From Agroathelia rolfsii (taxonomy: Eukaryota; Basidiomycota; Agaricomycetes; Amylocorticiales; Amylocorticiaceae), in the NCBI GenBank assembly GCA_018343915.1, contig JABRWF010000007.1, forward strand, positions 3,348,001-3,412,000: 64,000 bases of DNA. Direction: 5' to 3'. The position numbers and the translations under genes were made by a program. Positions 1 to 64,000 of this stretch are shown in pieces. The stretch's first letter is position 1; each line of letters opens with the position of its first letter. A model generated the notes under the pieces. It made no database searches, was not told the DNA's origin, and was given only the letters and a program-made list of their open reading frames with translations.

Positions 1-117
1 CTAAAGAGTCACGTGGACTGTGACACATACTTGTGACATCCTACAGAAGTATTGATGTTACAGCTTGAACTTGTTTCAAGTCACAATTCCGGGTCTGTTC
101 ACGAGTTACTTGCTGGC

Positions 118-1768
118 ATGTCGATAATTTACAACATTCGCAATACTCGTTATATTCGCAAAGTGCCCACTGCGAGGCTTCCTACCTATGAGAACCGCCG
201 ATGCTTCACGGTACTCGCTCTTGAATCCTCTGCTGACGATACTTGTGCTGCCGTCGTCTCTTCCGACCGCCGTATACTCTCGAACGTAGTTATTAAGCAG
301 AATCATGTGTGAGCTCTTCGATGCATTCGAGACGAACGGCCTTGTACGAACCCCAGATTTTGCAGACATGAAGGTCCTTCGGCACTTCTTGCTCTCTCCC
401 ATACATATGATTGAAAAGGTCGAAAGCTCACGATACAACTTGAAGGCTATGGCGGCATTTACCCTTGGGCAGCCATAGACGCTCATCAAAAAAATATGGT
501 TGGAACTGGCTATTCAGACAGGTCTTCGGTTTTCTGACGTCTTTCATCAAGCCCAGAGCTGTTAAGCGCGCTCTAGATATGGCTAGCTTGAAAGCAGCAG
601 ATGTTGACGGGGTTGCTTTCACGCGTGGTCCAGGTACATGCATCCTCTTTGCAAACACGATCTTCCCACTGAATTAAAAAAAACCAGGCATGGGAGGTTG
701 CCTTAGGTTGCTACTCAAATTCTCAAAGAAAGAGCAACAACTCACGTTTCGTTCTCTTAGCGTCTGTGTCAACTCAGCCAAAACATTGGCCGCCGCACTG
801 GACAAGCCCATTGTTGGTGTTCATCACATGGTGTGTGCTGTGGATACGAAATCTCTTGATGTGACATGATGCTCACCTCACAGAGAAGCAAGCACATGCC
901 TTAACTCCCTTCCTGACATTACCCTTCTCTGAAATTCCTGAATATCCCTTCTTGACCCTCCTTGTATCGGGTGGTCACACATTAATCTTGCTCGCCACGT
1001 CGCCCACCTCTTTTCAGACACTCGCTACCACAGGAGACGAAAGTATTGGAAGGACATTCGATAAAGTATCTCGAATGCTTGGCCTTACATGGTCTGAATT
1101 GGGCCTAGGCGCAGCTTTAGAGCGCTTCTGCACCGAGAAGGACGATCTCCAAGCCTCCACAGCCTCCGAGATCCCCGTGATGCCTAGCCCTGCTCGAGGT
1201 CAGCTGGCATTCTCATTTTCGTCGTACCACTCCACCATCGAGCGTTATTTGCGCCTGAATGGAGGTGTAGAGGCGCTGGACGTTGCAACCAAACGTGCTT
1301 TGGCACGCTCATTCCAGACGGCCGCTGTACAGCAGCTGGAAAAGAAGCTTTTGCTCGCTTTTCGATGGTGTGAACAGCGAGGCATTAGAATCAACCATGT
1401 TGTAGCTAGCGGGGGCGTGGCCAGTAATTCTTTTCTCAGAGAAAGGTTGGTTAACTCATGCATTGGCTTCTCGTCATCAAAAATGCCTATTTATATACCC
1501 ATTTATGATTATTTTACAGGCTGCAGAGGTGTCTCGAGGAGGACAGACCTGAAGGCCCGGCACGTATTGCATATCCACCCGCATCACTCTGCACAGGTTT
1601 ATTTGTTCATCAGATTTACGCCGTCTGCCATATCTTCTGACTATGATCCTCGCAGATAATGCCGCTATGATTGCATGGGCGTCAATGCATAGGTTTTTGG
1701 CTGGAGATCATGATGATTACTCTATTGGGCCACGATCCAAATGGAGTATTGACGATTTACAGGATTAA
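118..1768 (+). CDS. QRI7: Mitochondrial tRNA N6-adenosine threonylcarbamoyltransferase (Qri7/OSGEPL1), 8 exons
   Basis: TsaD/Kae1/Qri7 family: transfers the threonylcarbamoyl group to A37 of ANN-decoding tRNAs; the Qri7 branch works alone in mitochondria. Read chain: 118-306, 427-521, 557-633, 688-706, 761-830, 889-1445, 1520-1596, 1656-1768, closing in frame at 398 aa (yeast Qri7 is about 407). Seen in order: an Arg-rich, acid-poor N terminus like a mitochondrial presequence, the family start FTVLALESSADDT, YGGIYP, the RGPG loop, the metal-binding GVHHM...QAHA pair, LVSGGHT, DESIGRTFDKVSRMLG, VASGGVASN and the closing CTDNAAMIAWA. I chose ATG 118 because the presequence starts there; an in-frame ATG at 55 would add 21 residues. 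Least certain are the first intron (120 nt, long for this locus) and the third exon border (35-nt intron). Exon 4 is only 19 nt. The gene looks intact. Confidence 0.88.
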
Positions 1769-2619
1769 CTATATTTTGCACATCTATTGGTATTATACTA
1801 GAATAGCGCCTCAGTACCATATAATTTGAAGTAAAAAAATTAGCCCATCTTATGGTTATGTGTATGAGGGCTGCCTAATATGTGCGCAGTCAACGCCTGA
1901 TGTGTGAGAAAGAGGGCATGGCGCCGCATGGGTGAGTGAGTCATTTCTAACTGCGTCGGTTACTAATTCGAGTCGACGGTTACTTGACAGCCTGTCAATC
2001 GACCAAAATGCAGAAATCACTACTATGCCGGCGATCCATACAATACTTATACTCTAGGTGAGAGTCTTGTTTTCGATAACAGTGAAACAAACTTGAAATA
2101 CAAGCACGTAACAGTTGCTATCTTTCACAACAGAAGCATCTATCTCGGAGAATTCCCATATCTGGGAGAGAAGGGCCAGTTACTTACATAATCGGCGCTA
2201 CGGGTCTCACAGCAGCCGCGATCATGATGACTCGAAAGAGTGGCAGTACTCCTGAACGACTGCCCGACAGAGTGAAACAGAAGCTTCGTCGCCCATGGAA
2301 CTACTAGTTAAACGCCTGATCAGGCCCCTGCGGCTCCGAATGTGATTCGGACTTGGATGTGCATTGACTCATCTACACTTAAGACTAGCACTAGTTGCGC
2401 AGCCACTGCGCATACAACCTTAGATTGCGTATTGCCCTGGTCTCAGGGTTTGTCTTGCCCCGGTCTTAGGGTTTTACTGTTTCTCATCGTCATATATAAT
2501 GACTCTCAAAGCTGTGGGATGTAACCATCATCGTCACCTGCAAACAGGCCCATAGCGCTTGAGCTTCTGCATTGCTCCCAACAACTATTCCCAACCACCT
2601 GCTACATACTTCTCATTCA
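1769..2619. other. Intergenic region
   Basis: No convincing coding sequence. Near 2430-2475 a short stretch repeats imperfectly (the words GGTCTCAGGGTTT and GGTCTTAGGGTTT); I attach no function to it. The last few hundred bases presumably hold the promoter of the next gene. Confidence 0.5.
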
Positions 2620-3244
2620 ATGAGCACTGTATCCTATATGCACGCCTCTGGCTCTTTTGCCTCCTACACTACCACTAAAAGCGCGTCTTCGAACCGCTCT
2701 TCCATGTCGCTGATGTCTAGCGCATCGTCAAAAGATTACTCCTCTGCCTTCGCCGACCTCCAATCGACATACGGTTTCGGTGGGAGTGTTCCCAGTGTGC
2801 CATCATCTTCGAAAAAGCAGGCGAAGCAAACGTCACCGTCACAGTCCAAACCAACCCACAAGATTGCGCATGTCGTCTTTCCCTCGCCTAAGTCTCCTGA
2901 AGCGCGAGAGAAGGACTATTCGTCAGCCTTCGGACAACTCCAAAGTCAATACGGACTTGGTGGTGGTATGCCCCAGCCCAGTGTTGCACATACATCCATG
3001 GAATCAAAGTCATCGAAGGAGGTCTCTCTACTTGCAATGCCCACGCAATCCGGCAGTGGTGCTAAGGACTACGAGAGAGCGTTTGGACAGCTCTCTTCAT
3101 CATATGGTTTTACCGGGGGTGTGCCTGTGATTGAACAAAGAACGAAAACCTCGAAAACCTCTTTCTTGTCGGGTAAGTTTTACTAGAATGTAATTCCGAG
3201 CCATATTTAATTTGAACCTGTTAGGTCTTCTCCGGAGATCGTAA
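2620..3244 (+). CDS. Small Ser-rich protein with three KDY...YG..GG.P repeats
   Basis: Two exons, 2620-3172 and 3225-3244, joined by a GTAAGT...TTAG intron, give 190 aa. I do not know a functional name. The protein is rich in Ser, Thr and Lys, has no signal peptide or membrane segment and contains three copies of a 21-residue unit, KDY-x2-AF-x2-L-x3-YG-x2-GG-x-P, at about residues 38-58, 98-118 and 149-169. The linkers are low-complexity Ser/Lys/Pro sequence. The even spacing and conserved aromatic/Gly positions suggest three copies of one short binding motif (inference). The last exon is only 20 nt and adds a basic tail. ATG 2620 is the first Met of the open frame. I have an impression of similar proteins in other Agaricomycetes but cannot verify it here. 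Confidence 0.7.
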
Positions 3245-3729
3245 AATGTCTTCCAGCTTTCCGACGTCTTTGAGTGATGTCACGGTTGTTTGATATAAAA
3301 GGCACGTTTATACGACTGGTGGATTTCCACATGCATGTATATCATGTTCAAGTTTCGCATCTATGTTCATATAATCTCAATTTCAGTTCTTCGCTTGTTT
3401 TTCTCATCATATACACTTTATGTATCCGCATTTTTCTTGATTAAAATGTATTAATCTTGTGACTCCCTCTGTTAATCATGGATATACCAGCGTCTTACAT
3501 TGCTTCAGAATTGGATTTATATTTTCTCGCTGATATAGCTTGTATATCCTAATGCATAATCCCATACCGAGCTCGCTACTTTGAAGATAGTAAAGTCTAG
3601 CGTTCCGCGGCCGCCGACCACCGCCTACTCAAAAAGGAATTGACATGGGCTGCCTTCGAGTCCAACTGAAGAAAATGAAAGAAGACTAATATTTCATCCT
3701 TATCCAATTATTCTTTCAGTTCAATACTG
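3245..3729. other. Convergent intergenic region
   Basis: AT-rich spacer between the convergent KDY-repeat gene and the I66 inhibitor gene. A GC-rich patch near 3604-3630 interrupts it. No coding or repeat structure recognised. Confidence 0.5.
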
Positions 3730-4388
3730 TTAGTCTCGGTACACTGGAACTATTTCGAAGACCTCATTCGGAAAATACTGGGGAGGCAGCGAGCGTGTAG
3801 AAGCCAATGGCCGACACTTGATCTGCAAAATAAGTGAAGCGCAAGATTGTGAGGAAGGTTATTGAGTTATCAATCAAGTTTGATGAGACGGTTTTTACCT
3901 GCTCCTCTGGTTGATCAGGAACTACCCAACCTTGGCGATCCTGACTCAGGGTAGTTATGCTAAAAGAGATGTCGTACTATGGATAACTGGGGTGAAATCA
4001 GAGAATTTTTTCTTTACTTACATATAACGATTTTCTCCATGCTGTGGGACAGCCTCGATACGCCATCCTTCATTCTGAACTGCTTGATCACCTGTGAGCA
4101 ATGCAAAGACAGAATTTTTGATTTCGGCGGTCGGATCGCCTCGAGCTCTGAGAATATATTGATCAGGCTTGTCAGGGCCTTTTGCTTCAATCATCCACTA
4201 TTGAAACCTAAGCAGTGAGTAATCGTGACCTATGAGCTAGTACGACAACTGACCGGGTGCGCTTCACTTTCGCTTTCACGAGGGGCTAAAAGGACGGGCT
4301 TCGGTGTGAGGTCTTGAAGTTCCTCCAAGCTACGACCGATCCTTCTGCCGTCGTTTCGAATGGTGTAGATGCCAGGCTTAAGAACCAT
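3730..4388 (-). CDS. Serine protease inhibitor, I66 (cnispin-like) family
   Basis: Four exons on the minus strand (4254-4388, 4022-4197, 3899-3959, 3730-3822) give 154 aa in frame, the normal size for this mushroom family of beta-trefoil, cytosolic serine protease inhibitors (the cnispin type from Clitocybe nebularis). Family marks seen: the start LKPGIYTIRN, the segment LTPKPVLL, a central WMIEA, GWRIEAVP, GWVVPDQPEEQ and the end LPPQYFPNEVFEIVPV. Introns are 56-76 nt with normal signals. The family blocks trypsin-like proteases and is thought to act in defence against fungus-feeding animals or in control of endogenous proteases; which applies here is unknown. The reactive-site loop cannot be assigned with confidence by eye. 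Start ATG 4388 is the family start. Confidence 0.85.
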
Positions 4389-6683
4389 ACTATACGAGAG
4401 CTTCGAAAGATGGAGATGACTAGTGTTGGTGTACACGCTTACTTTGATCCTCTATAGCTTCAAGCTATTATATATGAGGAGGGTAACATAATTTTAATCG
4501 CTTGGTACTACCCCACTTTACGTCATGGTTTACTGAGACCACTGTCATGGGAGCCGAACAGAATATGGCTAGAAGGGGGAAGTTATGATGGTCTTGGAGC
4601 TCTACATAGGTCTTCTGACAGAGCTTTCGTGGTTAAATCCCAGTACAAAGTAAATAGCACAGAACTTGTATTCTTGAAGTGTGATAAAATACTATACACG
4701 TGCTTCAAGTAGACCTCATATCTACTTGAATCTACTTACATGTACATAAAATAAAACGATCTTTTAGCTTTCAAATTCAGTTTTCATTCAAAACGGCTCC
4801 ACCCCAAGGGGGCATTTTCATTGGCCAAAGATACCCTAAGCGCAATATTCTATACTTTCTTTTTTTTCATCTATTTAACCTAAGTATGTATGTTGTATTG
4901 AATTTTATTCAAAATGAGCAAACTCGAGGTTAATTGTGCTGCATAGGACATGGAATCATGCTTGCATAGGTGTATTGATATAAATTGGAAGTGTACCAAA
5001 ATTTCTATTCTCCAGTATATATGTCATCACTAGCATGCAAAACATCCCCGGGAGATAGACTTCTTGAGATGGAATGCACTGATGTCAGCCATGTCATGTG
5101 GTTATGGAAAACGCAAAGGGCGAAGCTGTTGTCTATTCAAGTCTGAATACTCCTCATTTGTATTATTATCTGTCCTATTGTCTGTATGAAAGGTAGGACG
5201 AAACGTAGCGTGTATAGGAGCGTTCAAACCCAAATTGACAGCGGCTTTGCCTATAATGAGGGTGATGCAAAACGTGACATGAACTCTAAAAATTCAATTG
5301 CGAATATAAGAGCTCCTTAGCCCTCCCAGGTAGACGATAGTAAATATGTGATGATAGCCGACTACTTACACTGGCTCTGTTTACTTCGTGAAGTGATAAA
5401 CCAATGTAACATGTCACTATCCTAGCGATACCGATGTGCTGCCCAATTTGCTCGGGTTCAACTCGAAGGATGAATACTGAATTAATAGAAATAGGTGTCA
5501 CTCATGGCGTCTCTAATGCATGAGTTGAAAGAGCTGCTAGCAGCCTTAGTGATGCGGTTGCTAGAGGAAACGGTTAGCAAAATTGTGATCACGATTGAAA
5601 TTTGGAATGTTGGCACAGTGTTTTGTCGTACTAGCATAAACATATTATGTCTTGAGAAGGTACAAAGCACGCATGTCAGTAGTCCCATGACCAAGAATGC
5701 TTCGGAGGGTCCAAATATAAGTACGTGATCAAGAGAATATTACCATTTGACCAGGAAAAATTGAGTATGTCAACAACTCATCGGTGGGTGTACAGTCATG
5801 TATTACATTTAGTGCCATATAATAAAGCCCTCACTAAATTGCAAGTAATGAAAAAGTATTCCCCTTAACTTACGATTCAGGCTTACCACCTCTTTGAGAG
5901 CTAGTCACAGGGCCCTTATACTGCTACTGGATGCTGAGTCTGGGTCTGGAAGGGAAAGCGTTGAATAAGAGCTCAAATGACGATTGATCAGTGCATCCCA
6001 AATGGCGACGCACGGGAGTCGGTAGCAATTGTCGACTCGTGTCGCATTAGAAAAAAATATGTAACCAAGGGTTTTTCAATGGCTTTGTGACCTTATAACA
6101 TACCTACATACGTAGCTCGCAGAGGGTACATAAACGCGAGCCGTGGAACATTCTAAGAGGGTAGAGTCATGCCAGCCACAGTCATGTGAGTCAAACTCAT
6201 GATAGTCTTAGACAATGGCCGAGACTTTCTGAGGTAACGGAATCAGAGGTTGAGCACCAAGTGCATTAAGCGCCTGTCCAGACAAGTCAGAATATCAAGG
6301 ACACCGCATTGTGTGGCGGTAAGCAGTGACTTTAGACAGAAGAATCAAAATATTGCAAAGTAAAACGGCGAATATATGCGCTCCAAGACATGAATATGAG
6401 ACAATAAAGCCAAAATTGTTTATCGTAATTTCATTGATAGCTCGATTGATACATGAGTGCTACTGCTACGTAAGATTCCTGGCATCCCATCTACAACGCA
6501 ATCATGTAAAGAGTCTGTCTTGGTGAGTATGTTGTAAAAAAACTACGCAAACACCTAGTAGCCAATGATTTGATTCAGTCCCTTGGTAAACCTCCGGTTG
6601 TGTCAAACGCCGACCTTGGTAACGGAATAATTAAGGTCCCAGGTCGACACACCGGTCCACGTCCCCGTTGTCTCGACCTCAAG
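4389..6683. other. Long AT-rich intergenic region
   Basis: About 2.3 kb with only short, unrelated open frames on both strands. None shows a recognisable domain, and adjacent frames do not join through plausible introns into anything I know. It may hold a decayed gene. Confidence 0.4.
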
Positions 6684-7192
6684 CTAAGTCTCCTTGGAGC
6701 GTAGCACAAGCGTATAGGGGACTTGGAGCTGGCCACGCTGAACCGTAGCCACCGCTTTGAAGCTCTGTTCCGGGCCAGCTTTGACCGTCATTGATGATTT
6801 CCACAACTGATTGAATGTGTTGACGTCGCCGAGCTTCCACGACATATCTGTGTATGGCTTGACTTCGAATTTTCCGTTTTCTATAGCTGGGATGCCAGCT
6901 GAAAAGTAACTCAGCATTAGGAAGTGTAGGTGGGGAGACTCAGCAAAGCGCGAGGGTGATGGGATGGTAAAAGCCTTATATTACTATTATACTCGGAGAC
7001 GAGTAACGTACCATTGAACGTAAACCCAGATCCGATCGTAAATCCAGCGGTGTACTCCTATGTAGCAGTCTATGACTGAGTCTCATTAAGTTCAAAGTCC
7101 AATTCCACGTTGCCAGCGTATACGTTGTCATGTCTTTTATAGTGACAGGTTCAAGACTGTAGTTGACTTGGACAAAATCCATGTCTTCGAAG
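6684..7192 (-). pseudogene. Broken aerolysin-like (ETX/MTX2-type) beta-pore-forming protein
   Basis: Minus-strand relic of an aerolysin-like protein. The 3' exon (from about 6914 to 6684) has family features: a hydrophobic GIPAIENG turn after the insertion hairpin, an aromatic SWKLGD stretch and a C-terminal strand ending in VPYTLVLRSK. The 5' part (about 7190 to 7010) has the alternating Ser/Thr hairpin, including FTIGSGFTF. Between them lies a normal-looking intron (GTACGT...TTTCAG). The 5' exon is disabled: its frame changes near 7100, and two in-frame stop codons lie 12 nt apart at 7070-7072 and 7058-7060. No lectin or receptor-binding domain could be traced upstream, where a small foldback element sits. 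Intact relatives are secreted or cytosolic pore formers; this copy is probably inactive. Confidence 0.65.
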
Positions 7193-7204
7193 AGGAACGA
7201 GAGC

Positions 7205-7298
7205 CTATACTTTTGATACTTTCACTTTTCTACTTGTACAAGAACTGACTACTTGTTCTAGAAGTCCACTCATCTTGCACAAGTATCAAAAAGTATAG
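7205..7298. mobile_element. Small foldback element, MITE-like (94 bp)
   Basis: The ends CTATACTTTTGATACTT (7205-7221) and AAGTATCAAAAAGTATAG (7281-7298) are inverted complements with one indel. The interior holds further ACTTGTACAAG-like inverted words. It lies just upstream of the aerolysin-like relic. No clear target-site duplication. Confidence 0.4.
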
Positions 7299-9155
7299 AA
7301 AAAGCAATATGTAATTTTGCTGATGTTTGTCATCATAGATATGGACTTCCCGAAATGGGATGTGTTAATGCCACGTGGCTGGAGAGAAGCAGCGCAAAAT
7401 GCGTTATATATTTCTTGAAGCTTTTGCATCCATGATAGAACCTATAAGACATTTACCCTATTCACTTCATGTATTGAACAGGTCATCTGGGGACAGGACT
7501 ATGCATTATAATAACCGCAGCAGTGTTGATGGTTTGCCCACACCGGCTCAAAACTGGGGTGTCACTTGATGCATCGTGTTGATTGATATAGGATGGATAC
7601 TATTCGTGGCATCACTATTGCATGTTCTATGGAAGCCATTTCAACCTCCTACTATATAGGATTTTTATTGTTATCATAAATGGGACTTGCGACAATAATG
7701 TAGTCGTGTATTTAGAATGTCGGTATTGTACTGTTGTATAGGCATAGTGTTAACTTAAGGTACACAGCACGCGCAGTGAAGCCATAGGCCAGGATATTTT
7801 GGATGATTCCAAAACACAAAAGGGAAATCAAATCATCATTCAAATATAAGAACCCAGGAACGTACACGAAGAAAACTAAGTCTGTCGACAGCTTATCGGA
7901 TGTGCCATTCCCGGATGCTCGGTCAAGCCGTAGAGATGGAGCGGCAATGCAGAACTGCTATTGAGCACATAATTTCATGATTATTCCATTAGTCTTATTG
8001 CGTGCCAAGATCATCATACATGCACAATATCGTGAGATGGTATGCTGCTATGACGTTTCATAATATGCAAGTGGTTCATTCAACCAGGATCGTCCCCGAT
8101 TTCGGCCACCAATTACTCATGCAGTGCATGCGCTTATAGATTGTTAAGCTGCATCAAATTTAGAATTAAATCGAGCCAGGATCTGGAAGCGATAGCATCC
8201 AACATCATATGTGCAAATACTACCAATTTTGAGGTTGAGGCATCATAGGTGATATCATGAGCGTTAAGAAAGGTTTTGGTGTGCCGACACGGTACTAAAT
8301 TAATACACCAGTAGTCAATATGATATGCATCCGTATTCGGTAGGTTCCATACGCATCGTGATACAGAATACTGAACTTGAATGACGATTGTTTGTTCACT
8401 TGCTGTATAAAGACCGAGACATAGATTAAGTTCCAAAATGGATGGGTACCTGCCGGCGTACGTAAGAGAGCAACTCAAAATATGGGACAAACCAATCATG
8501 TCAGACGACCAGACTAGGAAGATGATGCCTGAGCACTAGAATGATTCGCTTGAGCTATGCTGATAGAGTTTACAGAGACGAATATCAAGACCATGTTGTC
8601 GTAAACAAGTAGCAGGGCTTCAGACAGGGTGCCCATCCAACCAATAGTGCTACCAAAAACAATGCAATTCTCATTTGTATCATTTCCCCAAAACGTTACG
8701 GCTTGTTACATACATTTTTGTCAAGATGAAAAGGCTAGCTAACCCGTATGTATAGAGAACAGTGGCCAGCGGCAGTGCACGGAAAAAGCGCCAAGTGTCT
8801 CGCTCTATCAGGTTGAACCTGGGTCATGATTTTCAGGTTTGAGGTATTGTATCGAATTAGACAAGAACAACATTCTGGTACATAATGATTCAGATGAAAG
8901 AAAGCACTTCAGTCTTGTTGAGCACGGAGAGAGTGCTGAGTCCAAACATATGTATAGCAAACTAGCGGTCTAGGAGAGACAGGCCGGCACAGATTAAGTA
9001 ATGCTGGCGCATATCTTTGCAGTACTAGTCTTTATGAGATCTTCCATACAAATGCATTGCTCTTATGATAACGGCGTCATGATGTTCGCCATTTTGAACA
9101 TACAAAGTCTAATTAAGAATACTTCTCCCCACCAAAGATCCATATACATTAGATC
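7299..9155. other. Intergenic region with possible decayed membrane-protein gene
   Basis: No gene I can name. On the minus strand, around 8850-8130, separate frames contain hydrophobic stretches (for example LPLATVLYTYGL near 8760 and a 121-residue open frame at 8134-8499) that could be remains of a multi-pass membrane protein. The pieces do not join cleanly, so I do not call a gene. Confidence 0.3.
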
Positions 9156-11206
9156 CTAAATATTTTCAACCTTAATATTCACCAGCGTCGTAGCCCCCGT
9201 GATAGTACCCTTCCCCTTCATATCCAATAGAGGGATTAAGTGCCATCCGCTTTGGATATGATCAGCGCGGGCACAAAACACAGCCAGGCGAGTGTGTTTG
9301 TTGCCCAAGTCGAGGTCTTGCTCAAGCGCTTGTAAGAGACCAGATTCAAGGGACGAAGGGGATTGGATTACCGTCAGACTAAAGATAACAATTTTAATGT
9401 GAGTAGGGATCATGAGCATAAATGAATGGACGTATCCCTACCGTACGAAGGCCAAAATATCAGCCGAGCACTCCCACTCAAACGTTTGCATCTCCGGCCA
9501 GTCAATGTCTACCCCGGCGGAGCCAAGTTCTGACTCAAATTTGGCGGGCGCTGGTGGGGATAACCAGTTCTGGGCGCCCGTAGTATGGAATAGCTGCGCA
9601 TGAACGAGCGCATGAAACGGCTCGGTGCCCTTGGGCTGGGGGACTTGTAAGATGGAATTACGTGTTAGAGGTTCATTTGTTTATGCGTCCGATCACTGAA
9701 GATTTAAACCTACGAGAGCTAATACCGACGATCTGTCCCGTGATTCTCCATTTCCCACGATCTAATAGCAACGGCCCATTATTGCGCATGAATTCGTCCT
9801 TGAGAACCCATCCGCCAGTGCCGATGAACATAGCTTCGTTAATCTGTCTATGACGATCTGAATTATCTTTAGTAAATTGAAAGTGCAATATAGAAAAAAG
9901 ATATATCACCATATGTCTGCCAATTCAAGGCAGCAAAATGCGACCCGTCTCTCCAGAATTTAACGGGGTCGAGGTTGCTTGACCGGATACGCGTACCGCG
10001 TGGATAAACACGTCGCATATTAGTAATACCCTTCTCAATCAACCCCTTCTTGTTATCTTCAGACTCCTTGTGAAGCGATAACATCGCTGACTCGGATATG
10101 TTGACCAAAAGATGTTTTGGATCCAGTAATCTCTCCAGCAGCCACCCCTTCTTTGGCTTCATGCTGCGGGCATAGAAGCCCAAGGCAGCCAGCTCTGGGG
10201 AGATCTTCGATGCTTCTTCACTCTTCTTGGGTTTGCGACGCCGGTGGAAGGGGAAACCAAGTTCGTTTTCCAGCCTTTCCAGGAAGCCGGGGGCTTCGGC
10301 CTCTTCTGCGGAGGGGCAATCCTCGTCACTTTCAGGCTCCTCGTCTTCCATGTCTTCTTCGAGGCTTTGCGTGCTTGGAGGATAATACTCGACCTTGGAA
10401 GCTTGTAAGTGATCAAACGACAGCTATGATGATTAAAACAAGTAAACACCATTAACAGGATACGACCCTTGAGGTCGCGCGGCGAAACCGTCTCATCATC
10501 GATCCCTTCGAGCTGTTTCCGTACAAGTCTCTCACCCCAAACGCTCTGCATGATATCAACCATCCGCTGCTGCCCACTCGGCGGGACATGGTTCTCCAAG
10601 CTCACGAACACAGGCCAATCGTCATCATTTACAGAATCGGCAATGGCTACGCAGACACTCTCGAATGTGACCGAGGTGCTGAATGTATGACCGTGAGTGA
10701 CGATTACGTCCGTATGGTCCTTGTTTGGCCATGCATCGATCTCGACGCAGCGCGCGCCAGTGGCGAGTGCATGGGTGTAACACCAGGATGATGCACGTCC
10801 GACGATCTGGCGGGCGAGAAGGTATGTGTTGTGGGAGGTTCTGGAAGGTTGTACGTATCAACAAAGTCTATCACACGTGGGTCATCCAATCAGATCACTT
10901 ACGATACATAGTAATGTGTAAGGGGCTGTGAATCATCGACGGGAGGCGGAGAGACGATTGGGGCATTGAGCACAGCTTCAGGGGTCTAGAGTAGGGTAGT
11001 CAGCCTTGCCGGAGTGCTCAGCTGACGAAACATGTCTTTACCAAGCCTTGTGAGTTCAGAAAGGCAAGAACATTGGAACTAAGTCTAGTGGAGCTATCCA
11101 ACGGTTTGATATTCAGATGAGTATCAAATGTTAACACTTGGGATGCCGCAGAAATCCATTGATCGTCAGCATTATATTCGGTCATGTTTTCGTCTTGATA
11201 GCTCAT
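9156..11206 (-). CDS. PLC1: Phosphatidylinositol-specific phospholipase C (X, Y and C2 domains)
   Basis: Seven exons (11042-11206, 10903-10985, 10450-10840, 9910-10393, 9726-9857, 9442-9643, 9156-9378) give 559 aa in frame. The enzyme cleaves PI(4,5)P2 to IP3 and diacylglycerol at the membrane, using calcium. X domain (about 76-215): STSHNTYLLARQIVG with catalytic His86, Ca-ligand positions in CVEIDAW (Glu116, Asp118), second catalytic His132 in THGHTF, then FVSLENH and VSPRDLKGRILLM. An acidic X-Y linker follows. Y domain: LGFYARSMKPKKG, MRRVYPRGTRIRSSN, KFWRDGSHFAALNWQTY. A C2 domain follows, with SGWHLIPLLDMKG near the end. It resembles the delta type but is short: no PH domain is visible, and only a stub precedes the X domain (possible EF-hand remnant). 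Start ATG 11206 begins the first exon. No defects seen. Confidence 0.9.
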
Positions 11207-12537
11207 GAGCAAGGTGGAAGACAACGATAGTCATGCTGGGTAGGCACGGCGGCTTTGTTATTTGAAAAGGGATAAAAATAGTTGCTGCCTCCGTTACTAG
11301 TAGCAGCTTGCGCTGGTCGAATATTCAGTACATATATCCAGTAATAAAAGACAATTTCCAATGTTTGAGTCATATCATGAGGATCCTGTCTAGAGTTTTA
11401 AACTTGACATTGTTGATAATGCAGACGCTAGGTAGGACTCCTTAGTGGACAATTCACCTACGGACGCGGTCCGAGCTCCCGAGGCAGGTTCTGTTTCATC
11501 GTCGCCTGCCAATAAATTCAGGACTTTTCTTGACCACCTTCACAAGGTCCTCAAAATGCACATTCGGCAACGAGCCCAGTTTGCGGACCGGACAGAGGTA
11601 GCGCTCGATGCCAGAACACCAAGGGAGCCACTAGAAGGTCACGTGCCAAAGGGTCGGCACGCATGCGCACTAGATGCTTTCTGCCAAGGAGGCACGACGT
11701 CGGCAATGGGTACTGTCTTTGGAACACGCGCCTAGAGTAGATGCCTACAAGGCATCAAGCTGCTTTCTACTCTGTTGCAAATTCGGACCGCCTTGGCCTG
11801 AAATTGTCCCTAAGCATTTCAAAAAGAAAGGAAAGAGCGGGGACCCAACACACCCGACCGCTGCGCGCTTCTTCCCCCCTCAGGTGACATTTCAAGCCGC
11901 AATCGGAAAGTGCGAAGCGCTTTCGTCCCACGACTCTCATCTTCACTGCCCGCCAGCGTGCTTCAAAGACAACAGGGGATATATTGTGAGAAGATGGAGT
12001 TGTTCTCCATAAATACATACCCATTTTCGCGCAGTTACGCAATCATCCTTTATCATTACTTTACATCCCTACTTTCATTGCCGCACATTTTACTCGCTGC
12101 AATATCATGTATGCTTTTGACCGCCCGCCGGCTAAGCTGGACAAAGTTCCTCTTAGTTTCTTTACAACTCTCCCTCTCCCTTTTCTATTATTCTGGATTG
12201 ATCGTTCAGTTATACTAGTAGCGCTTGTTGTTAGTATCGCGCATCTTCGACAGCTGCAAATACAAACTTGTATATCGGTAGTGCCAAGCAAAAGGGAATA
12301 GGACTTTATACCAACTTTAATAAGAATAAAGTAGAGCTTCCAAGACCAGATGACTTGTGTACGAAGAGAAGGTGAAGAAGATTAAGCACAGAATAGTCTG
12401 GTCAATAGTCCCTGTGGTAACAGCATCGCCGAGAGCTCTCTGCAGGGAACATGGACGATGGCTGTGGCTGTCATGATGACATCATGTCACGGTAGTCGTA
12501 ATCCTGACGCTGCATCATTTTCAAGTTTCAACTCGAA
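11207..12537. other. Intergenic region between PLC and F-box genes
   Basis: Holds the 5' region of the phospholipase C gene and, toward 12.5 kb, that of the F-box gene. A GC-richer stretch at about 11430-12000 has overlapping open frames on both strands, none with a recognisable domain or family-like composition. Confidence 0.4.
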
Positions 12538-14225
12538 ATGCATCCATGTCTTGCTCTCCCCGATATCATCGAAAATATTCTCTCCTTTGTGGGTTGTTCT
12601 AGTAATGAATCTATCCCCGCCTTTTATCAAAACATCAACAATCGCAATACACTTGCGGCTGCAACGGTTTGTAAGGCATGGTTGGAACCGGGGCTTGATG
12701 AACTCTGGCACGTTCAGAGATCTATAGTCCCATTGTTAAGACTATTGCCCGAAGATTGTTGGGAAATAAGGCAACCATCTAATCAAATAAAGACGATGGT
12801 GTGTACTGGCCACGTACATTTGATCCTGTCAGTTGGATGCTGAATTTACGATGCTACCGTCAGTGCTTCCTTCGTCCCATCAAGCCCGACGAACTTTTTA
12901 GTCCACGCATTCTATTTTACTCGCGCAAAATCCGTGCACTTCTTATTACGCCCAATAATGTCTCATATTTTACTACTGTTAATGCAAAGGGGTATCGGTA
13001 TTTGCAATCGTGCATGTTAGACGGAAACAGCCGGCCGCTCTTTCCACGGCTTCAGGAGCTAGCTTATGTGCCCCCGTCTTGGAACGAAAACATCTTTGTT
13101 TCGGAAATGGCGTTTGTTATCTCGCTCACAGGGGTGCCCGACATTTCGATCCCACCTCCTTCGTCTCGTACAGGTCGTAACAACTTCCCTGTAGATCTTC
13201 CTGTCAGGCAGGATCCACCCGTTCTTCGGCGCCTTCACCTCAACTCAAGCCACCCAGCTTTTGTGGAAGATCACATGCGCACTCCAATTACCCTTTTCAA
13301 CGCAACACACTGGACCTCCCTAACGCACTTGCGGCTATGGGCATTATTACAGCCTGACACAATCATGAATATTGCCGCAATGCCTGCCTTAGAGGAGCTT
13401 CACATCCTTCTCTTACAGGAATCCTTACCTATTACGACCCAGAATCATGACCTATTTCAATATTTGCGAAATCTAACCATCGTCGTTGTTGAGAATATCC
13501 TCCCTGCTGCTCAATTTCTTCACCAATTTGATCCACCTGTTATTTGTTTGACAATTAATGCACCGTCTCTATCTCTTCCTCGCGGTATCATAGACCATCT
13601 GGATCAACTTGGCACTGGACTAAAATTGCCTCGTATTCGAAGTCTACTTACAACATTCAAACTATCAATACAACAGCGGTTCAATTTAGCAAATCGTGTA
13701 GACGAATCCTATCGCACTGTTTTCATGATGAGCCTATTATCTCTCTCAGGGCTTGAATCTGTCGAGATTGATATTGATTTTGGCGATTACTTTGGTGACT
13801 TGGATACCGCAATTCTTCGCATGGCGCCTGCTTGGCAGCGCCTCACCAACTTGAGCCTTTTCACCGGCGGACGAAGAGCAACACTAAAACGTTTGTCTAC
13901 TCTAAGCAGTCATTGTCCTCACTTGATCTCATTGACATTACCTGTGAATCTTTCTGGAGAGGTTCCAGATGATAGCGTGGCAAGGTCCTGCGAAAGATTA
14001 AATCTGGAGCCTATTGTCCTTAATTTTCCCAGATTTCAAGACGTGCCTTTATCTCGTTCCAAGATGATCAGCATTACGTTATTCCTTGTTTCGACCTTCC
14101 CCAACTTAAAACACATACGGGCCCCATGCTTCTCCGTAAATGATGACCCCTGGTTTTTGGATGATGGAAACCCCTGGGATCGAGCACTTCAGTATGTTCT
14201 TGAACGAAACCGTGAACAGGATTGA
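12538..14225 (+). CDS. F-box protein, LRR-like substrate domain
   Basis: Two exons (12538-12798, 12864-14225) with a 65-nt GTGTGT...CGTCAG intron give 540 aa. Residues 4-55 form an F-box: LALPDIIENILSFVG, a loop, then LAAATVCKAWLEPGLDELWHV, with the usual Leu-Pro start and Trp positions. The rest is a long region rich in Leu, Pro and His with irregular leucine-rich strands, as in the large Agaricomycete F-box family. Such proteins dock on Skp1 in SCF ubiquitin ligases and present substrates; the substrate here is unknown. Without splicing, the frame changes near 12800; the intron restores it and gives the family-like FLRPIKPDELFSPR junction. Start ATG 12538 is the first in frame before the F-box. 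Confidence 0.78.
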
Positions 14226-14578
14226 TGATTGCCGCCAAAAGAAACAAAGTTCTTTAGAGGTGTGTGATTTGCCTTGGAATTAGTAATGATACACCCCAAT
14301 TGATATCATATCTTCTATATTCCAAGTATGCATGTCATTGATTGTAATGTATTTATATCAACTTTCTGAATCTACAATATGTATATCCTATTATTTCCCA
14401 GATAAAAATAAACTAGTCATCAACAATTAGAGTGGTTGTGAATACGTGAATAGGGGTGACCCAGGATAACTGCAAGTTGTTTTTGACTTTAGTTGGAGCC
14501 TTTCATTCATATTATGCCTTCTAAAACGAGTCATTTTATGTTCGTACATACAAAGTCTATGTTCTTAGGACAAGACTC
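14226..14578. other. 3' spacer after the F-box gene
   Basis: AT-rich spacer with no coding signal of its own. A last exon of the minus-strand gene that follows could reach into it (a short open frame ends near 14432), but I could not fix the junction. Confidence 0.35.
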
Positions 14579-15218
14579 ACCCATTACATCAGTACTGTCT
14601 AGAGTCTGTCCAAGAGCTTTCATTTCTGCCGCTAAAACTTTGATCTCATCCATGGGCGTTCCCTCTTGGGAGGTTGGGCATCTCCTGATGCGATTCAATT
14701 TTGCAGCTCCAGCAGCGCACTATTAGGTAATTAATATTAGCATTTGCCGATAAATTTTAGCTATGCCATGGATTACTTCAAATACGTAAATGGCCTATAA
14801 GAAATTGCTCATGATTCAATAAATTGATAAAATAGGGATTCTTCATACTAGTAATACTCACTAGATAATGACCAGCTTTTTTCTCCATGCAATGTGTCGC
14901 GATGGTCCCATCCCTAACGAGGTTTACCAGGATGGAAAACTCTAAGTAGGAAATATCTTGCGACATGCTAAACATGTGATGCAAATACATCAAAGTCTTG
15001 TGGATATTATCAAAATTTTGCATATCAGGGTACGTAGTCATACTCGATGGATTAGAGGAAATGGATAGCTGAGAGGGATTAGATAGTTTTCGAGTGGAGG
15101 AATATGTGGAGAGCGATTGTCTGAGTAGGAGCTCTGGAAATCTTCCTTGATATAAAGCCGTCAAAACAATAGATCTGAAGATTTTCCGCTTTGCATTGAA
15201 CCATAGAGACCACTTCAT
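14579..15218 (-). CDS. Unassigned multi-exon gene (partial model)
   Basis: I do not recognise this protein. One exon runs from about 15218 to 14862 and ends at a good donor (GTGAGT). A second starts at 14719 after an AATAG acceptor and reaches about 14579, again at GTGAGT. Together they read about 165 aa with a Ser/Thr-rich start, a predicted helical middle (FDNIHKTLMYLHHMF) and a mixed-charge end (MDEIKVLAAEMKALGQTL). The intron (142 nt) is longer than is usual here. No signal peptide or named motif. The true start may lie in an upstream exon, and a 3' exon is likely. Helical, coding-like composition across a well-formed splice junction is the main support. Confidence is low. Confidence 0.35.
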
Positions 15219-17543
15219 AATTGTTAATGGTATATCTCAGTGGTCATGCCTATAAACCGCACTGCCGTTCATCCAAGTTAGAAGGACAATGGGAGTTGGA
15301 TAAGGAGTCCACTGGAGTCAACCATGTGGGCCTTGGAAGTATTACACGGGCTTTGTAAGCGGTAGTGAAGGATTGGCGTCTAGAAGCAACCAGATAGACT
15401 ACACAATTCGCTACTTCAGGCTTCGCTAACAGTAGTTACAGTACACTCCAAGTCGGACTGCCAATGAAGCCCACTAACGTTGAGTCGTCCTCATGGAGTA
15501 TTCAAGGTATTTCTTGATGTGATTGTCATTCTTGTCCAGCATCTCAGACTACCAATGTGGTTGGTTAAGATCCATGGATTTAGCTGAAAATGAGTGCCGT
15601 TGGTGGTCAGAATCACCAAATGTTGAATGGCTGTTTGGACAAAGCTTTTTTAACACCTGTGTAGATAAAATGACCTCCAAGCAGGGAATACCCAATAGTT
15701 TAAAATTGGCCTCCACATCATCGCCCCTCTACATCATACAACCTCCTCAATCTACCATCCATTTCCTATCTCAGCTATTATATCAATGAGCCTGCGTGTG
15801 GACGTGCGAAACATACTCCGAGAATGAATATGACTCCAACTTGAGAAATGTAGACATTGGTCGCCACATAAGGACCGAGATGGCACTCATAATCCACCTT
15901 CGTCTATTTAGCGACATCGTACGTATTCCCGCACAGACCTTTCAGTTCTCAGGTAGCTTGTCCAGCAAAAATATCTCGCACTATTCTACTCAGAGGATGC
16001 GAGAAATCAAGTATTAGATCTATTTCCTCGTCTTTTTTCATTCGAAATTCTCATTTTGACTCAAAAACTGCTTTAGTTGATTTATTTGAGGTGAATTATA
16101 CTCGTGATTTGAAAAGAAATCTTAAATGGAGACAATATTAATTGTTTCGATGCAGCGTGCCTTGAGAGCTACTCAACAAGGCTCCATTGGGAAATACCCA
16201 GATTTTGATCTTGGTTCACCATTGGAGCTTCAGGACTGGGCGACAGCCATGAAAAGGATTAGTAGAGACCCAAATCAAGACTTGCAAAGTAAACATACTA
16301 TAAGAGATGTTTGACGCCGGCAACTTTGATGCTTACTTGTTTTCATAGATATACTAGATAAAAAAATAAACGCAAAGTCACCCAAATTTCTCGGCCGCTA
16401 ATAGCTTTCTAGCTCACCCATCAGCTGTTTGCCTCTAGTTGGCGCCATTTGGAGTACGAATCCATTTGTTAGTTAACCTAATTCTACCTAGTAATAACGA
16501 ATTGATTTTATTTCTCGTGGTCCTCACCTTATTTTCAAATTCTCTCAACTCAACATGCACTAAGACCGAATATTTTTGATTGCACAATGGGATCAAAGCA
16601 TAAAATCTTAATGAAAACTTCGAAGCGGAGAGTAGCAGGTATCAATTCGCTACATAACAATATCAGCTACATGGTTCCTCTGACAAACCAACGCCTTGCA
16701 AAAGACCTCTCAATCCAGAGCTGAGCGCTCAGGCTCTATTATGTCAGGAGCGCATATATCCACCGTTTTGCTTTGCAATGTTTTGATTATTCTGTCTAAA
16801 TTCACCACTTAACGCTACAAAAAATGCTATGGCGCAGAGCAATCCTAGACCTTCTGAACTGTCTGGGACGGGTGCCTAGTGCTTAGCTTCTAAGTTCAAT
16901 TTGCCCTGGATGGTCTCAGCTACTGTCTAAGAGTCGTCAAAAAAACCTTAATATAATATTTGTTACATTTCAGTCGACTATTATCCACGGAATTAAATGA
17001 TACTTTATATCTGCATCACTAGTACTTGCATCATACTTGTAGCTGTTTTTAACCCTTTGGCTTTCTTACATGAATGTGGCTGGCATGACAAGTTTCACGC
17101 CATTTATGTGCCTTCCGCCGGCTACGAGTATCCATATACGAATAGGATGAGCCATGCAGTAATATTTGCTTCAGAAATACGTAAATGGACACAATATCTC
17201 ATGAATTTCTCGCTGAAAGATTGCAGTGACGTACAAAAAAATCACCTTCCCCCGCAGTTGCGCGGTGGATTTTTGCACACCACTGTACGTCGGGCTCCTA
17301 CATGCACTTGTGCACTTGTATATTTCAAATCGCCAAAATTTCTATACGGAGGAGGAGATTCTTAAATGAACCATTGCTAGTGGATACGTCTGATCTTCTG
17401 ACTTAGTACATGGATTTTTTGAACTCCATCAAGTGCTCAAGGCGCGAACAGATGAATACAGGTCGATCTACAACTAGCAGAATTAAAATATATAGGCAAC
17501 CATATGAAAAAGATGGTTGCTATCATGATATTGGTCAAGGAAA
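15219..17543. other. Long AT-rich intergenic region with a short inverted repeat
   Basis: No gene can be supported. Several open frames of 60-122 codons occur on the plus strand (for example 16126-16314 and 16997-17365) but none has a family signature. At about 17226-17301, GACGTACA plus AAAAATC words recur in inverted order (TGTACGTC at the far side), giving an imperfect hairpin of about 75 bp that may be a decayed MITE. Confidence 0.4.
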
Positions 17544-20500
17544 TCAAATGTCATCCTCTGGTCCATCCTCAATCATCTTCGCATAGTCTTCGTAGCTCGC
17601 GAATGTGGGTAACGAGCGCAACTTCTTCCTGGCCTCTTTGCGACTTTCCTTCTTCCTCTTTCTTTTGTTGTTGCCCTGAGATGAGCCAGCGATACCACCC
17701 CATTCTTCCTCTTCGTCTGCACCGTCTGCGTCGGGACCGTCATATTCGATGAGACCCGTGGGTGCGTCCGCATCCAGATCGATCAGGTCATCGTCATCAG
17801 AGCCTTCAGCGAGTGAGAAATGGTCTGATCCCTCATTATCGTCATCATCTTTCTCAGATTGCGAAGACCCATCGTTTTCTTTGTCCTCCTCGGTATCTTC
17901 GTCGTTACTGCCATCAAGATCAGAAGGAACCTCATCGCTATCCTCCATCAAACTGTCATCTCCCTCGGCAGCTGGCATACTTGCTTTCATAGCCTGTTGA
18001 GGTCGTGATGTGAGAAAGAGCATTATAACTCCCCCCAAAAAAGAAAAATCTGAAACAAACCTTCCAGATCTCCGCCTCTTCCGCATCACTATTCTCATCC
18101 TGATCGTCGAAGTCATCCGGGAGACCAGGCTGGCTTTCAAATCCACTATCTTCATCGTCAAGCCTGTTGCCTTGAGCACCTGCTTTCTCGCTCTTCTTTC
18201 CCTTGACATCGTCATCTCCTTCATCGTCTTCATCTTCGTCGTTGTCCTCTTCATCTTCCTCACCCATCTCTGCGTCAGAATCAGACACGTCACCCTTCCT
18301 GTTCTCCGCCTTCTTCGCCCTTGCTTTCTCTCTGTCGCTCCTTTTCGTAAAGTACCGATGGAAAAAGATCTGAAAGTTGATTGTTTAGTTATATATAATC
18401 CCGCAAAATAACAACTGCCAAATAAATCAAGAAACGCACCTGGTCGACCGGGACATCTCCCTCCTTCATCTTCAACCACCGCTTCTCATCATTCATCGTC
18501 CCTTCCACATCCGCTACTTCACCCCTGAGCAACTTCACACCCTCGCTCGCTCCACCGGCGGCGGCAGCAGGTTGCATGGCACTCGCACCGCGCGACTTGG
18601 GCTTCTTCGGATTCTTGAACACGAACCGGTCGAGGAAGTGCGTGAGCGTGTTGAGCGATAGGTCGGCGGAGGCGGTCAGTGGTTGGCCGGAGAGGAGTTG
18701 GTGTGCGTGTAAAGAGACGGTTGGGTGATAGTGTGTGAGGAGGGGAACCTATTGAGCAAAGGAAAAAAGGGAGGGGTGGTTAGATGTTTTTTCCGTTATA
18801 TTCGCTGGGTTGATAGGAAAAGAGGGATGCTTACCAGTTCCCAGAGAGGCGAAGACGATGCATGTGCGTATTGAGGGTCGCGTTTGCGCGGGTCGTAGGC
18901 CTCTGTGGATCCCGAGTTGTCATCCGCTGATGATGATGAGTCGTTGCTACTAGACAGCATTTCTCTCAAGCCAGGGACACTGCTGAAAAGCTATAGAGAG
19001 CAAATATACGTTATAGTTAAGAATAAAACCTAAGAAATCCATGTACTCACCTCTCCGAGCAAAAATAGCCCACCGGCGACGAACTCGGTTGCACCACTCC
19101 CACCAGTAGCAAGAACCTGAACAAACCTCCGCACAAGCGCACGTACGCGCTCGGTGTCTACGTCGGATTTGATGCTACGGAAGAAGAGGTTAAGGTACAT
19201 GGCCTGCTTGGAGCTTTGGGCCAGCCGCGAGTCGTGTAGGGAGGCGTAGAGGGCGCGGTAGTACCGATCCGTGAGGGTTTTGGCGAGAGAGTTGGTAACG
19301 GCGGAGGAGGAAGATGAAGATGAAGTGGTGTTGGCTTTGGAAAGGGAGACGCATATGTGTTGAATGAGTACGAGGGCCTGAAGGGAGATATTAAATGTGG
19401 ATGTATGCGTGATGAGGAAAAGCGTGTCGAGGTGTTTGTTCAGTCTGTTCAGAATAGTAGGGCGACTCAGTCAAGCCTTGAAGACCGGAAGACAATAAGT
19501 TGATCGTACCCAGCATCAGTAGCGTCCATCTTTGCGAATGGCAACGCACGGTTCACACCCGTCAACAATGCAGAAACCAACCTCGATTGAGTGTTCTCTA
19601 CTTCTGCAAAGCCTGCATCGCCCTTGACCTCCTTTGCCTTCATCTTACCTTTGCTTTTACCTTTGCCCTTTACTTTCACCCTACCGCCGCCATCCTTGTC
19701 CTTGTTATCCTCTGTCTCTTCTGCCTCATCCCCGTCGGCAGGCTCCTCAGATTCCGGCTCACCCAATATCTCCTTGAACATCTCAAAGTACACATCCAGT
19801 AGCTTGCGCGCAACATCACGGTCCTGCGAGGTTAACACGATCTGGTTGAACGTGATGGCGGCATAGTACCGTGCATGGGGGTTTCCCTCCCTCTTTACGT
19901 TCTTTTGTTGCTGCTTTTCTTTAGTGAGTTTAGCCACCTCCCCTGCGTCATCGAACCGAATGTGTTTGTTCGTAGGTGCTGCCGACGCTGTCATCGAGGA
20001 ACTGGCGGCGGTAGTGGTGGGAGGGCGAAGAACGAGGTTAACCACTTCATTGATGATCACGGCTTTCATGGACGGGTGGGTTTGGAGGACTTGAAGAAGG
20101 TGGTAGCTTGTGCGTGCACAAATGGGTTTTTCGTTGTCTCCGAGCTTGTTGACGAGGAGTCGAAGAAGGTTTTGCTCTTGTTCGGGACGGTCCCGTAGGA
20201 GGGTAGTCACGAGGGAGAGGGATTGTGTCCGAACGTAGGGGAGGGGGTCGAGGGTTAGAGTCTGCACATTTTTTAAGTTAGAGTAAGAATGGAGATGATC
20301 CGTATTTTGTTACCTCGAGGATTTGAAGGACGGAGAAGAAGAATTTTTTGAGCCAGTCTTCAAAGTGCCATAGGACGAGATGCGCATCAGTGACCTTGGA
20401 ATGGGTTAATGGCTGATCACGGAAATATCTTGAACACAAGAATACTTGAGTAAAATGCAGGTCAGAACAGATCAATTTACTCACTTGAGTTTGCGCTCCG

Positions 20501-21384
20501 GAGCACCACCACCAATCCACCAGTCGACGATACATCTCAGCGCCTTGAGACTTTCACCACGGCCACCACTGCCCTTGCCTCGTTCCGCCATTGAACGGAG
20601 GGTGTCGAGGGCCTTTGTATTGTGTACCGGACTACCTTGTACGAGTAGCGTGAGAGCACTCAAACGATCTGAGAGTGTGCCAGACGAGAGGATTTGGGAC
20701 AAGAATTTGACATCAGAAGAAGATGGCAGCGCTGCAGATGTCGATTGGTAGAGTTCGGTGTCCGAGGCATGCAGCTCTTGTGCTTTGGAGCTCAGTGAAG
20801 ATAAAGATGCATGTGTTATTGGATCGAGGGGCTTGGCAGCGGGTGGGAGAGGCGGCAGGGCGGTATACCACTGCGAGATGGGGTCTACGATAAATTTTGC
20901 ATGTCGATGTTTTAATTTTGATTCAGAGGTGGTTTTCGCAGACAAAGATAGTGCTGGTGGTGCAGCTGCTGAAGGCTTCTCCTTCTTCTCTTTTAGAGGT
21001 TTCGATGCATTTTTTGAGTTCCTGTCGCCTTGATTTTTCTTGTTGTCTTTTGATTTCGACTTTGCAGCGGAGGGTTTTGGATCAGGACTGGGCTCTTCTG
21101 CAGCGTCAGATACGCCAGAATTGATATTCAGGTTCTTGAGAAATGCCGACACATCTTTTGTCAAAGCTACCTACGCAATTTTGTGAGAAGATAAAGAAAA
21201 AAAGAGATGGATCTGTCGAGCCACACACGTCGTCTGCGGCAGCAACAGTCGATGATTTTCCGCTATGGCCCTTCTCAACCTGGCGTACGAGCTCCAAGTC
21301 CTCTTCTGTACCACCTAGTGCATGGATCTGGTCTCTGAGCACCTCTTCAGAGTTTTTCTTTGATTTTTGCTTGGAATGGGACAT
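17544..21384 (-). CDS. MAK21: Ribosome biogenesis protein Mak21/Noc1 (CEBPZ family)
   Basis: Nine exons (21229-21384, 20485-21170, 20314-20428, 19510-20261, 19051-19444, 18835-18990, 18440-18748, 18061-18369, 17544-17993) give 1,108 aa in frame; yeast Mak21/Noc1 is 1,025. Noc1 pairs with Noc2 in the nucleolus to escort early pre-60S particles. Family features: a Lys-rich N terminus, the LTLDPLPYVRTQSLSLV repeat region, HARYYAAITFNQIVL, the CBF-domain segment YRALYASLHDSRLAQSSKQ, IFFHRYFTKR before the acidic tail, and the conserved end SLPTFASYEDYAKMIEDG. Acidic Asp/Glu/Ser tracts fill the last two exons and a Lys/Gly tract follows EDNKDKDGGG, both common in nucleolar assembly factors. Start ATG 21384 opens a Lys/Ser-rich exon. 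Divergent from SAC3, 316 bp away. No defects seen. Confidence 0.92.
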
Positions 21385-21700
21385 GGTGGGCCCTATAGGA
21401 CAGTATGAACAAGAAAAAAAAAAGGCAATAAAATGGGATATTTCAGCCGGAAGCAAAACACGGGGTTTGTTTCATTATTTCGACGGATAATTATTTCGTT
21501 TATTACACCCAGGCAGCATCATCACCTCCACTCCCTAGTCGATTTCTCACACTGAACAGGCTACTGGACTAGGCATACTAGTGTGTGCTCAGGCTGGGCT
21601 TACTGTTTGCAACTTTCTCTGACGTGTACCATGACTGCAGTCCCACCCATGAGCGGCACCCGGAATCGCACCTGGAAGCGGTCTGCCCAGGGCACCCGCG
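21385..21700. promoter_or_regulatory. Shared divergent promoter region, MAK21 and SAC3
   Basis: The 316-bp spacer between the start codons of MAK21 (-) and SAC3 (+), the only room for both core promoters. It contains an A-rich tract near 21415-21422. Two housekeeping genes of nuclear RNA/ribosome export are thus physically linked; co-regulation is inference. Confidence 0.5.
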
Positions 21701-24700
21701 ATGCAGGCAAGCAAGCCATTACCAATGAATGACTTGGATATTTATGCTGCATCGTCTCCAGATGACACTGCCCAGGACTCACCATCACAAGACTCTGGGC
21801 AAGAGGTCGAGGAGCCAGAGTTTGAGACAAAGGAGGAGCTCCAGAAATACTTTGCTCTCGTGCGTTGAATATCTATCCTTTTTATGCTACACACTATGAT
21901 GCTCTTGTATAGCTTGTCAAGCAACGTAAAGAAGAGACCGCCCAGGCCATCAAGGATGGCAAGATTGATGCCCCAGGTGTCCGAAGACGACTCGAAGATG
22001 CATTGGTTATGAAGGGAACATGCACAGATATGTGTGCCCGCTTCGAGCGCTACGAACGAATGATCTCTGGCAATATTAGGAGGTGGGAGAAGGTGTGTGG
22101 TGTTGTCTTGCGCGCTAAAAATATTTCCTAAGCTTGGCTGCAGGTGCCTGGTACCAACAAGGTCGATCACAAGCGATGCGTTCGTGCATTTGCCCGCGCA
22201 AACGGGGACGTCATGATTCCGTCCGATGTTCGACCACCGCATATCCTCAAGGTACTCCCCCCTTGCAACTATTCTGATCAATCCAGAAAGCTAGTACGCC
22301 AACACCCAAAATTTCTTCTCTCTCGCAGAAAACACTCGACTATCTCTTCCGTGACCTCATTCCCCTCGCCGACTTCAAGGAAACTTTTACCTTTATTTAC
22401 GACCGTACGCGCGCCATCCGGACTGACTTCACCATTCAACATGAGAATGGGCCACTAGCTATCGAGTGTTTTCAGCGATGTGCCCGGTTCTCGATTATTG
22501 GCGTGCATTTCTTCGTGGGTACGAACGAATGGGATGCCAACTATGACATCGCCGTCAGACAATGTGCGCATGCGACCTGCTTCTGTCAGTGGACGTGTAC
22601 TCATCCCGCATATAGCCCTTATCTCTTTGCAAGAGTTCTACATGGATAACAAAGCCGGCGCCGACGGTCGACCGGTGTACGTTTCTCCAGCCGAAGCCGA
22701 GTTCCGAGTGTACCACATTCTCCACCAAATCCGTGACAGGACACTCTACACTGACGTACCCCCAGAAGAACAAGACGCCATCTTTAAATGCGTCATGCGC
22801 TTTCGTGCGCATATCCATCAAATTAACGGTCTTATTGCTAAAACTTCAAAACCTAAGATTGACGCGAAAGGTATGCAGATCTTCCAGAGGCTTGTGGGGC
22901 TGCTGCATGAGCAAGGTGACAAAGGTATGATGTACCTTGTCGCTTGTATTCTCCAGTCTGTCTTCGGACGCTCGTCAGTCCCAGATATCGAGCATATTAA
23001 AGGAGACCTGACATGGGCGGAAATTATCGACGGCGTACAGTCCAAGGCGCCGGTGATGGACGGGTACCACAAGATCGCGGAAACAAGCGCGTCGAGTGGC
23101 TCGCCGAACGTCCAGGCCCCTGGAGCTGATGCTCCTCCATTACCGCAGGATACTACGACTCATCTTACGCAAACATCCTCTTCACTAACATTCGGCGAAC
23201 AAAAACCATCCCCATTCTCGAATCCGTTTGGTGTTAAGCCCAAGGCGGATGCATCACTGCCCTCCGACAATGCTACATCCACTAAACCGTCACCATTCGG
23301 CGGGGCTGCGTCAAGCTCTTCTCCCTTTGGCGTCAGGAACGTGCCAACACCCACACCCTCCCCATTCGTACCATCCGCACCAACTTTATCGGATACGGGA
23401 AGCGCGTCTGGCTCTTCCCAACCAACACTTTTTGGCATTAAACCTTCGGGAGAACAGGCACCGTCTGCTTTCCTGGCTAGCTCATCGGCTTTTGCTAGTC
23501 TTTCTGCGCCGTCGCAACAGCAGCAATCACAAGCTAATGGAAAAAGTATTTTTGGTGGAATTCGCTCAAGCTCGCCGTTTGGTAGCTTATCGCCTTCCAA
23601 CGCGCCGAGCCCGCCCCCCGCCCTGAAACCTGTAGGTGATGCGCCTGGTAGTGATAATGCATCGAGTCCCTTCGGTGGGTTCAGTCAGAGGGTGGGCACA
23701 TCTACTGCGCCTGAGCAAACAAACGGGTTTGGCGCCAAACTGTCTTCGTCCTCGCCATTTACGCTCAACGCGGCCGCCCCTTCTTTCAAGCCAACTGGTT
23801 TGCTGTCGTCTGCTGGTGTCACTTCTACTGCACAATCACCTACATTCCCAGCGCCACCCACGGCTGCCAAACCCAAAGAAGAGGCTACAACCTCTGCGAT
23901 CCCCAATTTCTTTGCGTCTTCGGGCTCGGGAGCATCTACGGGATCCGGACCGCTGAAGAACGAGAAAGTAAAGTTCCCCTCGTTTGCAGATGCGCCACCT
24001 TTAAGCTCATCTGAGTCGACGTTCCGAGCCCCGAAAAACGAGGAAAGAAGGTTCCCTTTGCTCGCTGATGCACCGCCTCTAGGATCTTCATCGACAGAAC
24101 CTGCGGTGCCCTTTACGAGTTCAGAGAAAGCGGAAAGCGGACCATCAGAACGAATTGCCAACGGGTTTGGTATACAGCCTTTTACTACGTTGAGACTGCC
24201 AAAACCATCTTCCGGTGAAGCAGCGGCTACTTCTTCTGCCACTCCTATTGCGCAAAAACCACCAGGAAATACTGCACCGCAAGCGTTCATGCTCCCTCCT
24301 TCTCTTCCCTCGACTAAATCGTTTGTGCCGCTTTCATCTACACCATTTTCTTTTCCCCCTACGACAAGCTCGACGACGCCTTCTCTCACTCCTCCGCAAA
24401 GGCCAGTCATCAACACATCCTTCTCAACCGCTTCCTTCTCCCAGCCACGGACGCCAACTACCGCCGCACCTGGTGCTCCAAAACACGATCCCGTGTCGCT
24501 GCCGAGTACACCTGCGGGCGTTTCTTCCTTCGCAGCATCTGCATTCCCGCCACCACCTGCAACCCCCGACGCTTTATCGACAACGACGCCAACCGCGCCT
24601 GGGTCTGTTACCACGGCGGGCTCATCCAAACCCTCTATTCGGCTCCCAAAAGAGTTCATGCCCATGCATGGTGGTGTCCTGAGCCCTCTCCCTCTTGGTA

Positions 24701-27138
24701 CGCCGGGTGTTGAGAAGATGCAGAGTTCGTTTGCCGCTGCTGCCGCCGCTAATGAGTCTGCGCTGGGGCTGAAAGGTATACATGGTACACCGCATACGCC
24801 AACGAGGATAGCCACTGCGTCACACATGCCAGTCCTACCGTCATCATCATCATCTACAATTCGTATGCCTGAGTCACCTACGACACCTTCCTCCTCTCTG
24901 CCGCCTACTCTGCCGCTGAATGATAAAGACAAGGGTAAAGGCAAAGGCAAAGAGGTCTCTTCCTCCCCTGATCACCTCGCCCGCCTAGACTCGCAAGCTC
25001 TCAACTTTGCGCGCCACAGCTTGCTAATGCGCCATAGCCTCGCCACATGGCAACGCCGTGCGACCGATCGCGCTGCATGGCGCGAGGCGTGTAGGCGCAG
25101 CGAGGTCTACAGCTCGAAAGTCAACCGCGAGCGTGAGCGCGCCAACTCGTTCTCCTCCGCGGGGGGCAGTGAGCGCAAGAGGGTGCTGAGCACTGTGAGT
25201 CGGGCGTCGGCGCCGACGGTGGTGAAGAAGCGCAAGAGGCCGAGGCAATCGTTTGAACAGGCGTCGGCGAGGCCGAGGACGGATGAGGAATTAGCAGAGA
25301 GGTTGAGGAATGTACGTGGCCTTGATTTTTTTTTTCTATCTGTTTTTGGTTGTTGACTTCTTCTATCTTAATAGAATCAGAAAATGTACGAAAAGTCATG
25401 GGGCCAGGGCACGCTCGTGCAGACCGTCAAACGGTTCCTGCAAGAGTCGATGATCTTGTCGCCGAGTAATTGGGGATTGTGGATGTCGGTAAATGGAGAC
25501 GTGGATGGGACGTACCTCTCGCGGCAGCTCGGGCGCGGGTATCCTCTTGGTCAAGGAGGTGGGGATATTATCCCTGTAAGGCTTATGGATGGTGATGCCG
25601 ATGAGGGCGCTCCATCAAGTGAGATGTATCCCGGGCTGATTGTGTTTGAGCTGAGTCCGCTGGATGAAGAGGATGACCTGGATAAGTAAGGAATCTTGTT
25701 GTTGTCCATTGTCAGCTGTTTGGAATGCTCACGGCATTTCGCAGGAGAAAGCTTATTGTCGACGATTGCTTGCGATTACGCAGTGTTATCGAGGAGCTTC
25801 CTCCGGATAGGCATTATGTTCCAGCGCTTTTGGTCCTTTCCTGGGCTAACAAGCCGGAGTCAAAGGCTGAAGAGACTCAGTTCACCAGTCTTGTAAGCTC
25901 CGTCTGATTAAGTATACTTGACGAGTTTTTGTTGACATGCTGGTATACAGTGCCAGAAATATGTCGAAGACGGCTCTATCAGCAGCTTCTCAACCGCGCA
26001 GCTCGCCTCAAAGGCGATGGATCTGGCCGAACGCCAGTACGCCGCTTTGAAGCAATTAGTTATTGATGCCTCTGGGCGGCTTGTCCGAAAGTTCACCGTA
26101 CATGGTAAGGTTTCCATTTTCTCATAGTATAAACCAATGAGTGATAGTCTAAATAATTTTAGATCTATTCAAGGTCTTTGAGGTATCATGGCGCGACTTT
26201 ATTACTGAATGGGATGATGTGTGCTGGGAAGATGATGAGTGTAAGTTGAACTTTACTTCGAAGCCTTTCGTCGCTCAACTCATTCTCCCGTAGTTCAATG
26301 GGTGCTATATGACCGTATGGTTGAGGCCGCGTCTAAACTCATGGACGAGATTGTTTTCCATGTTGCCGAGTTGATCGGAAAAGGTGATGCCTTGCCATCT
26401 CACCCTAGCATTGACATGCAAGGCGTTGATGACTCAGAGTGAGTACCGTTTCTTGGTCCCTTTTCTCTCAGTTGGTTGATCATGATTTTCACCTAGTGCT
26501 GCTTTTGATCGTGTCATCTCTTGGCTTCGTAACCACGGCGCCAACAGTGTCATTACAAGCGCCATCCAGGATCTCGAGATCCAGAGGGATACGGGCAAAG
26601 GTAAGCAATTACGTCTCTTTGAAAGACTCCCTTCTTCTTTAACTTACTCTGTTAACCCATTGCAGGATTCTTACCAGAATCCTTCACCCACCATATACGT
26701 CAGCTAGCTCTGAGCAGACTAGACGAAGCTGTTGGAGGGACACCCAACTCCTCATTCCTTGTGGCGACGGCATCCATCGACGAAACGCTCCGTAGATTCG
26801 AGACATCTGTGAACGCGTCATCACTACAACTTCAAACAAGCCTGAGCAAGCTTAGTGCCGGGATTCCCGCGCGTCGCTCACCAAAACGGCGATTGGACTC
26901 GGAAGATACGGCGCCGTATGTTCTGAGTATTACACCTCTCCTTTTTTCTCTCAATTGATTTCACCGTCCTTTTTCTAGTGTCAAGAGGGCCAAAGTGACG
27001 GTTGATTCCATGATGGACGACGATCCATCCTTCCAGTACGACAACAATTTGGCCACTGAAACTCGGCCATCAGTGATGGTGTCGGTTGCCATGTTGAAGG
27101 CGCTCACGAAGGATATTAAGAAGAAGTACGGAAGTTAA
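21701..27138 (+). CDS. SAC3: mRNA export factor Sac3/GANP with internal FG repeats
   Basis: Thirteen exons (21701-21859, 21913-22092, 22144-22251, 22329-22563, 22616-25311, 25375-25685, 25745-25892, 25951-26104, 26163-26240, 26294-26438, 26497-26600, 26666-26915, 26979-27138) give 1,575 aa. Sac3/GANP scaffolds TREX-2, which couples transcription to mRNA export at the nuclear pore. The SAC3 domain begins at about residue 90: KGTCTDMCARFERYERM, LDYLFRDLIPLADF, FIYDRTRAIRTDF, then LQEFYMDNKAGADG and a PCI-like helical region to about 400. A long Ser/Pro/Thr-rich stretch follows with at least nine FG-type motifs (SPFG, NPFG, LFGI, IFGG, NGFG), a Lys/Gly tract, a basic helix and a C-terminal region of family-like helices ending MLKALTKDIKKKYGS. 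An alternative start is ATG 21725. FG repeats allow binding to transport receptors or nucleoporins; here they follow the SAC3 fold. Confidence 0.9.
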
Positions 27139-27671
27139 TCTGATGTGCAACATAAACATCATGAATATTATTACCGCATATGCGCATAACACTGAATTCG
27201 TGCTTTCATTTACGAGTGAGGTGTCTTTACAAAGCTGTGCAAGGTATGAAATAGCAGCAAATGTGGTGCATATACTTTTTTTTTTGCCAATTTCGGATGC
27301 TTGTGTTCGTTTTTGTACCTCACTGAGCATGAGCATGATTAGCAAACTTAAACAAAATAAGTAGGCATCGAAATCTGGACTGATGTCTAGGGATTTGTGT
27401 CAACTCCGAGTCAGGCTGTTGTGGTAACTGGCAATAGGATAAACTGTAGATTTTGACGTGCCGACTTCAAATATGACCTATGATTTTTAAATTCAAGTGA
27501 AAGTGGAGGATGAAAGGATTCCAAGCCCGCGTTATCTCTGGCCTTCACACCATGGATGAAAATTTGTATGTATAAAGCAGGCATGATATTATTGGAGTCT
27601 AAAGATGACTATCCACGTCTAACTCGGGCTTGGATGCGTCAATTCGTCTGAGTCCGAGTTCAAATCCGACA
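27139..27671. other. Intergenic region downstream of SAC3
   Basis: AT-rich 3' region with no coding signal. It ends at the first copy of the old repeat that carries a solo LTR. Confidence 0.45.
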
Positions 27672-28135
27672 GCTAGTCACGAGGTCAAAACAAAGAGATA
27701 ATAGGCACAAGGATTGGATTCAAAACTACTGTATCACACACAGAGCAGAAGCTGTTAGGATATGTGATCCACGTGCCGAGGCACATGATTTTATCTTTAT
27801 ATTTACGGTAGTTTACTTTATCGATCGTTATCCGTTTGACTACGTACAACGATGTACAAGTAGAAAAGCGGAATTTATTTTCTGTGTCGACTGCTGCTCT
27901 TCGTCGTCGCTCGTCGTATTTCCACAGAAGCAGACAAGTATTTATGTGAAACGCAATATACTCCCAAGCCTATCGATTACATGCAACAGATAAGAAGTAC
28001 TACTGAGTACCAGCAAACAACAGGGAATATGAAATTACAGACGAACGCCCGCTGTCATGAAGCGGGGCGTGACCGATCCGACGCAGCGGAACTGTGACAA
28101 GTAACGCTGCGCCGTTACACCAAAATACAGAAACT
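27672..28135. repeat. Old dispersed repeat, copy A (interrupted by a solo LTR)
   Basis: With the solo LTR at 27753-27926 removed, about 285 bp align with copy B at 31834-32276 in the same orientation. Shared words, in order: GTCACGAG, AGGCACAAGG, TTCAAAA.CTACTGTATC, CAGAGCAG, GTATTTAT, ACATG.AACAGATAAGAA, GAATATGAAATTAC, GAACGCCCGCTG, GCGTGACCGATC and CCGTTACA. No protein content; I could not define its true ends. Confidence 0.65.
27753..27926 (+). mobile_element. Solo LTR A (174 bp), TG...CA, TSD GAAGC
   Basis: Begins TGTTAGGATATGTGATCC, ends CGTATTTCCACA, with the 5-bp direct repeat GAAGC on both sides (27748-27752 and 27927-27931). TG...CA ends plus a 5-bp target duplication are the signature of an LTR retrotransposon; no internal coding region remains, so it is a solo LTR. 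It matches the reverse complement of the element at 31872-32046. Orientation relative to transcription is not determined. Confidence 0.72.
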
Positions 28136-28160
28136 GATTTGCTTACTCATCTAATCACAG

Positions 28161-28252
28161 TGGGGGATTTCATATGATATTTGCCCTGAGTCTCAGCCAA
28201 TCAGATGGGTTGTTTTTCATCTGTTAATGCAAATATCATTTAGAATCCCCCA
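28161..28252. mobile_element. Foldback MITE (92 bp) with 24-bp inverted ends
   Basis: TGGGGGATTTCATATGATAT at the left and the inverted complement of TGGGGGATTCTAAATGATAT at the right, both continuing into TTGC, frame a short centre that itself contains a CAGATGGG/CATCTG inverted pair. No clear target-site duplication. It lies about 210 bp upstream of the first MDR oxidoreductase, so it may affect that promoter. Confidence 0.6.
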
Positions 28253-28463
28253 TCGTGAATGAGCTGTATTTGCCGCTTACAGGGATTTGTCTAATGTTGT
28301 CGACTCATCAAAAGCGTTTTGTTGGTAATGGTTAAAAATTATTCAGCAATCAACTGCGTGTCATAAGAGTATAAAGATGCCTCATTGACTGCCAGTGAGG
28401 ATAATTGAACGTCGTTGAATACTTATAGGGTCTTGGCCGGATTGTAACTTCTTTTGCTAGGTT

Positions 28464-29940
28464 ATGTCTTCAGGCCCCGAATCTCCTATGCAAATCCCTC
28501 AGATACAAAAAGGTGGGCACAGTGTTTTGCTTTGAACTATTAATATTGCTGATATTGCTCATGATTATCTACTTCGTTACTTTTGAAGCTTGGTATCAAA
28601 CCAAGCGTGCTAGATATACTGAGGCGCTTGAACTGAAATATGTTCCTGTTCCGCCGCCATTACCCGGGGATGTGCTTGTAAAAGGTAGGCCACTGTGCTA
28701 TGATCTTCTCTAGATTTTAAGGATAAACCCCATATAGTTCATTCCGTCGCGCTAAATCACGAATGGAAGACGTGGCCTTGGATTTCGTGGCCACTCAGAA
28801 CTCTACCTGCCATTCCCGGCACTGAATGCAGTGGTTGGGTTGCAGACGCCAATGGCATCTCGGAGTTTCAAAAGGGAGATGGTAATTGTTTCACAAAATA
28901 GCATTCGAACGGCACTGACATCCGCTATCATAGAGGTGATTGGAATTCTACCCCTGACGGGAAAAAAATCGCACTTTGGCAGTGGCAGAGGCACATTAGC
29001 GGAATATGTACTCATTCCGGTTTGTGCTATGCCTATGCTAGACTATATCATGATGCTAATTGAACCTTCAAGTCTGATATGCTCATCAAGAAACCAAAGT
29101 CAATGCCGTTCGAACAGGCTGCAGGCCTGAGTGGACTGGGTGTTACGGCCTACACTTTTTTGCATCTCATGGCTCATGTGCAGCCAGGTCAAAAGATCTT
29201 TATCAGCGGTGGAGGCACAGGTTGCGGATGGATGCTAACACAGCTTGCGAAGGCCGCCGGCGTACACGTTACAGTGAGCTGCTCTGCTTCCAAGTTCGAG
29301 CAACTCAAAAGCTTGGGAGCTGATGTGGTAGGTTTCCGTCTGATTTTTTACCTATGACACTTATTTAGAATTTCTCAGGTCTTAAATTACAAGTCTTTGC
29401 CGATAGTTGACCAAATCCTTGCACTGGATACTCAGTTTGACGCCGTTTTCGACTGTATTGGGGATCAATCATTATACCAATCTTCGCCAGGCTTTCTCAT
29501 TCCATCCGGTTCCTATTTGGCATTAAGCCCTGACTTGGGTGATATCACTAGTGTCTGGAAGGCTGTGCAAAAGATTACGTCCTTACTCTGCAATTATTGG
29601 CTGCCTGTGTGGGCTGGCGGTGTTCCTCGAGGGTATCAGTTCCGCAGTACGAAAATAACGAAGAAGGAGATGCTCAAACTTGCCCACTTATATGAAGACG
29701 GTAGGAGATACTGGCAAGTCTGCCATGTTACTGAATCTGATGATTGTTTTATTTTCATTTAGGGCACATTCAGGTTTTAATTGATTCTGTTCATACTTCG
29801 GATAAGACTGGCGTCCTCAAAGCATATAACCGAACTTCTTCCATGAAGGTAACTTATCCATGTTATGTATTTTGCTTAGGCGCTCATCCTACGCTACGCA
29901 GGCTAATGGGAAAGTTGTTATATCTATGGTTGACTTTTAG
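28464..29940 (+). CDS. MDR-superfamily oxidoreductase, paralogue 1
   Basis: Eight exons (28464-28512, 28589-28684, 28738-28881, 28934-29019, 29073-29327, 29379-29700, 29763-29848, 29902-29940) give 358 aa. Medium-chain dehydrogenase/reductase of the zinc-independent quinone oxidoreductase/enoyl reductase type. N-terminal GroES-like half: VHSVALNHEWK, ECSGWVAD, GTLAEYVLIP. NAD(P)-binding half: FEQAAGLSGLGVTAYT, the glycine loop ISGGGTGCGWM, FDAVFDCIGD, DSVHTSDKTGVLKAY and the end ANGKVVISMVDF. The catalytic-zinc Cys/His set of true alcohol dehydrogenases is absent. Substrate unknown; NAD(P)H reduction of an activated double bond or quinone fits the family. Paralogues at 47585-49061 and 49855-51334 have the same exon lengths except exon 1. 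This copy is more diverged and is separated from them by about 17.6 kb of largely mobile sequence. Confidence 0.85.
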
Positions 29941-31833
29941 ATGGTGCTAGACTCATCCCTAGGAATAAACGCTAGATATCGGATATGCCGCACTTCTACT
30001 CCCTATCTCTAGTGTTTTATGATTTATTTATATTATTTTTAGTACTTTGAATTATGATGCGTTTTATTACAATGTACAGAGCACTTGAACAAGTTGCAGC
30101 ATTTCCTTCTCCTGATATGGTCGAAGACACGGAATGATGCTGCCATATTGTCAAACCCAAGCTCACGGTAATTGTAATATCGCCTTTAAATCTTACGGTT
30201 TGCTCCTCTACAGACAAGGAATCTCTGAGCGATAATCAGTTATGGTATATCAAAATTAATACATGAGGATAGGTATAACATCTCGATTTGACTCAAGTTT
30301 TGAGAGCGCGCCGAGTACAGTAGCAAGATATGATGCAAAGACATATGAAGCTTTATAATTTATAGTGCAATGATGACTTCATGGATGGACGGACTCGATG
30401 TTAGTTGAATTGGACTTGAGTTATGAGAAAACTTAAATGTATTCAACTTGTTCTGTAGTGAAAGGACTTGCCAGAAAGATTGGACATCCACTGGCATCTG
30501 ATGATGCCCTCTTTTGCTCCCTGGAATGTTTTCTGATAGACATGAAGAGGGCTGTACAAGAGCAAAGAGGACGGCGAGACGAGTATCAGACCGAAGCTCA
30601 TCTTGTACAAGGACAATGTCCGAGTCAGGTTGTGTCAAGGGGATACTCCTTGACTTGATGCAATTCGAGGGTCAACACCCACAAATAACTTCAATTCTTG
30701 GTAATACCCTCTTAACCTTAAGTTCTTACAAAGTACCTAAGCAGGAGCTTTCCCACAGGTACCGCACCCTTGATTTTATTAAAGGGGCAGCCGGGTACTC
30801 GGTTATCTCCTACTTATTCGATGCTCTTATTGGAATTCACACGTATGAGGGGATTTGCACCACCTCCAAGTAATGGACAGAGAGAGAGAAAAAGGGGCTA
30901 GGATGAGGGGCCTAGGCCTAGGAGATATACCCTGAAGGCAAAGAGTTTATTAGCAATCTATTTTAATGAATACAAACCTTTGTTTACTTGCCTGAAGGCG
31001 AAGAGGTCAAAGCTGAGCCTTTCAGGACAAGTTACATGCACTATTTATACTACTATAGAATGGTCCGTGCGCAGCATGGATGGTCTGTGCGCAGAGGGAA
31101 ATAGAAGCGTAAGAGTGGCAATGTAGGGGAAGAACGTTTACCCTAACTCCACCGGGCATCCGTGTGGAGATCCGTTTCCAGACCAGTACCGGTAACTGTT
31201 AGGAATTGTTCAAGGGGAGGAAGGCTGCGTTCCTGGGCTGTGCGCGATGATGAAAATAGAAGTGAGCGCAGCCCCGAGATTACTCCTGTGATGTGCGGCT
31301 TGGAGACACGTGAGGGCCAATCACATGACCACTGCACTGCCCACAGTCCACGCCCTAAAGGGTAATTTTCATAAGAAAAGTAAAAGAAAAGAAAAGAAAA
31401 TGTAATAACTAAATAAGTAGTAGTCCAAATAATACAAGAGAGTGGCCGAAAAATCGGCAAAAATTCCCTTCTCATGACAGGTTGCATCTTGAGGTTTAAT
31501 GGTGCATCTCCGCCCAAGAGATCCCATAGAAAATCATAGACTGATGGATATTGCTAGCGAAGCGTGCTAACCACTGCAGAAAGCCGAGCGTATGCCTTGT
31601 CGATATTTCGAAGTGAGCCATTGTTATTATCATACTAGTATATCTTGCTCATAAGAGACGAGCCGCATGTGTTTGTGGAATGAGAGCTAGAGTGAGCCAC
31701 ACAAGGATGTTCCAGCAGCTTTGAGAGGTGTTCTATTGCCGAAACAGACGAAGAACACTCATTATATGTGGATTCATGTGCGGTAGTGTTAGTATAGGCA
31801 ATCCATGCTTTGATAGGAGTGACGCTGTGACGG
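29941..31833. other. Gene-free region with short repeats
   Basis: No intact gene. Small direct repeats include ATGGTC.GTGCGCAG twice at about 31061-31093 and CTGAAGGC.AAGAG twice near 30931-31003. A polypyrimidine/polypurine run lies at 31375-31400. Open frames near 30360-30870 and 31143-31517 have no family signature. Confidence 0.4.
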
Positions 31834-32276
31834 CTGTCACGAGATCGAACAATGAAATAACAGGCACAAGGTGTTAAAATACAACGAGCGACGACGATGA
31901 GCAGCGGTCGACACAAAGAATTGTATTCCGCTTGTCTACTTGTACATCGTTGTACGTAGTCAAACGGATAGTAAACAAGAATGTAAACTACCGTAAATAT
32001 AAAGGCAGAATCATGTGACCCAGCACATGGATCACATATTCTAACACAAGGGTTGGTTCAAAAGCTACTGTATCGCACCCAGAGCAGACAGGTATTTATA
32101 CTAAAATACTATCTCCTCCCAAATCCATCGTCCACATGTAACAGATAAGAAATACGACCGAGTATCACCAAGCGTGAGAGAATATGAAATTACTAGCGAA
32201 CGCCCGCTGCCCTGCAGCGCGGCGTGACCGATCTGACATAGCGGGGCCGTGACAAGCAATGCTGCACCGTTACAGA
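31834..32276. repeat. Old dispersed repeat, copy B (interrupted by a solo LTR)
   Basis: Same repeat as 27672-28135 and in the same orientation, but the solo LTR (31872-32046) sits at a different position within it, so the order of shared words around the LTR differs between the copies. Removing both LTRs restores collinearity. Confidence 0.65.
31872..32046 (-). mobile_element. Solo LTR B (175 bp), TG...CA, TSD CAAGG
   Basis: Begins TGTTAAAATACAACGAG and ends TATTCTAACA; the 5-bp repeat CAAGG flanks it (31867-31871 and 32047-32051). It is the reverse complement of solo LTR A over nearly its whole length (shared words include TACATCGTTGTACGTAGTC and AAACTACCGTAAATATAAA). Strand is given relative to A. 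Confidence 0.72.
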
Positions 32277-32521
32277 CGCAGTCACAGTCACGCGGAGTGT
32301 GACTATGGTTTATGTTGCTACGGATTTTTGTAGTAGTTATTTTATTCGTTTGTCCGCGTACCGCGTCCAAGTACAACGACAAGCGTAATTCAATCTAGCT
32401 TTTGACTTATTACTGGCTGGCCCGCTTTTCTCATAGGTAGAAGGTGCAAGAGCCGGTTTCGAAGTCGCAACCTTGTCAGCAAGCGTCACTGGGTTGATCA
32501 TGATGTAACCGCCACGCCATG
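32277..32521. other. Left flank of the large inverted-repeat element
   Basis: No gene. The last three bases, ATG at 32519-32521, match ATG at 43275-43277 immediately after the element. Confidence 0.5.
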
Positions 32522-32557
32522 CACTCTGGTTATTTATAAGTAACAACCAAAAATATA

Positions 32558-32905
32558 TATATAGTTTTACAATAATATTTACTTTGGGTATAATCTTATG
32601 TAATACTAGTGTTTTTACATCAAGTAAAAACCTAGGATTTACATTGGTTTTTATATTAAGTAAACCAATAAGTAAATATAGCAACTTGAGCCAAAGTAAA
32701 ATCAGTAGTTTTACCTAAAGTAGAATTTCTGACATTTTTACTCAGGGTAAAGCTATTGTATTTACCAGAAAATTTACTCTAGGTAAAACCATTCAGGGTA
32801 AAACCGTTGTATTTACTATAAAATTTACTCTAGGTAAAACCATTAGTAAAACTATAAGTAAAAACCATCCGTGGTTTTACTCCGAGTAAAACCAAAAGTT
32901 TTACA
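32558..32905. repeat. Subterminal TTTAC...GTAAA palindrome array
   Basis: About ten short inverted units of the form TTTAC-n4/5-GTAAA: for example TTTTACTCAGGGTAAAG, TTTACTCTAGGTAAAACC (twice) and TTTTACTCCGAGTAAAACC. Both half-sites also occur singly. Such clustered subterminal motifs are where transposases of CACTA-type elements bind. The mirrored array in the right arm is 42891-43238. Confidence 0.6.
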
Positions 32906-32920
32906 TAATCACCCCGATTA

Positions 32921-33027
32921 GGTCGCCTAGGTGCCTACATCGCCTAGTAGTGGTCGCCTGGGTGCCTACATCACCCAGTATACATCACCTAGTAGTGGTC
33001 GCCAGGGTGCCTACATTGCCCAGTAGT
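32921..33027. repeat. Tandem repeat, about 31-bp unit, three copies (left arm)
   Basis: Copies start GGTCGCCTAGGTGCCTACAT (32921), GGTCGCCTGGGTGCCTACAT (32952) and GGTCGCCAGGGTGCCTACAT (32997), each ending in CAGTAGT or CTAGTAGT. The second copy has an internal 14-bp duplication. Mirrored at 42769-42875. Confidence 0.7.
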
Positions 33028-33958
33028 GAGTGCCCTACTTACATCTCCAAAGGTGCTCAGAGAAAAATTCACATTGCCCAAGCAATCTAGTCTATTTACT
33101 AATCACCAGTCAGGCAATCCAATCCATTCACTAATCACCAGCCAGATGCTTATTCAGGTAACTCAGTTTAGTAACAAGTTGCTGTTTGCATATTGAATGA
33201 GGCAATCCATCCTGGTTCCCTTACCGTTTAGATGCCTAATCATTAATTTAATCTCTTTTATTATATAGAGGGCCAGTGCGCCTAACACTATCTACAAGGC
33301 TATATAGCTAAACTAAACCACCACCTCCTCCCGCCTGATGAACTTCAAATTGTTTGAAGGTTCTTGTCTAGCGCACAAATCATAGGCGATGTACTACTAC
33401 TTAAGACAATACATGAGAGCAACCATTGATCTGAGGAACGTTAGTGCAGAATCCAGCTGTTGGAAGAGGTCCTTGGGGCCTTCCAAAGGGGTCTAAGAGG
33501 AGCTGACACAAGTAATTGTTGTGGTACATGCGGCGACGTAATTGTCTTGGTCGAATTTTGCATCCAACTAATCACGTACCTGAGTTTGGGGCATGGCATT
33601 TACATAATTGTAAGGGGATTAGGGCTTTATGGAAGTACAGCAAAAATGACGTATTATGGAACAAGAGTCATTGGCTATTTGAGCCATTGCAATATTACAA
33701 ATGTGTAAATAAATAAATAAAATGATATAGTTTGCTAGGTATCCCAATGAAAACTGCAGAAAATAGCATAACATACGCATTAATAAAAGACCAAGGTTGC
33801 AAAAGGGTTAGTTTATACCTTGGCAGGTTGGTTTCTGCCGCGTCCAACTCCTTAAGCATCTGAATGGCCTGTGCAAGCCAATTTTAATTTATTTTAATGC
33901 TGTCGGTTGCATCTTCAAGGGTATTGATTAAAAAATGGCGCAAGGCCTCTTTGTGCCT

Positions 33959-34210
33959 TTATTTTTTGTGTGAGTAGATAGTATGATAAGAACAATGAGT
34001 AGAATACTCAGGATCATTCTCGTCGATTGGATCCTTTGGTAGAAATGAGTCTCTGGCCCTCAGTTTGTCGCGTAGTTTCTTTCTGTTCTTGATCTCGGCG
34101 GTATACTCCTCTACGCAATTAAAAATGAACATGAGAAGATAATCTCGCATAGTCATGTCTTGTTCAGTCATAGATGAAGACGACGAAGACAACCCGGATG
34201 ACATAGACAT
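33959..34210 (-). other. Small open frame in left arm
   Basis: An 83-codon frame starting MSMSSGLSSSSSSMTEQDMT, with a basic helix RKKLRDKLRARD; unknown function. Identical to 41586-41837 (+) in the right arm, and a diverged copy lies at 39080-39415 (+) at the edge of the core. Three copies within one element suggest it is part of an ancestral element gene, possibly an N-terminal exon. Confidence 0.35.
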
Positions 34211-35275
34211 GGTTGATATGAGTGAAGAAGGGAGTCAGGGTTAGAAAGCCAAGATAGCTCGGATGAATCGACAACGATCGAGTGAATGCTTTATGGTGTG
34301 ATTACCCTGCATGGTTTAGATAGGAGAGAGACCATGGCACATATATGGAATAGTTATAGTTACCGCCACTTAATATTCTAATTACTACTTCAAACCAGTG
34401 TAACGTGGCTCAAATCATAAGTAATTACCTACAAGTAGTACAAATATTGTGCTTCACCTAACGAAGCTGGAACTAGCTTTTGAGCAGCTCTATCCTGGTA
34501 GGGCTATTACGCCATTCCTAATTGCGTGGCCACCAGGATACAATCATGTACTTAGTCAAAGGGAATATATTGACCTGAGAAATAAAACAATACTGGGTAA
34601 AAGGGGGTATGGAAAGTGCTTTCAGGTGTAGGAGTAGATCTATGCCGGGTCGCAACATCATCGCCGGAGGCACAGGGGTATGGTAGGAGCCATAAGGAAT
34701 TTGCGAAATAAACGGTGAGGGGAAATATGAAAGGGGGTATGATGCAAAATGAGAAAAGAAGATGGAAAGGAGGAAAAGAAAAACAGACAAGGAAACTATG
34801 TACAAACATCTAGTGTCATGGAAAGCTGTGAAAGGATGAGTGACCACAAAATGAGGTTATTGCACATACTGCAGAGCAAGCAGCCTGGTAAGGGAGATGA
34901 GAGTAAGTTAAGTAATGCCCTAGGATAGTGTATCAACATTTATTCATCTTACATATTGGATGGAATGGATAACTCACCACATGAACACCACTCGGAGTGT
35001 CTTCGAATGGAAACGAAGCATATCTCCAATTAAAATACTGGAATAGACGTCAGAAGGGAGGAAGATGCGATGCGCAAGCCATTGAGCAGAAATCTGCTGC
35101 TCACAATGGCATCCGGAGCTTGAGATCTTGAGAGAACGTCATGATCCAGTTGTCGATACTGTTGATAGGTAACTAGCAAAGGGGTGACAGAGTAAGAACC
35201 AGAAATCATGGAGTGAAAGCCATCAAGCAGCAATCCGCCGCTCGACATGGCCTCAGATTTCTAGGAGGGCACCAT

Positions 35276-36030
35276 CCAGTTGTGGATGCACAACTGGGAA
35301 TGGCACCCATGCGTACCAGTGGTCGTCGTCAAAGAGCAACTCAAAGCAGCAAGGCCGAGTGATCATGATCACGCTGTCACGATTACTGTGACATATCACG
35401 GCGCAGTGATCACCCCTATAGCGATAAAGATCATGTGAGTTTTACTGAATCGGTAATATCTGACTCTTCTGCATCAGATCCATACTTTTCTTTCACTTCG
35501 GATCTAGAAAATTAGTGCATGAACAGGAATGTTCAATAAAGACATAGGCCAACATTTAGTAAGTTCTTCTCGCTCTTTCTTATATTGAAAAGCCTTGGCG
35601 TAGTGCTCGTTAATCGTCAATTGATGGATTTCGGAGACTTCATCAGACTCAGCGTCAGAGAGCATGCTGAACAAGATACCGGGGACGCGGGTGCCCAACG
35701 CTAAGCGCCCGAGCCTATATTTATTCGAGTCAGCCCTACACACAACAGCTTCGTAGCCAACTACCACCATTGCGGGGTCGTTCCCGGTTGTGCATCCACA
35801 GCCGGACGATCTTCCGCCCTCTTGTCAACACGATGGTCCTCTGGTCTTAGCCAGGTTATCTTGTCGTCCCGGCCACGGATCGTGGCCGACCGGCGTTGAT
35901 GACTTGGTGGTGGTTGTTTTTAGCGGCGGATCGCTGCTCTAACAACTATTCGTCAAGACTGTTGTTGTCTTCCCATCTCTTGCTTTTTACTATTAATATT
36001 CTCCGCTCCCGGCTGTGCATTCACAGCTGG
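35276..36030. repeat. Three 22-bp hairpin motifs (left arm)
   Basis: Hairpins with 9-bp stems and 4-nt loops at 35276-35297, 35784-35805 and 36009-36030. In right-arm orientation they read CCAGTTGTG-CATC-CACAACTGG, CCGGCTGTG-GATG-CACAACCGG and CCAGCTGTG-AATG-CACAGCCGG. Mirrored at 39766-40520. Confidence 0.55.
35445..35665 (-). pseudogene. KRI1: Captured 5' fragment of KRI1 (left arm)
   Basis: The frame contains MLSDAESDEVSEIHQ, LTINEHYAKAFQYKKERE and, after an intron-like gap, EKYGSDAEESDITDS. This is the N terminus of Kri1, a nucleolar 40S assembly factor, including its conserved start and the boundary to the second exon. The remaining several hundred residues of Kri1 are absent. Exact mirror of 40131-40351. 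Confidence 0.72.
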
Positions 36031-36527
36031 ACAACCTTCTGCTCCCTTGTCATCAACACAATGATTCTCTGGCCTTAGCTAGGTCATCTCGTCGTCCACG
36101 GCCATGGATCTCTTGCTTTCTATATCAATCTCCTCTGCTCTTAGCTGACCTGAATTCAACTGCTGGTTGACTACTCATCAGGGTTGTTTTTGTTTTTGTT
36201 TTTGTTTATTTCCGTTACTCGTTCTCCGACGACACACGATCCTAGCCGTGTGGTTGGGCTCAGCAGCCTCCAGCCAGGACATCTTTTAGAAACCTAACGT
36301 CTCATTATTCTCAGCCGTGGACCATAGTTGACCAGGCAGTACCAGGTTCAGGGCGCATATTACAGGCTGGGTTATTTTAGATAAAAAGCGATGTCGTGCC
36401 ACTGAATTTATGCAGGTTATTTTTACTGGATATTTAATAGTGTCAAATGAGGATTATTTCACAAATAAAAAATCAAAATACATGAGTAATACATATACAA
36501 ATACTAAGATATTGGTCCATAGTTGGC

Positions 36528-39221
36528 CTATATTAATAAATCAAGGAATGAGCATATTGCGATCCTTAGAAATTTACAACCTACCATAATCACCGCAGAA
36601 GATGAAGCTTCAATCGTGTTCCTCAGTCTTTTCGTTAAGCGGAGGCCGGGGAGATTGTCCCATTTCTTCGGCCAGGCTCTACCATCCCTCATCTGATTAA
36701 GCTCATGTTGAAACCATCGCTCGTTTTCAGCAGTCCGGAGAGCATGATTGGAGCTACTTGTTCGCCATTCATTTGGACGTGGCCACCATGACAAAGCTGT
36801 ATGGCGGACTGTACCAGCGGGGCCAGGTGTTTCCACGAGATATGTGCCGACAATGAGACTCATTTCCTCAGGGGAGAGACCGTCATCAGCAAGTGGCTCC
36901 GATGAGTATGTGTCTGGAATAAGGACACAAAACTCCTGTCGCTCAGCAATATGGGTAGGTCCAGAAATTACCTGGTCAATAGCAGACGAAAGTCCACCCA
37001 CTTCTAGAGCGATCCGCCATACGATACCTCCATGCATTAGCGCCGCACGACGAACATGTGATTTCGAAAGAAGCTCTTTTCGCTGCAGTTCATATGAGAT
37101 GTAATCATCACGAGTAGGCTGCCAGTCTTGAGAACGCCTGAATTTTGGAAATACTGTAGGTCTGCAATTGCCCGCTGCTTGTTTTACATCAGGCAAAGGC
37201 CTGTGAGATGCAGTCGTAAACGACAAACCATTCCGAAGAAGTCCTTCCACCAGTTTTTGGATGGTTACTTCATCGGGAACAAGGTCGCCAAGCCTTACGC
37301 AAAAGAAGGCCGTTGTAGCTGAGTTAAGTAGTAGCAGCCATTGTGAAACCATAGGCCGCCGGGTATCAACTTGGTACCATGTGTGGTCTCCTGACACGCG
37401 CAGTCGCAGAACTACGGTTGAAGACGGTTTGATAAGTAAGTTACCGTCCCAGAGTCCATTAGGTAGGCTCTCTTTCTCTGAGATGGATTTCGCGCAGACC
37501 CTTAACCAATTCTGCTCTTGTGTCTGGAGAATGGCATTGCCGTCCCCAAAGATGCTATTGACTTTTTGGTCCGTTAGACGGAACTTCTGGAGGAGCACCC
37601 TGCAGATTCAAACCATAGAACAGCTGAAGCGATTGCTCAAATGCCATAGCAGGTGAGGTGGATGAAGTAGTCGGCGAAGCACTGCCTTCGGGCTGGGCGG
37701 AGCAATCTACGAGTAAGCTGTGCGGGGCTGCAGGGAGAGCGATAGGGAGTGGTACCGGAGCGACATCATCTGCAGTTGGAACCGAGTAATGGGAACTATG
37801 AATAGGAATGGGAGATATGGCAGAGGAGACAAGGTCAGAAGAAGAGGAAGGAATAACGCGGGTATTAGACGTATCAGAGGGTAAATGCGCAGTATGTACT
37901 AAAGGCGAGATATCCTGTATAATAAGTTAACCCTAAAATGAGATCATTTACGGAAGAAACAGCAATGGCTACTTACAGGTGGGGTAGAACTGACGAGGGC
38001 TGTGATAAGAGGACGAGGGGAATAGCGAAACTCAGGTAAGGATGAAGCAGTGAGGACGTCTTGTTGTATCTCATCTGCGTGATTACTGCCAGGGGACCGC
38101 TCTATGTTGCCTGCATGATTACTGTCCGGGGATTTGGACCGAAATTCGTTGAAAGAGTCTATTTGATCATCTCCCGAAAGATCAGAAATCTCATACTGAC
38201 TGGTTTTCCAGGTATCCGGCCTCCCGGCAACCAAAGGAACAGGAAATGAAAAATCATCACATAGGTCCCACTCATCGCAGAAGCTATCGTAATGTCGTTG
38301 TGACTTCGAATAACTCTTCCATACATCAGTGATATCGTCTTTCGCAACTTGCTCTCGCTCCCAAAAACCATTTCCGTCTTGCGACCACAGCCAAACATGA
38401 AAAGCCTTTCTTTGGGGCACGAGATACTTCTTGGACTCCTCAAAGCGACAGAGACGAAGGCTTGCCTGCTGAGGTGTTTGCTTTTCCGCCTTGCAGGCAT
38501 TTTCAACGTCTCGGCGAGCAAAAAAGTTTCGCCAAGACTCTCCCGGTTTTTGTCCACTCTGGGCAACTGGACGAGGAGGGTTGGAAGATTGGCGAATCTC
38601 GATGACAGGCGGCTGATGTCCCGCGACACTGAGTGTCGTCTGGATTTCGTCCGTGGTTGGATAGAGCAGGTCGAGGAGGCCAAGTGACCGAGGATGTGAG
38701 GGTAAAGGGACTGGACCCCAGTTAACCCACATGGGAACTCCAAAATACAGCATTTTTTGTGCCGTTAACACAGCCAGGCCGGACGTACATGTTGCCGTTA
38801 GATATTCATCTTGGCCAGTGAAGTCCCAAATAGCACCTACTCGATGGACGATCTCCGAGCCAAAGATGACGCCTGCTTGAATCAGGTGGCGGGTGAAAGA
38901 GGGAGGAATATCGTGCTCTGCCAGATATGCAACTAACTTTGCATCGAAGTTGGCAATGTCTAAGTCATAATTGGAGGTGGGCTCGAAGCCACACGCAACA
39001 AGCCACGAGATCTCACTCATAAGGCCAAAAAAACATGCTTCTATACTCCCTGACTCCTTTACTTCTTCACTTATAACAACCATATCTACGTCATCTGGGC
39101 CATCTTCGTCGTCTATATATACGGCTGAACAATTTGAGTCTTTGTCTATGCCCATGACCATGCAAGATCGTCTTTTTATGTCTATTTCAAATCGCGAGAA
39201 AGAGTGCTCCGCCCAAATCAA
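36528..39221 (-). CDS. Core gene of the element: uncharacterised agaric protein family, probably frameshifted
   Basis: Exon 1 (37977-39221) ends at GTAAGT; exon 2 begins at 37914 after TATACAG. I recognise the type only as a recurring uncharacterised Agaricomycete family. Seen: an N-terminal segment SNYDLDIANFDAKLVAYLAE and VLTAQKMLYFGVPMWVNWG, the SWRNFFARRDVEN helix, RHYDSFCDEWDLCDDF, a Ser/Pro-rich hinge, then QPTRDDYISYELQRKELLSK, ALMHGGIVWRIALE, LSWWPRPNEWR and an acidic-to-basic tail. No DDE/D triad, zinc finger or helicase motif was found, so I cannot call it a transposase. Near 37590 the frame shifts by one with no room for an intron; either a frameshift or an unseen splice. The N terminus before about residue 55 overlaps a sequence homologous to the arm open frame on the other strand, so the true start may be internal. 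Confidence 0.6.
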
Positions 39222-39415
39222 TTACATGACTGAAATATGAAAAATGTTGACGGGCAAAGATTCATTTTTTTCCAATGACGACGACGTGGATGACAACAAT
39301 GCAGACGACGGCGATGATCATAAGTATTTAATTCTCCATTCTTGTTGTATCATCTACTCATGAAAATTAAGATACAAGGAGGCCCTGCGCAAATATCTCC
39401 TCTTCATCCTTAAAG
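39080..39415 (+). repeat. Diverged third copy of the arm open-frame region, at the core edge
   Basis: On the plus strand this stretch aligns with 41583-41890 of the right arm in the same orientation: matching words are TCATCTGGG.C.TCTTCGTCG, GCTGAACAA, ATGACCATGCAAGAT and TCATCTACTCA. The ATG of the arm copy is ATA here and the frame is broken. It overlaps the 5' end of the core gene on the opposite strand. Confidence 0.55.
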
Positions 39416-40130
39416 ATGCAATAACCCAGCCTGTAATATGCGCCCTGAACCTGGTACTGCCTGGTCAACTATGGTCCACGGCTGAGAATAATGAGACGTT
39501 AGGTTTCTAAAAGATGTCCTGGCTGGAGGCTGCTGAGCCCAACCACACGGCTAGGATCGTGTGTCGTCGGAGAACGAGTAACGGAAATAAACAAAAACAA
39601 AAACAAAAACAACCCTGATGAGTAGTCAACCAGCAGTTGAATTCAGGTCAGCTAAGAGCAGAGGAGATTGATATAGAAAGCAAGAGATCCATGGCCGTGG
39701 ACGACGAGATGACCTAGCTAAGGCCAGAGAATCATTGTGTTGATGACAAGGGAGCAGAAGGTTGTCCAGCTGTGAATGCACAGCCGGGAGCGGAGAATAT
39801 TAATAGTAAAAAGCAAGAGATGGGAAGACAACAACAGTCTTGACGAATAGTTGTTAGAGCAGCGATCCGCCGCTAAAAACAACCACCACCAAGTCATCAA
39901 CGCCGGTCGGCCACGATCCGTGGCCGGGACGACAAGATAACCTGGCTAAGACCAGAGGACCATCGTGTTGACAAGAGGGCGGAAGATCGTCCGGCTGTGG
40001 ATGCACAACCGGGAACGACCCCGCAATGGTGGTAGTTGGCTACGAAGCTGTTGTGTGTAGGGCTGACTCGAATAAATATAGGCTCGGGCGCTTAGCGTTG
40101 GGCACCCGCGTCCCCGGTATCTTGTTCAGC

Positions 40131-40351
40131 ATGCTCTCTGACGCTGAGTCTGATGAAGTCTCCGAAATCCATCAATTGACGATTAACGAGCACTACGCCA
40201 AGGCTTTTCAATATAAGAAAGAGCGAGAAGAACTTACTAAATGTTGGCCTATGTCTTTATTGAACATTCCTGTTCATGCACTAATTTTCTAGATCCGAAG
40301 TGAAAGAAAAGTATGGATCTGATGCAGAAGAGTCAGATATTACCGATTCAG
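40131..40351 (+). pseudogene. KRI1: Captured 5' fragment of KRI1 (right arm)
   Basis: Plus-strand mirror of 35445-35665: the Kri1 start and first about 37 residues (to REELTK at 40241), an intron-like insert, then the EKYGSDAEESDITDS segment ending near 40351. The ORF is open upstream to 40026 because non-coding sequence before the Kri1 ATG happens to be open. No further KRI1 sequence follows. Confidence 0.72.
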
Positions 40352-41585
40352 TAAAACTCACATGATCTTTATCGCTATAGGGGTGATCACTGCGCCGTGA
40401 TATGTCACAGTAATCGTGACAGCGTGATCATGATCACTCGGCCTTGCTGCTTTGAGTTGCTCTTTGACGACGACCACTGGTACGCATGGGTGCCATTCCC
40501 AGTTGTGCATCCACAACTGGATGGTGCCCTCCTAGAAATCTGAGGCCATGTCGAGCGGCGGATTGCTGCTTGATGGCTTTCACTCCATGATTTCTGGTTC
40601 TTACTCTGTCACCCCTTTGCTAGTTACCTATCAACAGTATCGACAACTGGATCATGACGTTCTCTCAAGATCTCAAGCTCCGGATGCCATTGTGAGCAGC
40701 AGATTTCTGCTCAATGGCTTGCGCATCGCATCTTCCTCCCTTCTGACGTCTATTCCAGTATTTTAATTGGAGATATGCTTCGTTTCCATTCGAAGACACT
40801 CCGAGTGGTGTTCATGTGGTGAGTTATCCATTCCATCCAATATGTAAGATGAATAAATGTTGATACACTATCCTAGGGCATTACTTAACTTACTCTCATC
40901 TCCCTTACCAGGCTGCTTGCTCTGCAGTATGTGCAATAACCTCATTTTGTGGTCACTCATCCTTTCACAGCTTTCCATGACACTAGATGTTTGTACATAG
41001 TTTCCTTGTCTGTTTTTCTTTTCCTCCTTTCCATCTTCTTTTCTCATTTTGCATCATACCCCCTTTCATATTTCCCCTCACCGTTTATTTCGCAAATTCC
41101 TTATGGCTCCTACCATACCCCTGTGCCTCCGGCGATGATGTTGCGACCCGGCATAGATCTACTCCTACACCTGAAAGCACTTTCCATACCCCCTTTTACC
41201 CAGTATTGTTTTATTTCTCAGGTCAATATATTCCCTTTGACTAAGTACATGATTGTATCCTGGTGGCCACGCAATTAGGAATGGCGTAATAGCCCTACCA
41301 GGATAGAGCTGCTCAAAAGCTAGTTCCAGCTTCGTTAGGTGAAGCACAATATTTGTACTACTTGTAGGTAATTACTTATGATTTGAGCCACGTTACACTG
41401 GTTTGAAGTAGTAATTAGAATATTAAGTGGCGGTAACTATAACTATTCCATATATGTGCCATGGTCTCTCTCCTATCTAAACCATGCAGGGTAATCACAC
41501 CATAAAGCATTCACTCGATCGTTGTCGATTCATCCGAGCTATCTTGGCTTTCTAACCCTGACTCCCTTCTTCACTCATATCAACC

Positions 41586-41837
41586 ATGTCTATGTCATCC
41601 GGGTTGTCTTCGTCGTCTTCATCTATGACTGAACAAGACATGACTATGCGAGATTATCTTCTCATGTTCATTTTTAATTGCGTAGAGGAGTATACCGCCG
41701 AGATCAAGAACAGAAAGAAACTACGCGACAAACTGAGGGCCAGAGACTCATTTCTACCAAAGGATCCAATCGACGAGAATGATCCTGAGTATTCTACTCA
41801 TTGTTCTTATCATACTATCTACTCACACAAAAAATAA
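41586..41837 (+). other. Small open frame in right arm
   Basis: Identical 83-codon frame to 33959-34210. Downstream, another open stretch (LEDATDS, then MLKELDAAETNLP near 41935-41975) may be a continuation across stops or introns. No known domain. Confidence 0.35.
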
Positions 41838-43389
41838 AGGCACAAAGAGGCCTTGCGCCATTTTTTAATCAATACCCTTGAAGATGCAACCGACAGCATT
41901 AAAATAAATTAAAATTGGCTTGCACAGGCCATTCAGATGCTTAAGGAGTTGGACGCGGCAGAAACCAACCTGCCAAGGTATAAACTAACCCTTTTGCAAC
42001 CTTGGTCTTTTATTAATGCGTATGTTATGCTATTTTCTGCAGTTTTCATTGGGATACCTAGCAAACTATATCATTTTATTTATTTATTTACACATTTGTA
42101 ATATTGCAATGGCTCAAATAGCCAATGACTCTTGTTCCATAATACGTCATTTTTGCTGTACTTCCATAAAGCCCTAATCCCCTTACAATTATGTAAATGC
42201 CATGCCCCAAACTCAGGTACGTGATTAGTTGGATGCAAAATTCGACCAAGACAATTACGTCGCCGCATGTACCACAACAATTACTTGTGTCAGCTCCTCT
42301 TAGACCCCTTTGGAAGGCCCCAAGGACCTCTTCCAACAGCTGGATTCTGCACTAACGTTCCTCAGATCAATGGTTGCTCTCATGTATTGTCTTAAGTAGT
42401 AGTACATCGCCTATGATTTGTGCGCTAGACAAGAACCTTCAAACAATTTGAAGTTCATCAGGCGGGAGGAGGTGGTGGTTTAGTTTAGCTATATAGCCTT
42501 GTAGATAGTGTTAGGCGCACTGGCCCTCTATATAATAAAAGAGATTAAATTAATGATTAGGCATCTAAACGGTAAGGGAACCAGGATGGATTGCCTCATT
42601 CAATATGCAAACAGCAACTTGTTACTAAACTGAGTTACCTGAATAAGCATCTGGCTGGTGATTAGTGAATGGATTGGATTGCCTGACTGGTGATTAGTAA
42701 ATAGACTAGATTGCTTGGGCAATGTGAATTTTTCTCTGAGCACCTTTGGAGATGTAAGTAGGGCACTCACTACTGGGCAATGTAGGCACCCTGGCGACCA
42801 CTACTAGGTGATGTATACTGGGTGATGTAGGCACCCAGGCGACCACTACTAGGCGATGTAGGCACCTAGGCGACCTAATCGGGGTGATTATGTAAAACTT
42901 TCGGTTTTACTCGGAGTAAAACCACGGATGGTTTTTACTTATAGTTTTACTAATGGTTTTACCTAGAGTAAATTTTATAGTAAATACAACGGTTTTACCC
43001 TGAATGGTTTTACCTAGAGTAAATTTTCTGGTAAATACAATAGCTTTACCCTGAGTAAAAATGTCAGAAATTCTACTTTAGGTAAAACTACTGATTTTAC
43101 TTTGGCTCAAGTTGCTATATTTACTTATTGGTTTACTTAATATAAAAACCAATGTAAATCCTAGGTTTTTACTTGATGTAAAAACACTAGTATTACATAA
43201 GATTATACCCAAAGTAAATATTATTGTAAAACTATATATATATTTTTGGTTGTTACTTATAAATAACCAGAGTGATGAGGCTTCTTAGTTTTCCTTCGAT
43301 ACCATTCATTTGTCGAACCATTTCTTTCGAGTTTCTACTGAGGCTGAGCGCTGAAAAATGTTAATACTAATGAAAAGGATTATATATAT

Positions 43390-43920
43390 TTATACAAGGG
43401 GTTTCTGTCTCCTCAGTAGCTCTAACATGTCTCTGTCATGTTCTTTTTTCATCTCCAGACCTGGACCCATCCTGTCTGCCCATTGTACAGTGGAATCATT
43501 GAGATCAGTGGGATAAGTTGTCTTTCTACCCTCGCCATACCAGTCAAAGTCGATTAACATAATGCGATCACCACTAACCATAATGTTGGGCTCTCGAAGG
43601 TCGCTGAAGACCAATCCTTTGCCGTGCAAGCAACTCAAGGCGCTCTGGAGCTGGCTGAAGTGATCACCAGAGTGTTGTCTCATAAGCCATTTTGCCATCT
43701 ACATAATCCATCACAACCATTTTTAGCCCACCGTATGTCACTGGACTGACATAATGCAGGGCGGGTGCAAAGCATTCTTCTTCATCTGTTGCAGCAAGTA
43801 CCTTATGTGCGGCTTCATTGTACTCCGATGTAACCTTGACAACTCGAAATGTGTTGCCCTCGCGGATTTTGAAGGCCAGCTTATTCGCTCCACTGAGCTT
43901 CTCAGAGTTCGAAATTACGC
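43390..43920 (-). pseudogene. Protein kinase-like fragment (basidiomycete PK-like family)
   Basis: C-terminal half of a kinase fold on the minus strand: MVVMDYVDGKMA (hinge region), a catalytic-loop analogue GLVFSDLREPNIMV, and LIDFDWYGEGRKTTYP in place of the usual DFG segment, as in the diverged kinase-like proteins common in Agaricomycetes and often attached to Crinkler-type proteins. Between the hinge (to about 43693) and the catalytic loop (from about 43690) the frame shifts by one. The catalytic Asp of the HRD-like loop is present (SDLREPN), but the lobe before the hinge is short. Probably dead. Confidence 0.6.
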
Positions 43921-44210
43921 GCCTGGTCTTCCTGGAGTGCATCATGAGAGGATATGATGAATACAACTGCATCAGATTTTGCAAAGGATGGTAAAACAAA
44001 TGGGAAGGTCTTGCGCTCTCTAGTGCCTGCAATCATAACACAGTCGCGTTGGCTCAATAGTGTCTCGGCAACATCTATTTGCCATTCATAGGGCGTGAGG
44101 TCATTCTTTATTTGGCAGGAAAACTTGATGAATTCACCTATATTTAGGCTGGTTGACTGGAGTGCAAGCACTAAGACAAATGAATCTTCACTAACTTCGC
44201 TGGCTGACAT
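43902..44210 (-). pseudogene. RecQ-type helicase N-terminal fragment
   Basis: Minus-strand frame with LTPYEWQIDVAETLLSQRDC, a Walker A-like AGTRERKT, FPFVLPSF and VVFIISSHDALQEDQ, matching the start of the RecQ-type DEAD/DEAH helicases expanded in basidiomycetes. The Walker A site is degenerate (expected AGTGAGKT: both Gly and Lys context altered). Everything after the motif Ia region is missing, and the kinase-like fragment follows directly. Truncated and probably non-functional. Confidence 0.6.
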
Positions 44211-44611
44211 TATTCTCTAAAAAAATTCCAAGTTTAATATCATAAATGAATTGTCACTGGTGGATCTGACATAATATTATAGTCTTTTAAAGAAATAACA
44301 TATAGACGAAAACTGGTCTTTGATCACGTAGACATTAGTAGCCGATATTGATAAAGGCAGAGTAACAGAAGACGCGCGTGAAAAGTGCTAAGTCCGCGCG
44401 GCTCCCTATGAAAGTGGTCCCTCCATAGGCCAATTTCTTCAACCCACTATAGTGGAAGCAGACCCGAACAACAACAAAGGAAAATGCCGGGCCACTTATC
44501 TGCTATAGAGGCTTGAGCCTTCACACTGAAAGGTGCAATCAAATTTCAGAGCATCTTGGCACAATTGAGACGCAGAGGCACCAGACCCTTAACATTCACG
44601 CTAAGGATAAC

Positions 44612-45016
44612 ATGAGTAGTCGGTTGGTCAGTGGTTTTTCCTGTATTTCATCGACCATGACATGGATCCTCAACTTTATCGCTTCAGATATCACGGTCGA
44701 CCACTCAAAAACGTCTCCACCTGATATACCCAAGGCTTTAGATGCATCTAATGGGTCAGTGGAGACAACGCTCAAAATCCTTCCCAGCATGCCCCTAAAG
44801 ATGCTACGTTTGAAAGCGGCACGGTCACTTGTTATCGCTTTGAGTGCGCAACAAGGGAAAGCTGTAAAACCAAGTGGGAGTGTAAAACTTTGGTTAGAAA
44901 TGCCAGATGGCGCGATGGAACTTCCAGGCAAGAGCAGCACTGAGGATAGTAAAGATGTAGGATGGTTTGGAATAGAGCCCGGCTCAAGAATATGGCTAAC
45001 TTACGCTGATTATTAA
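44612..45016 (+). CDS. Short protein with ubiquitin-like C-terminal region (possible fragment)
   Basis: Open frame of about 134 codons. Its end (LPSMPLKMLRLKAARSL, VKLWLEMPDG, KDVGWFGIEPGSRIWLTY) resembles the C-terminal ubiquitin-like domain of tubulin-folding cofactor E, which normally follows a CAP-Gly domain and LRRs. Neither of those is upstream, so this is likely a detached fragment or a small Ubl protein. The frame is open farther 5' to 44513 but without an ATG. It lies between a helicase/kinase relic and the Kre9-type gene. Confidence 0.4.
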   Translation: MSSRLVSGFSCISSTMTWILNFIASDITVDHSKTSPPDIPKALDASNGSVETTLKILPSMPLKMLRLKAARSLVIALSAQQGKAVKPSGSVKLWLEMPDGAMELPGKSSTEDSKDVGWFGIEPGSRIWLTYADY

Positions 45017-45333
45017 TCATGTTAATGTTTTCCAACTTCAAGGGATATGTACGGATAAGGTCTGATCACAATTGTATTTGATTTAAGAATGAGTAAAATG
45101 ATAGCAGGAGTACTGATGTAGATATTGTTTTTTTTAGTGATTTTATGAGTGAAATGCAAGCTGTTCGAGAAAATGTCCACAGCAAAAAAAGGTAAAACAA
45201 GAGAAAAGCGGTACAAGGACCCCACGACCAATTCACTTGGATAGAATGTAAATGGAACTAGTCCATTCGTGCAAGTTAAAAAGGTCATGTTCTTTTAGGA
45301 TTCTTCTCCGTTCTACACACAGAGGAAGTGCGT

Positions 45334-45893
45334 TTAGTTGATGGCGAAGACAGGGCTGGTGTTGCCGGAATCGCCAAACACTAGGTTATATGCGTGAGTG
45401 AACCAACTGAGATCCGGCATAGGAACAAATGGTACTTACAGACAAGCTGGTAGGTGTCGCCAGGGAGGACCCAAGGGACGGTTACCTCGACACTTCCAGA
45501 CAAGAGATCGAAGTTTTCAGCGAGGATCACTGTGAGGTGATCAATTGATCATGAATGCGTGTCCAATCAAATCTTCGAGAGAGAAGACATACAAGGAGTA
45601 CTGATGTTATTATAGCTGAGGGTGATGAGACCCTGATATCTGTTGCTGACGGTCGCGGGATGGTTGGAGGTATCCCTGCGTAGATAGTGAGCACAGAGAA
45701 TACATGTATAATCGAGTGCAGATACTTGCCAGATGACACTCTGGGTCTGGTTGGTGTACCAATGGATGCCCGTATGGGGAACGAGTACACGGGGGTTGAA
45801 TATATCTCGTTTTTCATCTGCGACGGGGGTAGAGAGTGCAGCTGAGAAGAAGAAGCCAGCAAGGGCGAGAAAAGTCTTGGGAGCGGTGATCAT
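45334..45893 (-). CDS. Secreted Kre9/Knh1-domain protein (small)
   Basis: Four exons (45730-45893, 45593-45675, 45440-45529, 45334-45380) give 127 aa. Residues 1-21 are a clear signal peptide (MITAPKTFLALAGFFFSAALS). A possible Kex2-type KR site follows. The mature domain shows the basidiomycete Kre9/Knh1 Ser-Thr-rich pattern: TGIHWYTNQTQSVIWDTSN, ENFDLLSGSVEVTVPWVLPG and the end LFGDSGNTSPVFAIN. Relatives are secreted or GPI-anchored and linked to beta-1,6-glucan or wall assembly. Here the protein stops right after the domain, with no Ser/Thr stalk or GPI signal, so it should be secreted (inference). The first intron has a GC donor (TG|GCAAGT) and only this splice restores the family WDTSN junction. 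Confidence 0.85.
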
Positions 45894-46013
45894 GATGATT
45901 ATTATTTGACTAGTGGCGCGAGCGCGTCAGAGATTGTTTGTAAAAAGGATTAAGAATCGAAGAGAGAAAGCAAGTCCTTAATGAGGAGCAAGGGCAGCAA
46001 CAGGATAGCTGGC

Positions 46014-46020
46014 TTATATA
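46014..46020 (-). promoter_or_regulatory. TATA box of the Kre9-type gene
   Basis: TTATATA on the plus strand (TATATAA on the minus), about 120 bp upstream of the start codon at 45893; a second TATA-like word lies at 46030-46035. Confidence 0.5.
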
Positions 46021-47424
46021 GGCACTGGCATATAAGCACCGGCATAAGAGCCACGGCCAGAAGAGACCACCACCGTCACCACGGACGCTGGCAGATGTGT
46101 GTCAAGTGTAATTTAGTTATACATGTATTCCTTCTTTGGACATCGGATCCTCGCTTGGGGCTCGGAAAAACCAAAGCTATTCTGAAGTGGGGAAGGGATA
46201 CCGCAGACAGAAGGGTCTATAACGGGCAGTGTAGACCGAATTCATTAAATTCTTACATTCCTCACACCGTGTACAGGTTTCATTAGAAAGATGCGGACTA
46301 TCGGAAATTTTGAATGTGAATGACATGACTTGCGGGAAGACTGCTTCGGTTGTGAATTGAAGACAACGTATGTTGGTCTGTGTCAGGCTAAGGGAGACAT
46401 AAGCGAGCGTCAGAAAAGGCTGGAAACTTCTTCTTAGACCCAAGGTCAACACTCAAGTACCAACCAGAATTGTGCAAATCCGCCAACAATCCTGGAAAAG
46501 CTTTAGCGAGACAAGGGGAGGTTCGCTGAGAGAATGGCAAGGACATGTTAGTCTCATTCCATTCACGCATCTACAAGGATAGGAAAGCAGGTGGAAACAA
46601 AGAAGCTAGATAATTGGCCGACCATAATAACGCAAGCCAAGATAGACACTAGAAAATGGTTTGCGAGGAACAAAGCCTGAGGTCAATTGATGCACAGGTA
46701 TTAAAAACCTCAAGTTAACGAGCCATTCAGTGAGATTTCTGGTTAATGGAATGACTAAATAATGTGTATGTATGCCAGGCCATTATAGTAAGGGTCAACT
46801 TGAAGGAGCTCTTGGAATGGGAAGCAGTCATGATACTATATAGTACTAGCATCAACATGCGATTTGCCACAGAGCCAATGAATGAGCCCGTTTATCATCT
46901 ACGGTCATGCCCCCACTGAGAAGTTCCCCAGACACTATTTGGCCTCAGCAGGTCTTTTTTAGCGTGAGCAAGTTAATTTTTGATTTATTGAGATGCTGGT
47001 CATTTGACGAGATGCTGGATACTATTGGGATTGCCATTTCTACCAATACCTATTTGTAACGCTGAGGCCAAAATGAAACATGCGGGAACTGTACCACACA
47101 CAATTGGTTGGACTATCCGCACCATTTTGCCTGGCTTACTAGCAACCCAAGTTTCTGGGAACATGTTGCCCCAGCTCACACTTCGGTTTTTTACACAGAA
47201 AGTCGTTGCTTTTACCCAGAAAGCAGCCAATCAGAAGCCGAGAAGGTCACGTGAATCTTGGTAAAGTCGATGACTTTTGGTAGCTAAATCCGCTGTGTCA
47301 GCCAGATTGTTCCATGAGTATTGGTCACATTCGTTACAATATGTCACATGAATCACAGGATGGCTATGCCAGTGGTCGGGCATGAGCGCTACCTTGTATG
47401 CATAGCCGGGCATTGGCATAACCC
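46021..47424. other. Intergenic region
   Basis: No gene recognised. Two minus-strand open frames (46177-46452, 46388-46570) could be exons of an unknown gene but show no family motif. Confidence 0.4.
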
Positions 47425-47490
47425 AGAAACCGGCTGCCAGTCGTCTACGCGTCCTTACGGCTCTGTACTATCTAATCATGAGAGATGTTT
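47425..47490 (+). promoter_or_regulatory. Conserved upstream box of MDR paralogue 2
   Basis: CTGCCAGT, CTACGCGTC and TTACGGCTCT (47434-47464) recur in the same order upstream of paralogue 3 (49679-49714), here about 120-150 bp before the ATG. CTGCCAGT also lies upstream of paralogue 1 (28389). Likely promoter sequence kept after duplication. Confidence 0.5.
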
Positions 47491-47584
47491 GACTACCGTG
47501 ATGGGGGTACCACATCATCTTATTTATGCCCCATCGTCAGCAGACCATTTTGGACCTGGACACTCAACTCAAACAACTTAAACA

Positions 47585-49061
47585 ATGGCCGCACAATCCG
47601 TCCCTCAAGTACAGAGAAGTAAATCGATCCTGCTAGTGATGGCCTTGGCAAGAACCCTGTCTTATATATCCGATTATTCTCAGCATGGTTTCAGATAAAA
47701 CGAGCCAAATATACCGAGGCACTTGAACTTCGATATACCCCAGTTCCAAAACCTTCCGCCGGCGAAATACTAGTCAAGGGTGCGTATGCTGCTGAGACCT
47801 ACTACCTGAAGCCGCTTATTGAAGCTAGTGGTATTGTCGATAGTTCATTCCGTGGCACTCAATCATGAATGGAAGCTCATGCCTATCCTTCCGTGGCCTC
47901 TTAAAAGCCTTCCCGGCGTCCCCGAGATAGAATGCAGTGGATGGGTCGTAGACCCGAATGGACACTCGGAGTTTCAAGAGGGAGAGGGTATTTGGTTTAA
48001 TTCAAGTCATCAGAATTGTTTTTTCACCGAAATGAACTTATAGAAATCATTGGCGCACTACCCATATGGGGCAAGGGTTCTCACGTCTCGGGTGGCCGAG
48101 GCACATTAGCAGAATATATCCTCATGCCTGTGCGTTTTATGCTTTTCCCACTTTATGCACAAACCAATATTTTTCTTTCACTCGTCTTAGGCCGACATGG
48201 CTGTTAAGAAGCCCAAGTCGATGTCATTTGAGGAGGCCGCTGGGCTCAGTGCTATTGGCGTCACGGCCTACACTTTTATTCACACCTTGGCCCATGTGCA
48301 GCCCGGGCAGAGGATCTTCATTAGTGGTGGTGGCACCGGCTGCGGTTGGATGTTGATTCAAGTCGCCAAAACTGTCGGCGCTCATGTTACGGCCAGTTGT
48401 TCAGCGGCAAAATTCGAACAACTGATGGGCGTCGGCGCTGACGTGGTGCGTCTTTTCGCTTCGTTACTCCTATTCGATTCTTAAAATTCTGTAAAAAGCT
48501 CTTGGACTATCAATCTTCCCCAATCACGAAGCAACTGATCGAGTCTGGGGCACAATTCGATGTAATTTTCGACTGTCTTGGTGACCAACCGCTATATCAG
48601 GCTTGTCCAAGCTTTCTTGTTCCCTCTGGCCAGTTCTGGTCTCTTACTCCTGACGTTGGCGACCTTTCGAGTTTCTCGTCATTCGTCCGAAAGTTCGGGT
48701 CGCTCTTGGTAAATCTCTGGTTGCCAGTATGGGCTGGTGGGGTGCCGCGGCATTATCAATTCCGCAGCGCATACATCAAAAGGGTTGAAATGGAGAAGGT
48801 TGTTCAGCTTTACGAGAGTGGTATGATACAGCTATCGATCCCGATCCCCCAGCGAGAAACAACTAATGAAACGTATATTAGGTCATATTAGGATATTAGT
48901 TGACTCGGTTCACCCGTCCGATAAAACTGGCGTTATGAAAGCATATGATCGTGTGTCTTCAATGAGGGTAAGTTTTGCTGCCTCTTCAGAGACGCTTCCT
49001 GAAATTTTGATCTGTCTCCTAGGCCAATGGGAGAGTTATCATATCAATGATTACCTCCTAA
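47585..49061 (+). CDS. MDR-superfamily oxidoreductase, paralogue 2
   Basis: Eight exons (47585-47618, 47684-47779, 47844-47987, 48044-48129, 48191-48445, 48499-48820, 48882-48967, 49023-49061) give 353 aa. Same zinc-independent MDR type as paralogue 1: VHSVALNHEWKLMP, EIECSGWVVDPNGHSEFQEG, GGRGTLAEYILMP, the nucleotide loop ISGGGTGCGWM, DVIFDCLGDQPLYQ, PVWAGGVPRHYQFRS, DSVHPSDKTGVMKAYDR and the end ANGRVIISMITS. Exons 2-8 are the same length as in the other two copies. It is closest to paralogue 3, with which it forms a head-to-tail tandem. Substrate and pathway are not determined. No defects seen. Confidence 0.86.
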
Positions 49062-49670
49062 GGAAAATGCTATCGTATCCCGTGCACAGCATACCATATA
49101 TAGCTAATCCCGTGCTCCATCACAGTCTCTAATCCAGGCACCTATTTCAAACAGGCTTCGTGTTGGCCTGCTTTCCCGTATTCTGTGTTTATTATGCCAA
49201 AGTATATGCTTCATGATTTACACGTGCTCAATTTAACCCATGAATCCTCTTGTGTATCCGAGCAGTTGATTGAGCCAAGGACACAGTCTGATATACGTTT
49301 GACCTCATTGACGATCAACCGCAATAGCGTGGGCAGTAGAAGCATGTGGACATGTAGGTGTAGTATATGAATAATGATATAATAAGTAGACTCTGGATAT
49401 ATGCGCAGCGAAATTTGATGTTCTGGACGTGCTTATCCAAAAAGCCGCGCATCAATTTTTTTATCCTCTACTGTGACGAATTGAGACCATGAAATCATGT
49501 AAGACACTGGCATTACATGTGGTTAACAGCATCCTCCGCCCGTATCGGAGAATCCAAATCCCATCACGTTTTGCTTCCGTCTTTGTCAACTGTGCCTTCA
49601 CGTGTAATGGTGGCAACGTCATCTGACGCAGCTTAATCATGATATCTATAGCAATCGCATACTACCCGCA
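49062..49670. other. Spacer between MDR paralogues 2 and 3
   Basis: Contains a decayed MDR exon-6 fragment (see next entry). The rest is AT-rich sequence without a coding signal. Confidence 0.45.
49256..49330 (+). pseudogene. MDR exon-6 remnant
   Basis: This stretch follows the start of MDR exon 6 base by base: GAGCAGTTGATTGAGCC here against AAGCAACTGATCGAGTC in paralogue 2 (48522 on), then ACACAGTCTGATATACG against GCACAATTCGATGTAAT, then GATCAACCGCAATA against GACCAACCGCTATA. Translated, SEQLIEPRTQSDI parallels TKQLIESGAQFDV. Diverged and isolated from other exons. Confidence 0.55.
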
Positions 49671-49740
49671 GGAACCGACTGCCAGTGTCGATGGCCTACG
49701 CGTCTTTACGGCTCTCTATCTGATGATGAGACACATTTAA
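49671..49740 (+). promoter_or_regulatory. Conserved upstream box of MDR paralogue 3
   Basis: Contains CTGCCAGT, CTACGCGTC and TTACGGCTCT in the order seen upstream of paralogue 2, about 140-175 bp before the ATG at 49855. Confidence 0.5.
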
Positions 49741-49854
49741 GGGCATGGATGCTGGTGTCCCGTTAACACCCCACCCGAAGCCCCATTGGCACCGTCGACA
49801 CGACTCGGAATAAATAGGTTTCCAGCTGAGCCTCGACACACAACGCAAATAAAG

Positions 49855-51334
49855 ATGGCTGCACAATCCGTCACGATCCCTCAAGTGCAGAGAAGTAAAG
49901 TGATCCGGGTGTTCCATGCTGGTTCTCCGTCTTATGTATCCTATCGACTTCAGCGTGGTTCCAGACAAAACGAGCCAAATATACTGAGGCACTCGAACTT
50001 CAATATGCCCCAGTTCCAAAGCCCTCCGCCGGTGAAATACTAGTCAAGGGTGCGCATGCTATTGAGCTTGATCATATTGAACCAGTTGCTGAGACCAACA
50101 ATATCATTTATAGTCCATTCTGTGGCTCTCAATCATGAATGGAAAATCATGCCTGTTTTCCCATGGCCTCTTAGACGGTTTCCAGTTATCCCCGAGTTGG
50201 AGTGTAGTGGGTGGGTCGTAGACCCAAATGGACATTCAGAGTTCCAAGAGGGAGAAGGTAATCAACTTTTATCGATGAGGCCATATAGATGTGTTCTCAT
50301 TGAAATGAATTTGCAGAAGTTATTGGCGTCCTGCCTATGTGGGGGAAGGGCTCTCACATCTCGGGTGGCCGAGGTACATTAGCAGAATATATCCTCATGC
50401 CCGTATGTTTATTTATTTATTTTTCCTCCAATCTATACATGAGAGTAAATCTTTCACCCGCCTTAGGTCGATATGGCTGTTAAGAAGCCCAAGTCAATGT
50501 CGTTCGAGGAGGCCGCCGGGCTCAGTGGTATTGGCGTCACAGCCTACACCTATATTCACGTCTTGGCGCACCTACAATCTGGGCAGAAGATCTTCATTAG
50601 TGGTGGCAGCACTGGATGCGGTTGGATGTTGATTCAAATGGCCAAAGCCGTAGGCGCTCATATTACGGCCAGTTGCTCGGCTGCGAAATTCGAACAACTG
50701 AAGGGCTTCGGCGCCGACGTGGTGCGTCTCTTCAAATTCCTGTTGCCCTCTGCCTCTCAAAGTCCTTTGAATAGCTCTTAGACTATAGGTCTTCCCCAAT
50801 TACGAAGCAACTGATCGACTCCGGAACACAATTCGATGTGATTTTCGACTGCCTTGGTGACCAACCGCTATACCAGGCTTGTCCACATTTTCTCTCACCC
50901 TCTGGCCAGTTCTGGTCTCTTACTCCTGACGTTGGGGACTTCTCGAGTTTCTCATCATTTTTGCGAAAGTCCGCGTCAGTTGCAGCAAACTTCTGGTTGC
51001 CAGTATGGGCCGGTGGGGTGCCACGACATTATCAATTCCACAGCACAAACATCAAGAGAGCTGAAATGGAGAAGGTTGTTCAGCTTTACGAGAGCGGTAT
51101 GATACGTTTTTGGATCTATCGGTGAGAAACAACTGATTGAATGTATTTCAGGACATGTTCGGACGTTGGTGGATTCGGTTCACCCGTCCGATAAAACTGG
51201 TGTCATGAAAGCATATGATCGCGTCTCTTCAATGAGGGTGAGTTTTTTTTGTCATTATAAAGAAGCCTTTCTGAAATTTATGATCTATCTCCTAGGCTAA
51301 CGGAAAGGTCATCATATCAATGATTATCTCCTAA
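49855..51334 (+). CDS. MDR-superfamily oxidoreductase, paralogue 3
   Basis: Eight exons (49855-49894, 49954-50049, 50114-50257, 50317-50402, 50467-50721, 50775-51096, 51152-51237, 51296-51334) give 355 aa. Motifs match paralogue 2: VHSVALNHEWKIMP, ECSGWVVDPNGHSEFQ, GGRGTLAEYILMP, FEEAAGLSGIGVTAYT, FDVIFDCLGDQPLYQ, PVWAGGVPRHYQF, DSVHPSDKTGVMKAYDR. The glycine-rich nucleotide loop reads ISGGSTGCGWM, with Ser in place of the Gly of the other two copies. No catalytic zinc ligands. The N terminus has two extra residues after the common MAAQSV start. Intact frame throughout. Confidence 0.86.
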
Positions 51335-51576
51335 GAACATTGTCCTATCTTGTGCAACGTATACCATATAATCATATCCCTCTCATATTCCCCAAATCTA
51401 GGTGCTTATTTCAGAAATGCTTCGTATTAAACTGTTTCCTCGCACTCCATATGCTATACCATCAATGCATATACACAACTACTGCCTTCATTATATGCAT
51501 GTATTCAATCCAGCCTAGGAGTCTCTTCCATATCGAATTAACTGAACAAATTAAGGATGTATATAGACTATCAATC

Positions 51577-51820
51577 GCTGGACTGCACTTGCCCTAGTCT
51601 TCTTATTTCCTCCGCACAGTCTTGGGCCATGACACATGATCTCGTGGTATCGAATGACAGTATCCTTCATGATATCATGAAAGTCAAAATACGCTGTTCA
51701 ACTCTACTCGAAGAGCAGCGAGATAAATTTGCAATGGATTGAGTCATGTCCGGTATTATGATATATCCAAAACTTGGTCGACTTTACTCACCCTTTCGAT
51801 ACAACCGATGTCATCTAGGC
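51577..51820 (+). pseudogene. MDR exon-6/7 remnant
   Basis: Downstream of paralogue 3: TCPSLLISSAQSWAMTHDLV (51583-51642) parallels ACPSFLVPSGQFWSLTPDVG of exon 6, and NLVDFTHPFDTTDVI (51772-51816) parallels TLVDSVHPSDKTGVM of exon 7. Frames are broken between the two parts. Order and spacing fit a decayed fourth gene copy. Confidence 0.55.
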
Positions 51821-52287
51821 AGGTATGGGTACTCGTAATTTATAAGGGCGTTTCTCATGGGATTCCCCAGGCATTTCTTGAGATTAAGAATCTTACCAAT
51901 CTCGTAGTTATCACCGTGCCCGACTTGTACGATCCATTCTGTACTCCGGTAGCATATCATGGCAATGCATATATGCAGCCAATGCTTCGAAACGATTTGC
52001 GTGCACGATCTGTCTTATGTCATCGAGGACCATTTGCTCTTAACCACCAAACCCATATAATACCAATTTAGGCCTATTATCACTTAGGCCGTGCATCATG
52101 ATGTCGGTCGGCCTAAGCAGTGAGATGGGTGACTCGAACAAATCACGTTGATTGAAATGAAGAGCCGCTTACCTAATATCTGGTCATTGACCGAGATAAG
52201 CCACTGGGGCTGGCACGCCCCTCTTGCTTGCAGTACAACAGCCGCCTGCTCCCGCAGCCCCCGCTGGCAGAGCACTGTACCATCACT
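51821..52287. other. Spacer before the FHA gene
   Basis: No gene recognised. Presumably holds the promoter of the FHA-domain gene. Confidence 0.4.
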
Positions 52288-54483
52288 ATGGATAGTAGCC
52301 CTCGATCCCCTATCCGCAGGCAAGACCAGCCGAATGGATCGAGGTCCAATGAGAAGGATTGCGTTGCAAGTGAATACACTCTCGTATGTTCCACTCGAGT
52401 CTTGGGCTGACATATTGCATCGGCTTTTTGTGTTAGGAATTGTGTTGCATATAATTGAAGACCTTGATCAAGGCCAACCCGCACAGACACTAACTTACAA
52501 TAGAGAGAGTACTAGTGTGATCAATATTGGCCGCCGTCCGAGTTCAGCGAGTGAGGAGGATCCCAAGCAAGAGCTTCATACCGCTCGGTTCAAGTGTCCT
52601 GTGATTAGCAGATCTCATGCTAGGATTGTCTTTTCAGACTCTGGAAATGTGCGTAATCCCTTTCTATAATATCGTCTGCTTCTCTAACGCTGAAGTCATT
52701 GCCAGGTTTTTTTGTATGATCTCTATTCCCACCATGGGACGCATGTCTTGAGATCAGGGGAGCTGGTCTCCACCCCTGTCCAACCAGAGAAATCAACCCA
52801 ACTATCGAATGGTGACCTCATCACCTTTGGTAAATCCGTCGATGCCAATGGCAAAATGGTCAGGCCAGTTACTGCTCGAGTCGAGCTCGTTCTGGCGGAG
52901 AAAGCGCCCGTAGGCAGCCCTTGCCGCAACTCAGCATCTCCCCGCGCCAAGAATACATCCGGGCGCTACGGTATATCCATCCCGTTGCCTCATGACGACG
53001 ATGTAGCTTCGACATCCTCCGATGATTCTGATGTTGAAGAGCTTCCTGTTCGTCCCGCCTCGCTTTATATGAATGCCTGGGAAGATCCACAAGACGCTGA
53101 GATGCTCGTGAATTGTGAGCATGAATCTTTCCCTCGTTACATGAACGAATACATGCCCTCCATGTCAGCACCATCCCTTCCGTCACCGTCAATGGCCGCT
53201 CCAATCGCTCAAGAGCCTTTGACAAACTCACGAAACCCTATCCTGCCAACGCCTGAGGCCTCATGGCCCCCACGCAGTACCATTCAGTCTATGCCAGAAG
53301 TTATCTACACCCCTGTGTCATCTGTACCCCTATGGCATATGCCCGAGGGCCAGGGACAGATCGAATCTCGCAGCCCTTCTCCTGAGGGCTGGTCCGATGA
53401 GGAGGATCATGACGACGTCGAGATTGACGCTGAGATTCAAGGCCGTCCATCATTCCCTTCAAGGTTCCCGCCTTGGACATCTGTGTCATGCACCCTTCCA
53501 CCAATATACAACGTGCCATTGCAGGCCTCCAATGGTACTGGGCAAGGACAGCAAGCCTCGGCGTCGTCGATTAAATCGGACAACCAGAAACTTGATGATC
53601 AGGAACAAGATCACTCCTCTATTAGCGACTCCGAGTCAATCTTTGACAGATGCATCGAAGATATTGATGGTTTGAAGGCAGACGTGGACAATGCCAAGGT
53701 GAGGAGACGACACTTATCACCTCATCACTTCATTCATCGCTGATATGTTTGGATTTTCTTCAGAGGAACATCGATAAACTTAGCCTCAGCCAGGAGGAGT
53801 CCAAGCGCGAACTCCAGGTTCACGCCGCCAATACAGAGTGGGATAAGCAAAAGCTGGAGGCACGTCTTCAGGTCCTCGAGCACACAATCGCCACCTATCA
53901 GGCGGCAGAAGGAGGGAAAGCAGGCAAGATTGCCGAGCTCGTCGATCGTGTGAATGCGTTGGAGCAGAGGCTTAACGACACGATGACGAGCAATCCCCTC
54001 GTCGCATCCAATGAGGAACTCAAGGATAACGTTAGGATACTAAAAGAGCTCGCAGCTGGTATGTGTTGGTCTTCATGTTTAGAGAACTTGTGTTTACTTA
54101 CAGAAGTGACAGACCTCGAGGCTTTAGGTTCTTTAACGACAGAACAAGTGGCACAAGAAATCCGTAAATTTGAGGGCGTTCGCGACGCCAGCATGAATAT
54201 CATTGCTGAAGAGGTATGAGGGTTACATCCTTTCACTTTTTACACCAACTCATTGACGAGTGCCACGTAGATGTCTACCCTGAGATCCCTGAAGCGCAAG
54301 CGGGACACCACAGATGATGAGGATTCTCTCTTTGAGGTCTCATCGGCCTCGTCTCCTGAAATTGCAGACGGTAATCCCCCCGCACGAAAGCGAGTCCGCT
54401 CGTTCGCGTCCACAATGGTGCGCACCCTCATGGTTGCGTCGCTGGGCGCGGCAGCAACCTGGACCTCCCTTGCCTTCTCTTAA
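52288..54483 (+). CDS. FHA-domain, coiled-coil protein with C-terminal membrane anchor
   Basis: Six exons (52288-52369, 52437-52648, 52706-53698, 53764-54058, 54104-54213, 54271-54483) give 634 aa in frame. An FHA phosphothreonine-binding domain occupies about residues 30-150: INIGRRP, CPVISRSHARIVF, LYDLYSHHGTHV, LSNGDLITFGK. Then come a Pro/Ser/acidic linker, a coiled coil (RNIDKLSLSQEESKRELQVH and on) and, at the very end, after basic KRV, one hydrophobic stretch TLMVASLGAAATWTSLAFS. N-terminal FHA plus coiled coil plus a single C-terminal anchor is the layout of SLMAP/Far10-type STRIPAK proteins, but sequence identity to that family cannot be shown here. The first junction (GCAA|GTGAAT) is chosen because it alone keeps the frame from ATG 52288. 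Confidence 0.75.
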
Positions 54484-54840
54484 ATCCAACGTATAGTACA
54501 GTTGTGACTATTACATTCTCTCCGATTTACTTTTCATTTCCTTCGCTCTCAATGACACTGCAAATTGTGTCTGATCTCATTTCATTTTAACCCCTTCGCC
54601 ATCCTTTCCATCCTCCATCAACACAAAGGTTGTAATATACATGTACTTATGCTCGTTGTACTATCACTCTTTCCAATATTAGCCTTTATTCCATGATTTT
54701 CTGCTCCGAGATAATAAATTCTTATGAGTTCAATCTCTACCAAGTACCGTCCGCGAAATGGCGCATGAATGACATTATTGTAGAATAATACACAAAATTT
54801 ATTATTCATCCAAATTTCAAAACACATCTCTCTTGCAATT
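54484..54840. other. Convergent spacer, FHA and GH5 genes
   Basis: The 3' regions of two convergent genes; T-rich, no further feature seen. Confidence 0.5.
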
Positions 54841-56792
54841 TTAATACAACTTGGCGTTATCCGTCAACACCTTATTCAATCCATCGCGATGGAGACAATT
54901 CTCAAACTTGAAGCTCTGCGCAATCTCATCTAACTCCTGCTCGCTCTTTCCACGGAAATGCTCCGCCCACATCTTGACCAAAAACTCCGCTACGAGGATG
55001 CTCCTCGCAAGCCGCGTGACACGGCTCTCGAACCGCCAAAGGGGGTAAGGATACAGCCGCCGGTGGTCCTCCGGGACCTCTTGCGCGATGTGATCGATGA
55101 GCGGCTGATAGAACTGCTTCACGTGCGAGTCGTCCGTGCCCCAGGCGTCAATAGCGAGGCGGTGTTTCTGCGCGAGGAAGTCCTTCAGAAGGGTCATGTA
55201 TGGCGTTTCGGTGGACACGTAGACCATGCCCTGGAAGCCGATGTCTTTGTAGAGCCAGATGGACCAGCTTAGGCGGTCCTAGAGAGGATAAATTAGGACT
55301 GCGTTTGGATGCAACAGCAAGGGACAAGGAAGTACCTTGTTATAAATATTAAGCTGGTCCTTGAGAACTTTGTACCGTGTCTCGTTGATCGCGTCCGTCT
55401 CTTCACCATCGTACTGTTTGCGCGCATAGACGGGACCCCATTCACCGTTCCAAACACACAAGCCACGTTCGTCCATCCACTGCCGTTTCTTTTCGTAACT
55501 GCGACGCATACGGTGATGCTGCTGCTCCGTACCCTCGTATGGCTCAGGTGAAGCAGGAAAACCGAAGACCTATTATTGTTTTGTCATTGAAGATCCAGGT
55601 TAGAAAGAAACATGTAATGGATAACTAAGGTACAACGACTAACCGAATAATCATGTATCGAGTACGCTGTATTTTCCCATCGTTTATGCGCATCCCCAAA
55701 ATGAGAAAAATCGCTCGCAAATGTGTTTCCATCGAAGAAAAGAGCATGATCGGGATCGATAGCGCGAATAGCAGCGTACACACGGTCGTAGAATGTGATG
55801 AGGCGCGTGTGTTTTGCATCCGTAGGCTCGTTGAGGGGGTTATAACCGGCGATCCAGGTGTTACCCTTGTAGTGAGCAGCTAGTTGCTCCCAGAGCCAGA
55901 TCACGCGGTCCTGGTGATCTTTATGTGTCCAGAATCCAGCGATGTGTGTTCCGTGGTCGCTAAAGGTAGTCATAAGAGCGATATTTGAGATGATCAAGAG
56001 ATAGTTTGCCTACCTATGCCAATCGGTGTTTTGGCCTCCTGGGGCGGTATGAAGATCAAGGATAGTATCTGAAAAAAATATTCGGTCATAATCCAGATGC
56101 TGATTGTTGTGAGTATTCACATATTCCGTGCTTTGCACAAAGATCAATGACTCTATCAAGGTGCTTGAAACCTTCTTTTTTGAGAACACGGGGGTTCATG
56201 TCATCTATGTATTAATAAGAAAAAACGTTAATCAGTGATTTGCTCAATAGGTTGCTTTTGTACCTTCAAAATGGTGATAATTAAAGGGGAGACGAATGCA
56301 GTTGAGGCCGAGACTCTTAAAGAACTTGGCATCGGGCTCCGTAAAGAAATACTCAAGGAACTGCAAATAGAATGTCAATGAAGTTGTTATATAAGGACCA
56401 AAACACTGGACGCTGAGACTAGCTACTGACCTTGTCAAAGAAGAAGTTAGATTTCTCAGGGCCGATAACGTTCGCCAATTCCTCACGGATTTGGAACTCG
56501 CAGCCGGGATAACCTAGCGTGCATATAGACCATTAAAGATAGGTAGCGTGGATGGATACTGATGGACCCACCACTAATGAAGTTCTCCATGCTGGAAACG
56601 CTTCTATAAGACTTCGGACGCGCATTATGAAGTTAATCGAGACTTTACTTCATCCATCCTCCCAGTCCAGCACCACGCAAGATAATTTCGTTACCATCCT
56701 TATCAATCACTAAATATTCGTATAAGTATTGACTGTGTTTTCCACGAGATATGATGGAGCGCACACTTTGTTCCTGAGACCCGAATAGACAT
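54841..56792 (-). CDS. Glycoside hydrolase family 5 enzyme
   Basis: Ten exons (56765-56792, 56649-56709, 56572-56591, 56431-56513, 56264-56360, 56121-56204, 56014-56068, 55644-55959, 55336-55569, 54841-55278) give 471 aa. GH5 retaining beta-glycosidase fold: LRGAGLGGWM near the start, LGLNCIRLPFNYHHFE, DLHTAPGGQN, then the acid/base in GYNPLNEP (Glu187) and the nucleophile in WNGEWGP (Glu291), plus FFDGNTFASDFSHFG. The subfamily and substrate are not settled; beta-glucan or a glucoside are likely options. No signal peptide or CBM, so probably intracellular (inference). Two exons are unusually short (28 and 20 nt); they are needed for the family start MSIRVSGTK and the NMENFISG segment. All splice signals are GT-AG. 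Looks intact. Confidence 0.85.
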
Positions 56793-57756
56793 TTTGATGA
56801 GAACTGAGGGGAATTCAGAGGCGTGAGGCAAGTCGAGGGATACGGCATCTTATCCTCTTTGTCTTATAAAACGGACCTCGGACCGTCCGTGGATAAACAA
56901 GGGGCAGGTGAGCAAGTTGGAGGACCGAGGTTTTCCCGGTTGATGTTGATGAGAACGCATGATCATTTTGTGCGGTCTAAAGGCCATGGTAAGTTGGACA
57001 AAGATATATAAACTCAGAATACGAGGTGAACCCATCGCAAGGCGACAACACTGACACTGTGACTGCGTGGACACAAAATTTGTTTGGGGTAGTCAACCAC
57101 TGGCAGCTTTCATCGTCTAAGTTCCTCGAGTCAGTGAGCTAATAAGGGGCTCTGCGTCCATTGTAACCTCTAGCAAAAGAATAAACCCTCGATGATGCGG
57201 ATGTCTTCTGCCAGTGCTGAATTGCTCCGAGTCGAGGAAGTCGAAGTGATCATCATGAATTAAATGAAGTCATCCTCACCGACTCAGATTCGTCAGTGGA
57301 AGTGCTGAGCTTGAAATCCGGCAAGGTAGCCGCGGCATTAGGTCATGCCGCAGCGAAGCAATATTGCATATGGTCACTGGCATGCCATGCTTGGTTCGCC
57401 CCGTCATGATAAGCCTATCATTCAGTACCCTCTGGTGGTGAACTTTCTCTTCTACGGCGGCAGCCAGGACTTGATATCCTCTGCACCCCATAAGGGAAAC
57501 AATGGTACCAGTGTGGCCAAATAACAACGAGGGCGAGGCCTGACATTGCAACAGCGATCCGTTCAAGCTCATTGAAGTGTTGCAATTGCTGGGGAAGTAG
57601 TATTCAGCCCATCGTTCAAAAAGGCAAGAACTAATCTTGATGACTCTTCACCCCGTATTTCAACCCCTCCTAATCCACCCTGGGGCCCCAAACCATATTG
57701 TGCCAGTGCAACCATTCTTATTGCCGCGCACGAATATCTAAGGTAAATAGCAATAT
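56793..57756. other. Intergenic region
   Basis: About 960 bp between the GH5 start and the end of P450 1. Open frames at 57276-57572 (-) and 56823-57011 (+) have no family signature. Confidence 0.45.
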
Positions 57757-59953
57757 TCATGTCCGTACATCCTTTTCTAGATCAAGTATCTCCCATTCAC
57801 GCTGGGCATCCTCAAATGCCTTCTGAATTATTGCCGCCTTCCCAGATGAACGTGGGTGGAAGACGACTGGGAACATCTTGACTGCGCTGATAGTACCTGC
57901 TGTAAAAGTCCCCTCTTCGTCATTGATGTCCGGTATGATGGGTTCTCTTGAAATAGGGTCCATTGGCGCCTGGAAGTCGATACCCCAGATGAGCCGGGAA
58001 AGAACGATAAACAAGGCTGCTTCTGCTATATAAGATCCCTGACAGATGCGACGTCCCCAGCCAAATATATAGCTAATTTGATTTAAAAATATGTGGATGA
58101 TGAGGAGACAGCTGAACACTTACTAGGGTCGTTCATGACTTTCAGGTGCACCCTCCGGTCGGGTACTACTATCTTCCCGCAAATATCGTTCGGGATCAAA
58201 CGCCAAGGGGTTGGGGAACTTGCGCGGATCCATGTGGATCGCCCATATGTTCCCAATTACCATGGTGCCTTTTGGGATGAACATACCATCGTACCAATCA
58301 TCCTCGATGACAGAATGTGGGATTCCTAAGTATTTAAACTACTTAGTCACCTTTTACAAGAATGCAAGCAAGAAATAAATAAATAAAACACACCCATGAT
58401 CACCGGAGGTCTGCGCCGCAGTGTTTCCTTGATACAGGCCGTGAGATAAGGAAGTTTTTTCTCGTCGTCAAAGTCGGGCATACGATTATCTCCGACAACT
58501 GCATCCATTTCTTCGCGGATACGGCGTAATACTTGGGGATGGCTGAGCATGAAAAGAATGAAGGTCTCGATGGATATGGCAGTCGTATCAGAGCCCGCCT
58601 CGAGTGGAGTGGCGGCCACATAAGCCAGTAATGTGTCCTTAATCCACCCATCTGCTGTCAGCCCCTTTCCGGGAGCATCAAGAAATCCGGCTTCACTCCG
58701 CTGTTGGAGATAAGAGGAAACGAAAGTATTTGGGTTTCTTCCGTTTCTAATATCATCTTTACATTCCTGCAGTAAGCCTCCCCACAGTTCCATCTCCCTA
58801 TATAGAGCTCGCATTTAATTTTCATCTCAAAAAAAAAGTGAATGAAGCAAAACAGAACAAAAAACTTGCCCTTTGTGTAAACTTTTTCCTACTGCTCGCC
58901 ATGGTGCAAGTAAGTCTGGGAGTTTTCGCAGAATAGGGAAAACATCGGCACTAGACAAATGGTATCCATTTGTCAATTTCAAAACTTAGGATACAATTAG
59001 TACTCACAAGTAGCTTCCCGGTGCTCCGTGGTTTGCCAAGTTGAACATAGCATCGTATATCTTATGCCTATGATATTTTTCAAGTCATTGAAACCAAGTT
59101 ATATGCAGGTTTACCAACATTCGCACATTTCCTGTATTCTGATTTAGGCGCTTTCCATAGATGTGAATCAGCTGCACGCTAGTTGCCTAATGAGATGCCG
59201 TAAGCAAAGAAAGACCCGAAAATTGCTCCAAAGCTCACATAACGACGGATCAACGAGAACCAATGCTTGTCTAGTATTTCCTGGGGTTGAGATTCTCTAT
59301 TGCCACCGTCATCACTACCAGCCTTCAAAAGACTTTGATCCCTATGCATCATAAGATCCCACATTAGGACTCTCGATTCCAGTTCTTGTATAGTCCGCAA
59401 TTTCTTTGAGGGAATGGGGCCTAGGGCGCCTTGAAGCATTTTGCGTGCAGCCTATATGCAATGTTTTGATACTACTCTTTTTCCAGATAAATGTGAGTTC
59501 CGGCATTAGACCATACCTTCCACTCTTCTCCATAGGGTAAGAAGACTGGCCTCGAGCCATCACTCATCAGATCGTGTACAATATGAGGCGGAACACGACT
59601 CGAATATATTTTGCTCCTATTCCCAAGTAGCTCGTCGGCAGCGTGAGAGGAGCTGAGGACGACGACAGTCTGGGATCCGAGCCGAAGAGAGAAGATTTCT
59701 CCATAATGTTTCGCCCACTCGAGAAACTAAGATAGAATACGTTAGATGAATATTAATCAACATTTGAACGTCGGTCAATTGCCTTTGGATGCGGTCGGAG
59801 GATTGGTATCTGGAAGTAATTGCCGAAGATTGGAATGCCAGATGGCCCGGGTGGCAGCCTCGTAAGGTTTAATTTGGTTTTGTATTTCCACAGATAAAAG
59901 ATAGACAAAAGAATACCAGAAACGGCAGCATAGAATTCCCGCAGTGAGAGCAT
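57757..59953 (-). CDS. Cytochrome P450 monooxygenase, paralogue 1
   Basis: Nine exons (59783-59953, 59517-59726, 59239-59451, 59119-59186, 59008-59067, 58870-58950, 58394-58797, 58124-58325, 57757-58072) give 574 aa. N-terminal membrane anchor (FYAAVSGILLSIFYLW) then basic KYKTK and the Pro hinge LPPGPSGIPIFGN; I-helix oxygen motif AGSDTT, K-helix ExxR in KETLRR, PERY segment, and the heme loop FGWGRRICQG with the Cys ligand. ER-bound oxidase; substrate unknown. Two introns use GC donors at positions where paralogue 2 has GT: after HPK (CCAAAG|GCAATT) and after LHKG (AAAGG|GCAAGT). A weaker alternative donor 21 nt later at the first site would add seven residues. Exons 2 and 4-9 match paralogue 2 in length. 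Confidence 0.85.
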
Positions 59954-60832
59954 GAGTAATGACTGAGGGGGTTGGACCAGTTGGCTTCGTCTGCTACGGA
60001 CATAGGGCCCTTTATCATGAAATGCGAATGTCCAGTTTGACGTGACCCTCTAAAAATGAAGCTAAAGTAGCATATCTTATCGTCAAGGAGCACCGAACAA
60101 TAGGTTAGAATGTTCTATTCCATACCGGTGAAGCGGTCTATAAAGATGGAGGCAATTAGTTTTAAATACTGTCGGAGCCGCTTGCAGATATGACCCTGCA
60201 GTATACGGTACTACTGCCAGTGGCAGCGACCCTGGAATTTGGCCAGGTAAGCTGTTTGCTTATACAATTGAATACATTATACACCAAGCTTTTGGTCAGG
60301 CTGCACTTCTGTTGGAATGAGAGCAATTATTCGAGTAGAGTCTTAAAACGCCTAAGAGCTGCAACAAGAAACCAAGCTATTAATCAAGAGTAGATGACAG
60401 CCTGTTGAGGCCTGTCGTTGTAGTGAGATTAGTCTACGTCCAGTCAAGGGTGGAGAACCGGATATTTTTGACGTGAGTCAAACTCCCCGCACATAGTTTG
60501 ATGCACATGTCCGCGAATTTTGGTAGTCGGGGCGTTTGTTGTGGACTTGTTCATGTAGAATTTGGATTGGAGATGGATTGTACTATACAAATCAACTCAT
60601 GAATGAGCGTTGTAGCTCTATGCAGCCCATCCTGATTTTTGCGATAGAATCACAAAGAGTAAAGCCATGATGACAGAATAATAAGAAGTCGAAGTGATAC
60701 ACGAATGTATCATCGCGTGAAAACACTGAGTTCAAAAACTACGCAGCGCCATCATTATATAATAAGACTTTTGTTTTACTTATATTGCTCAGTGTATATC
60801 ATTCAAGTGTAATGGTAGATTTTGTGCATTGG
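59954..60832. other. Spacer between the two P450 genes
   Basis: Contains the promoter of P450 1 and the 3' region of P450 2. No coding signal. It ends at a poly(A) run on the plus strand. Confidence 0.45.

Positions 60833-60866
<34 letters not shown>
60833..60866 (+). repeat. Poly(A) tract (34 A)
   Basis: An uninterrupted run of 34 A. It could be the tail of a retroposed sequence (LINE, SINE or processed transcript) inserted on the plus strand, or a simple homopolymer. I found no target-site duplication. Confidence 0.6.
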
Positions 60867-60867
<1 letters not shown>

Positions 60868-60918
60868 ACTGGTACTGCTATAATGAAGAAGATCCCCTTA
60901 AAGTGGTCCAATCATAAT

Positions 60919-63116
60919 TTAGGCTCGGACATCCTGCTCTAAATCAAGTACCTCCCACTCGCGCTGTGCGTCCTCAAATGCCTTCTGAATAATCGCCGCC
61001 TTTTGTGGTGAGCGCGGACGGAAGATAGCCGGGAACGCTTTTACAACACTGATAAAACCTGTTGAAAACGTTGCTTCCTCGTTATTTATGTCCGGTATAA
61101 TAGGTTTCTTTGAAATGGGATCAACGGGGGCCTGGAAATCGATGCCCCAGATAATCCGAGAAAGTACGATGAACAACGACGCCTCTGCGATATAGGATCC
61201 TTGGCAGAAGCGACGCCCCCAACCAAATGTATAGCTAATGTCGGTTATTAAAGATTAGAATCTAGTGCCAGTGAAGTATCACGTGAGGCACGTACTAGGA
61301 CCTTTCGTGGCTTTCACGCCCACTTTCCCAGCGAATATTTCCATCTTTCTCCAGATAACGTTCGGGATCGAATGCCATGGGGTTGGGGAATTTGCGCGGG
61401 TCCATGTGTATTGCCCATATGTTCCCAATTACCATGGTGCCCTTTGGGATGAACATACCTTCATACCAGTCGTCTTCGTCAGCACGATGAGGTATTCCTG
61501 GATATTCGGTCTATTTACTTGCAAATCATGAAAATGTACACATAAATCACTCACCCATGATAATCGGAGGTCTTCGACGCAGTGTTTCCTTGATACAAGC
61601 GATAAGATAAGGAAGTTTAGTTTCGTCCTCGAAGTCGGGCATCCGACCATCTCCGACAACTGCATCCATTTCTTCACGGGCACGACGCAATACATGGGGA
61701 TGGCTGAGCATGAAGAGAACAAAGGTTTCGATGGCGTTGGAAGTTGTATCAGAGCCGGCTTCGAGTGGAGTGGCGGCGACGTAAGCTAGCAATAGGTCTT
61801 TGATCCATCCATCCATCGTTATGCCCTTTCCAGGTGCATCAGGATATCCAGCTTCACTTCGTTGTCGAAGGTAAGAGGAAATGAAGGAGTTCAAGTTCTT
61901 TCCATTCGCAATATCATCTTTGCATTCTTGTAGCAGCCCTCCCCATAGCTCCATTTCCCTATATAAAAAGCCCGTAGCATGATTAAAGTGCCGAAAACAA
62001 GAGAATCAGATGAGGACTAACCATTCGTGTAATTCATTTCCTAAGGCTCGCCACGGTGCAAGTAGCTTAGGAAATTTCCGCAAAATAGGGAAGATTTCGG
62101 CACTAGGTAATTTATCAGCACCCATCGTTTCCGAAGACTGCGATATGTATGTTACCCACAAGTGGCTTCCTGGTGTGGCATGGTTTGCTAATGTAGACAT
62201 GACATCATATATTTTATGCCTGAAACACTGCCTCAGGATGCCGAAATTAAGTAATAAAAAAGCCTGCTGACATTCGTTCGTTGTTGGAACTTCTATTCAA
62301 CCGCTTGCCGTAAATATGGATCATTTGCACGCTGGATGCCTAATTATATGCAGTGAGAAGATGGGCAGGGGGATTCATTGAAAACTCGAGAAAACCATAC
62401 ATAGCGACGGATCAACGAGAACCAGTGTTTGTCCTGTATTCCTTGGCCTTGATTTTCTATTCCTCTGACGGCGGTGATCTCCTCTAGAGCACTCTGATCG
62501 CCATGCACCATAAGGTCCCACATCAGAACTCTTGATTCCAAGTCTTGCATTTTTTGTAATTTCTTCGAAGGGACGGGACCTAGAGCTCCTTGAAGTGTTT
62601 TCCGTGCAACCTATATGTAGCATACAATTAGCTTCTTTTCCTTTTGAAGTTAGATGTGGATGAGTATTGATACCTTCCACTCTTCTCCGTATGGCAAAAA
62701 TACGGGTCTTGAGCCAGCACTCATTAAATCATGTACAACGTACGGCGAAACACGGCTGGAGTATATCTTACTCCTGTTTCCGAGTACCTCGTCGGCGGCT
62801 CGAGAAGAATTCAAGACAATAATAGTCTGCGGTCCAAGATGGAGAGAAAAGATTTCCCCGTATTGTCTTGCCCACTCCAGAAACTAATAGATAATATTTC
62901 AGAGAAGTGCTCATGCGCACTTGAGCGTTCTTCCCTTAATACCTTAGGATGAGGACGAAGAATCGGTGTCTGGAAGTAATTGCCGAATATTGGAATGCCG
63001 CGTGGTCCAGGCGGCAGCTTTGAATTGTCCCAAAACTTGGTTCTATTTTTCCACAGGTAAAAGGTACATAAGACAAGAAGAGCAGTCGCAGCACAGAGAC
63101 CATTCAGTGAAGTCAT
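60919..63116 (-). CDS. Cytochrome P450 monooxygenase, paralogue 2
   Basis: Nine exons (62943-63116, 62674-62883, 62401-62610, 62272-62339, 62160-62219, 62022-62102, 61555-61958, 61296-61497, 60919-61234) give 574 aa. N-terminal anchor (ALLVLCTFYLW), hinge LPPGPRGIPIFGN, I-helix AGSDTT in LEAGSDTTSNAIETF, K-helix KETLRR, heme loop FGWGRRFCQG. All introns are GT-AG. Close relative of paralogue 1, with which it shares the end pattern AFEDAQREWEVLDLEQDVRA. The two genes are tandem in the same direction, about 970 bp apart, so a local duplication is likely. Substrate unknown; neither gene sits next to a terpene synthase, PKS or NRPS in this window. Confidence 0.86.
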
Positions 63117-64000
63117 GAGCGGGGTCGATGAGACTGGAGTCAAATCTCTACAATGGAGCTTTATATCAGAAATAGATATACGATCAAACGGAGTGAATTA
63201 TCTTATCATTGTCGAACGAATGGAATATGGTATCAGAAGAATCCATACAGCGGCAAGGAAGTTGTTGGTGACTATGGCCGCTGCCAATGGTAAGCGCCTC
63301 TGCGGCTGCTAAGAAGTAGAGAGAACATCATACTATGATGGAATTTGGCGGCCCGAGCGCTTCACTGGTCAGGTGTAGTTAGGAATTGTTCTCCCGTGCA
63401 AATGACTAGATTCTTGAATAAGAATTTTTGATTAAGCCAGAAATTTGTCGGTTATATCGCATAATAAAGATCTTATGGTCCGAGGGTTACACGGATGAAG
63501 ATAGTAATTGAAGGCAGAAGCCAACTTATGATATCGATTCGTCAGAATTCTGTCAGCATGGTTAGTCACGCTGTATTTTCACGTCAGAAGTTATTGATTA
63601 TACCTAATCATTGAAAGGCACGTGACTCGCCACCTTTCAATGGGCAAAGGTGAAACCAAAGACAAATGACGTGAAAAATCCAGTCAGTCAGCACTTCATT
63701 GATAATGAATGGCATATTCACTTATACGATATGCAAATTACAAGCTGATCAGTCAGAGAAAGCTGAGTTCACAGAAGGTATAAATTGCCTGACAAAATAT
63801 ACTAGTACAATATTAGTAGGGACTACAATGTTGGCAGCGCCATTCTGAATCATTCGGAAGCGGGAGTAAAAAAAACTTGCGCCTTCGGAGAAGGGATCGA
63901 GTGATGATCGTCTGCATGCTTTGATGGACAGAGAGCCGTTGGACTAGAAGTGAGCGCATCCGTGACTTCGACTTCCAAGCTAATTGTAAGAGAGCTTATT
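63117..64000. other. Upstream region of P450 2 to window end
   Basis: AT-rich 5' region with no gene recognised; the window ends in it. Confidence 0.45.

Follow-up and report, generated by a model that had tools for sequence, protein, structure and literature searches.

What kind of unit is it that, in a 64,000-nucleotide window of the Agroathelia rolfsii genome, sets two long inverted arms around a unique core, and by what means does it move? The earlier note had described a 10.75-kb element with inverted arms of 3.86 kb, CACT-type ends, a flanking ATG on both sides and a 3-kb core; BLAST and a comparison of the arms confirm this description, which is exact to the single base. The inverted-arm element occupies 32522-43274 (10,753 bp), has the termini CACTCTGG...CCAGAGTG, and is bounded on the outside by a direct repeat of ATG on the forward strand, the 3-bp target duplication (32519-32521 on the left, 43275-43277 on the right); the inverted BLAST match runs on to 32518-43277, taking in the flanking CATG/ATG. 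The left arm (32522-36376, forward strand) and the right arm, its inverse (39420-43274, reverse strand), are each 3,855 bp long with a sole mismatch, at 32894, and enclose a unique core of 3,043 bp (36377-39419). Close to the tips, GTAAA/TTTAC motifs in both orientations form a left subterminal block (32566-32904), in which a 51-bp unit is repeated in tandem, and its mirror on the right (42892-43230, coordinates mirrored from the left block); the first 360 bp hold 21 such motifs, where 3.4 are expected on average and 1,000 shuffles never gave more than 9. The longest stop-to-stop frame contained entirely within the left arm measures 112 aa, and an Rfam search gave no match. Apart from its two tips, the element contains CACTCTGG or its complement at a single place, 38555 in the core; a composite of two complete inverted transposons is ruled out, the inner ends of the arms having no such terminus.

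The unit is a real, mobile DNA transposon family that has probably been active recently. Six full-length copies with identical ends and different flanks are present in the 37.7-Mb host genome (10,753 bp for the window copy; 10,753, 10,753, 10,764, 10,674 and 10,764 bp for the others), and the sixfold recurrence of a unit some 10.7 kb long with these ends rules out a chance origin. A genome-wide search with a 27-bp tip pattern, allowing up to three mismatches, returns 12 matches, which are both ends of the six copies (11 exact, one with one mismatch; none for the reversed control). The copies thus have the sharp ends and varying 3-bp duplications that the earlier note had named as support for a mobile element: the duplication is perfect in five of them (ATG, CTC, AGT, ATT and TAT) and imperfect in the sixth, at C1:894899-905572, with TAG and TAT as flanks; the probability of at least five perfect duplications in six by chance is about 6e-9. 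Two copies have paralogous empty sites that are uninterrupted across the insertion point and carry a single target triplet, one locus for C1:2169290-2180042 (86% over all 400 of the joined flank bases) and three for C1:68735-79498 (80-84% over 232-241 of 400 flank bases, just 40-49 of the matched bases belonging to the left side). With a 15-bp tip and one mismatch, five additional matches appear in the genome, all unpaired (seven in the reversed control), and no other element with these tips was found there, nor any fragment, solo end or deletion derivative, in searches that give lower bounds.

The earlier note gives CACTA elements terminal inverted repeats (TIRs) of tens of base pairs, and subterminal repeats in both orientations are one of their traits; the element resembles them in its subterminal repeats, which are dense and in both orientations, and differs in its arms of 3,855 bp. 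Its ends are of CAC..GTG type in all six copies and its duplication is of 3 bp, as described for fungal EnSpm elements (Kojima 2025; PMC12730594). It departs from CACTA/EnSpm (CMCT) again in its core protein, in all 860 aa of which C(2)C and H(3-4)H motifs, reported as common to CMCT transposases, are absent (PMC12730594). The element appears to work like CACTA; membership of CACTA/EnSpm is not established and is not claimed here, since no EnSpm-type DDE transposase was recognised, and an autonomous partner could lie outside the genome. A genome search with the profile PF02992 gave no match, with control genomes equally silent. Plavaka, also of the CMCT group, is likewise fungal and makes 2-3-bp duplications, but its tips are given as TGT..ACA or CATCA..TGATG (PMC12730594), against CACTCTGG here, and its transposase (PF18759) is not in the element: the eight genome matches to this profile, on C2 and C6, all lie outside the six copies, and seven of them contain stop codons in a search that disregarded introns. 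From KDZ (Kyakuja-Dileera-Zisupton) the element differs in its 3-bp duplication, against the 8 bp described for Zisupton (PMC12730594); the KDZ profile PF18758 had no match in the genome and was silent in the controls as well.

The reading that we favour, with a probability of about 0.68, combines CACTA/EnSpm-like recognition, cut-and-paste of the complete unit, enlarged arms kept alike by conversion, and capture of a piece of KRI1. A transposase would recognise the CACTCTGG tip together with the clustered subterminal GTAAA motifs, and the complete unit would move by cut-and-paste with a 3-bp staggered insertion. Inverted duplication would have enlarged the arms to 3.9 kb; in each copy, a break in one arm would then be repaired from the other by gene conversion, while recombination between copies would give rise to mosaics, and a genomic piece of KRI1 was copied from the host in the course of the element's history.

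A single gene of appreciable size was found in the element; it lies in the core on the reverse strand (36528-39161), with a first exon at 39161-37977, an intron of 62 bp (37976-37915, GTAAGT...ACAG) and a second exon from 37914 that, when read as in the intact copies, ends in a stop at 36530-36528. It reads 860 aa in the three B copies; the other three, which have an A core and include the window copy, lack 11 bp at about 37572, and the resulting frameshift leaves 514 aa. No known domain was matched by the 860-aa protein: Pfam, with 8 of the 21 listed frames, and the NCBIfam and PDB sequence searches gave nothing above cut-off. Sub-threshold Pfam matches on one arm frame (TrbM, E 0.0024; DUF562, E 0.039) were dismissed as noise, and weak PDB matches (E 0.4-2.4) and PF23599 on P0001 (E 0.072) were set aside. 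In protein searches, no candidate out of 3,074 reached E 0.1 for a 425-aa frame, and none out of 7,989 that were scored reached E 0.01 for the spliced 860-aa protein; viral and bacterial/archaeal contigs held no useful relative, and one metagenome protein shows 38% identity over 88% of a C-terminal query. The structure models are uninformative and too poor for a fold search (mean pLDDT 34 and 36). Among the variable sites of the gene, 21 are amino-acid-changing and 2 silent, where 7.5 silent would be expected (P 0.008), a result of little weight as it comes from one test on 23 sites, with the 3' half out of frame in three copies. An older relic, matching the 5' region of the gene, lies in each arm (33909-34240, forward strand, and 41556-41887, reverse strand, by mirrored coordinates; 67.5% over 117 bp, 80% over 85 bp), and the gene has thus probably long been part of the element's lineage. 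A weaker relic of the region of its C-terminal SWWPR motif lies in the left arm (34485-34586, reverse strand), with E 0.001 for P0001 and 0.016 for the core protein in a search confined to arm and core. Mushroom genomes contain many proteins with FFARR..SWWPRP-like motifs.

The earlier note's mobile element with CACTA-like ends and no recognisable transposase stands; its new class or non-autonomous unit is no more than a candidate reading, and there are two alternatives, which differ in the source of the enzyme. We give an even chance to a non-autonomous macro-element, in which the core gene rides along as a passenger while the transposase comes, or once came, in trans from an EnSpm/CACTA-like element that this strain lacks or has lost or that escaped detection. 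The lack of a recognisable transposase in the element and the fast change of the core protein point this way, as does the captured host fragment, which recalls plant Pack-TYPE elements, described as non-autonomous (PMC8903248); yet the paired tips are found solely in the six copies, the Plavaka-like stretches are mostly broken by stops, and Plavaka tips, beginning TGT or CATCA (PMC12730594), are different. Possible, but the more doubtful of the two, is an autonomous element whose core gene encodes the transposase of an undescribed family with CACTA-like ends and 3-bp duplications. The gene is the sole sizeable one, has one well-formed intron and is intact in three of six copies, the genome yielded no donor element, fragment or solo end with such tips in lower-bound searches, and the metagenome protein and the relic in the arms are consistent with this; the missing CMCT motifs, the uninformative models, a ratio of changing to silent sites unlike that of a conserved enzyme and the frameshift in the other three copies argue against it. 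Should the core protein be shown to be a transposase, it would represent a new enzyme family. We think it unlikely that, beyond this, the protein belongs to a new cut-and-paste family with convergent CACTA-type ends and that the element relies on giant arms renewed by conversion, a damaged end being repaired from the other; this would explain why every copy found is complete and why no fragment, derivative or solo end turned up in the genome.

The arms of the element evolve in concert. Within copies, the two arms differ at 1, 0, 1, 1 and 2 positions, and at 37 in one mosaic copy, whereas arms of subfamily A, to which the window copy belongs, differ from those of subfamily B at 39-45 (mosaic excluded), a divergence of about 1.1%. 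The divergence is rich in transitions, for which CpG methylation would account. Private changes are present in both arms in 14 cases and in a single arm in 4 (a further one-arm change, 33000 in C1:4226130, being uncounted as another copy is deleted at that position), and the copy at C1:894899 has a private deletion of 45 bp in both arms. In the mosaic copy, 33 of 39 diagnostic sites are A on the left and B on the right, five are A in both arms and one is B in both; it has apparently been caught midway in homogenisation. The subfamilies are not cleanly separated, since C1:894899, grouped with B, is A in its left and right arms alike at 13 of these 39 sites. The homogenising process is probably gene conversion in place, although the arms may instead be made alike during transposition. 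Mobility of a replicative or hairpin-templated kind, as in Polintons or linear plasmids, with one arm copied from the other at each transposition, would suit arms that are long, inverted and near-identical in five of six copies despite the divergence between subfamilies; we hold it to be very improbable, since the arms of the mosaic copy differ at those 33 sites despite its perfect AGT duplication. Polinton/Maverick elements have a protein-primed polymerase, an integrase and a 6-bp duplication, and the 3-bp duplications here, together with 8 searched frames in which neither a polymerase nor an integrase domain was found, tell against such mobility and rule out membership of that group.

Long inverted modules may also be low-copy repeats other than transposons, as in the Anopheles inversion 2Rj, but an origin by segmental inverted duplication or through an error of assembly is ruled out for practical purposes by the six copies with shared ends in differing flanks, the target duplications, the empty sites and the arms of the mosaic copy, which are resolved as different and thus not merely collapsed. 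The 2Rj modules, of 14.6 kb with near-identical inverted arms of 5.3 kb around a 4-kb spacer, are two insertions without coding capacity, unlike the element, and were judged non-transposon by their authors (PMC1952172). Long TIRs have a precedent in Galileo of Drosophila, whose TIRs reach about 1.2 kb, with an upper limit near 1.26 kb in D. mojavensis, and which behaves similarly: its arms are more alike within than between copies (>99% in GalileoN-1 and -2), and recombination has made chimeric copies (PMC3573991, PMC2775673). The Galileo chimeras described have mismatched duplications, in contrast to the perfect AGT pair of the mosaic here, and Galileo, of the P superfamily, has 7-bp duplications and a P-type transposase; membership of P/Galileo is ruled out by the size of the duplication, with no matching domain in 8 frames. 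The element is a combination of CACTA-like ends with Galileo-like giant, homogenised arms. It unites fungal CACTA-type ends and concerted, recombining arms that are described apart in the literature compared, and among titles and abstract openings on long TIRs no fungal element of such build was found. Its six copies, of which one seems to be in mid-homogenisation, make it possible to test directly how long TIRs arise and are maintained.

The left arm also contains a 233-bp fragment (35445-35677, reverse strand) that is 92% identical to C3:4203533-4203765 in the host and recurs in the right arm (40119-40351, forward strand, mirrored coordinates). It comprises an apparent start codon, the first coding stretch, a 58-bp intron, positioned from the reading frame of the host gene, and the start of the next exon; the host gene KRI1 supplied this genomic piece, intron retained, to the element. 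Plant Pack-TYPE/Pack-CACTA elements likewise hold a host-gene fragment inside CACTA-like ends (PMC8903248), but the element has a fungal host, carries its fragment in both arms and bears the core gene as well, which three copies have in intact form. Lying within a near-perfect inverted repeat of 3.9 kb, the KRI1 piece is predicted to give rise to a hairpin RNA matching KRI1.

The element that the earlier note described as 3.86-kb inverted arms around a core of about 3 kb occupies positions 32522-43274 of the window (C7:3348001-3412000), with arms of 3,855 bp each, which differ at a single base, and a core of 3,043 bp. The genome search proposed in that note, with the first 200 bp or so, yields at least 12 matches to a 201-bp end query in the 37.7-Mb genome of 8 contigs, paired at each of at least six places. 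Full copies lie in the window (10,753 bp) and at C8:2929959-2940711 (10,753 bp), C1:2169290-2180042 (10,753 bp), C1:4226130-4236893 (10,764 bp), C1:894899-905572 (10,674 bp) and C1:68735-79498 (10,764 bp); all six are complete, and no fragments, solo ends or short derivatives are among the matches listed for end, arm, core and tip queries against the whole genome.

The copies are flanked by 3-bp target duplications that vary between sites, as the same note had anticipated for a mobile element: five of six are perfect, and all five differ (ATG, CTC, AGT, ATT, TAT). The sixth copy, C1:894899, has TAG on the left and TAT on the right; among the repeat matches listed, those of its left flank stop at the junction and those of its right flank start no more than a few bases from it, which may mean that another insertion next to the copy changed the triplet. 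In this right flank, at C1:905573-905775 (L016 5373-5447), ARAGORN predicts a tRNA-Tyr whose anticodon, ATA, is unusual; it lies within a repeat, possibly a young tRNA-derived SINE, that has 98-99% identical copies elsewhere. When left and right flanks are joined (400 bases) and compared with the genome, the empty sites sought are found as paralogues for two copies: C1:2169290 matches a C2 locus (86% over 400 of 400 bases), and C1:68735 matches three loci among the matches listed (80-84% over 232-241 of 400 bases, with 40-49 bases left of the junction), the junction being crossed with a single triplet at each locus. The empty triplets are AAT and TGT, versus AGT and TAT, respectively, at the occupied sites. 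The other four copies have no junction-spanning match among the best 40 of 580 candidates.

The arms evolve in concert within copies. Subfamilies A (window, C8) and B (C1:4226130, C1:68735, C1:894899) differ from each other at 39-45 arm positions and 16-21 core bases; the two arms of one copy differ at one position in the window, at none in C8, and at one, one and two in the B copies. Of the copy-private changes, 14 are shared by both arms and four are confined to one, a tally that omits a one-arm change at 33000 in C1:4226130 because C1:894899 is deleted at that site; a 45-bp deletion of C1:894899 is present in both arms. The arms of this copy are closer to B (24-27 differences) than to A (39-42), but at 13 of the 39 diagnostic sites both of them carry the A variant. 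C1:2169290, with 37 arm-to-arm differences, is a mosaic, A in the left arm and core and B over most of the right arm: 33 of the 39 diagnostic sites are A on the left and B on the right, five are A on either side and one is B on either side, and the B arm is interrupted by an A patch (mirror sites 35015-35190). The most economical explanation is that an A copy recombined with a B copy and that patchy arm-to-arm conversion came afterwards; the perfect AGT pair of C1:2169290 means that conversion took place at the site or that the copy transposed when already mosaic. Variable arm sites are mostly transitions (57/63, 28 of these at CpG, which makes up 240 of 1,640 C-dinucleotides), a bias as expected of methylated repeats.

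The longest stop-to-stop frame inside the arms is 112 aa. Near the tips, GTAAA/TTTAC occurs 21 times in both orientations (3.4 expected) and may be a functional motif. Both arms also carry a captured 233-bp fragment, 92% identical to C3:4203533-4203765, of a host gene identified as KRI1 by Pfam Kri1 and Kri1_C matches; 17 of its 19 differences from the host are transitions. Within it are an apparent start codon, a 58-bp intron and a portion of the exon that follows; the retained intron shows that DNA rather than mRNA was the template of the copy. An inward-pointing 5' relic of the core gene (promoter region and first codons) lies in the arms as well, with a weak trace of the gene's C-terminal motif. 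Homology of the relic to the core gene starts at most some 20 bases from the right arm/core junction, suggesting repeated insertion or joining of a gene module at this point.

The core gene (36528-39161, minus strand) is interrupted by a 62-bp intron (borders GTAAGT..ACAG) and reads 860 aa in the three B copies; in the other three, whose core is of type A, 11 bp are missing and it reads 514 aa. Its variable coding sites across six copies comprise 21 replacements and 2 silent changes versus 7.5 silent expected (P 0.008, assuming the same mutation types, on few sites), hinting at change that is diversifying or (fully) relaxed. The earlier note saw no recognisable transposase, and nothing above noise emerges from Pfam (eight open frames), NCBIfam and PDB sequence searches. 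We give about even odds to a transposase supplied in trans. That the core protein is itself the transposase is possible but less likely. A metagenome protein, P0001, shows 38% identity to it across 88% of a 359-aa query. The 860-aa form lacks both C(2)C and H(3-4)H, motifs common, according to Kojima (PMC12730594), to the transposases of the CMCT group, which includes EnSpm/CACTA and Plavaka. The element works like a CACTA element; as no transposase has been identified, CACTA membership is not established.

Our favoured reading is a CACTA-like, putatively cut-and-paste element whose giant arms would be held alike by gene conversion. The arms likely arose by break repair that copied one end from the other and ran on inward, as the authors working on Galileo, a Drosophila transposon with long TIRs, propose for that element (PMC3573991). 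Galileo resembles the element in within-copy arm similarity and chimeras but has 7-bp duplications, versus 3 bp here, and TIRs shorter than 3,855 bp (PMC2775673); Pack-CACTA elements show the same kind of host-gene capture (PMC8903248); the Anopheles 2Rj module has the same build, and its authors concluded that it is no transposon (PMC1952172); and Styx of Zymoseptoria, a large fungal element, differs in its 36-bp TIRs and recognisable transposase (PMC10853768). CACTA-like ends joined with kilobase arms do not appear among the titles and abstract openings listed by the literature searches, a scope outside which lie most subscription papers and Repbase.

Plavaka transposase remains occur elsewhere in the genome, at C6:4167054-4168227, C2:5073217-5074257 and C2:2086686-2086808; seven of eight Plavaka-matched stretches contain stop codons, introns not being allowed for. 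In the window, a short repeat pair adjoins the element (27753-28119 / 31877-32274; 170 bp inverted at 86%, 197 bp direct at 79%). To the right of the element lies a direct duplication of about 1.5 kb (47601-49100 / 49877-51370, 79% identity); 28734-29234 also resembles parts of the first copy, at about 76%. A second direct duplication, about 2 kb long, is split into two pieces (57764-59858 / 60926-63018, 77% and 73% identity).
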